DNA of 53,230 bases from Saccoglossus kowalevskii (Eukaryota; Hemichordata; Enteropneusta; Harrimaniidae): positions 444,508-497,737 of the forward strand of contig NW_003116447.1 in NCBI RefSeq assembly GCF_000003605.2, in the 5' to 3' direction. Both the position numbers and the translations under genes were made by a program. Under the pieces are notes generated by a model, which was not told the origin of the DNA, searched no databases, and saw nothing but the letters and a program-made list of their open reading frames with translations. Positions 1-53,230 of this stretch are shown here, piece by piece; positions within the stretch are counted from its first letter, which is position 1; each line of letters begins with the position of its first letter.

Positions 1-163
1 AAAAAATAATGTTCACTTTCCTTTTGAGAGTACCCGGTATATGCTTGCAGGTTGACAGCCTCTGACAGTAATCATGGAATTTCGTGTACAGTTCCTGAAC
101 TACTGCAGACTTTGTTGCATTCCACAATGAGTTGCATTCAAACATGTTTTGTTGAGTTATATA

Positions 164-370
164 CTGTAGAATACTTTATTTTCGCTTGGAATTTATTTTC
201 GCTATTTTCGCTGAAGGGATGATTCCGTGAAAATAAAATTCAGTGAATATACTTTTTTCCTATATTTTACATTAAACTCATCAAAAATCAGTGAAAATAA
301 ATTCCATACAAAATGCCCGAAAAGCCTTTTCAGCGAAAATTAATTCCAGCGAAAATAAAGTATTCCACAG
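164..370. mobile_element. TA-flanked MITE, family 1 (CTGTAGAATACTT ends)
   Basis: A 207 bp element has inverted ends. It begins CTGTAGAATACTTTATTTTC and ends with the near-complement (AAATAAAGTATTCCACAG), and TA lies on both sides. The interior repeats motifs such as TTTTCGCT and AGTGAAAA. A second copy is at 35842-36003 and a fragment near 41810-41910. TA flanks and CTG/CAG ends suggest a non-autonomous Tc1/mariner-type element; that class is inferred. Confidence 0.7.
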
Positions 371-482
371 TATATTTATGTCATTGAAGCATATACGTGT
401 ATTCTACCTAGCATTTATAATATGAGGGTTAGCAACTTTCATAACCAGTTCTAGCGAGATGCATATTCTCATGCTTTGCATA

Positions 483-711
483 CTGTAAAATGACTACCCC
501 GGTAATTTTCACTGGGTTTAAATATCGCTGATTTACCATTTCAGGCATATTCAGTGGGTTTTAAATTCACGGTTTTATCATTCAGATAATGTGTTCTATG
601 CATAATTTTACATATTCACTGGGTTTTAATTTAGCGCATTTTCCAGTCAGCGATGTATGGTGACATCATGCCAAGATCCCTTTCAAGTAAATCACAAGTC
701 ATGTACCTCTG
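483..711. mobile_element. Composite of two truncated MITEs
   Basis: Positions 483-655 match the left part of the 20262-20467 element (CTGTAAAATGACTA..., with 'CACTGGGTTT' motifs). Positions 655-711 match the right end of the CAGAGG-type element at 37092-37459 (GGTGACATCATGCCAAGATC ... GTACCTCTG). The junction is abrupt, so one element probably inserted into or was deleted against the other. Confidence 0.55.
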
Positions 712-2932
712 ATTCTACTTAATATAAATATGATACATTTTAGCTTTAAGTGAAAAATTCCTTCCATATATTCAGTATGTAAGTATTTGTTACACAAAAT
801 ATATAATGATAGATCAAACAAGGCAGTGTGTTATGAATAGAAAGTTATTTTTTACCAGAAAGTGATGATTTTAACATTTTAACATTAACATCACCTGTTT
901 TATCAGTTCACAATGCCATTAAAAAAAAATGCATCACAATTGATTTTGGTTGGAAATGGTTTTAAGCACACATGCTTAAAGTGATACAGTTGTTGTGCTG
1001 TGTCATATCATATCAGACATGCAGTGCGCAACAACTATAGTGCTTTAAACAGTCTCACAAACTGCCAATCTTTGTTACTTGAAGTGTGTTTAACAGTCAT
1101 TAATGCACATATTGTGTCACCTACATTCATGATTGTTTGTTTTCCTTGTACTGAGGATATTGTAAGTATAAGGTATTTTTTTCATTAATCTTACTCGACA
1201 GGTGATTAAAATAAAATTTCAGCTTTGAAATATTATTTTACAAGAATTATGGAGAAATTGATTTTAAGGGATTTAATTTTGAATTGAGATATGATTTGGG
1301 TGATCTGGCAGTTAACAAATTAAACCCAGTGTTTAATAGTTATGGTGTATCTATCAGTTCAGTACTTAAGATATAATTATGTGAGGGTGATTTTGTCAGT
1401 GTACTGTTGCATATTCAGATTTGCTGCTTAAATGTTGCTTCTGGTCAGCACCTCCAGGGCACAACAACCCAGCTTTTAGCATATAATAGCATATTTTTTA
1501 TCATGCTATTGAATATTTTCATTATATTTTCACAAGTATTCATTCTGTATATAACCAAACAATATCTGCTTGTGCAATCTAGGCTATCGTGTGCATGACA
1601 TTTTAGCTAATGGGAATTACTGTACTTCCTGTCGTCGAGAAGTACCTGTTTACAAACTCCAGCTTCAGTTTCGTACCTAACATGTTGATTTCAGGCCTCC
1701 AGTTGCCTTTTCAAGTTTACAAATTGTTTGTCAAACTTTTTATGCACACCAGATAAAGCAGCACAAAAGGTAACCTCATGATTCTTTGGTGTCCATTCAT
1801 AGATTAGAAGACATATCCCAAGGGGTAACAAATCAAAGAAATCTGTCCCAATACTTTGCTGTAAAAGTTTTGTATTTTCTTTGTCCGCTTATTTTCCATA
1901 TTTTAGACAGAAAAAAAGTTTATTTATTTGATGTTTATATTGTAATGTGTTTTACTTACCGCATGTGTAAATAGTTTGTAGCAGTAGAAAATGTTTCTTG
2001 TTTTAAGTTGTTTGTCTTTGCACATGGATTGCAAGCTATATGAATAAAGTTTCATTTTATAGAAACCCTTTTGATATTTCACCCTGGGTGGCTTAACTTT
2101 CATGAAAAATCTGTTCAAGGTACACCCTGGGATTGATGAGCTGTGTGTGTGAATTTATGGTCAGTCTACTGAATGAGCTAAGCAGGTGGTTTGTAGTTGA
2201 AAGCATTTGTAGATGAATCAGATGCGATTTCTACAACTCATTCTTGGAGTTATGTAACAAATGTACACATTGACAACACACAGCCTGCGTTGGGGCTGCA
2301 TAATACACAGTTTTACTTTGTTAATCATGGTAATTCGGCACTAATGGTAATTAATGGCATGTTAACTACCATTAGTCCTCTTAACCTTTAACTATAGCTG
2401 TTATCGTCCAGTTGACACTTGAGAATTCCAACACAATCATTAGTTTCGAGGGGTTCTTAAAAATCATCACTTTTGAATATTTCCACAGTCCTTCCTTTCT
2501 TTCCATAATTAGGAAAATACAGGTTCTTTTCTAACTTTATTAATAAATCATGTCTAACATTCAAACCTTGCGTCATGTCGATGTCACCAGCAGTGATAGT
2601 ACATTGGCATTAGTTATGTAATCAATACATTTTACGTCAGAGCCATGGTTTTTGAATTTACAAATCCTAAAAAATATGCACCAATTGGTGTCTACTCGAG
2701 ACAACACGATTATAGCATGTTTAAAATTTGTGTTTATTACTCAAAACATACACAGGACTTGTTATGTAACATAAGATGACATAAGCATAGTTTTCTACCA
2801 TATTATTCTACCATAAATTGATTGTTTAAAAAGGGAAGTAAAAAAATGTTGGAATGTATGACGTCATGATTACAAATCTTTATTAAATTACAAATCAATT
2901 CTTAATTAACATTTAAAGCATTTCCGTCACGG

Positions 2933-2990
2933 TTACAAATCAGAAGTAGTTTTGGCCTCTGTATGTACAAATTCTCAATCTTGGTGAGTT
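2933..2990 (-). repeat. Duplicated copy of the gene A C-terminal coding segment
   Basis: About 58 bases repeat, with changes, the end of gene A's last exon at about 3112-3165 (shared GTATGTACAAATTC and GGTGAGTT on the plus strand). It lies in the gene A 3' UTR and would encode a similar ICN/ICTY-type tail, but beyond the stop codon. It looks like a local tandem duplication; gene B lacks it. Confidence 0.55.
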
Positions 2991-3106
2991 CGAATAATGG
3001 CACAAAGTTCTGTGACGATAGCACAGTATTGTGATGAACCATTACAATCATTGGTCGACATTGCTTGAATAAATGACACCATGTGTTTAAACTCAGGTAA
3101 AATCTA

Positions 3107-5864
3107 CTAATCAAAGTAATTTTTTCCTGTGTATGTACAAATTCCCGATCTCGGTGAGTTGAGAAACAGTTTCAAAACTCTTCCACGATGACCCTGATAT
3201 ACTGAACATGCTTTTGAACAGAAAAACTTCATCCCGCAGTCATCTCCATCTTCGTTGAAACTGTCCTCATCGCTGTCGTCGCTGTCATAGGGACTATCAT
3301 CTATGAAAAACATCGTTGATTTCTTATAACAATGCTCACACGGCATGACCAGCATCTCATTTCTCATCACGGGACGAATGATCTTGGTATTAGCTTTCTC
3401 TTGCTGTAGAGGGCGTTTTAGACGTCGTTCACCTATAATGGGAAGAAAATACGAAGAACGTGTTACACCGACTACAGAAACTGAGTTAATTTAAATAGGT
3501 GCATTCATTGTAAAGCTGGTTTAATAACTCACCTATATAATCTACAAATATCGATGTAGTGTAGTCTCCGCCATATTCATACATCATTCGTACGCCATCT
3601 TGAAGATACTGACGTAATGGAGTATCCAAAGGACCTATGTCGTCATCGTCCATAAGTCCATAAGTTGACGTCAGTGTCATTACGGGGTCAGGGTCATCAT
3701 CGGTGTCCTGAAAACAAAAGTAGATGTGGTAATTAATTATGACTTTTCTACTTTGTAATATAAACAGGCGACCTCTCCCCAAATCAAACTTTTAGGTTAG
3801 AATTTTTCCAGCAGATCACACAAAGTGGGAATACAATGTGGAGTGTTATTAGTCAATCAAAACTTACAGAGCGCCATCACACGACGTCTAAATCGGGTTT
3901 TCTGCACATCACACAAAGTGGGAATACAACTTTAAATATAGGAATAACAATGCGGTTTAGCGTAAAACGCATATCGATTAGGAGTGTGAATTGTTCCACA
4001 GAGCGCCACCACACGACGTGAAATCTACGTGTAACTGTTACTTGTGACATACCTTTAGGTTGGTAAATGCATTGGCAGCATATATATCCAAAGAACGTGC
4101 ATGACCAAAACAACATTGCATCCAGGTAAATCGAAGTAATAAATCAATGTCTTCAAACGATGCATCTAATGGAACGGCCAGATACAGTTCGAATTTCTCT
4201 GAGAATACAAAATAAATTACTTTAGTAGGAATCTGCCTTCGCCCGTGGAAAAACGTGAGAACCCTACGCCAAAACGAGCTCGGCGCTGAACTTGCCAGCG
4301 TTGGTTTCACAACTATACTTGTGAATATGCAGGCTTGCCGGAGTTGCGTTAGACAGTGTAAGCCATTGTTTTAACCATCTATGTGTACGGATCGGCACTC
4401 AGACTTGCAGTGCAGCGCTGTACGGTTTCATTCTAATACCTTCCAATGTAACACGACTATTTATTGCAATGTGATTTAGCAGCACGAAATGATAACATGA
4501 TGTTATTTCATAAATCTTGGGTGATTGATTTTTGTCGATGGTTCGATCGATTCCATAAAATTAATGTGAGACGATTCACACCTGCATATGCACAGGTATT
4601 GTTTATACCACACTGACGGAACATAAACGCCACCAATGCGCCATACTTACCAGCCCAGTTGACACTTCGAGCATGTAATATATACACATCAGATGGACCA
4701 CCATTTGTAAACCAACAGCCGTCAAGATGAGATAACTTATCACTGTTAGGAACGCTCTGATCACACCCACCACATTTCATCGATAGCGGAACCTTCCATG
4801 GATTACCCGACGGCTTAACTGGCTTAGGTGTACCATTATTATCTGCATGAGTATATAGGTGAATTATAGTGTCACATTATTGAAGCTCAGTACTAACTGT
4901 ACTTAGCTCTACGATAGTGTCAGGACGCTCCGGCCCTGGTAAAAAAAAAAACGATCCGGCCCCAAAACAGTTTGGTCGATCCGGCCCTGATATAATTTAT
5001 TCACGCAATTCCCCGTGGAAACACATTCAAACGAACCAAAAAAATGCGGACCCTGAGTGGAATTGAAATGTTGAGTGGAACTCAACAACCAGAAGCACAA
5101 CGTGCAAAGAAACAGTTTATTTGTATATTTACTGATAGACCAATAAAACTATTTTGTCTGCCTACATAAACTGCTACATTCTTTCCCTCTGTTGATTAAC
5201 GTTCTTAATTAATTTGTGACAATTTGTTGTGCATTCGAACCCTGACTGAAACGGATTGTATTAGATGCGTATTCAAGTTATCTGTTTGTGGGCCACGCAG
5301 GTCCACGTGAACAGTGTCAATCGCTCGGGCCATAAGGTGCTCACGATGCATGTACCACAATTATTTAACCAGAGAGTTTGTAGCTAATAACTGTAGATTT
5401 TAAATTGTAGTATATCCAGACTACTGACCTTGAATTTGATCATAGTTCTCTGCACGCTGCCCCTTGACCTTCAGAAGTCGCTTTACCAAATCGGGTTTGG
5501 AACCATTAACCGGGAGACCTTCCTTCTTAAGTTTAATTTTTAACTCTGAAACATTGAGATCTGATAACTTCAATCTTTCAACCAACTCATTTTTATTTCC
5601 ACCGATTGGAAGGTGACGCTTACGTAACATTTCCTTTAGTTGTTGAAGGTTTTTATATTTGTACTTGTCGGAGGATTTCATATCTGTAAACAACAAAAGT
5701 GAATGAACATAATAGTAAAGAAAACCACGCCAAAGACAACAGTATAGAATAGAAAATGCATCTCCTACTCGACTTGAAGAGAAAAATAACTTACTTGTGA
5801 ATCCTGGAGCCGGCATTTGTATAATGTGTCCCGTAGCTGTTGTATATTTCTGTACTTTAATCAT
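3107..5864 (-). CDS. Gene A: double-SAP, zinc-motif and pRiA4b ORF-3-like protein (387 aa)
   Basis: Six coding exons on the minus strand: 5864-5795, 5683-5429, 4842-4651, 4198-4053, 3707-3533 and 3432-3107. All have GT/AG borders and the phases add to one frame of 388 codons. Residues about 33-63 and 66-95 are two tandem SAP motifs (LKEMLRKRHLPIGG; ELKIKLKKEGLPVNG), a chromatin/DNA-binding fold. A C2HC zinc motif follows (Cys132, Cys135, His147, Cys151). Residues about 173-280 (VPLDASFEDIDLLLRFTWMQ; later RMMYEYGGDYTTS) resemble the bacterial plasmid pRiA4b ORF-3 family. An acidic Asp/Glu linker and a Cys-rich tail (CEHC ... FCSKAC) end the protein. The start is the first ATG after a 5' UTR intron. 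AATAAA lies at 2884-2879. The domain match is from memory; a DNA-associated role is inference. Confidence 0.8.
3800..4020 (-). repeat. Direct repeat pair carrying the GCGCCAYCACACGACGT box, in gene A intron
   Basis: Two copies of a block, each with ATCACACAAAGTGGGAATAC followed by CAGAGCGCCAYCACACGACGT, lie within the intron between coding exons 4 and 5 of gene A. The boxes are at 3867-3887 and 3999-4019. The corresponding gene B intron lacks this block, so it was inserted or duplicated after the paralogues split. Confidence 0.6.
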
Positions 5865-6143
5865 GTTTGTTTCTATAATAGAGATGAATAATATAAAACA
5901 ATGGTCTGACGCAGTACCATTGAGGTGATGGGATGCGTAAAATGAAATGAAACGTTGATCATTTGCGCTGAATTTTCAGAAATGAACAGATAAAAATGTC
6001 ACGAATTTCTCTCATACCATGGAACTACTGTGGTTTGTAGTGCCGTGGTAATGCCGTTTAACTAAAAATCCCATTTATACATGTATTGCAGCAAATTCCA
6101 CACATACGGCATGCCTATCAAATTTGTCTAACCATGTACTTAC

Positions 6144-6226
6144 CGATTTGCTGTTCGCAGAATTCAGGAGAATACTTTCTGAGTAAATTTTAGAATACAG
6201 CACTAAGAACTCAGCCACAATTATAC
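6144..6226 (-). other. Gene A 5' untranslated exon
   Basis: A consensus donor (GTAAGT, 6143-6138) lies about 110 bases inside the TATA box, and an acceptor stands just before the coding exon (exon resumes at 5872, eight bases upstream of the ATG). Gene B has the same arrangement. The 5' limit is estimated from TATA spacing. Confidence 0.5.
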
Positions 6227-6250
6227 GTTAATGTGGAAAAGGAGTCTCGT

Positions 6251-6395
6251 TTTATACCTTACTGTCTGGTGTGTGATGGCGCTCTGAATTTGAAGCGTCA
6301 ACGAAGTGAACCAATCAGAAAACGTCCTACCCGCATATGAACAACCAATCACTAATAAGAAGTCACCGGAAACGCATTAGACATCAAGCTTACTT
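6251..6395 (-). promoter_or_regulatory. Gene A promoter: two CCAAT boxes, GCGCCATCACAC box, TATA
   Basis: Read on the minus strand there are two ATTGG (inverted CCAAT) boxes at 6349-6345 and 6315-6311, then an AGAGCGCCATCACAC box at about 6286-6268, then TATAAA at 6256-6251. Order, orientation and rough spacing match the gene B promoter (13155-13287). Homology extends upstream through a TTTCCGGTGACTTCT segment, so the two promoters descend from one ancestor. Confidence 0.7.
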
Positions 6396-6399
6396 CCTT

Positions 6400-7857
6400 T
6401 ATTATTTTAAACAACCCTCCCTGTTTCTACTCCTCTAACCGAGAAATATGTACAGTTAATAGAAAATACGGTTAAAACTATATGATTCTTAATTTCAAAC
6501 ACGGGTACTAGAAGACTACTAGTCTACTAAATCACCCAGTAACCGTGTCTCGGAGTGTTGAAAATGGCACTCAAGAACAATTGGACGGAGTGAATTATTT
6601 CTGGGGCTACACTTTTATGCAATGAAAATGCGTTTCCTTTTGTATGTGGACAACTCTTACAGTAGTAATGTTGTCGGTCTGGAACGCCTATTGAATCAAT
6701 TTGCATTGTTCTAAATGGAGTTAAAAATCAGACTGTGTTTTGACAAGTGATGAGAGTGGTAAAAAGCACAAAAAACATTTAGCGAATCACGTGCGTAAAT
6801 CTTTTTTTGTATGAATATTTGAAGGTAAAATAGTGATAATCCTTCTGTATGAGTCCGAAATATGAGGTTTACACAGTAGCAAGGGGCATTAATGCCCACT
6901 ATATGATTTCTGTAAATGTGTACTAAAATACCCGCCAATTAAATTAGCTGGTAGAGATAAACTTAAACAATTTAGTTTTTTAGGTATTATATTTGATGCG
7001 TATACTAAAAATAAATGCGAATCGTTATAATTTTCCATTGTTATGAATTTCAATTGCAAAGTGTTGGGCATACAATTTTAAAAGTTCATTATTTTCGTTT
7101 AGTTCCGGTGAAGTCCGTTTCAACCAATGTCGAAGTAACGATATATACGTACTAGTATTTAAAAAGCGTTGAGTAGATTTCAATTTTCAATATTGCCAAG
7201 AAGAGTTGATCACATTTTTAAAACTCGAGCAACACAAACTTTTTAAATTGAACTCCAAGTTAGAACAAAGACAATAGAAAATGTCTTTGGTTAGAACCAC
7301 ATCTTGAATGCATTGAAAACATGGTATTCGGGCAGGCAAACTGCGTATGTCGCTTACGCTAAAAATTAAAACCGGCAGGCACTACACAGTCCCTAGATAT
7401 GCATTTCTGTGGTCTATACTATGTGGTATATATAAGACGAGTGCCATTTTTGTTTAATTTGTCCAGCTTTCCAAAAATAAAATAAACGAAACATATATTC
7501 ATGGGTATTACATACACAGCTAAATTTTTATGTGTTTCACCCGTCCGTGTATTTTACGTAATTGTTGGCAACGTTTGTACACCACGCTCTAAAATAGCGT
7601 TCATATTCACATGTAATGTCTCCTTTATCAATTGCTTTAGTGTGTATTTACATATTCATTTATTTTTTTATTACCTCGACCACACTTAGTATTTTTCGGC
7701 TGGTGCTGAATAAATATAATTATTATTATTAGAAAATATTTCGATAAAATAGTTATTTGACGAAACAGATCTTCAACGTACAGCAAAGATTATTTAGTCC
7801 AACATAAACCCCAGGCAAAAAAAGATGATCTTGTGCTGTTCCCAATAATAACAAAGC
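6400..7857. other. Intergenic stretch between gene A promoter and the tandem array
   Basis: No homology to genes A, B or C was noticed. A TATATATAAG run lies near 7430, followed by a 62-codon plus-strand ORF (7501-7689) and an AATAAA near 7709. The ORF's Phe/Cys/Ile-rich composition is not persuasive, so I do not call a gene. Confidence 0.4.
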
Positions 7858-7860
7858 GTT

Positions 7861-8510
7861 GACGCTCACCAGAATCACGCCTACGAAAACACTAAAGAGG
7901 TGTCACACGTGTATTGAAGAAGCAATAGATTTAATGATTGACAGTCATAATGTACGTTTCCGGGATGTGCACTAAGACCAAGCACACGTTGACGCTCACC
8001 AGAATCACGCCAACGAAAACACTAAAGAGGTGTCACACGTGTATTGAAAAAGCAATAGATTAAATGATTGACAGTCATACTGTGTGTTTCCGGGATGTGC
8101 ACTAAGACCAAGCACACGTTGACGCTCACCAGAATCACGCCAACGAAAACACTAAAGAGGTGTCACACGTGTATTGAAAAAGCAATAGATTTAATGATTG
8201 ACAGTCATACTGTGTGTTTCCGGGATGTGCACTAAGACCAAGCACACGTTGACGCTCACCAGAATCACGCCAACGAAAACACTAAAGAGGTGTCACACGT
8301 GTATTGAAGAAGCACTAGATTAAATGATTGACAGTCATACTGTGTGTTTCCGGGATGTGCACTAAGACCAAGCACACGTTGACGCTCACCAGAATCACGC
8401 CAACGAAAACACTAAAGAGGTGTCACACGTGTATTGAAAAAGCAATAGATTTAATGATTGACAGTCATACTGTGTGTTTCCGGGATGTGCACTAAGACCA
8501 AGCATATAAT
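7861..8510 (+). repeat. Tandem array, 5 copies of a 130 bp unit
   Basis: Five head-to-tail units start at 7861, 7991, 8121, 8251 and 8381 with constant spacing of 130 bases and very few differences. Each begins GACGCTCACCAGAATCACGC and contains ATTGACAGTCATACTGTGTG followed by TTTCCGGGATGTGC. Single diverged copies of these motifs occur near 10.99-11.10 kb, 12.16-12.29 kb and (inverted) 11.46-11.53 kb. Near identity suggests recent amplification. 130 is not divisible by three, so the array cannot encode one repeating peptide. Confidence 0.9.
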
Positions 8511-8709
8511 ATTTAATATTTGCTAGTTAAGTTCGAAACGTCTATTTTGAATAGTTACTTATAAGTTATAGTATAATTGCCTATTGTTATCATATTTTTC
8601 GGTCCGAGCAGCGTTAATTTTTATTTACTACTGCGGCGTACTGCCACGTCACTTTGATGGCACCTTGATACCGAAGAGTGGAGAGATTAATCACGTGATC
8701 ATATAAAAC

Positions 8710-9269
8710 ATGAGAATCCGTCAGTGCCGTGAGTGTGTGACTGATTACAGTGTTCCTCATGGTGAAACAGACGGACTTAAAATGCTCTATAAATTACTGA
8801 TTTTGTGTTTTCAGGACATTAAAGATGCCGAACGAATGATGTATGAATATATTAGTGACACATCAGTATCTACAGGTATTAATATAAGTAAGTAATTAAG
8901 TCAACTGTACGATGAATTAAAGTTAAAGCGATGGTCGTCGTTCAACGCGTTCGACTTTCGTGTAAACAAACAATAGATTTTCCCATAGACTATGGTTTTA
9001 CCCGCGCTGTGTTCGTCACATGAGACCTATGAATGTCTAGTACAATAGTTGTCACTTTGCAGTCAGTGTAACACGTTCTTCATATTGTCGTTTTAGGTGA
9101 TTGTCTTCCACGCTCTGTACAGCAGAAGAAGTCCAATGTCAAGAACATTCGTCGTCCCGTAATCGGAAATGAGATACATTTCATGTTGTGTGAGGATTGC
9201 TATAAACAATCGTACAACTGTCATCGTGGAAGAGTTTTGAAACCATTTGACAATAAAAGAATAATTTAA
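8710..9269 (+). CDS. Gene C: shortened third paralogue of A/B (116 aa predicted)
   Basis: Two exons are predicted, 8710-8887 and 9097-9269, joined in phase by GTAAGT and TTTTAG borders. From an internal former acceptor at 8814 the first exon resembles the start of B exon 4 (GACATTAAAGAT against GACACCGATGAC) and the 'RMMYEY' segment, with the middle deleted. The second exon matches the last exon of A/B (LCEDCY, then CHRGRVLKPF) but lacks the acidic linker. A TATAAAA-like motif lies just upstream (8702) and AATAAA at 9405-9410. It lacks SAP, the C2HC motif and most of the pRiA4b-like region. It could be a minimal gene, one exon set of a longer transcript, or a pseudogene whose frame is still open. 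Confidence 0.45.
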
Positions 9270-9317
9270 TTTCTGTTTGATGACTTCACTCATTCCAACA
9301 ATGCTTCGTTACTTAAC

Positions 9318-9345
9318 CAGGGAGCTGTAATGAGACAGCTCCCTG
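9318..9345. other. Perfect hairpin in gene C 3' region
   Basis: An 11 bp perfect stem (CAGGGAGCTGT) with a 6-base loop lies 49 bases after the gene C stop codon and before its AATAAA. The stem core resembles hairpins at 10302-10328 and 17305-17330. The position recalls the histone-type 3' stem-loop, but the sequence is different. Confidence 0.6.
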
Positions 9346-9410
9346 CTTATACAAATCATTGCCATTCATCTGTTCATATCTGTGGTTGCATGTATATTTT
9401 GAGTAATAAA

Positions 9411-10295
9411 CACTACCAAACTGTTCCTTTATTTGTTATGTCGAGTGGATTGAATTTGCGTATTTTGATTATTTATGAATGACTTGCACCATTTTAAAGC
9501 AGCTGTATCAACATACTATAGTCTGGTTAAACATGGAAGGTTTCTACCATCCATATCGGTCCTCATTATCGACATGAAATTTTCGGCACATTTAATATGG
9601 CGGTAGCAATGCCTGAAAAATATTACACTGTCACGTGACATATACAAAAAGGCGTTGATTTTAACGCGCACATTATGCCCGAATTATTGTGTTGAGCTTT
9701 TCAACAAATTGGTAGATGCTGAGTTGGCCACGCCCATATTTTAGAAACTACGTAAAACCACGTCCAAATCGTAACACGATGTCCGTAATTCGAACAATTC
9801 GGCATCTCGACTGACAGGGTCATGAACATGATGCGGACCTATACTGTCACAGTGGTTTGGTCGAGATTTGCCAAGAATGAAACCCATTAAGTACGAATAA
9901 GTTTCAATTACAGAACTTCACGTTTTGACAGTACAATTCGTTATTCTGTGTGATGTTTCTCCATGTGGAATTATGAGCTATTTACGCTGTGAAGTTCGGG
10001 TCATCGTCGTGTGAACATACTCAATTTTCTGTCCCTGTTCGCAAAACTAATAAAACAACGGCAAATGTTATAATTGGCCGGTTGGTTGTGAATATATAAT
10101 TTTGATGATAAAAACGATGTATTTTAAGACACTGAATGTGTCAATAAAACCAATAAGGCGATGTCTTAATGATGGGATTATTGATTGTCAATGATTTTGT
10201 TTTGCTTGTTTTTTTTTTATTAATTATATACACACCTGTTTTGGGTCACGTCACAGATGGTATAATTTCTGGAATACTTTCACCAGTTTATTCAC
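9411..10295. other. Intergenic stretch, no gene recognised
   Basis: CpG-containing DNA without a convincing ORF. GTCACGTGAC-type palindromes occur near 9640, and a T-run lies near 10210. Nothing here matches genes A or B. Confidence 0.4.
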
Positions 10296-10512
10296 TCACG
10301 ACATGGAGGTAGAAAAGAGACCTCCATGCTCACGACGAGCTTTGGCACAATAGATAGCATTTCGTTTCCAGACCGGGAATAAAGGAACTGGTGTAGGTTT
10401 AACAGTTTGTTGACGTTGAGGTTGGTAAAACGTGCTTTTTCAATTCACACGTTTATAGGTGCGATTCGAGACACCAGTATTTGAAACATACTGCTCTTTT
10501 GGCGGAGTAAAG
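10296..10512 (-). pseudogene. Exon-like minus-strand ORF with one in-frame TGA, family unknown
   Basis: After a good acceptor (CTCACAG) a 217-base frame reads hydrophilic, well-mixed sequence to a TGA at 10298-10296. It is broken once by an in-frame TGA at 10442-10440. Peptide character continues across the break (FTPPKEQYVSNTGVSNRTYK before, PTPVPLFPVWKRNAIYCAKA after), which suggests a terminal exon disabled by a point mutation. The true 3' end may instead be the first TGA. The last codons form the hairpin at 10302-10328. No family is recognised. Confidence 0.3.
10302..10328. other. Perfect hairpin, CATGGAGGT stem
   Basis: A 9 bp perfect stem (CATGGAGGT / ACCTCCATG) has a 9-base A-rich loop. 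The homologous hairpin at 17305-17330 has CATGGAGCT / AGCTCCATG. The differing base pair is changed on both arms, so pairing is kept. Confidence 0.6.
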
Positions 10513-10859
10513 CTGTGAGTAAAGATTAACACGTTATTAACAACCACGTTAAGCGGTTCCTTTAACTACAGTCTGACAGAGAAATTAACCGGTGTTGGTA
10601 GGCGGGTTTTGATGTCCAAAATTGTGATAACATAATATTTTCAATGCATATAATTAATTATTATTTCAATAATTACAACATTTCCTCTAAATAAACAAAA
10701 TATCGAGTCAAAACTTGAGTTAGGGTAAATGTCTGTGTATATCTCAATCATCCAAACTTTAAAATGTTACCCTCGAGCCCCAAAACATGGATACGAGTAA
10801 ACTGATAAGATCGGCGCATTTATTAAAACAAATATGTATTGTTACAAAAAGTTTAATAT

Positions 10860-11340
10860 TACCTCGGAAAATTAACGAGCATATATTTTTCGTGCGTGTA
10901 GAAACAAGGTTGAGAACATTAGTTATTTCGTTCAACGTCATTCCAACCAAATACGATGATCCTATCGAATGTAACATGCCATACATCAATCGCTGTCGCA
11001 CGGTGGCGCTCACCAAAAGTGGTGAATTGATAGACCATTAGGCGCAGTGATTAACAGTCATACTGGATGTTTCCGGGATATGCATCCGACCAAGTAGTGT
11101 AACTACATGTGTCTGTGAAGACAACAGGCGGGAAGAGGTGCATACGTAGTGTAACGTCTGTCAGACAACAGTCCGACCTGAGACTAGTACCTCGACTAGT
11201 AATCTACGAATAACAATGTATCTGATGAACTTGTTTTGTTCCGTACGCCCTCTATAAACAAATGTGGTTAATCTCAGGCCCATATACACTATGCAATCCC
11301 TCTTTAATAGAGGAAATGTGTGAGAATAATTAATCAAGAA
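10860..11340 (+). repeat. Dispersed repeat copy 1 (GGCGCTCACC ... TTTCCGGGAT family)
   Basis: This copy aligns by eye with 11985-12545. Shared blocks in order are a GAGAACA-type segment, CGCACGGTGGCGCTCACC (10997-11014), an ACAGTCATACTGGATG block with TTTCCGGGATATGCA (about 11052-11088), and a CCCTCTTTAATAGAGG mini-hairpin followed by TGTGTGAG near 11300-11325. The frame that is open in copy 2 is disrupted here. Confidence 0.6.
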
Positions 11341-11459
11341 ATCTTATCAGGTGTGTAACAACGCGATGATGGTAGAATGAATGGGAGTGTAAAGTGAATG
11401 GGTCTACGCCATGTATTCGAATACTAGGTCTGAAGGGGGTTTACTTTTGTCCTCTTATC

Positions 11460-11535
11460 CCGGAAACATACATTATAGTTGTAAATCAATACATCTCTCG
11501 ATCAACCAACACACGTGCAATAACATATCAAAACA
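11460..11535 (-). repeat. Inverted, diverged fragment of the same repeat family
   Basis: Read on the minus strand it has CACGTGTGTTGG, ATTGATTT and a TATGTTTCCGGGATAAG block in the order seen in the 130 bp array unit. It is the most diverged copy recognised. Confidence 0.45.
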
Positions 11536-11984
11536 TTTTGCGCGAAAAATACTGTCTAAAGTGGAAACAATCCTTACCAACATTTGTCAAGAACAATGAA
11601 GTCACCCTAATCACAAAAACATTAATTAAGAATTAATGTTCTTCAAGTAATACTTTATGTGCAGTATTAATCTCAATAAATCTCATAGAACAATAAATAT
11701 ATCATGAATTATATATAAAGTTAATAAAAATAATAGTACAGCAACATGTGTTCCTCAATTATAGAATAATATAATAACAAGAATAGTGTAAAAGCTCCTA
11801 AACAAGCAATCTGTCGGCTGATATAGTTCCGCTCTTTTAGATGCAAATAAGAAAGGAATATCAAATCAATCAGTCCAGCCATTGTTAAGAAACAAATTGA
11901 GAATGAGGATCCCGAAGATTTGAAACGATGTAGTGTGATGTTGCCATAGGTTTGTGAAACCATACCTCTTCTGTAAAATATATG
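11536..11984. other. A+T-rich spacer between repeat copies
   Basis: Low-complexity A+T-rich DNA with overlapping short ORFs on both strands, none convincing. No further match to the neighbouring repeat was recognised. Confidence 0.4.
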
Positions 11985-12545
11985 CTAAAATGTACCTGTT
12001 TATAATAATTTCCGCGTGTGTAAAAACAAAGATGAGAACACAGGACAAAAGTTACTCAGTTCAAAGTACATTCCAGTGAAATACAATGGTTCTGTACTGT
12101 GTACAATCACAGTCCCTCTGACTGTGGTACAATATAACATGCACTAATTCAATGGCTGTCACAAGATGGCGATCACCGAAAGAGGAACTCATACGTCTGT
12201 CGATGTATCCATGGATGCACTGATTGACAGTCATACGGTATGTTTCCGGGATATTCATCAGACCAAGCACACCGTGAGAGAAAGAGTGTGTGACGTGTTT
12301 GTGAAGACAAAGAAGGGAGAGACGCGCACGTTTAACGTCTGTCGGTTAAAATGAAGTAATTGACACCATTATTTCCGACCACTGTACTTTACGGACGGTT
12401 TTTGTTTTACAACCCCCCCCCCCATAAACGAATGTGTTCTCGGTGTGTATTTTTTTCGTATCCTCTAAAGTTTCAATAAATATATCATACAGTTCCTCCT
12501 TCAAAGAGGGAGTGTGTGAGGAATATTATTCGGGAAGTGTATCCA
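11985..12545 (+). repeat. Dispersed repeat copy 2, with an open frame at 12166-12354
   Basis: This is the best-preserved copy. It includes an open frame from ATG 12166 to TGA 12354 (62 aa) containing LIDSHTVCFRDIHQTKHTVR and ending VKTKKGETRTFNVCRLK. The array units read IDSHTVCFRDVH in the same frame, and most base differences between the two fall at third codon positions. That suggests the family derives from a coding sequence. Whether this copy is expressed cannot be told. Confidence 0.45.
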
Positions 12546-12593
12546 TCAACTCACATGCAAATACCTCTTTATCGTTTTCACTGGCAAAATTTT

Positions 12594-12760
12594 GGTGAGC
12601 GCCACCATGCGACAACAATTGATTTACTGCCGTGTGAACACGACCATCGTATTTGGTTTTGAATTTGTGCTGAACTGAATAACTTTTGACCATAGACTCT
12701 ACAGAGTACACGCTTATGTTCTCATCCTTTTTTTACGTGCCCGTCCTTTTGTACTCATAT
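12594..12760 (-). repeat. Dispersed repeat copy 3, inverted fragment
   Basis: The plus strand here (GGTGAGCGCCACCATGCGAC, then a CATCGTATTTGGTTTTGAA block) matches the minus strand of copy 1, so the orientation is opposite. It ends in unrelated sequence near 12760. Confidence 0.5.
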
Positions 12761-12805
12761 TGCCAAGCACGTCATCCCGCATTGCATGTCGAGCAAATGC
12801 CGGAA

Positions 12806-12826
12806 TAAAGCGCCATCACACGACGT
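12806..12826 (-). promoter_or_regulatory. Isolated copy of the GCGCCATCACACGACGT box
   Basis: AAAGCGCCATCACACGACGT occurs about 440 bases upstream of the box in the gene B promoter, without flanking CCAAT or TATA motifs that I can see. A regulatory role is inferred only from the repetition of the motif. Confidence 0.35.
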
Positions 12827-13154
12827 ATTTCAGTAATGTATCGCTGGTGCAAATACAATATCGCAAATTATTAGGCGATGAACGATTTCTTTGTGCCGGA
12901 TCCTGGGTTTTCACATTTTAAATGGTAAACAATTAAAACCGTTGTTTAAGTCCCAGATATAATCCACTGAATCCAAATGTTACGCCGAGTACCTTTTCTA
13001 GCACACCCATGTTTGGGAAAAACAAGACACAATTATTGTCCATGTATTAAAGAATAAGAATCATAAAGTGTACTAATAGTTTGTATTAACTGTATTCATT
13101 CCTTCGCTGTAGACACAGGGAAAACCACAGTATGGGCAATAAAGAAGGTGTTCA

Positions 13155-13290
13155 CCTTGATGTCTAACGAGTTTCCGGTGACTTCTCGTCAGTGATTGGT
13201 TGTCCACACTCGGGAAGAACCGTTTCTGATTGGTTCACATTGCAAGCTTAGAGCGCCATCACACGCCAGTCAGTAAGTGTATATAAAGAG
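13155..13290 (+). promoter_or_regulatory. Gene B promoter: two CCAAT boxes, GCGCCATCACAC box, TATA
   Basis: ATTGG motifs lie at 13195-13199 and 13229-13233, GAGCGCCATCACACGCC at 13251-13267 and TATATAAA at 13280-13287. The cassette matches the gene A promoter in order and orientation, including the upstream TTTCCGGTGACTTCTCG stretch. Confidence 0.75.
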
Positions 13291-13311
13291 AACCACGCTG
13301 CGCACTAAAGT

Positions 13312-13397
13312 ATTAATAAGGGTTTAATTATCAGTGCTCGTATTCTACAAATTTACTTTGAAGGTATTCTCTTGAGAAATCTGTGAGGACTGTACCG
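13312..13397 (+). other. Gene B 5' untranslated exon
   Basis: The exon begins about 30 bases after TATA (estimate) and ends at a GTAAGT donor (13398). The next exon opens at 13666, eight bases before the ATG, after a TTTTTGCAG acceptor. The structure mirrors gene A. Confidence 0.55.
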
Positions 13398-13673
13398 GTA
13401 AGTATGCAGTAAAATCATAGACCATGTTTTTAAGACGCTCCAGCTGATGCACTCATTCTATGAACTTGACATTCTTTTTCTTATAGCGTAGTAATTGTTT
13501 TACTATAAATACACATTATGAACTGAACTGTGTCACAGACTTTTGTTGTCATATGATCACTCCAGCAAAATTGACGATGATACTCCGGTAGAAAGACCTT
13601 GTCCATTTAGTTTAAGCACATCGTTAACGATTACTATATAATCAAAAATCTACATGTTTTTGCAGAGAAAAGA

Positions 13674-15793
13674 ATGATTAAAATACAAAAGGAAACAATA
13701 GCTACCGAAGAAATGCTGACATCCGAGCTCACAGGTGTGTTGTTCATATATTTGAGTCAAATAATAGTGTTTCGCTATTTTGTTCACATAGTCATTGATT
13801 CCTCCACATTTGTTCATAGATTTATATAGGATATACATTGTATGTGTGACGTGAACGTATTTAATGTTGTGTACATGTAGCGTAGGAGAAACATCGTTCT
13901 TACGGGGATTCACTGCTAACGTATTTAACCATATTTCACCCCAATGCACTATTGCAGGTAATGCAGGTACATCTATTGCAGTAAAGCCAGCGGGTAATCC
14001 ATGGAAGGTTCCGCTATCGATGAAATGTAGTGGCTGTCGTCAGAGCGTACCTAACAGTGATAAGTTATCTCATCTTGACGAATGTTGGTTTAACAATGAT
14101 GGTCCATCTGATGTTTATTTATTAAATGCTCGAAGTGTCTATTGGGCTGGTAAGTGTGTGGCACTGGTGACTGTAATTACTATATGAATGTGCGGAGATT
14201 ATCGATATACATAAACAGAAGCTGATTATATTCTATTGTATTGTGTATGCAAATACGTCTTCTAAAATTGTATAAAATAAACAATTATGTAAAGATCGAA
14301 ATGCGGAAAAAATAAGCTTTCAGTAAAAATGGAAGAAAGGTCGACATTTTTATCGACTTAAAAAATGTCATACCGCCCTATTGTTAAGTTGGGGACTACG
14401 GTTAAAGGCGCCGGCGTACGTCAGTTCCGACTAAGCACCATTTCACCATTGTTTTCTTATAACATGTCTTCAACTTCGCATTCACTTATCCGTCTCAACA
14501 AATATAAAATAACAATACATTTGTATTGTTTGTTACAGAGAAGTTTGAATTGTATCTGGCCGTTCCATTAGATGCATCGTTTGAAGACATTGATTTATTA
14601 CTTCGATTTACCTGGATGCAATGTTGTTTTGGTCATGCACGCTCTTTTGACGTATATGCTGCTGATGCATTTACGAACTTAAAGGTATGTATGAATCTAA
14701 ACATTATTAGTAATATGACGTCACAAGAAATACTATCACGATCACACGCAACGGTGAGCTGGGGTGTACGCTGTGTATTGTGAATACATTTTTTGCCAGT
14801 GGCGCCATATTGACTCAACAATAATGTGAAATAATTCACAGCTACGTTCCGAACCACTTTAAAGCTATAACAATGAGCTTTATTCAAGCATGCTTGAATG
14901 ATACTGTGTATTTGTAGCAAAATTCTGTGAAGAATGCGGGTACAGTATACACGCACAACGTTCGATGCGCGCTCTGTAGTCTGGTTCCCTGCCCTATTTC
15001 AACGCTGAGGGCGGTGAAAACTTGGACAGGGAACCAGACTACGCGCTCTGGTGATACCTGCTGGAGTGCGCGAGATAACAGTGTCCATGACCAATTACAC
15101 AATCAATTTTTGTCACATGGTTAAATCGTTACCTCATGTTTTGATTACTAATGTTAATTTGATATTGATATTGTTTTCAGGACACCGATGACGACCCTGA
15201 CCCTGTAATGACACTGACGACAGCATATGGACTTATGGTCGGTGACGACATAGGTCCAATAGATACTCCATTACGTCAGTATCTTCAAGATGGCGTACGA
15301 ATGACGTATGACTATGGCGGCAACTACACTACATCGATATTTGTAGATTATATAGGTGAGTTATTAAACCAGCTTTACAATGAATGCACAGATTTACATT
15401 TACTAAGTATTTGTAGTCGATGTAACCCGCTTTTCGTATTCTCTTCCAATTTTAGGTGAACGACGTCTAAAACGCCCTCTACAACAAGAGAAGGCCAATG
15501 TCAAAATCATTCGTCCCTTGATAAGAAATGAGATGCTTGTCATGCCATGTGCACATTGTTATCGGAAATCAACGATGTTTTTCATGGATGATGGTCCTTA
15601 CGACAGCGACGAAAGTGATGACGATAATGATGATAATGTCCGTGAAGAAGATGACGACGACTGCGGGATGAAGTTTTTTTGTTCAAAAGCTTGTTCAATA
15701 TCTCAGGGTCATCGTGGAAGAGTTTTGAAACCGTTTCTCAATTCACCGAGATCAGGAATTTGTACATACAGAGGAAAGAATTACTTCGATTGA
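13674..15793 (+). CDS. Gene B: zinc-motif and pRiA4b ORF-3-like protein without SAP (303 aa)
   Basis: Five coding exons: 13674-13734, 13958-14149, 14539-14684, 15181-15355 and 15456-15793. Exons 2, 3 and 4 have exactly the lengths of gene A exons 3, 4 and 5 (192, 146, 175). It carries the C2HC motif (Cys44, Cys47, His59, Cys63), the pRiA4b ORF-3-like region (about residues 85-192), a longer acidic linker with runs of Asp, and the CAHC ... FCSKAC tail. The exon encoding two SAP motifs in A is absent: the first coding exon splices in phase straight to the zinc exon. A second acceptor nine bases inside exon 2 (at 13967) would remove three residues. AATAAA is at 15979-15984. Exon identity with A is high while introns look unrelated. 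Confidence 0.8.
14977..15041. mobile_element. 65 bp TIR element with 9 bp direct repeats, in gene B intron 3
   Basis: The perfect 15 bp inverted ends are TAGTCTGGTTCCCTG (14977-14991) and CAGGGAACCAGACTA (15027-15041). They are flanked by perfect direct repeats CGCGCTCTG at 14968-14976 and 15042-15050. A 9 bp target-site duplication is usual for Mutator-like (MULE) transposons, so this is probably a very small non-autonomous MULE; the class is inferred. Confidence 0.7.
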
Positions 15794-16100
15794 TAGATTT
15801 TACCAAATTTTATACCGATGACGTCATGTATGCTAACAATGTCGGCTATGATTGTAATTGTTCAGCAGAATTCTGTGTTATCAGTACAAATTTGTTACGT
15901 TGAGTACATGTGGCCATTATTGCAGGAATACAAAATATGTACCATTAGTGTGACTATTATGAAACGTACAATATGAGAAATAAATATTACAGATTAAACA
16001 TGCTTTCTCTGTGTTTTTTATGTAAAAGTTATATTGATTGGACTGCATTTCCTTATTATAAATCCCCATATCAACCCCTATTTACGGCATTTTTTTGGCA

Positions 16101-16337
16101 GTGACAAATGTGATTAAAATTACACTGTTTAACTTCTTACCGGGCCACAGTAAGCGAGTAGAGAACGCTACACGGAAGTTTAAACATCCTCATTATGTAT
16201 ATATTTCAGGCCACGAGGATGAAGAAAATTGTATCCCATGGAACGGATATATCTCAAAATTAGTGACATATGGTAAAAAACAGAATGTCTTACATGTTAC
16301 TTTGTGGTATCTTGAAGTATTAGAAAAAATATTGTAG
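16101..16337 (+). CDS. Hypothetical terminal exon, family unknown
   Basis: A strong acceptor (TTTTTTTGGCAG, ending at 16100) precedes an open frame to TAG at 16337 with hydrophilic, coding-like content (HEDEENCIPWNGYISKLVTY). A second acceptor (ATATTTCAG at 16210) lies within it. No upstream exon was identified; it could be an alternative 3' exon of gene B or chance. No domain is recognised. Confidence 0.25.
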   Translation: MTNVIKITLFNFLPGHSKRVENATRKFKHPHYVYISGHEDEENCIPWNGYISKLVTYGKKQNVLHVTLWYLEVLEKIL

Positions 16338-17304
16338 TGTTTTTTTCAACGAGGAAATGTATGTTCACTGTCACAGTGGTCTATGGAAACCGTTGCTATA
16401 TAATAGCATTGTATGTGGTTACTGACGAATTAAACAGACGCGCTGTAATCGAGCCACTCGGAATACGCGTGATCTTACAGCAAACGTAAAATCAACTATT
16501 GGTGAAACTAATGTGTATGACTGCAATTCGGAGATCTGATAATAGTTTATTTTGGCAAGCTGTTGATCGATGTACTACTGACTCATTCGAATATTATTCA
16601 TAGAGTTATTCACGTAATTATGTCGAAAATTAGTGTTGATCACTTTCACTCACAAGTTACAAGTCACGAATTTTGGTATTATAAGAATACATTATTCATT
16701 GGCATTTTAGGTCTATTACGTCAAATGTTGCATGAATTGCGGAAAGTGTTTTAGGTTTTGCCTGGAATTGGAATTTTTAGATGCGACTCGTCGTGACTCC
16801 ATTTAAAAGCATTGGAGCAAATAATTGCACTGTAACAAACAATCTAACGGGGAACCGAAACGATTGTCAACAGTCGGACGTGTTGAGAACTATTATAATA
16901 TTGAACGACTCGTTTTCTCAGTGTGCAACTTTCATGACGGTCATTTTATCATCACCGCCAGACTGGGATGCAGTAAAACCATTTATTTTTACTATTTTAA
17001 TATTCTGATCATATTCACTTGGTTTCAGTCACTGCTTTGCCGATGAGTTCTATTGTTATTTTACATGTACACGTGTATTTAATGTACAGGATTAATAGCT
17101 AAATTAAAACCCGGGGAGTAATTAATGCATTTACAGTACTTGGTGAAGATGGTGACAACATCATCTCCTAATATACCACCTCCATGCGTGTATAAACCGT
17201 GATAGACAGACTAATTTGCGTTGTTTTGAGTGATTTTTAAACAGCCACAAATCAGACCCTATTTATTGTGTTACACGGAAAATGACAATTTTGGTGAAAA
17301 CAAG

Positions 17305-17330
17305 CATGGAGCTAAAAAAAGAGCTCCATG
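17305..17330. other. Perfect hairpin, CATGGAGCT stem
   Basis: A 9 bp stem (CATGGAGCT / AGCTCCATG) has an 8-base A-rich loop. Flanking bases on the minus strand (CTTGCTCGATT) partly match those at 10302-10328 (AAAGCTCGTCG), so the two hairpins are probably copies. Confidence 0.6.
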
Positions 17331-17499
17331 AATCGAGCAAGTTTGTTTAAAGTATAGTTGTATAATATAAGTTCAAATGAAACTGCATATTCTTTCATAA
17401 GTTTCATAAGAACGACTTTAATAGTTCGGTAAACATGTTTAGATCTCCACTGTAATCACGTTGAAGTTTGTGAACCGGCTAATACCAGAAACTGTCTCA

Positions 17500-17593
17500 C
17501 TGTGACGCATGCGCAGACATTAGTCCGGCAGTTCAAAGTCCATTGAACAGCCCCAGCTTTGTTATTAACAGTAATACACGCAGTATTTTTAAG
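17500..17593 (+). promoter_or_regulatory. Glycosyltransferase promoter and 5' UTR exon
   Basis: CGCATGCGCA at 17506-17515 matches the NRF1 palindromic site found in TATA-less animal promoters. An AAG|GTGAGT donor at 17593/17594 pairs with the acceptor TTTTCTTGCAG ending at 18320, ahead of the coding exon. The exact transcription start is unknown. Confidence 0.5.
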
Positions 17594-17966
17594 GTGAGTA
17601 ATATTCTAAATTATTGGGTTCATATGTGTATATGACGTCACTATACTATATGCATTATATACACCCTTAATGTAGTCTTTATTTGGTTTCATACACAGTT
17701 CATAATTTAACACGGCATTCTGTAATCGACCATGCGGGATAATCTCCATTTAAAATATACACCAATAAGAACATATAATGTATCACCTGGGATGAATAGC
17801 ATCTCCATACATCACTTGATTTCGTTGTAGATGCATGTAATGCACGTGAATATCCTTGGGATTATTTTAGTGTTATGTATATACTAGTATACTAGCGTGG
17901 AGTTAATATTTAACTAAAATTGTGAATGCGAAGGGCGCGACTTGTCCTCGATATGACTCCGCATGA

Positions 17967-18260
17967 TCATAAACGCCTGACCAATTCAGTTTCTCCTCCC
18001 ATCTTATTCCCGACTGCCGTCCCGGCTTCCACCCCTCCATCACACATGATTGCGACATGGATACCGTCCTGGGAACGTGTATTTAAAATGCAAGGTTCAC
18101 CAGTGTCAATCTCTCTGAAAGCACCGTGATTGTAAGTATGAGCAGCAAACTGTATTGATGTCCTCGTTTTATAGACCGGCGGTAGTCTGTGTTCGAATTC
18201 ATCACGCCGAATACGTCGCATGAGACAACCACGTAGAACACGGCGCGTCGTGACGACCAC
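17967..18260 (-). other. 97-codon minus-strand ORF in the glycosyltransferase intron
   Basis: The frame contains EIDTGEPCILNTRSQDGIHV, which reads more like protein than noise, and it is CpG-rich. No family is recognised. A plus-strand GTAAGT at 18129 falls inside it, so the same DNA could be an alternative 5' exon of the glycosyltransferase. Confidence 0.2.
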
Positions 18261-18367
18261 CGCCCTTTAATTAACTTATCCTAATGTACTCTAACTTATA
18301 TTTATTATATTTTCTTGCAGACTCTAAATATGAAATAAGACTCAATATCAGATTGGCCGATGTAGTG

Positions 18368-19492
18368 ATGTCATCACCAAACTTCTCAGCTGTGACGTCA
18401 TCTACCAACAAAAAACGCTACTTGATCTTATCGGCGTTTATGCTTTTCTCTATTGCATGTTGTATCATATTGTCTTATAACATGGCCGATATTATTGGTG
18501 TGGTGCCATGGAAACGTACTAGTGTTTTACCTGCTAATAGAAACAACACCTTAGGCAGTGAAGACAAATTTTACATCGCGAAAAATACCACTGCATCGTC
18601 GTTAATTTTAAACACCACTGTAGCTTCAAATATATCACGAGATGCCGTGCCAAGTAACAGTACATATACCAATAAAGCTAAGATAGAAGACGTTGCATAT
18701 TATGGCCAAGGAGAAGCACCCTTCTTCAAAGACACCGTCGTACCAAACGTTGCTCATTTTATTTGGTTCAGCAACCATACGTTTCGATTCTACCATCTCC
18801 TAAGCATACTTAGCGCGCACAAAATCATGAAAGCTGATCGCATTTTATTTCACACTGACTCTGAACCTGAGGGAGCATACTGGGACGAACTGAAACAAAA
18901 GGTACCCGAACTAGAAATAATTCACCGTGACCCACCATTAACCATCTTTAACTTAACTTTGAATGCGAGATGGCACCAGGCAGATATTGCGAGTCTCGAA
19001 ATTCTCATGGAACATGGCGGTGTGTACATGGACCCAGATATATTTGTAGTACAGCCATTGGATTATTTACGTCATTACGAGTGCGTCATGGGACGGGAAA
19101 TCCCCGGTTTTATCGCTAAGGGAATCATCTTTGCAAATAAAGATTCCCAGTTTCTTCGGCTTTATTACGATGGTTACAGGCGATACGATCGCTCGTGTTG
19201 GAATTGCAATTCTTTAAGATATCCTAATTATTTGGCGGCAAAATACCCCCGACTTATCCACGTTGAAGAGCAGAGTCTGATTTATCCTCCCGGAAGTAGA
19301 TGGAGAGCGATGTTTTATGGGAATTTCCGGTGGTGGGTTGATAATTTTACTGTCCATATATGGATTAGAAACTTTGAACGACGTGATAAGAATGTCGTCA
19401 TCTCGCCGCAGACGATAAAGACAATGACCAGTGCTTTCGGTGAGATGTGTAGATTCATATACTATGACGAACAACCCAACAAAGACACGTGA
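18368..19492 (+). CDS. DXD-motif Golgi glycosyltransferase, single coding exon (374 aa)
   Basis: A type II membrane enzyme of the Gly_transf_sug (DXD sugar-binding) superfamily. It has a short N-tail, one membrane anchor at about residues 18-38 (YLILSAFMLFSIACCIILSY), a Ser/Thr/Asn stem with several N-glycosylation sequons, then the catalytic domain. Family marks are PNVAHFIWFS, a WHQADIASLEILMEHGGVYM segment and the metal/nucleotide-sugar motif DPD just after it. The frame is open upstream to 18284, but splicing at 18320 places the first usable ATG at 18368. AATAAA lies at 19778. The donor, acceptor and product cannot be deduced from sequence. Related enzymes include alpha-1,4-GalT/GlcNAcT types and many uncharacterised invertebrate paralogues. 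Confidence 0.85.
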   Translation: MSSPNFSAVTSSTNKKRYLILSAFMLFSIACCIILSYNMADIIGVVPWKRTSVLPANRNNTLGSEDKFYIAKNTTASSLILNTTVASNISRDAVPSNSTYTNKAKIEDVAYYGQGEAPFFKDTVVPNVAHFIWFSNHTFRFYHLLSILSAHKIMKADRILFHTDSEPEGAYWDELKQKVPELEIIHRDPPLTIFNLTLNARWHQADIASLEILMEHGGVYMDPDIFVVQPLDYLRHYECVMGREIPGFIAKGIIFANKDSQFLRLYYDGYRRYDRSCWNCNSLRYPNYLAAKYPRLIHVEEQSLIYPPGSRWRAMFYGNFRWWVDNFTVHIWIRNFERRDKNVVISPQTIKTMTSAFGEMCRFIYYDEQPNKDT

Positions 19493-19779
19493 CACAAGTT
19501 CGGGACAAGGGGTCACGTGGATAACGTACGCATTTATTGTAATATAATTTAGATTCATGCTCGAAAGCTAGTGTAATGTTATCAATCTTCCGAATTCTTA
19601 ATGCATATATTTCACGAAGAATTATAACGACAGAAATTGCATTGCTTTTGTTTTCATAAAAGTTGACGATAAAAAAGAAATATTCTTCCAGTTTAGTCAC
19701 TGTTGGCGCTTTCCTCCATTAAATAACAGTTGCCAATTCTGTATGTTCTTTTCACAGTCAGCTGGCGCACACGTGATAA

Positions 19780-20010
19780 TAAAATAAATACGATATTTAC
19801 TATATGGGGGCCGCCATCTTGAATGACGCATAAAACTAAATAAGAGACAAGTTGTGAAAGTGTTTTTCAGATTCCTACAAATCAGGACAAAAATACCAAT
19901 CTTTCACAAAAATACGGTCCGTTGGGGTTATAACAAAATTCGGCCTAATTCGTCGTTTTTGTGTGGAAAAATCCCTTGCGTACGAACACCTAATTACGCG
20001 AAGAACCTAT
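19780..20010 (+). repeat. Dispersed repeat, partner of 51215-51440
   Basis: Shared with the minus strand of 51215-51440: GTTTTTCAGATTC near 19861, an ACAAATCAGGA block, CGTTGGGGTTA near 19919 and GTGTGGAAAAATCCCTTGCG near 19960. Both copies would translate to a similar FFRF-IQIR ... SFLCGK peptide, but both are short and the similarity extends outside the ORFs. Confidence 0.55.
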
Positions 20011-20261
20011 ATTTTATATGTACCGCACGCGAGTTGGCCGTGTATGTCATCTCTTAGCTGTTCAAATTCTGTCCCTTTCACAAGCACACTTTGAGCACCC
20101 GTATTCTAAGCTGTGATACCAAAATATATAAGCTTCAACTTTAATAGGGTTTAATAAAACTCAAACCGGCTTTGAATTAACAAGATGTATTCCATGCAGT
20201 TTGTAGGTCATTGTGCGTTAGTGATATGATACCAGTGTAGTTGACTTCAATGCACTTTATA

Positions 20262-20467
20262 CTGTAAAATGACTAATTTTCACTGGGTTTAAATCTTGCT
20301 GATTTACCATTTCAGGCATATTCAGTGGGTTTTAAATCCACGGTTTTATCATTTAGATAATGTGTTCTATGCTAAATGTTATATATTCACTAGGTTTTAA
20401 TTTAGCACATTTTTTAGTCAGCGAAATAAGCTAAATTAAAACCCAGTGAATAATTAACCCTTTACAG
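20262..20467. mobile_element. TA-flanked MITE, family 2 (CTGTAAAATGACTA ends)
   Basis: A 206 bp element begins CTGTAAAATGACTAATTTTC and ends TTAACCCTTTACAG, with TA on both sides. The interior has inverted CACTGGGTTT / AAACCCAGTG blocks. Partial copies are at 483-655, about 17095-17150 and about 40110-40475. Confidence 0.7.
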
Positions 20468-22235
20468 TATTTATTTATTTATTTTACACAAAACTGACTA
20501 GAAATAGCACAGCAGTATGAATATTAATAACTGCAGTTATGTGCCACTGTATTCGGGCACTCAGACGATGTTGTCCACTGTTTTATTTTATCAACGAGAT
20601 TGGACACACGACTCGGTTTAATTGACTGAAGACGCGGCAACATTGGATGATGATCAGTAGGTTGTCATGACAGAGTTCAACGTATTTATATTAGAGGGAT
20701 AATTTCCCTCCAGAGCTTTCTATTCTGTACGTTGGATCATATAGCTTATCAACATGAGAGTTGATACTTCAACATCAATCATAGTCTTTGAATGCGCCTA
20801 ACAATCTTTTTTCACTGGGGCAGTGTGGGTAATATGGGAAATTGAGTCCCATAGTGGGGATTTGGACAGCGTGTATGTGCCCGTATACACACATGTTTGA
20901 GGTCAGGGATTGTTGCAACAGCGCCAGTTTATGCCCATCCTTGGGGGATTGCAATATTGTCATTGTTTTTTTTGAGTGGGGGATTTGAGAATGCCAAGAA
21001 AATAAACGTCGAATTCCCCTATTCAGCCCCCATGTGGAAAACATTGTGCGTGGACCTATGATTGAAATGTTTTTCAAAAAGCATAGTATGACAGATTTAT
21101 TGTTCGTTTCTAGAAACATCTCGCGAAAAGGATTGATCATTATACACTTTGATTGAAACTGTCTGGAGAGATGAAAATGACAAGCAAATCGTACAAAAAA
21201 CAAATACATTTTGATAAGAAAAAGCCGAAAAGTGTGTTGAAATATCATCAAAACCACAGTCGCTCTATCACGTGGGGGGACATTATACCAGTTTCCCTAC
21301 TGAATTTTCTGACGATCAGTCCCTAAGTAGCGAATTGTTAGTTAGCATCCAAGATTCCTGTGCTACATATGCACACGACTGGGAAGATGACCTCGATCAC
21401 ACCCTAGAATTCCAGCGGCGTGTTAAAATACAATAATAATTTACCATGTTTATCTCACAGCTTGATACGATCAAGAAACTGATCTGGCGTGTCTGGTTTT
21501 AGAAGTCTAAGCGATTTGTTGGCGGGGATAAGCGTACTATTTATATAAAACACGTTGTTTTCGGCTGAAGGGGTTTATTAGATGATTTTAACATCTTGAG
21601 TTTAAGATGTAGATAATTGGAAAAATATAAATTGTTGATCCATTAAAAGTAGGGTCACTGAATGATTTACCATGCGCCAAATTCGTTAAAATGACACGTG
21701 ACAGCTATCTTAAATTGATATATTTTATCTCTTATATAGAACGTTATTTTGTGATTTTTTGCCAAGAAGACAAAAGTATGGTAATATTAGGCCTATACAA
21801 TTTTAAGGTTAAATAAAGTTCAAATAAGATTTCAGAATTTAAAACAGAGACATTTGCCTTTAAAATAATGTCAATGCAATTGTAAGTCGCTAACGTAATT
21901 TTATGAATCGAACCGAACATTTTCCCACACTCCAATGCAATGTACATTTGCTGGAACTAGTGATGAAGCTGAATTTATTATTAAAAAGTAAATCATAATC
22001 AAAGGTGAGAGTGTCAATAGCCATACAAACCATTGCACATATATAAACCATGGACGACCCGACCCTGACAAGCTGCACGTACAACTTTCGAACTTTCAAT
22101 CCGGTATTTAGGTGAAACCTGAAACTCGAGTCGACGTGTTGATGTCACTTGTGCCAGGGAGTGGAAACGAAATACACATAATTATATATACACATGCCCG
22201 GCGGTCCAAATGATTACGATTTCTTCACTTGTCTG

Positions 22236-22276
22236 GGGTGGTTGGTGGTGGTGGTGGTGGTGGTGGTGGTGGTGGG
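22236..22276 (+). repeat. (GTG)n microsatellite
   Basis: A run of GGT/GTG triplets followed by a G tract, with no coding context. Confidence 0.9.
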
Positions 22277-22752
22277 GGGTGTCGACGAGTATCGTAACGA
22301 GGTGCCAATGAAGACATCGCTAAGACATGTACTGTATTAGCTAAGTCTACAACACGAATTAATCAAAAGATGAATACGGAGAATTGTCAGTCTAAGGACC
22401 CCCCAACAAGGCAACATATACTTACCCCCCTTACACACTTCGTATTCGTCAATTTTAACTGACAAATAAGGGAAAAAACATGTAAATGGGCGTGAACCAA
22501 GCGCCTCATATGTTAAGGGACGAAGCGTTTGATGCGATGGAGATCAGAAACATTATGATGATAAAAAGGACTCTTTTAAATAATACTTAAAATTGAATTC
22601 AACTTTCATATTTGTTCTCGGCAGAAACATTATTTTATAAAAGTAGATAGAGAAATCAGCAATTAAATGCCACACTGTTAGGCATTTGTCAATCCCTACC
22701 AATGTCAAGAATGTAATCGGAAACTATCACGCTCACTCAGGGTGTTGTCGAC

Positions 22753-22759
22753 CTATAAA
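22753..22759 (+). promoter_or_regulatory. TATA box of the mucin-like gene
   Basis: TATAAAA lies 73 bases upstream of the start codon at 22832, in a clear stretch with no upstream ATG between. Confidence 0.6.
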
Positions 22760-22831
22760 AGCGTCAGCGAGACAGCCCCTTCTCTACTTGCAAACTATTT
22801 GGGAACGTAGAAACATCTGATTGTAGTCACC

Positions 22832-23687
22832 ATGGCCAGAACAGCAGTTTTAGCGTTTGTCTTCCTTTCCTTGATAGCTATCGCTTTCTGTGTAACAGAA
22901 GCACCCGCGGCAGAGCCAACAGTCGCCCCAGCAGCAGGAACCGATGCTCCAGCTCCTGCAGCAGGAACTGATGCCCCAGCCGCTGGAACATCAGCACCTG
23001 AACCCGAACCATCCGCCAAATCCGCCGCTCCCGAACCACCAGTAAGTTTTGTCATTTTCTAATGTGCAACTATTGATTATTGATAGTTTGAAAGAGTGAG
23101 AATCGTTGACCATATATTTAGTGAACACGCCTAGGGTGGTTTGACAGTGTGAGCATCATTATCAACGTTTTTTTGTAGATGGATGAAATAAGTATAAACA
23201 AGTGTCATCCTTTTATCATATTTCATGGAATTGTGTAGAAGCTATGTCTTATCATTGTGAATGAATAGCGACGAATTTGGAATTTCAACACGTTTGTATT
23301 TTGATCGGAAGTCGATTCAAATATTCATATGAAATGTACGAAGTGTCGTCGATACTATCATGGCCGCGTAATTGGCGATTAGCTCCCCATCTTTCTATCG
23401 CCACGTAGACATAAATAGGGCGCTGACAAGAATTTCTAAATATTTGTATGGAATTTTCGTCTCCCAAGTGTTTTAACATTTGCTGGCTAAATGCCCATGG
23501 CGGTCTCTCCTTCTATTCGGAATAATTTTCAACTCTGTTTCCTATTTGGACTAGTAGCTAATCGGGTTTACTTCTCTTCTATTCGTAGGCAACTGAAGCA
23601 CCCGAGCCCGACAGCAATGCTGGAGGCCGCGTAACTGCCAGTCTAGCTTTCATCGCCTCTTCGATGTTTATGGTAATCATGGCATAA
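22832..23687 (+). CDS. Tiny mucin-like secreted protein, probably GPI-anchored (102 aa)
   Basis: Two exons, 22832-23041 and 23589-23687, join in phase 0 (CCA|GTAAGT ... TTCGTAG|GCA). Residues 1-20 are a signal peptide (ARTAVLAFVFLSLIAIAFC). The mature part is almost all Ala, Pro, Thr, Glu and Gly, with a repeated PAAGTDAPA motif, a likely O-glycosylated stalk. The last exon supplies a small-residue stretch (DSNAGG) and a C-terminal hydrophobic tail (ASLAFIASSMFMVIMA) ending at the stop, the pattern of a GPI-attachment signal. A TATA box is upstream and AATAAA at 23712-23717. Organisation recalls CD52-like minimal surface sialoglycoproteins; I infer no homology. Confidence 0.75.
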
Positions 23688-23719
23688 GAAATACAGGGAA
23701 AGAAACACAAAAATAAATT

Positions 23720-25035
23720 CCATCCACCCTCGTGCTGAGTCACTATCAACTTACCCAGTATCTGACACCAATGTCGTCATGACAACATGAAGATGGCATG
23801 CCGGCTGTCTGAAGATAAACGATGACAAACGAAATCCACCCGTCACGTGACCTTGAAGCGCGTTGTAGGCACGAAGTTGTTGTTGAGGCTAGGGTTGTAT
23901 GCCTGCCATCGCGATTCAGTTTGAACATTCGGAAGTCACGTGTCGCCTCAACAACAATTTTGTACCTTATCATCCAAGAAAAGAAACGATTGAATTGTGG
24001 AGGAACAATCTCCTTAAAAAAATTGTAGTGTCACCTTGTTGTATACTAAACGTGAATAACAAAAACGTCCAAATGATGCGCATGAGTGGAAATTACCATG
24101 GTAACCATGATTAGCTGAGTGGACGTTTTATAGCACAAGCTACAGTGCCTCTATCTTTACGTTGTTGCTATGGTAATCCTGAGGAAAATAATCTATCTTG
24201 GGTGTCATTGTGTTACGAAATGAGCATTACATGCCCTTTCAAGATAACTGTAGAGTTCCAGCCAGCATGGGATGTTTGAACATTCCATGAGGCCGCTGCA
24301 GATGTGTGAAAATACGTGATTAAGATGTGAGGCGACTTGTACGAGTAGACATTGTAATAAAACCACATTTTATCTTGATTATGTCTTGTCCGACTCGTTT
24401 TATTGGTGGCATAGTTTACATCACGGGAACGCCCACATTCCATTCCATTTATTTTCTCAACACAAAGTTGTCCAACTTTCAAGAGTAACATTAAACACAT
24501 TAGTCAAAAATAAAATTGTAAATTCAGTTCCCCGTAGATTCCATACTGGTTTCCACGGCGTGGCTTCTTTTTCTTTTCCACGTAAAACGGAGTCGTCAAA
24601 TTGTTCCAGAAATAATGTTTTGGCAAATAAAACCATCAAAAAAATGTTTAGGAAAAGGGGGACATAATTGCGAACACTTTCGATGAAGACCGGTGCATTG
24701 CAGCGTCCGAATTTCTTCCCCATAAAACAATCCGCCCTTGAGACAAACTGAATACATTAAACAATATAGGGTACAGAAGACAACGTTTAACTGTCCCCAA
24801 CTCCAACTGCATCTGAGTCTGAACGGAAGAGTAATCGACACCCAATGAATTACAGTCTAACTGAAAACTGGTGTAAAATATGGTGGCCTCTGTGAAAGTG
24901 ATAAATCGAAACAACGTGCGTGTTTCACCATATGCTGTCTATGTCAATGGTTTAATCACAATCTTTCAATCATATCGAGGGACTATGGAGAGATTTGACA
25001 TTATTCCCTTTCGCACGCTAATCTTTACCGACAGG
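23720..25035. other. Intergenic stretch, no gene recognised
   Basis: Overlapping 70-95-codon ORFs occur on both strands without domain-like content or splice context. No repeat was recognised. Confidence 0.4.
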
Positions 25036-25366
25036 TGAAAAATTACATACATCTATCGATTTTGAAACATTTCGCAGTAAATATACAAACTTCCTTACAA
25101 ACTATACCGTTGGTAATCGTCATGAGGGCGCTATTTTCCTGGTGCGTGAGTTACACATCAAAACCGGTATTGACATGTGATTGACTTTCTTGTCAACCAC
25201 TTAGGCCAAAATTACATACATCTATCGATTTTGAAACATTTCGCAGTAGATATAGAGAGCGTATTAATTTAGACGATTTCCTTCATTACAAACTACACCG
25301 TTGGTAGTCGTTATGAGGGCGCTATTTGCCTGGTGCGTGAGTTACACATCAAAACCGGTATTGACG
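25036..25366 (+). repeat. Two-copy tandem duplication, about 170 bp apart
   Basis: The copies share AATTACATACATCTATCGAT and GCGTGAGTTACACATCAAAA. The first is about 25036-25175 and the second about 25206-25366. The second carries a short extra AGAGCGTATTAATTTAG-type insertion. Confidence 0.8.
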
Positions 25367-25859
25367 CTGTGTTAGTTCAACGGCGCGCGCGAAAAAAGAA
25401 TCAGAGATGAATACTGTAACAACCGAGATAGCGGCGGGTTTTATAGTACAGCTGCAGCTCATTATTGCAATAGACGGAGACAAATTTACGGTAGCGTACA
25501 ATCCGGGCTAAAATCGGTAAATGCACACACGAAGCTTTAGGTTGCAACTAATTCGTGAGGGTCAGGCAAAGTGCCATATATTTGCCGTTCCTTCAAGCAA
25601 GGACGTGGCCGAGTGCATCCTGAACAGCACTGTTTTGGTATCTCCTCAATCGGATTGGAATAATTTTTTTTCGATGAGTAAATTGTTTAACGCCATATTG
25701 TATCTCGGTCAGATCATAGGTAACCGGGCTTAAGATTATTAAGAAATTAATTGATTTAATTGGTCGAGAATTACTCAGAGGAATCCTTAATGCGAAAGGT
25801 AAACGAATTAACAACATTTGTATAGCGAAATGACATGTAATAATAATGAAAGCAATATA

Positions 25860-26316
25860 CAGCCAAAACAAAGTCAGCTTAGACGTTCAGTTGCGAGACA
25901 TAACAAAAAAAAAAAAAAAAAAAAAAACGCAGCCAATGATACATTTTGAAAACAAAAATACAAAATAAACGCAATCAGAGGCGCCGACCACGTGCGTAGG
26001 AAATAAATAGAACGCGTTGTGACACAGTCTCACCAGCCTCTTTCACTCGCGCAATATAATTATGCTATTTCCCAACGCACTTATATTTAATACATTGACG
26101 AAAAACAGGTCAGGTAAATCAGGCTTGTAATTACTAGTAACTCAACTCGAACGAGATATTCATCACTGTAAAAGTGGATAAATTCGAACCAGCTAGCTCA
26201 TGGCCGGAGACGTCCGGTCGCCTTCGTTGATAACAAGGTCGCCAATTCACCATAATCGTGGTGGTGAACTGTTTAGCTAATTTTCCAAAAGATGGACATT
26301 CAATTCATATTCATCC
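25860..26316 (+). mobile_element. Left-end copy of the CAGCCAAA transposon family
   Basis: It begins CAGCCAAAACAAAGTCAGC after TA and aligns with 31724-32150 to its end, apart from a 24-base A-run at about 25905-25927. Homology stops at 26316 and no matching right terminus was found, so this is a truncated copy. Confidence 0.7.
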
Positions 26317-27356
26317 ACAGGGAGCCCAGGAACTAAGATCAACTGTATGCACTCCCTATGAGCGGGGGGGGGTATCGGCTGTTATCTAGTGTACGAAATA
26401 GACAAGGGATGAAGGCTCCAGCCAGCTCACATTTTTTAAACTCGAAAAAACAGACGAAAAGAATGAAAAATAAAATATAAAAAAAATACCAGGTTGAAGA
26501 ATATTAGTTGCTTCTTCAAATTTCGCCAAAGCCCTATCTACATTTTACCGATACCTGCAGAATAAATCAAGACACTGGAGGGCGTAACGACTGATTTCAG
26601 TCTGCTTGAACACTGACACATAATAATCACCAAGTGGGTAAAGATTTCACGTTTGATGGTTCATATATGTTTTGATTTACAAAGAAACTTCGTACTTTTT
26701 AAATAATAATATATTTTTTCCAGTTTGCTGCATTTGATTGAAATGTAAAAATCATTGGACCAGTCTCAGTTAACACCCCCCCCCCCCAACAATGAGTTGT
26801 GATGGAATTGTGAGAGTGCTGTTTACCCTTGTTGAGTGTGTGAGGGCGCTGTTCACCCTTGAGTCTTATTTATATTTTCTTCAAATATTCATATTTCTAC
26901 CTTTGAGATGCATTGTAAATTCTTTATTTTTATTATTAATTTCTGTAGAGGATATGTAATGTATTATTTCAATGTATTTTGTAATTTTAAGAAAACTCTT
27001 CTTTTGACTCCATCTTGTAAACTTCTGTTTACAAACACATTTCTTTTGCTGTCTGCAATTTCATCCAGTTTGTAATCTTTATCAGTCACTCGAAGCTTGA
27101 AACCCATTTGATGTTTTTCTGGTAAGTTTAATCTTTGTAATTGAGGTTACTGAAGTTGTTATTTAAAATATTTTCGAAATTTTTATATTTTGTGTTGAAC
27201 TTTATGCATATGACAATACACATCGTCTATGACATTTCTGAATTGTACTTCTACTTTATATTAAATGTCACATCCCCTTCGGATATCATTGCTAAAGTTC
27301 TTGATATATATTCTATGCCCATTTTTATGAGTTTATTGTCAGTCAAGCACATTTTT
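26317..27356. other. Intergenic A+T-rich stretch
   Basis: Contains G and C homopolymer tracts near 26365 and 26778 and a repeated GAGGGCGCTGTTTACCCTT-like phrase near 26800-26860. No gene seen. Confidence 0.45.
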
Positions 27357-27990
27357 AGTCCCCGTTCGGACGTAGTCCGAAAACGGGGACTTATGTTTTG
27401 CCCTGTGTGCGTGCGTGCGTCCATGATCACCTGTATCTCGAATATGCATAGACCGATTAAGTTCAAACATCACTCATACATCACACATTATATGGGACAT
27501 ATGCACATGCATTTTTTTCATGATCCGATTAACGATAGCCGAATAGCGGCCATTTTAAGGCCGAAAATGCATCAAAATCGCACATTTTCACCATTCCGGA
27601 CCCGGATCTCAGTTATGCATGGACGGATTTTGTTCAAATTTGGTACATACATTAAACATAATAGAACCTTGATGCACGTCTTTTTTTTGGGGGATCGGGT
27701 TTGAAATGGCCGACTGGCGGCCATTTATCTGAGACATGCTTGGATTGATTGAGTTCAAACTTCACACACACAAGGTACATCATGTCACAAATAGATATGT
27801 GCATTTGTTTCATGATCTGCTTAACAGTAGCTGAATGATGGCCATTTTAAGGCCGAAAATGCACCAAAATCACGTATTTTCACAATTCCGGAACCGGATC
27901 TCAGTCATGCATGGATGGATTTTGTTCAGATTTAGTACAATGTGTTGTACATATGCAGGTGCATTTCGGTCATGGTCTGCTTTGAATGTA
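27357..27990 (+). repeat. Interspersed repeat with a GTCCCCGTT hairpin head and about 290 bp internal tandem units
   Basis: A strong hairpin (27358-27390) has GTCCCCGTT pairing with AACGGGGAC and TCGGAC pairing with GTCCGA around GTA. Diverged direct repeats follow: CGGCCATTTTAAGGCCGAAA near 27546 recurs near 27838, with matching blocks about 291 bases apart. A 187-codon ORF across part of it (27141-27704) is a by-product. I recall similar 'CCCCGTTCGGAC' repeats in marine invertebrate genomes but cannot check. Confidence 0.7.
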
Positions 27991-28984
27991 TATGTCACTC
28001 AAATATGAACAGAACAGGGACGTGTCATTGACAATGACTTGTTCTTGATAATCTAATAAAATGTGTGTAATTGCATGTATTTGACATATAGCGCTCTAGC
28101 TGTGTGAATGGCGACCTGAAGCTGAGGAGTATTGTATTTCACTCAATTTAGAGTTGTTCTAGTCAGGGTGAGCTATTTTGTATATTTCTATATATTGTAT
28201 TTCTGAGATTTATTGTCGTTATATTTCTTATATTTTTATTTATCATGTTTGCCAGCAGCATAAACTTTCTGTTTTTCTGACAAATATGTATTTATATCTC
28301 CCTGATATCAAAATGTACATGTAGACCCTGAGGTAGACAGTCTATTGAAATTTATTGCAATAACTAATCGTATAATATTGACACTTCACCGAGTCAAATG
28401 TATTTATTAATGTGCTTACATATTTTGTCTACACAGGTTTTTTGTTTTTGTTTTATGTTATCTTAACCATAGTATGAACTTGGAATAAAAGAACGCAGTG
28501 AATGACATACATGCGTGTTTCTGTGTGTGTCTATCTGCACATTACAGAATCAAATCTACAATAACACTCACAAGACTACTCACAATCTGTTAAAGGCAAC
28601 ACAAAACCAAAAAGTTTAAACAATTATTTATAATAATAATAAAGTTTTTAATGAATCACTGCACCTTTTGATAAATTATAAATACATCAATGATGAACCA
28701 ACCACCTCAAAAAATTAACAATCCCATGAAAAAATAATTACATGTAGAACAATTAAATCATATTTCAGTCAATACTGATTTGGAAGAGAAAGGTGTTAAT
28801 TAAAAATTATCATATTTAAAAAGTTTTTAAATTAAATATAAAGTTTCTTCATAAGTTTATTGGTGCTCATGCCCAGTACAGCATGTACATTTCATAAAGG
28901 AATTATCTGATGTAAATTAGTTTACTGTAAAACAAATAAATGTGAGATTATATTTAATGCAGACCAAACTTGTATAGCACATTA

Positions 28985-29137
28985 TTAATGGGAGGTCAAG
29001 CCAATCAACATAATGATCCCCAAGAAAAAGCTCCACAAATGTAGGAGAATGCAATTTACAGTAAATTGCATGTTCTTACATTTGCCGAGCTCTTTCATCG
29101 GGGAGTATTATGTTGTTAGCCTTGACTTTCCCTTTAA
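28985..29137. mobile_element. TTAA-flanked snap-back MITE (153 bp)
   Basis: The element is almost one long hairpin. TTAATGGGAGGTCAAGCC at the left matches the complement of the right end (GCCTTGACTTTCCCTTTAA), and the centre is ATGCAATTTAC-A-GTAAATTGCAT. TTAA borders are typical of piggyBac or Kolobok elements; which one cannot be told. Confidence 0.7.
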
Positions 29138-30655
29138 GCATGGAAATACCAAATAATTTGGCCAACACAGTGTAAATTTTTGAATATTTCCCCAAAATAC
29201 AAACAAATATTCCAATATTACTAAGGCCCTCATTAAAACTTTAGAAATGATCACAGACTAGGCCAATACATGTAATTAACTCAGGATTATTTAGTCCACA
29301 ATATTACAGATCCACTGCAGTTTATTTGTATAAACTCATTCTGTGATGCAAGCACACACTTAGTTGACTCACCCCAACCCCGCAAAGTTGAGTTTATTTT
29401 ATTTGAAATGTCAAATGATCTTATTACCAGTAAATAGAAAACATTTGTATCTTAGTAGGAATAGTATGATATAATTTATCATAAAATTAATATGCAGGTA
29501 ATTTGAAGACTTAAGCCATACAACCAAGACATACTATATTCCATGTTATTCTCTTTGCCTCTTCAACAAAAATATATTTAATATAAATAGCCAAACTGCG
29601 ATGAGTTGTGCAACAATGGCAGTCTTGTTTTTAGTGAGTGAAGCATGGAGCTTAACATTCAGACAATTGAATATAAACTCAGATATACGGTATATATTAA
29701 ACGTATGTTATTGGCTTTTTAACAATTTTTCTCAGAGATGGTCACCTCTCTTAAAAAGTTAATTGTTACTTTTCACTCCAAGACCACCAATTGATAACAT
29801 TAATACCATATTTTTCCTATTAGTATGTCTATATTAAAGATAAGGCACATTTCTTTTTATCCAATAGACATTGTATGCGATTTTTTTTTCTGTGCAATGT
29901 ACTTGTATATAAAACAAATACAGTATGTAGAGTGGCAATGTAAATTCACGTTACAATATTTCAGAGGATAATTAAATCTTCATTTTTGTACCAAAATGAG
30001 CAAATGAAATAAATACAAGAAACCTGAAAGTAGTATGTACAATTATCACAATGCGTAGGTATTTATAATGCACGATACATCAGCAAACTGCTCATTACTC
30101 ACTGGGTCATATGAATCATTTATAAACCATCCTCAACTACCTAGGAAGCAAATAATTAACCTGAGCTGCTCAAGGCACAATCAATCCTGAGTGAAGAGGA
30201 AAACTAAAAATAAATGCTCACCCTAGCTATAGCACACAACAAAATGGAACTTACAAGAATATAACCATTTAATGTTCTGAAAGTCAATTCGTAGAATAGA
30301 CTGCACTAAATTTCAAATTTCATAGAAAAATAAGTAATATTTCCTTGACTCTTTTAGACTGTGGTCACCTTGAATTGTTTGCGCCAGATACATCGACTAC
30401 ATACTGAAAAATAAGTCAAAAATTTCAGAAATAATACCGGTAATATAATTCATAAAATTGAGCTTCATAGAGAGACATGAGGAAGTGTATTTTCAATAAT
30501 AAATAATTAAAAAAAAAACACTAAATATATTTCTTATTTAAAAAGGGATAAAAATACTTTATTTTATTAAAAATAATTCAGTTTATTTTATTAAAAATAA
30601 TTCAGTACCACAGTTATCAAGAAGAAATGAATGGATTGATGGTTAGTTGAAACCC

Positions 30656-30775
30656 TCTTGACCAATCACAATAGTGAATGAATCAAGCTGGTAAAGAATT
30701 GACCAATCACAATGGTGGATAAATAGAACTATGATAGTAAAGAATTGATCAATCACATTAGTGGATGTATAGAAC
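30656..30775 (+). repeat. Three tandem copies of a 40-46 bp unit with CCAATCACA
   Basis: TTGACCAATCACAATAGTG, TTGACCAATCACAATGGTGG and TTGATCAATCACATTAGTGG head successive units ending in GGTAAAGA, AGTAAAGA and GGAAAGA. Confidence 0.65.
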
Positions 30776-31373
30776 AGGGAAAGAATTCATTGTGATGATT
30801 TCCTTGATGCGAGGAAATAAATTTATTTTAAAATGTAACAATCATCATCAAAATATAGTGAAGTTACTACTTATTCTCAAAAAAAAAAATTATTTGTCAT
30901 CTTTTAGAATTAATTTGATGCACCTACAGACTGTCACAGTAAAGGAATCAACCCATGTGTAATTAGTCCTGACAATAAAAATAGCTACTATTGTCTGAGG
31001 ATTTCAATTCGATAATAATGTATCATTTAAAATCAATTTCTTAAAATCATTAAAAATTGTGCGAAAATTTGGTACAGTATCTTATAGTGGACACACACAG
31101 GTGTGATTAGTGTCCTGATTCACGAATTGATAGTGTTTGTGTGTTTATTGCTTTTGTGTTTGCACATATTGCATGACCTGAGGTCAACAAACCAGAAGGT
31201 AGGACAGACTGCTTATCTGTGCTTCCAACTTGAAGCGGAAAAAATATCCTCAAACAAAAGTGCCATAATCTTTCAACTAACTTTGCACACTATTCAGTTT
31301 AAGCAAGCAAAACGTCTGAAAGGATACTTCTAAAATCTCAGTTTATGTGTGAATTGCATGTTATTATCTAGTT

Positions 31374-34300
31374 TTATTCTTTCTTCAGTCTTTTTCCAAT
31401 CTTGCTTGGCATACTCCATGTCAGCACCAATATTAATAAACATATTGCTGATGTTATTTCCATGATGAGGAATGCACCAGACCAGCCGTAGTCATTAGCA
31501 ACATAACTTAGAGGTAATCCAGCTAAAACTCCACCCACTACAGATAAAGTGGCATACAGCACAGAATTAAATTAATTACTTCATCAGATATACTTTTATA
31601 TAAAATATGAATCAATAAAATTATACCATTATTCTGCTATTTTTCAATGCATCAATTGCATGCCAGTATGACTGATCATGCAGTTAGGGAGTACTGACTA
31701 ATGTTACACAATGAGACTCCTTACAGCCAAAACAAGGTCAGGTTGAACGTTCAGTTGTGAGACATAACAAAAAATCGCAGCCAGTGATACATTTTGAAAA
31801 TTAAAATACAAAATAAACGCAATCAGAGGCGCCGACCACGCACTTTGGTAATAAATAGAACGCGTTGTAACACAGTCTCACCAGCCTCTTTCACTGACGC
31901 AATATAATTATGCCATTTCCCAATGCACTTATATTTAATACATTGACGAAAAACACTACAAGAAAAATGTAAATCAGGCTTGTAATTACTAGTAACTCAA
32001 CTCGAACGCAATATTCATCACTGTAAAAGTAGATAAATTTGAACCACCCATCCGGTCGTCTTCGTTGATAACTCGCCAATTCACCATAATCGTGGTGGTG
32101 AACTGTTTAGCTGATTTTTCAAAAGATGGACATTCAATTCATATTCATCCCAACTTATTTGAATATTCTTTCGAAAATTTGAGACATCGTTAAAAAAACC
32201 CTGTACAGTTATATGTCTGATGTCAACTAATAATACGCAATTATCCAGCCAGTACTAGAAATTATTGCTGATACTAAACATGTTTTGTATTGGGAAGTTG
32301 GATACTTGAACGTGTAGTCCCCGGGCGTGTAGTAGACTAGCATAATCGTACTGTCACATGTTTTTCGTCTTAGCCTTGTCTTTTCGTCTTAACCGTCGCA
32401 GTCCGCTTCATTGAATGTTTAGTTTGATAATTTATAAACATATATTCAGTGTGAGACTGTTGCTTTCAAGTTGTGTTAAGGTATAGATGCAGGTTCGTGG
32501 GCACTTGGGAGTGAAGTTTCTTTTTTTTTGCTTTTTATTATCCGAACAGTTTGGCTATAGACTGTTAAAATTTCACAGCATTATGAATAGTGGAACATAC
32601 TCAAAAGACAATTTTAAAATATAGAAAAGAGGTGCAAACATTCTCTCTTCTGAATGCTTAGCAAGATTCAGCAAGGCTGTACATGAATAATACAAAAGAA
32701 ACATGTTGAAAAAAAAGTAATGACTGGATCTCCATATTATGCACTATATTTAACGTTTTACAAAAAGATAATAGGTTCAAATTTGGAACTGTTACAGCCA
32801 TTTTAATTATGAGCATGAGTAAACTTCTTACTGAGTGAATGGTTATGCAAATTACCATTATCTCCACTTGTGTTTTTCAGTTTACCATGAAAGTTCAAAT
32901 CTAAATAGCTCGCACAATTCTTGTTTATTTTGAGTGAAACTTTCACACAACGTGTATCAGTTGTTTATTAACAAATGGGCGTCCAGGCATATAAATAGTA
33001 TGTTTTGTTTTCATATTACAAAGTTGTCAAGCAGGATGTGTGCCATATATTCAATCCCGGTAAGTATTTCACACTTCGAATGTCAATGTCCGAGAATGCA
33101 AAGCTTTAAAAATAAGCCCAGACGTCCTTTTGTTCGTAGAGACGTTGTCAAAATAGTGTGAAAATGTCAAGACAAACCGACAAAAACTGTGGTAGCTAAT
33201 TAATTTTCAATCTCTCTGACCAACCAGAAAACACGAACAGAGATAATGGCTGTTTATGAAAGTGACGTTAATCGTCTATAAAAATGGCTATTGCATCACG
33301 ACGACATGCCAAAACCCATCATACACCGACGCTTGCTGATGTTCAATCGTCAGATAAAAAAATAAAATACAAATATTTACAATACGAGGGAAACGGACGT
33401 AAAACCGTCCGCGGAGTCAAAACCTTGCATAAAAACTGTCATGGTGTCGTCTTATCTTTTCCACTTAGGGAGGGGCACAATGAATTACGTAAAGCCGATG
33501 AGATATTCATACAGTTATATAAACATAGCGATCGCCATTGGGTGGGTTGAGTCTAAATTTACCTTTCCTCAAACCTTTAAAAAATACTCTGTATGACGCA
33601 GTTTTTCACGATCTACGGTGAAATGGACCGTGCAAAGTTAGACAGCCAAGTTTAAATGGGCCGTAATATTTTATTCGCAGTTTTTGTACTCAATCACTCA
33701 AACGCCAGTGAGAAAAAGTCGAAATGGAAAACAACTATTGTAAATCGAAACTGGTTTCATTCAACTACGAGCAGGCGAGACGGGTCGATAAAAATTTAAA
33801 AGAACCCTGATCTATGGAAATACCTCATTCATAGAGTGCCATAGTACCAGAGGTCGCCGAGCACGGTCGTACAACGTACTTTGCGTCAACGCTACAGATG
33901 CATGCTAGCTGACAAGGGGGTTTCCGATTAAGGTAACCAAGATGGCATCGCAGAGTGGTGATTTTTCCGCGTTGTTTAAAAACAGCATCTTGTTGCCGAT
34001 GTTTCTGTAATTTTCGGGGTATTTTTCATTTTTAATTAACCGAGCATTTCACGTTTATGTATTTTGCCACTGAAAAGTTAGTTATCGATGACAGCACAGC
34101 AATGGTCTGAATGGTGTTTATCCACTACATCGCAATGCTATCAGCATGGTGATCACTACAGTGAAACAACAAATGTATAATTAGTCAGTTTTATAATGCC
34201 TTCAGAGAAAAAAAATGCGTGAAAACAAAATATTTAATAGTACTTCACTGGAAGCTGCCAGGCTAGAAGTTGTCGACATGTTGCGAGATAAGGGTGAAAA

Positions 34301-37300
34301 AGTTTACTTATCATTTACAACTGGATGTTTTTTGTATTCCGCTTGCATGCTGGAAGCGTCTACGTCTTGTCTTTTTTTTTTGTAGTTTGCGAGACTAGTT
34401 GATAGCGCTTGAGGTAAGTTAAACAGGGTCGCGGACAGGAAGTTACACATCGCCGCACCGTAACTGAGGCCAGCAACTCATTTGCATATAACATCAACAG
34501 TGACTTGTCAATCAAAGAACAACGTAAACAAACTTTCGGGACTTTTAATCACATACGCGTGCCTCGATTCCCTATATTTTAAAATCCATTTCTGGGCATG
34601 TTCCAGCATTGACAATGCTCCAAAATTGTAACACTATCTAGCCAAGACTGTCTAGGTGAGAAAAGCAAAAAGAAAAAAAAAATGTCACTCTAGCGCCCAC
34701 TAACCTGCATCTACACCTTAATACAAAGATGATTTAAACTTGTCCCTTCTGTTGCCAATGTATTCAATATACGGAAATAGCATGTGTGTGCATTTGCGCG
34801 AGTGAAAGATGCAGGTGAGATTTCTCGACGCAACGTGTTCTATTTATTTCCAAAGTGCGTGGTCGGCGCCTTTGATTGAGTTTATTTTGTTCTTTCATAC
34901 TCAAAATCTATCGCTGGCACCGTTTATTTTGTCACGTCTCACAACTGAACGTCCAAGCTGACTTTGGCTGTAACTGAATGCAATATAGTCCTCACTATTA
35001 GCTGATGTGACAGAAGGATTTATCACAGTTAGGGAGTACTGACTAGTGTTACACAATGAGACTCCTTAACTGAATGCAATATAGTCATACTCACTATTTG
35101 CCGATTTATCATTTAGATATATCACACAGTTAGAGAGTACAATGAGACTCCTTAACTGAAGGTAATATAGTCATGACACTTACCATTAGCTCCCAATGCA
35201 GCGATAGCATGTGCTGAGCCAGATAGATGGGTAGGAGAGTGCTCAATGGCCAAGACACCAAATAATGATACTGATCCAAAAGTACAATTACCAATTATAA
35301 AACCAATGAACAGAAGCCAATACTGGAAGAGCAAATAATATTCATTTTGAATGCAAAAGATGAAAAAAAGTAACAGGAAATATTGATGGTAATTGAATGT
35401 AATGTAAATTCGTATTGTATGTTGAATTGCATGATTCTAATACAGTAAAGTTAAATATCAAAATTAACTGTAAAATTTGTTTTTTTTTTGAACAAGAATC
35501 TAAACAATTGTGAAAATAGAATGTTTAAGACATTTTTTGCCATATATTTTTATTGTGAGACCACTGGTGGTTTACAATGTATGTAAAGGGATGCATGTTT
35601 ATTATGAATAATAGTAAAGATACCAGTACTTGTTGTACTAAGAGATGTACTAAAATATCAGAAACACATTAACCTCCATGAAAAAAAATAGGTCTTAGAA
35701 TTAAACAAAAGATTACTCAAACCACCAGCCAGAGGGCACCCCACAATGCTAAAGAGCCTGTCAGCTTGTCCAGTTTCCACACACCCTTAGAAAGAACACA
35801 ACAAAGATGTGAAGAGATGTTCATAAACTACCAATTTACTACTGTAAAATACTTTATTTTCGCTTGGAACTAATTTTCACTTTTTTCCCTACATTTTACA
35901 TTAAACTCGTCAGTGAAAAATCAGTGAAAATAAATTCTATTCGAAACATCCAAAAAAAATTTTTCAGCAAAAATTAGTTCTAGCTAAAATAAAGTATTTT
36001 ACAATATGCATATATACGCCAAAAGTGCATATCTACTTGAGTAAAATAATTACCATTGTACTTTTGCATACTAATTATGTAGGTTTTTTGAGTAAATGCT
36101 GAAATGAAAAAAACAACAGCTGGCTTGGTGGAAATACAAGGCACATGTTAATTCCGTACCTGTGGGGAATGTTCGTCTGTCCAATACACCAATAAATGTA
36201 ATGAGATTGTTAATAACAACATAAACGATGTCAGCAGTGGATAACGAGCGCTTCCATGAGACTGAATACCATGCTGGCAAAAAAAAGAATGAAAGTAAAA
36301 TCAGACTTGTGGAGACAAAGAAATTAGAAACCTTTCATTTTCTAATTGATGACATACATATATAACTATATCAGCAGGAATCTGACATCACCAAATTTTT
36401 ACGGTATCCAATAGTGTTTCTACACACAACTGTTTCTACATATACCTAAACAGCCACAGTTCTGCGATCACCGACACAGAGAATAATTACCCCCTGCCCT
36501 TAAGGTCGTGGGTAGGTTATTAATATGTATACCGGTACACCAGATTGCTACCAGGTTTTCCTCATCAAATCATTTAGAGTATGTAACCCATGGCTTATAA
36601 CCTGGACATACATTTAGAAAGCTACACTCACCAATTCTATTGCGTTTATTTCACCACAAGAGCAGTTGTTGTGCAGCACACATTTAAATTTCACATCCCC
36701 GGTAAACAAACATTGTATGTTACAAGCAACACATGAGACGCATATTGAACATGTCATGTGGCTATGGCCGTATAAGGTTATAGCCAAAAATTTGAAAATG
36801 CCTGTCTAAAACTTAATTAAAATAGCAGCTGCTAGCCAGTCTGTAGCCAAAGATGTAGTCTTTTTGTTGTTGTTGTTGTTGTTGTTGATTATCTATGGTT
36901 AATTATTTTGTCATTAACAGGTAATTTTCATTGTAAAGATTTTTTCTGTCAAATGAAATTTTGTAAATTTATCTAAAATATGGAGAGCCTGTCTAAAATG
37001 ACAGGTGGCTGGCTAAAAACTTGCTGCCCTTTAAAGTGTCAGTTGCCATACTGTGTCATATTTGATATGGGTACCATGTGATATATACAACCAGAGGTAC
37101 ATTACTTGGGGGTTGCAACTACGGTGACATGATGCCAAGATCCCGTTTCAATCTCGCTCTCGTGTTCCAACTCAGAAAAATTCGAATGCAGGTGGATCAA
37201 AATAGCTGATCACGATATGACAGATTATGAGAACTATATTTTCTGTACATTTTCGATGTACATGTATTAAATTTATTCACTATGATAGTGGCAAGACATG

Positions 37301-40300
37301 TTTTTTTTTTTCATTCCAAACCTTGAACATTGATATATGTCATGTCAGAAGGTCGTAGCATCTGTCTCGCTATCTACGAGATGAGACTTGAATGGGATCT
37401 TGGCATGATGTCACCATACAGTACTATGCGCGTTGCAAATACCAAGTAATGTACCTCTGATACAACACATAATACACAAATTGGGTGTGTGCTGCAAAGT
37501 GACCATTACCATTTAATTTTATAAAATCCCCACCTTTGCCATTTGTATATCCGTGAGGTAGCCAGCTGCAATGCTGCCTATTACGGCACCAATCTGTAAT
37601 GCACTGGCAAAACCACTGGCTATAAGAGGAGAATATGATCACATGGGAATTAGGTGAGCACCACCACAGGTAAATTACAATGGTGACATCGGCCCAGCTT
37701 ATGACAGGCTGTTACATCTAAGAAACAGATAAACCATACAGAAATGTGATCCAAATTGAACTAGTAGTAATATAAATCATTTACCACAAATTTAAATTTA
37801 CTTGGTACAAAACACCTTGAATTAATACTGAATGAAATTATAGGTAGTATCATATATGATTTGGACAACTTTCCATTTTGCTTAATACATTTAATACATA
37901 TTTTTATGTTTATTATCTGCTAAACATATTTGACTAATACAGTAAAATGAGCCATGAACTTTAATCAGCAGTCAAGGTGTTTGCAAGTTATGCATGTCAA
38001 AACTTCTTCACTGAATGACTAATTCTTGATACCTTGACAACCAAAAATTCTATCATGCAAAATTGTTTTGAATCCTGCTTTTGAACATACCCAACAAAAC
38101 TAGCCTACAAAATATAAAAACATCTACGTTTGAAGATTCACTTAGACGCAATGCCAACAAATTAAATGTAGAAAGTGCATGTCTAAAATGCACAGATACC
38201 GAAAAAAGTGACTCACAGCTCTATTGTGAATATTGTAAGGGGAACCCTTCACATTTTTTGTATTTACCGGTATTTCAAAGGTTGTATTTGAAACATCAGT
38301 GGAAAACTCCTGCGGGCAATTGGATGTATGCCCTAAGAAGCCAAAACCTCAAGTTCATGTTCAGCTATTTGCAAACAACTTCTGGTGAATACTATAATGG
38401 TTGCGTATGGCACATACGAATTTATAAGCTACAAACAAAATCTATCCCATAATAGAACTTTTTTGTATGCTAGACTATTGATAAGTTCATACTCACCTAT
38501 GTCACTTTTTAAAGCCTGTTTACTTTAATACTACAAATACTGTTTAGCCAATTTGTTGTTTACATGTATTTTCACAAAATTTAAATGCATTCAAAACACA
38601 CACAAATGAGAACAATTACTATTGATTTTTACCTAATTCCGCTGTCATGCGTTTTTCTTGTATAAGATAGAGTGACGACCAGTCTGTACACCCAGTAGTA
38701 ACACCAAATACCAATGCAAAGAGTATAGAAATCACCCACATGAATGGACTTGCTAGTAGATCAGACATTGTATCAGTACCTTTCTCTTTGCCTGCAGAAA
38801 CAAGCAATGTATAATGTGAAGATACCAAAAAACACCGAAATGATATTTATGTAATTATTATCATAAGTTATTTCATACTTGCAGACCTTCATTTACAGGG
38901 AGTGTGAATGTTTAACAAGAAGAATATGTTCAAATATGCAAATGTTAAAGTTGCATTTGCATGTCACCTTAACATGCGGCAGACAGTCATAGTGTGTTGT
39001 CTTTACAAACACATTTCTGTCTGTGAGCCATATTTTACGTTTTACCAAGTATTATTGTCTCTTATGTTGCATACATTTCTGAATTAAACCTTTGTGACCA
39101 GACCCCCCCTCACACACAAGTGAAATTAACTCTCCCTAGTACATCAAAGGAAAGGTTATTACCAACAATCTTGAAAGACATTTATGTACGAGGCAATTTA
39201 ACAAAACTTTTTTTGGTAATCTGGACACGTTTTCTTACCTTTCTCTGACTTCACTTTATCACCTGTGTCTGTTATCACATTTTCCAACCCCACATCATTA
39301 GGTGAATTTGTGATCATAAAGAAACACAAAAATGACAGAATTACTGCCAAGGCACCTGAAATGAATTTTAACATCATGTTAATAGTGTAAATGTTTTTTT
39401 TTCAATAAATGACAAATTTAATACGGATTGAACAGTTTTAATGATGCATGATGGGAATTACATGACCTCTAGATGTGAGATGCCGTTTCAAACATTTTAT
39501 CTAGAATTGATTACAATGCCAAACGAAGTACAAGAAAAATCTCTTAAAAGTGATGATTGAGGGCGCTTTAACATGTCAACATAATCATGCACACACATTC
39601 ATTTCGTGGACATATTAAAACCATTACCACTGAAGTGGTGGTATATTGAAGCCAAGTTAAAAAAATTTAATCATATTTCAGAACGAGTTAATGTGCACAC
39701 ATGAATTTGTCATATAACACTGTTTTTTTTTAAATTATCAATTAATTATGTTCCAATAACAAATTGTTAATATCAATGAAGCTAACGTATAGAGACCATA
39801 TTGCTTCACTATTTCTAGTGTTGCATTAGTGCAATGAAACATTCATTTATTTGTACATTTTCTAAGCATGCTTCAATTATATTATTTTATACAATAAACT
39901 GTTTAAAATAAATAATGAAAGCAACCAACAAATAAAACAACAATATACAAATGTGAAATACATAATTCATAAAATATTCACAACTGAAATTACGCACATT
40001 GACCTTATTTTGAAAATATAGTTTATTTATTTTACTGATTTGCATCTAATTTTATTTCCACATGCTTTAATATACAGCATATGCTGGTATGGTATTTTGT
40101 CTACTTTAGCAGGGGAAAATATTCACTGGGTTTAATTTTAGCAGATTTGAAGTATTCACTGGGTTTTAAATTCACTGGATTGTGATGGATACAATTGTTT
40201 ACTTTGCATATTTTGATGTGATCTACTGTCAGTCTTAACTTAAGAAATTAAAAATTCATGTCATGTCAGGGATCTGACTTGACTAGCTTTTAAACTATTT

Positions 40301-43300
40301 CAGATTCCATTTTACCTAGACTGCATGGACAATTTTGTGTACTGTATGAAATATTTTCTAGGTCAATAAATTATTATTATTATTACCGGTATATTAGATA
40401 CTGGGTTTTAATTCAGCGCATTTAGCTATTAGTGAAAGAATTAAAAATAAAACCCAGCAAATAATTAAACCCCCATTCTGACTACGCAATGAACCTGGAA
40501 CAAAGGCAATCATATTGTTTCTAATCAGCATTCAGTCAATACCTAGAGATACAGAAAATACATTTCCCAGTTAGGAGATTGAACACCTGTCCATTTACCA
40601 CAATATGATAACTTTAACATTGGTCACAATTTCTTTGAAAACATTCAGATCGATTCCAGGACAGAGAAAAAAGTTTCTTGTGAACAAACTCTTGTCAACC
40701 ACTTCTTGTTATCTGTTTGTTTTCTATATTTACTTTAAGACAGAAGTGGTGTTCACGTTAGAGATGGCACGTGCCAAGACTCGGGCCGAGCTGGCATGTG
40801 CCTAAGCTTGTGTGTGAACTGAGTCAGCACGTGCAGAAAAAAACGTGATCTCTGTCTCGATAGATGCTTGGGACCGAAACTCTGCACGCGCCGAGATTTT
40901 CTGTCTGAACGCTCGACACGAGCCGAAATCACACCCTCGGTGGTAAATTTAAGAGAGCATGAGCTGATTTATACTAGTATGACATGATGATGAAGGGAAA
41001 TGCAGATATATAATATATGGTCGGATGCTGTAGTAATGAATGAAATGAATGCAAACCATCGTCAGCGACGCATAGTTATATGCTTCTGCAACCAGTATTT
41101 TAATGCAATGCTACATTGATGTGAAAAAATAATTGGTTTTTGCCGTTCGTGTGCACGATGATTTGTAATAAAATACCATAACAACAAATGGATATAATTT
41201 TAATAGTGTAAACTGAGAACAGACTTCTCAAGGTAGAGTGAACCAAGTGAGTATTGGTCACCAAATGCGGGAGGAGAATAACGCACTGGAGAGAAGCACT
41301 TGTAGCCAAGGTGTTTATTGCTCAACTGCTTGGCCTAGAACTGAGTCTAAATACTCACGAGATGTTCCAGACAATGTATCAATATTACTAAGCAAATAAC
41401 TAAACTAAACGTCATAGCCTCAAATCATTACACCAAGCAAAGATTAATATCAAACCTACCTTGTATTTGTAAACATAATCTCCAATCATAGAAAGCTGCA
41501 ATTATAGTAGATACAACAGGACTGAGTACTCCAGCTACATTTGTACTTGTAGATAATAAACTCCAGTACGTACCCAGCTGTGCTGGTGTGAACCACTAAA
41601 ATAAACAAATCATTATTAAATGTAGTTCATTTCTTGCAGTTAGATTACAAAATTTTAAATTCATTTTTCCCCCCCTATTTTTTAATCATTGTAATATACT
41701 GAGTCTAAATGAACACACATGGACTGAAATGGTACGATGGTTATGACGTGCAAATGCCAATAGCACGTACGTAGCCATAACTCTTTATGCTCCATAATTC
41801 ACATACTGTGAAATACTTCATTTTCAGGGAATGGTTGATTACCGGTAGGTGAAATATGTAAAAATGAAAATATACCGGTACTTTTTTTCCTATATTTTAC
41901 ATTCAACTTTATCGTTGGAACCCACACATGTTTTAGCTTATGTTAGAACTTTACGATTACATCATTGTTACATTTAGCTACAATGTTATAGCGTTCAGCC
42001 AATTGCTAATTTACCGCTCAAATGTTGTTATTGTTACAATCTGTCACTTTGCTGTTGCTCCACCATCTTGTTATCTTTTAGTGAGTCCGAAATAAAACTA
42101 TCGAATGTGTAGTATATTCACTTTTCATTGTACTTGTGAGATGACCCTTGACCTTATCATAGTAAGTCATTTGAGACGCCCCTTAACGAGTGTCGTCTGC
42201 ACCTTGAGATGCCCGCCATGTTATAAGCACCGTAACCAAAATAAACCTGTTACTGCCTTGATCTTGTGTTTCTTGTGTGGATACATTACAGAATGGTTAA
42301 CTAATTCTCGTGACTGAGTGATATTCCTGAATCGACGGCAAACGTTCCCAATTAGATTGTGGCTATCCCCACAAACTTATTAAGGATCAGTGAGACAAAA
42401 CTCCATACAAAAAACCCTAAAACAGGATGTTAAATGAAAATTAATTAAGTACTTGCATGCTATTATGATACATTATAACATATTTCATGTTGCATGACTT
42501 ATCGCCATTTGGTTCTGACCATTTTGACTTAATATTGTATGGATTAAAAAATATGAATAATATATTAAGCTTTTGAGCACCACAATAACTCGTACTCATA
42601 TTTTTGTGTAACATTTTATCTATTTTTATGAATTTTTTGATAACTATTTCTATTATTTTGAACCAAATGGAAATAATTTCCTATTGGCTACTGATCTTAA
42701 TCAACATTTTTTAAAAAAATATGGAAAAAATTCTTTGCGCTGTGAGAATAGTGACAAATCTTGATTTGGCGCTCAAAGATTTAAGACAAATATTTATGCG
42801 AATGGCATAAAAAAAAAAAAAAATTTCTAGAGATTTTGTTATTCATATACTTATGGAAAAAATGCTTTAAAAAAGGAGTACATTTTCTGTTGGCCAATAA
42901 CAGGAATGGGATGTTTTCCAACTCCAGAGTCGGCAAATCATTTACAGCAGCAATGCGTTATTTAATTGGTTAGAATTTGGGGTCAGCAGATTCTTGAATA
43001 GATATCAAGTTTCAGATAAAAGTCAGATGTTTAGCATTACTTAGATAGCTAGATATCTGAATCCTTCAGTGCTATTCTCTGTTATGTTGTGTGGTCAGCA
43101 AAGGTCATTCAGTCACTATATTGAAATTTCACTATATTGACATTTAATCAAATGCAAAATATGCAAAATAACTGCAGCTGAATAATTCAAAACTATCATA
43201 ATAAGGACCCTCCCAACAAAGATTTGTTTCAGATCCAAGAAAACTTTAATAACATTTCGAGGTGAAAACAAAGGCCGAAAACTCGCAGAAAACCGTACTT

Positions 43301-46300
43301 TGGGATGGTTGTTGAGACTCCCCTGAACAGTGTAACAAGATTAGCCCTACGTGTGTAACATATGTAAATTTGATTGTTCAGGATTACTAAAAAAGTTGAT
43401 TTTGTGTTGTTTTCGCGAATTTTCACTGGCTCAACTGGCATTTCACAGAAGCGCACTCAGAGCCCATAGAAATGCATGTACAGTGGTGCACGTCTTAGCA
43501 ATGGGGAATAACTTGTGACATAGCTTCGCCCCGGTGGAGTGGTATGAGACATGAAAATCAAGCTGAAAACAGTTACATGTGATTAGTATACAAATTAGGT
43601 ACTCAAACGGCTCAGACTATTGAAGACTGTTGTCAGTCATTTATCTACAATGAGCAGGCATTTACTGAGTCAAAATGGAACAATTATTAAAACATGATGG
43701 AAACAATAATATAATATAATAAGTATAATAATGCTGATTAGTAACATGCAAACAATATAAGAAACTTTTTTTTAAATAAAGTTTTAACCAATTTATATAA
43801 ATTAAATATAAAGATATACAAAAATGTGATAACACTATTTATGCAAATAAGCTAATTAAAATGCATACTGGGAGGTCAATTCAGTTATGTAAATATAAAG
43901 ATATACAAAAATGTGATAACACTATTTATGCAATTAAGCTAATTATAATGCATACTGGTAGGTCAATCCAGTTATGTAAATATAAAGATATAGAAAAAAT
44001 GTGCTAACACTATTTATGCAAATAAGCTGATTAAAATGCATACTGGTAGGTCAATTCAGTTATGTAAATATAAATATAAAGATATCCAAAAATGTGATAA
44101 CACTATTTATGCAAATAAGCTAATTAAAATGCATACTGGGAGGTCAATTCAGTTATGTAAATATAAAGATATACAAAAATGTGATAACACTATTTATGCA
44201 ATTAAGCTAATTATAATGCATACTGGTAGGTCAATCCAGTTATGTAAATATAAAGACATAGAAAAAATGTGCTAACACTATTTATGCAAATAAGCTGATT
44301 AAAATGCATACTGGTAGGTCAATTCAGTTATGTAAATATTAAGATATAGAAAAAAATGTACTAACACTATGCAAATAAGCTGATTAAAATGCATACTGGT
44401 AGGTCAATTCAGTTATGTAAATATAAAGATTTACAAAGAATGTGCTAACACTATTTATGCAAATAAGATGATTAAAATGCATACTGGTAGGTCAATTCAG
44501 TTATGTAAATGTAAAGATATACAAAAAATGTGCTAACACTATTTATGCAATTAAGCTAATTATAATGCATACTGGTAGGTCAATCCAGTTATGAAACTAC
44601 ACATGTAGTACAAATTGTACCAAGTTCAATCCATTTATTAAAGCAAACAAAACATGTTCAAGGTAGTTAAATTATTATGCAAATAAGCTAATTATATGTA
44701 CAAATTAATTCAAAACAATGAAACAGTCAAGAAACAGCTAAAAATTAGCAAATGTAAATTAGGCAATTAATATGCATTGATTTAAACCCAAACTTAATCA
44801 AATATGTGCATTAGCCCAGAGCATATATGCATCAAGTCTCATCAAAACCCAACATACACACACAGACATACACATACACATACAGACACACAACTGCAAA
44901 GACTCATCGTGTGCTTCGCAAACTGGAGTCAAAAATCAGACGAAAACAATAACAGAATAGAGAGAGAAAGATTTATTATAAGAGTAAAACACATTTGTTT
45001 TATTAAGAGCACATGTATAAGTTCTCAAAATAAAACGTGTACTGTTATATTTTTTACAAAAATTTCCACAAATTTCAATAAGGAAAGCGGCAAAATGTTT
45101 GATTCAAACCATGAAATTCTTCGCATTCATTATTTACCAGCTGACAGTATATAAATTTTAAATGTCACCTTTTACAAAATAAATATGCATAACATTTCCC
45201 ATATTTTTTGCATTGCCCTGAACTAATACATAGAAAGACAAGTTTACTGTCATGTAAAAACTCACCACACAATGACTCTGAACACAAAATATTCCACTAA
45301 AATTTCAATAAAAATCTCAATTCAAGTTATGTAATGCTATACAAATTAGATGAAGACCATCAGGGAAATATGTGTTATTGGTTACATACACATTGTATTA
45401 TATTGTGTTTTTTTATGTTCTACACATAGTTATTCAATATAGATGTTAACGATATTCATTGATAAACTTACCAACCACTTACAAGTGGTTTCCCATACTA
45501 TGAAATTAATTCCGTATACCATTATTCAATCTGACCACTGTTTGTTTTGGGGTTTTATTTGCTATTTTCATCTTTTAGCTATAATGGTACATAGATTTTG
45601 CAATTAATTTTCATTTTATTTGTAATTTTTTCACTTGTATATTTTTTTGAAAAAACAGAAAGGTTGTAAAAAAGTTTGCTTTTTGAACATCTTTTTTTCT
45701 TCTACCAAATTCTTGGTGGAACATTTTTTAAGTACTTTACAATAATTCCTCTGACAATTTTTGTTCAATTTGGATATAATTTTCCAGGTTTTTTAGGTTC
45801 TGATCAACATTTTTGAATTTCAAAAGAAAAAAATTCACAAAAATTCACCTTCGCGTTTAAATGGATAAAACTTACCTGTTTTAATATTTTTCCACATGCA
45901 GGCCAACCAAATCCTTGTGCAATGCCATTCACAAACCAGAGTAAAGCATATGCAGATATGGCTTCAAAAGCGGGAAATACTAAATTCGCAACACCACAGA
46001 AGAACAGCCCAAAAGAAAACATTAATCTTGGACTCAGTCTATCAACGAACACACCGCTAATAAACTTGCTGATGCCATAAGCGAACGTTTGACTGCTTAT
46101 AATCAGACCTGTGTAACATAAAAAATGAATTAGTTGTTACTTTACACAAAATGTGACTTTACTGTATTTTTGTTAGTGTTTCAATTATAGAATATATCGA
46201 GAGGAGGTCAGAACAAAAAGAAATAAAATTTTCGAAATTTACACAACTACCAGTACACCAAAGATTCAAGAAATGTCATTACATTTAAAAACTTTGTATT

Positions 46301-48012
46301 TGGTATAATGTACCATTGTCCTTATTTGGACATATTGGGTGATGTCGTTTTTTCACATCAGTACTTGTACTATTGCACCATTGACCCAAAACTTTGTAAT
46401 ATTAAAAATAGGCAAATTAAAATTATCTAAATAGGCAACTGAGAAGTAAAATTAATAAAACATAACAAATTAGAAAAAGCAGTTAACATCCAAGAACATG
46501 TCAGCTATAAATTATCTTGAATGATAAAAGACACGGCATGGTTTGGCATAGTGCGACACATATCATATCAGGGGGAACAATTTCAAAATCTCAATTTCAA
46601 TTTCTACCTAGGTGCCACAGTTTAAATAGAGAGTGGCCAAAAACAGTGTACACTAGGTGAGTTTGCCAAAGACTCATTGGGGAGGTCCAAATCACCAAAT
46701 AAGATTAATTTTCGGCCGTATGGCTAACATACCCTTGTATATGTCCTTGGAGTGCAAGAACCGTAATCCAGACCATAAAGTGTACAAAACAGGCAAAATT
46801 AAATCTGATCAGTTGTTTTTATGGACGTCACTTGACATATTGTGGCATATTGTGATGAGCAGTTGCATTTTAATACATACAGTGATATACAGCACTACTA
46901 ATACAAAATTATAAACAAATTCCAGCACTTACACTTAAAAGGCAACAACAAGTTTAGTTTAGTTTATTGAAGCACTTAAAATTCCTCAGAAGGAATTAAA
47001 ATGGTTACACTAACTGCTAACACATATATAAAACATACAAATTTTACAAAATCACTATCTAAAGCATGACGATGGTTTAAAAAAAAAAAAAAAATACAAT
47101 TACAAAAAAACTATTGATATATGTTACTTACATATATCAATATTTTTTTTGTAATTGTAGTTTTTAATATAAAAAAAAATAGATGAAATAATAAAAAAAA
47201 AAAAAAGCAATAAACAGTAAATCATTAAAACATGGAAATGAGCAAAAAAAGGATTTATGTTAATTTGCCAGAAGATGTTGCTGTCTAAGGTTTGTGTTAT
47301 TTTTGATAAATTGGGCAACTGGTATTTGTACATTCAGGTTTGTATCGCTCATTAATTTTATAAATTTGTTGTAGTCACTCACTCATATTCGTGAAGTTTA
47401 TAATGTGCTTAGTAGACTCTTCAAATAGTGCAACAGAACATGCTGGTATCAGACCTTTTATGACACTTATTTTCCAAAAACATTTCAATTACTGTATATA
47501 TTTTTCATATTGATTGATTTATTCATTTTTAAATTTGTTTTTTGCGAGAATCATTTTTTTTTAAATATTCAAAAGTGTCGATTGAGAAAACGTAAAAGGT
47601 GAACTTCAAAGTTGTAGCACAAATCCCGATTTCAAAGCGCTTGTTGATTTGATTTATAAAATACACAGATCAACGATACAGTGTAAACGCCGCATCTGCA
47701 TACCGAGTAAACCAATTGTAAAATGTAAGTAAAACTGACAGACCACCCCAGGAAACATAAGGTACTGGTATAATGACAATGCCACGTACAACACCATAAA
47801 CACACTATTGGCTCATTGATATTCGCACATCGATCAATCAAACGACGGCAATTAGACTTACCTAAATCACTTTTGCTAACTTCCCTTTCTTCAATTATAT
47901 AAGGCATGACATAAGTAAATGATTTCCTTGTGGCCGAATATAAAGCGTAACCAAGGTACATGGCAATAAAAATGACTGCCTGGTGGCGAAAGTACGAGGT
48001 GGTTGATGCCAT
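31374..48012 (-). CDS. SLC37A4: SLC37A4: ER glucose-6-phosphate transporter (432 aa, 453 with cassette exon)
   Basis: Minus-strand exons: 48012-47862, 46108-45876, 41595-41460, 39355-39239, 38791-38633, 37619-37534, 36273-36160, (35785-35723 optional), 35322-35184 and 31537-31374. Phases join to 432 codons plus stop; human isoforms are 429 and 451. This is a major facilitator superfamily antiporter that exchanges glucose-6-phosphate for phosphate across the ER membrane. Family-matching stretches include YSATRKSFTYVMP (Arg29 aligns with the essential human Arg28), [44 protein letters not shown] and VGGVLAGLPLSYVA. The tail KRLKKE is lysine-rich, as expected near an ER-retrieval signal, though not an exact KKXX. 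The exon 6 donor (GTGGGG) is weak. The stop codon sits inside an AATAAA string. Introns are large and hold most of the local transposons. Confidence 0.93.
32476..34721. mobile_element. TTAA-flanked element nested inside the previous one
   Basis: The left end GGTATAGATGCAGGTTCGTG and the right end (complement reads GGTGTAGATGCAGGTTAGTG) are inverted for about 90 bases and each abuts TTAA. GG rather than CC termini favour a Kolobok-like over a piggyBac-like assignment, but this is inference. The body includes a short ORF (33284-33550) and otherwise no recognisable transposase. Confidence 0.7.
33284..33550 (+). CDS. 88-aa ORF inside the nested element, unknown
   Basis: A basic protein rich in Lys, Arg and His (for example KYKYLQYEGNGRKTVRGVKT and REGHNELRKADEIFIQLYKH). 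Coding-like composition is plausible, and a TATAAAA motif lies just upstream at 33276. No transposase, THAP or other domain is recognised. It may be a remnant exon of the element's own gene or a captured host exon. Confidence 0.3.
   Translation: MAIASRRHAKTHHTPTLADVQSSDKKIKYKYLQYEGNGRKTVRGVKTLHKNCHGVVLSFPLREGHNELRKADEIFIQLYKHSDRHWVG
35723..35785 (-). CDS. SLC37A4: Probable 21-codon cassette exon of SLC37A4
   Basis: After a CTTTCTAAG acceptor there is an open, phase-0 stretch of 21 codons (VWKLDKLTGSLALWGALWLV) ending before GTTTGA, or 20 codons before GTGGTT. It sits where human SLC37A4 has its alternative 22-residue exon. Inclusion keeps the frame between the flanking phase-0 borders. Both candidate donors are weak, which fits optional use. 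The position match is from memory of the human isoforms. Confidence 0.6.
35842..36003. mobile_element. MITE family 1, second copy
   Basis: It begins CTGTAAAATACTTTATTTTC and ends AATAAAGTATTTTACA; it is shorter than the 164-370 copy. Lies in an SLC37A4 intron. Confidence 0.65.
36861..36890 (+). repeat. (TTG)n microsatellite
   Basis: TTG/GTT triplet run within an SLC37A4 intron. Confidence 0.85.
37092..37459. mobile_element. CAGAGG-ended MITE with 7 bp direct repeats (hAT-like)
   Basis: The 368 bp element begins CAGAGGTACATTACTTGG and ends with its complement CCAAGTAATGTACCTCTG. A subterminal inverted GATGCCAAGATCCC block follows inside each end. ATACAAC flanks both sides (37085-37091 and 37460-37466). 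CAGAG termini are typical of hAT elements, whose duplications are usually 8 bp; I can see seven. Confidence 0.75.
38081..38452 (+). other. 123-codon ORF antisense in an SLC37A4 intron
   Basis: It encodes Cys pairs (ACLKCTDTEK ... YCEYCKGNP) and an aromatic-rich C-terminal half. No family is recognised and no promoter or poly(A) context was noted. It could be a remnant of a transposon protein or chance in A+T-rich DNA. Confidence 0.2.
40110..40475. repeat. Diverged MITE family 2 copy
   Basis: TATTCACTGGGTTTAATTTT near 40117 and AAAACCCAGCAAATAATTAA near 40455 match the inverted blocks of the 20262-20467 element. The middle is unrelated and includes a TTATTATTAT run. Confidence 0.5.
40745..40940. 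repeat. CpG-rich interspersed segment in a CpG-poor intron
   Basis: Repeated GCACGTGC-type palindromes (GGCACGTGCC, TCAGCACGTGCAG) and GCCGAG motifs stand out from the surrounding A+T-rich intron. It is probably a recently inserted repeat; ends were not identified. Confidence 0.4.
43805..44593 (+). repeat. 88 bp tandem repeat, about 9 units, with 3-unit higher-order pattern
   Basis: GCATACTGG recurs at 43863, 43950, 44038, 44131, 44218, 44306, 44391, 44479 and 44567, giving spacings of 85-93 and mostly 87-88 bases. Variants alternate: units 4-6 copy the pattern of units 1-3 (GGGAGG; then GGTAGGTCAATCC; then GGTAGGTCAATTC). An ORF of repeating peptides (44036-44275) is a by-product. Lies in the large second SLC37A4 intron. 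Confidence 0.9.
44848..44892 (+). repeat. Imperfect (CA)n / CACACAGACA microsatellite
   Basis: ACACACACAGACATACACAT-type run in an SLC37A4 intron. Confidence 0.8.
47096..47158. repeat. 29 bp-arm palindrome
   Basis: The arms ACAATTAC...TGATATATGT and ACATATATCA...GTAATTGT pair over 29 bases with one mismatch and a 5-base loop. A preceding TTTAGTTTAGTTTATTGAAG segment and a small AATTCCT/AGGAATT hairpin (about 46980-46997) may belong to one A+T-rich interspersed element. Confidence 0.7.
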
Positions 48013-48360
48013 TATTTGTTGTTTTTTACCGATACTGTATATCAGTTCACACTGGATTTGTGAATAAGAACGGCTGTACGGAAGTGGAAAGCGTCCTGCA
48101 CCTTGGCAGAGAAAGTAACGATCGGTTACTTAACACACTCTTGCAAGTGACAGCATCTTCGTGTTTTCCGCCATAGCATACGACTGCCGCTGGTGATACC
48201 GGCTTCACAGTGCAGTGTGACCTCAACGCTGACCTGTTGACCTCAGTGATCAGCACGTTGTCACCACTTCCGGCAAATCAGCTGATCAACTGCAGCGTGA
48301 GGGCCAGGATTCGCTCCGCACATTATTGCTTTATCTGATTGCAAGAATGAGTAAATTGTA
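48013..48360. promoter_or_regulatory. Bidirectional SLC37A4 / TRDMT1 promoter
   Basis: The two start codons are 348 bases apart on opposite strands. The interval and its flanks contain several CpGs in otherwise CpG-poor DNA. ETS-type sites CGGAAGTG (48079-48086) and ACTTCCGG (48266-48273) are common in divergent housekeeping promoters. No TATA box is evident. Confidence 0.7.
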
Positions 48361-48361
48361 A
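48347..48361 (+). promoter_or_regulatory. uORF whose stop overlaps the TRDMT1 start (TAATG)
   Basis: ATG at 48347 opens four codons and stops at TAA 48359-48361, sharing its last A with the TRDMT1 ATG. If the transcript starts upstream of it, ribosomes would have to reinitiate or leaky-scan. Confidence 0.5.
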
Positions 48362-51300
48362 TGGGTTTGCGTGTCTTGGAGCTCTATAGTGGGATCGGTG
48401 GCATGCACTATGCTGTGAAAGGTACTAGTACATTTATTGTTGTTATTTATTAGACCCAACACCGTCTCCGAGATCAGCAGCAAAGTCACTGAACAACATA
48501 ATGTACTAGTACTAGCAGCCACTGGGCAACCCTGCACATAAACATATACGCTAAATTTACTTAGGAAATCCCCACTTTCCAGTCTGAAAACAATATCAAC
48601 AAGTTTATTATCCTTATTAATAATAACCATCCTAAACTAATTAGACATGTGACACGGTATCTGAAATGGTGTTTTGAAAAACACAAACTACATTAATCTT
48701 TTACTACCTAATCTTATGTTATTTTAACGTTCTGTTTTTACTTGCCTTTTTACTTTACCTTGTTTAAACTTATAACAAGTGCATTTTTTCTGTTGGGTCT
48801 CATGGTAACAAAATAAAAATTACAATGTTTGAAAGTACCCTGGTAGAGATTATGAGCTACAAGGAAATATAAAATTTCAAATTAGGGAGGTCAAAGTTCA
48901 AAACAAAATAAGACTCTTAATAACTAGTTTCAGCTGAAAATTTAACAGGCTCAGTTTTGTTCTGAGAAGCCGCAGACATATGCAAACACAACCAAAATGT
49001 AGAGAATCTACTTATTAAATTAAGTGCCAAAATTGTGTCTATACTCATTTCTTGAATCTTGCAAGTAGATCCGTTGAAAAGAGCATACAGTACATTCATA
49101 TTTTTTATTGTGATGATTGACAGAGACCTGATGCTGCCTGATCATTTGAAATCATGGTTGATGGCACGAGTGTGAGGACAGTGTACGGTTTGATTCGCGT
49201 ACCATTTGCGTATGATTGACGTACGATTGAAATATCTATAATTTACACAAATGTCATATTCATATGTATAGCATATTTTGTGTAGGAAAAATGGGAATCA
49301 ACCTATTGCTTTTGGGAAAAATCATGGTTACCGGTATAAATAGTCCCAGTCTCTATCACATCGGAAGTCACGTGGGCTCAAACAAGTATAAAAGCTATAG
49401 AGACAGTCGAAAAATGCATAAATATGTTTAAAAGTCTCACATTATCACCACTGAATTTAAAAAAACAAATAAAATCTTTGAAACAAGAACGTTGATGTTT
49501 TTATTTAAAAATCATTGCCTCACAGACGCATCAAGGAACTGTCATGCGCACTATAAATGTATTTATAACCTTGATTTCCACAGAAAATACTAAATTGATC
49601 TCTATTTTTCTGCACAAAAATATTGTTAAATTAGCTGAAATTGATATGTATCATATGTGTATGAACATTCGCTTGAATTTTAGGTTTTAGGAGTATCAAT
49701 CGTATGTGAATCAAACATGAATCATACACGAATCGAACCGTATGCTGTCTTCACACTCATGGAGATGACTGGAATAAAAATTTCATGCAAAGTGTTGCAA
49801 AAAAAAAATCGTTGTCACATTCAAGAAAAATAAAAATGTACAGATAAGACACCACAAAAAATACACTGACCAGTGACCACACTCTTTCAGCCCTACCTCC
49901 CCACCCCCACCCCCTGGTCTGGAGGGCTGTGAGCTTGCCTTACATACAAGTCAGTCTGTGCTCAAGTTCCCATGGCAATGTACTATAGTCATGTGGACAG
50001 CCAATCACCGCTTAAACAGAATTCTGTGTCATCTGCATATTTATTTAGTGATTCACCAGGCTATTCTTATGTGAACTGGGAAGGGCAATCTGAATGGCCA
50101 GATTCCAGACTATGCCAATCCATGCGCACCATTCTTAACGTTGATTACAATTTTGCTCTAAACCTCGACTCCCACCACTATCCAAACATCCTTGTACAGT
50201 CAAACCTGTGTATAGCGACCACTCAAAGGTCTTCATTAAAATGGTCTCTTATAGACAAGTGGTCTTCATGTGGAGGTTGTGTTATTTTTTTATGGATCAC
50301 TCATACATTTGTCATAATACTTGTGCAGATAATAAAGTGATAGTACTGCTGCAAGAAAAAAAGAATTTTTAGAGTTGATGAAAATCAAATAAGTTTGAAA
50401 AGGGGAAATTTTAAATTATTGTATAAAGAAAACGCTATTTATTATTTTGATTTCTTAAAAAAGGCAAATCTGTAAACATGTTGCTGAAAGGTTGTTCACA
50501 TAGGACAGATGGTTTTGTATACACAAGTTGCGTATATGTTACGGATATGCTTTGAGACTGCAACAAGTGGGCATAATAGGCAGGTGTTCTTTATATAGAG
50601 GTGGTCATAAATACAGGTTTTACTGTAATATCAATAGAATACCCAACTTGTGTGCTGTTCAAAAATAAATATGTCTTCTGATGAAATTTGTCCACCTCAG
50701 ACCACAAGTTCTGTATATATAATCACATTTTCCATAAATTGACAAAATAAATACTAAATTATTTTTTTTACTACACAGAAAGTGGTGTCTCAGCAGATGT
50801 GGTAGCAGCTGTGGATATCAACACTATTGCTAATGAGGTCTATCAATTTAACTTTCCTGACTGCAATCTAATGCAAAGATCTATTGAAGTAAGTCTTGAT
50901 CACAGAAACAACACCTGATAATAATGCTATAGATAACTCTAACATTCTGTGTTTTAAAGTTGGCATCATATTGTTGAAACCTTTTACAGCAAGTCTCAGA
51001 AATATTGGGGCGGAAGCCAATTTGCTAGCGGCAGCCAATTCGCAAACTCGCTAGCAAATTGGCCACTGCTCTATATTACAGTAGGGGGGGGACATACAGT
51101 AATTTTATAAATAAGCGATTTTGTAAACGATTTGTACTATGTTGTCCATTTTTTGTTCTAATTATTTGAATATACTAAGATTGAAAATAAATCAGTGATG
51201 GGTAAAGTTTTCTATGTTCTTCATGTGTTCGTATGCAAGGGATTTTCCACACAAAAATGAACGCGAACGAGTTTTATTAGTGTTTGGCTCAATGTTACCC

Positions 51301-52834
51301 CAACGAATCAATTGGCTATGAAGGTTTGCTATTTTTCTCCTGATTTGTATGAATCTGAAAAACCCATTTTTCAACTTGTCTTCATATTTAGCTCCAAGCC
51401 ATGTTCAAGATATCCGGCCCCATGGAATAAATATTGGTGAATTAATCACATTTGTCTTATTATTACTTGTACGTGAGCTGACCATGTTTCTGACAGGGAA
51501 AGGCGTGGGATATGTGCGATTATGACACAAATGTCATATTATGTGCATACATTTCGTAAATTACTCGTACATGGCTAAAAATGTGGTAATGGTAAACTAC
51601 TTTGCATTATCATGTCTCGCGTAATACAGCAAATCACCTTTGAAAAGGGAATCTTAGACGGGTACAAGGATGCGTATAAGCATTCTATGTCCCCTACTGC
51701 AATATTGACTCGCCCAGAGAAGACGTGGACACAAGTCAGTGCCAGCAAGATTCGTAAACCGCCTGTTCAGTCAAAACACAAGCAGTTAGCCAATTCGCTG
51801 GTGAGTTTGTAAATTGGTTGCCCCAATACATCTAAGACTTGCTTTAAATTTCACAGACAAATCTCAATTTAAGCATTTAAGAGCTATTTTTTTTATCGAA
51901 TAATCTTCAAGTCAAGTGGAGCTTATCGTATGAGTGATTGTCTGTCGGCGTCTGTCGCCCATCATTGTTCGTGTCAACTTTTTACTATTTTGACTTCTTC
52001 TTGAAAACTACATGCCTGAATGCTTTGATACTTAGTGTAATGTTCTTAAAGAATAATTATGAGACAGTTTATCTAAGGGAAAAACTGGTTTGTTTATTTT
52101 AACCAACTGATGACTGCTCCTGGTTGCTAGGCGCTACTGAGCATGCCCGCATAATTAATTACAAGACAAGACTAGGTCAAAGGTCACACTAATACAGAAG
52201 TAGAACACTACACTGGGTGTATATGTACCTTTGGTAGATCTTTCTTAGATTTGTTCATTTTGTGATGATATCTTGAATTCTCTAATTTTGGTGAATATTT
52301 TTGCCATGTTCGTAAAAAGTGATATTGTTGACTTCTTGTTGAAAACCGCAAGTCTGATTGCTTTGATATTACATATATAGGTACTACATGTGGACCACTC
52401 TCAGATTTGTTGATTTCGTGATGATATCTTCAATTATCTAATTATAATTAATATTTTTGTCATTTTTGATAAAAGTGATATTTTCAACTTTTTGTTGAAA
52501 ACAGCAAGTCTGATTGCTTTGATACTAATACATATTGTTCATTTTCTAATGATATCTTTAGTTCTTTAATTGAAATGTGCTTTGCTAACAGCAGAGCTAT
52601 CTCAGCCGCGAGGCTGCTTGTGTCTTTATTATAATAAACCCTATCATGCATTGCTGTACAAATTCTGCTTCTGCTTCAGGTTCATGTTCACATCTCCCTA
52701 GGTCATCATTTGATAAAACCTGTGATTAATCTAAACATAGCTGCTCTTTACTAACAGGGAATCACTCTAAAGGAGTTCATGAAAATTAATGCTGATGTGT
52801 TGTTGATGAGTCCTCCCTGTCAGCCATTTACTAG
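48361..52834 (+). CDS. TRDMT1: TRDMT1 (DNMT2) tRNA cytosine-5 methyltransferase, N-terminal part
   Basis: Three exons are in the window: 48361-48421, 50779-50888 and 52758-52834. All have canonical borders and matching phases; the gene continues beyond the window. The enzyme methylates C38 of tRNA-Asp and related tRNAs using S-adenosylmethionine. Exon 1 has the SAM-binding motif (RVLELYSGIGGMHYAV), exon 2 has VAAVDINTIANEVYQFNF (motif II-III region), and exon 3 has MSPPCQPFT with the catalytic Cys78, aligned with human Cys79. The target-recognition CFT segment and the C-terminal motifs lie outside. Nothing suggests inactivation in the visible part. Confidence 0.92.
48422..50778 (+). other. 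TRDMT1 intron 1
   Basis: CpG-poor. Contains inverted-looking CATGATT/GAATCAT motifs near 49190 and 49720, a C-rich tract near 49895, and the MITE at 50197-50625. The 122-codon ORF at 49972-50340 overlaps this MITE and is not called as a gene. Confidence 0.5.
50197..50625. mobile_element. TA-flanked MITE, family 3 (CAGTCAAACCTGT ends)
   Basis: Begins CAGTCAAACCTGTGTATAGC and ends in the complement (GGTGGTCATAAATACAGGTTTTACTG), with TA on both sides. The CAGT terminus fits a Tc1/mariner-type non-autonomous element. Confidence 0.75.
50985..51855. mobile_element. About 870 bp element with inverted ATTGGGGC ends
   Basis: The left end, TTTACAGCAAGTCTCAGAAA then TATTGGGGC, is inverted at the right end (CCCCAATACATCTAAGACTT then GCTTTAAA). 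CAATTTGCTAGC / CCAATTCGCTGG blocks lie inside each end. It contains the 51215-51440 dispersed repeat. The superfamily is undetermined. Confidence 0.55.
51215..51440 (-). repeat. Dispersed repeat, partner of 19780-20010
   Basis: Inverted relative to the 19.8 kb copy, sharing GTATGCAAGGGATTTTCCAC, CCCCAACG and the CAGATTC/GAATCTG block. Confidence 0.55.
51910..52640 (+). repeat. Degenerate internally repeated segment in TRDMT1 intron 2
   Basis: A TTGTTGAAAACMGCAAGTCTG then ATTGCTTTGATA phrase recurs near 52335, 52490 and in diverged form near 52000, at about 155-bp intervals for the last two. A GTCTGTCGGCGTCTGTCGCC start and a GCAGAGCTATCTCAGCCGCG end resemble interspersed repeats of marine invertebrates. 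Confidence 0.55.
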
Positions 52835-52944
52835 GTGAGAACACCCAGTGTATAATTTGTCAATTTTCATAAAAACAAAAGTTTAATCATGTGTGAAGTT
52901 CATCAGTTGAGGGCGCACTTATTAGTTCCCACTCAAGACACACA

Positions 52945-53230
52945 TGGATGAACAAGTTGCAACATTGTTTTTTACAACAAAAGTTGATCTATGTGTTATC
53001 CAGTGTTGCATCAACAAGTTGCAATGTTCTTTTACAACAAAAGATGATTTATGGGTCATCCAGTGTTGCATCAACAAGTGGCAATGTTCTTTTACAACAA
53101 ACATTGATCCATGTGTCATCCAGTGTTGCATCAACAAGTTGCAATGTTCTTTTACAACAAACATTGATCCATGTGTCATCCAGTGTTGCATCAACAAGTT
53201 GCAATGTTCTTTTACAACAAAAGTTGATCC
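52945..53230 (+). repeat. 60 bp minisatellite in TRDMT1 intron 3, runs off the window
   Basis: CCAGTGTTGCATCAACAAG recurs every 60 bases for at least four full units, with TTTTACAACAAA between. The period is a multiple of three, so both strands show long repeating-peptide ORFs; these are artefacts. Confidence 0.9.

Follow-up and report, generated by a model that had tools for sequence, protein, structure and literature searches.

The window analysed here is a 53,230-nucleotide stretch of the genome of the hemichordate Saccoglossus kowalevskii. It contains two related genes in opposite orientation, termed A and B. Gene A is on the minus strand (5864-3107). Its spliced model, with GT-AG introns and homology support, encodes 387 amino acids from coding exons 5864-5795, 5683-5429, 4842-4651, 4198-4053, 3707-3533, and 3432-3107. 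The first exon is followed by a tandem SAP exon, a C2HC-finger exon, and three exons for a beta-grasp core and a C-terminal cysteine cluster. Exon 2 (5429..5683) encodes two SAP domains (PF02037, two stretches), and exon 3 (4651..4842) the CX2CX11HX3C finger with the sequence HLDGC. The core LRFTWMQCCFGH in exon 4 (4053..4198) is the counterpart of microbial LRDIWLECCGH, and YEYGGDYTTS in exon 5 (3533..3707) is that of microbial YEYDFGTTTE. Exon 6 (3107..3432) encodes RNE...CX2C...CX3C and ends with NSPRSGICTYTG. Gene B is on the plus strand (13674-15793); its spliced model, also with GT-AG introns and homology support, encodes 303 amino acids from exons 13674-13734, 13958-14149, 14539-14684, 15181-15355, and 15456-15793. 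This is the exon set of A minus the SAP exon.

The initial annotation had described two opposite-strand paralogues with matched internal exon lengths, and the GT-AG models bear this out: the three internal exons that the genes have in common match to the base in length (192, 146, and 175). The exon joins are based on splice signals and homology. In the last four exons the DNA of A and B is identical at 166/192, 135/146, 161/175, and 285/326 positions, and from the NPW motif onward the proteins share 230 of 266 residues. By a simple Nei-Gojobori count, dN/dS is 0.24 from NPW onward and 0.26 across all 299 aligned codons. This suggests that A and B have both been retained as coding genes. Four inverted repeats (I1-I4) overlie the A and B exons, with I1 including a short intron, and a fifth (I5) is an upstream region; thus A and B are a head-to-head inverted duplication. 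Repeat I6 pairs a remnant at 2943-3020 with the last exon of B, and I7-I11 are relatives of a 130-bp repeat.

That remnant (2943..3020, minus strand), just downstream of A, corresponds to the end of the last exon (tblastn, 58-62% identity, E 5.1e-5 and 4.6e-4). A reduced copy C had been proposed between A and B. It is real but only a remnant, with pieces of the last two exons at 8812..9269 on the plus strand by tblastn. Its main stretch (9105-9212) is 53-56% identical with E values of 2e-5 to 4e-5, and the weak stretch (8812-8871) has an E value of 0.74.

The sequence upstream of A and B is also conserved, in the order two ATTGG boxes, AGAGCGCCATCACAC, and a TATA-like box. The putative promoter of A (6250..6283, minus strand) has a 17-bp element at 6283-6267 with 3 mismatches and a TATA-like box at 6256-6250. 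That of B (13252..13287, plus strand) has the element at 13252-13268 with 2 mismatches and a TATA-like box at 13280-13287. The family loci comprise 47,267 readable bases, in which the element AGCGCCATCACACGACG has 2 copies without mismatch, 4 with up to 1 mismatch, 8 with up to 2, and 10 with up to 3. At up to 3 mismatches it was found neither in 73,917 readable control bases nor in 39,629 bases of the remainder of the window. Some copies are found within an A intron or on the downstream side of a gene. Because of these positions, because duplication could have spread the element, and because the control stretches had not been selected for promoters, a regulatory role is offered as a suggestion only.

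The SAP domains proposed for gene A were confirmed by the PF02037 model (68.1 bits, E 4.3e-19, two stretches; cut-off 23.9). At Pfam cut-offs A shows the SAP pair alone and B shows nothing, and tblastn of A against the stretch of gene B gave no SAP-like match. A six-frame search of the animal's own 572-Mb assembly with the core of B gave 18 exon matches, counting A and B. Five stretches of this assembly were then read. They gave two near-identical copies on the 11-kb contig C4588 (C4588a and C4588b), one on C2076, and a more distant one on C999, plus remnants elsewhere. The C2076 model was completed by hand from exon 4 and requires one GC donor. Identity to A is 81% for B, 87% for C4588b, 55% for C2076, and 44% for C999. 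All four further copies have the tandem SAP exon, and PF02037 matched the three that were scanned (C4588b, C2076, and C999, but not C4588a) with E values of 5.9e-18, 5.2e-11, and 1.2e-11, respectively (42-65 bits). The SAP pair is thus not particular to one copy; B is the exception, the sole SAP-less gene of six family genes in the assembly. Most likely, an additional exon encoding two SAP domains was present in the ancestral animal gene, which was duplicated several times, and gene B most likely lost this exon or never had one.

The remainder of A and B is related to a microbial protein of about 225 amino acids which is scattered across bacterial and archaeal phyla. At its N-terminus is a C2HC finger and at its C-terminus a zinc-type cysteine cluster; the core is a pRiA4b ORF-3-like beta-grasp. 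An NCBIfam scan of two microbial members returned no family name. A collection of 84,980 prokaryotic genomes was searched with composite probes; at least 588 stretches matched, and 571 of these proved to be related to the probe. We took the best 80 of the at least 571 confirmed relatives and two viral contigs, giving 82 loci with one protein each. After seven were dropped for length, 75 proteins of 195-262 amino acids, including both from the viral contigs, formed the microbial profile. This profile matched B with 67.1 bits (E 1.5e-18, Z set to 20000) and A with 62.0 bits, and the match runs from the finger to the final residues in both; among 4000 shuffles of A and B no sequence scored above 7.6 bits. 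The five animal copies scored 55 to 79 bits. Compared profile to profile, A and B by themselves gave a probability of 99.3. In an alignment of two animal, eight prokaryotic, and one viral-contig rows, where identity to B is 25-28%, 29 columns are invariant. They include the C, C, H, and C of the finger, LR..W..CC.GH, Y...TT, RN, C..C, and NSPR.G.C.Y.G. A and B lack two of the six microbial C-terminal cysteine columns and carry an acidic insert at that place. On these alignments the C-terminal 250 or so residues of A and B are almost certainly homologous to the microbial protein from end to end.

A direct comparison with the pRiA4b ORF-3 family, which the initial annotation had recognized in the core, gave a different picture. 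PF07929 (gathering cut-off 26.6 bits) had no match at E up to 10 in A, B, C999, C2076, or C4588b, none in the core of B searched alone, and none exon by exon across the animal's own genome. Among the microbial proteins, 65 of 66 matched PF07929 at E ≤0.1, and four of ten listed singly exceeded the cut-off. Hhalign of the five animal copies against these 66 proteins gave a probability of 99.7 and an E value of 1.7e-25. The core can therefore be called pRiA4b ORF-3-like because the homology runs through real prokaryotic intermediates, although the direct Pfam match that had been expected was not found. Predicted models of two prokaryotic members have an MM3350-like beta-grasp fold, and we infer the fold of A and B from these relatives.

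The animal had also been supposed to have fused the zinc motif to the core. The finger is already in the microbial protein, in 73 of 82 cases with exactly the same 20-residue spacing (CX2CX11HX3C); the other nine proteins look shortened by a contig end or by the choice of start. The C-terminal cysteine cluster ending in NSPRxGxCxYxG is likewise part of the microbial protein. Judged by sequence, both the finger and the cysteine cluster are inherited with the microbial protein rather than fused in the animal, and the SAP-pair exon is the clear addition to it.

RAD18-type UBZ4 fingers have the pattern CX2CX11HX3C with an aspartate two residues before the last cysteine. The aspartate of H-x-D-x-C is the ubiquitin contact in such fingers. 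It is present in 5/5 animal rows and in 2/73 microbial fingers, where lysine is the commonest residue (21/73). The five animal rows count as one event because they are paralogues. For the finger stretch, the RAD18 ubiquitin-binding finger ranked first in the PDB with the microbial profile (E 0.003) and with the mixed profile (E 0.0037). In the PDB, neither the animal-only profile (A6) nor A alone listed a RAD18 finger at E up to 10. Pfam zf_UBZ (cut-off 25.6 bits) appeared below its cut-off in four of the five copies scanned, with 13.9 bits at best, and was absent from the Pfam listing of C2076.

The origin of the animal genes was considered with a maximum-likelihood tree of the 75 microbial-profile rows and five animal rows. 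The animal rows form one group with support of 100/100, while bacterial and archaeal phyla are intermixed among the other rows; according to the program the bootstrap had not settled. The phylogeny proposed earlier as a check thus gave a single animal group but identified no donor: the tree favours no source, and on this evidence no donor can be named.

A mobile-element source had also been suggested; IS1096 TnpR belongs with the pRiA4_Orf3-like transposon passengers. The core would then derive from a pRiA4b ORF-3-type transposon accessory gene and keep a role in DNA transactions. Some transposons of the ISAzba1 group do encode pRiA4_Orf3-like proteins (PMC3942029). At the 82 loci, however, a transposase is not a regular neighbour. 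The commonest neighbour gene family recurs in five loci at most, and the listed families resemble usual chromosomal genes or frames open by chance. This survey used crude ORF calling in flanks that reached 4 kb at most, or 3 kb at the two viral loci, and were often ended by the contig. The low recurrence gives no sign of a transposon passenger, and the animal copies are far from the remaining rows of the tree, with a stem of 3.57 changes per column. We consider derivation from a transposon gene highly improbable. Old eukaryotic inheritance from an archaeal or bacterial ancestor, with many losses, is an alternative to lateral transfer, at somewhat less than even chances. Several archaeal groups have members, including a Lokiarchaeote (L006), and two giant-virus proteins have the same fold (Barrevirus, E 1.3e-14; Hyperionvirus, E 9.7e-14). 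The animal copies are highly diverged and include old duplicates, such as C999 relative to A. Against this, the animal rows group neither with the Lokiarchaeote nor with any other row. As old inheritance concerns origin, it is compatible with the nuclear-adaptor explanation given below.

SNAPC3 (SNAP50) is the core promoter-binding subunit of the snRNA-activating protein complex, which helps to start small nuclear RNA genes. The predicted overall shape of the microbial protein resembles that of SNAPC3. It is possible, at somewhat less than even chances, that SNAPC3 and the bacterial and archaeal protein share an ancestor, and that animals keep a second branch, here fused to SAP domains, which may sit, like SNAPC3, upstream of TATA boxes including those of its own genes. 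That the family works like SNAPC3, with A and B recognizing an element upstream of TATA boxes, perhaps their own 17-bp element, is unlikely. Comparison with the human SNAPC3 sequence did no better than shuffled sequences: it scored 20.2, which 9 of 200 shuffles exceeded (best shuffle 29.9). SNAPC3 was not listed at E up to 10 in PDB searches with the microbial, animal-only, and mixed profiles, nor was it within the first 50 Foldseek rows. PF12251 (SNAPC3, cut-off 23.8 bits) matched none of A, B, C999, C2076, and C4588b, and its one match among 66 microbial members (L080, 19.4 bits) was below the cut-off. In PMC9758055, the ZF-1 ligands of SNAPC3 are given as Cys221, His313, Cys317, and His319, and isolated SNAPC3 is reported to bind DNA poorly. 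ZF-1 is without a full counterpart here: the YDFGTTT/YGGDYTTS segment, equated with this region from the order of elements, has no cysteine or histidine. The reservations about spread with gene copies and control stretches also apply to the 17-bp element as a target, and binding by A or B is putative.

Our preferred reading places A and B in an animal family with end-to-end microbial homology, descended from a SAP-bearing ancestor and acting as nuclear adaptors; we give this reading as a whole an even chance. The missing direct PF07929 match, the low UBZ scores, and the two lost cysteine columns count against it. The adaptor mechanism itself is tentative and rather less likely than not: nuclear location, binding of DNA and ubiquitin, and the roles of A and B are all inferred. 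A and B would be adaptor proteins held on DNA or chromatin and built on a microbial scaffold. The SAP pair would anchor A-type proteins on AT-rich DNA, and the finger, with its RAD18-type spacing and HLDxC aspartate, would bind chromatin ubiquitin. The beta-grasp/zinc core, with its SNAPC3-like build, may make protein-protein contacts and possibly DNA contacts. SAP-less B would be soluble and either serve A as a partner or compete with it.

Through the full-length match, which the Pfam scan missed, a widespread microbial family is placed within a family of animal genes that carry DNA-binding modules. The single aspartate also offers a sharp test of how a zinc finger of microbes may have come to bind ubiquitin. 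If the fold link with SNAPC3 is true kinship, it would be a prokaryotic lead on where the machinery for snRNA transcription came from, for which we know of no earlier one, and the microbial proteins would be simple systems for the role of the scaffold before eukaryotes.

Among known systems, SNAPC3 differs from the family in its ZF-1 ligands, in having no significant sequence match to it, and, in the residues compared (179-411), in the absence of the NSPRxGxCxYxG end. Passengers of the ISAzba1 group fall in the same broad PF07929 group (PMC3942029), but the microbial relatives at the 82 loci lack a recurring transposon neighbourhood. With THO1 and MKL/myocardin-like proteins, A shares the tandem SAP motif; THO1 and MKL1 were matched by A in the PDB search, while these chains left the rest of A beyond SAP unmatched. 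RAD18-type UBZ4 fingers share the CX2CX11HX3C spacing and, in the animal copies, the HLDxC aspartate, but here the finger is attached to a beta-grasp core and scores under the UBZ cut-off. The PF07929 proteins (plasmid pRiA4b ORF-3-like; MM3350, PDB 2i1s) differ in that the window proteins give no match to the model, and in that these and their microbial relatives add an N-terminal finger, a C-terminal cysteine cluster, and the NSPRxGxCxYxG end.

Among the stretches examined, a 17-bp element, AGCGCCAYCACACGAYG, is confined to loci of the A/B family, the animal genes homologous to a microbial finger/beta-grasp protein. It is found in the window at positions 3870, 4002, 6283, 12809 and 13252, and further copies were found in four other stretches of the S. 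kowalevskii genome with family loci (L091, L093, L094 and L095). With up to 3 mismatches allowed, the element occurs 10 times in 47 kb of family loci and has no match in 113.5 kb outside them. A TATA-like box lies immediately downstream of the element in both A and B. The region between these two paralogues also contains a tandem array of five 130-bp units with 97% matches (7857-8504), and diverged single relatives of this unit are located at 11016-11084 and 12189-12257 on the plus strand and at 11457-11517 on the minus strand.

Broken remnants of further family copies were found on the minus strand of L093 (1352-1471) and L095 (2283-3333), and L093 contains weaker pieces at 745-813 (minus) and 3125-3160 (plus). 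The E values of the clearest remnants in L093 and L095 are 2.6e-4 and 1.6e-13, respectively. Therefore, the A/B family seems to expand and decay through duplication in this genome.

Other frames in the window include a long single frame on the plus strand (18275-19492) encoding a glycosyltransferase domain of the DXD type (PF04488, E 8.8e-8). Two minus-strand frames, 45804-46136 (MFS_1, E 1.3e-11) and 47632-48129 (no match in a Pfam scan at E up to 0.01), are probably parts of one membrane transporter gene, possibly a sugar-phosphate exchanger.

The predicted structure of the microbial member L003 was matched over its full length in BFVD by A0A3G4ZQD0 of Barrevirus (E 1.3e-14, TM 0.71) and A0A3G5ACM7 of Hyperionvirus (E 9.7e-14, TM 0.77). 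These model-based matches indicate that large viruses have relatives too. In the zinc region of the bacterial member L080 (3809-4528), a Pfam match to SNAPC3 scored 19.4 bits, below the cut-off of 23.8. The zf-B_box family was matched by 4 of the 66 microbial members (Pfam, E up to 0.1), and B-box structures were also among the structure-comparison matches of the predicted models of prokaryotic members. The C-terminal cysteine cluster of the microbial member L064 (3809-4459) is similar to B-box zinc fingers (zf-B_box, E 4.9e-4).
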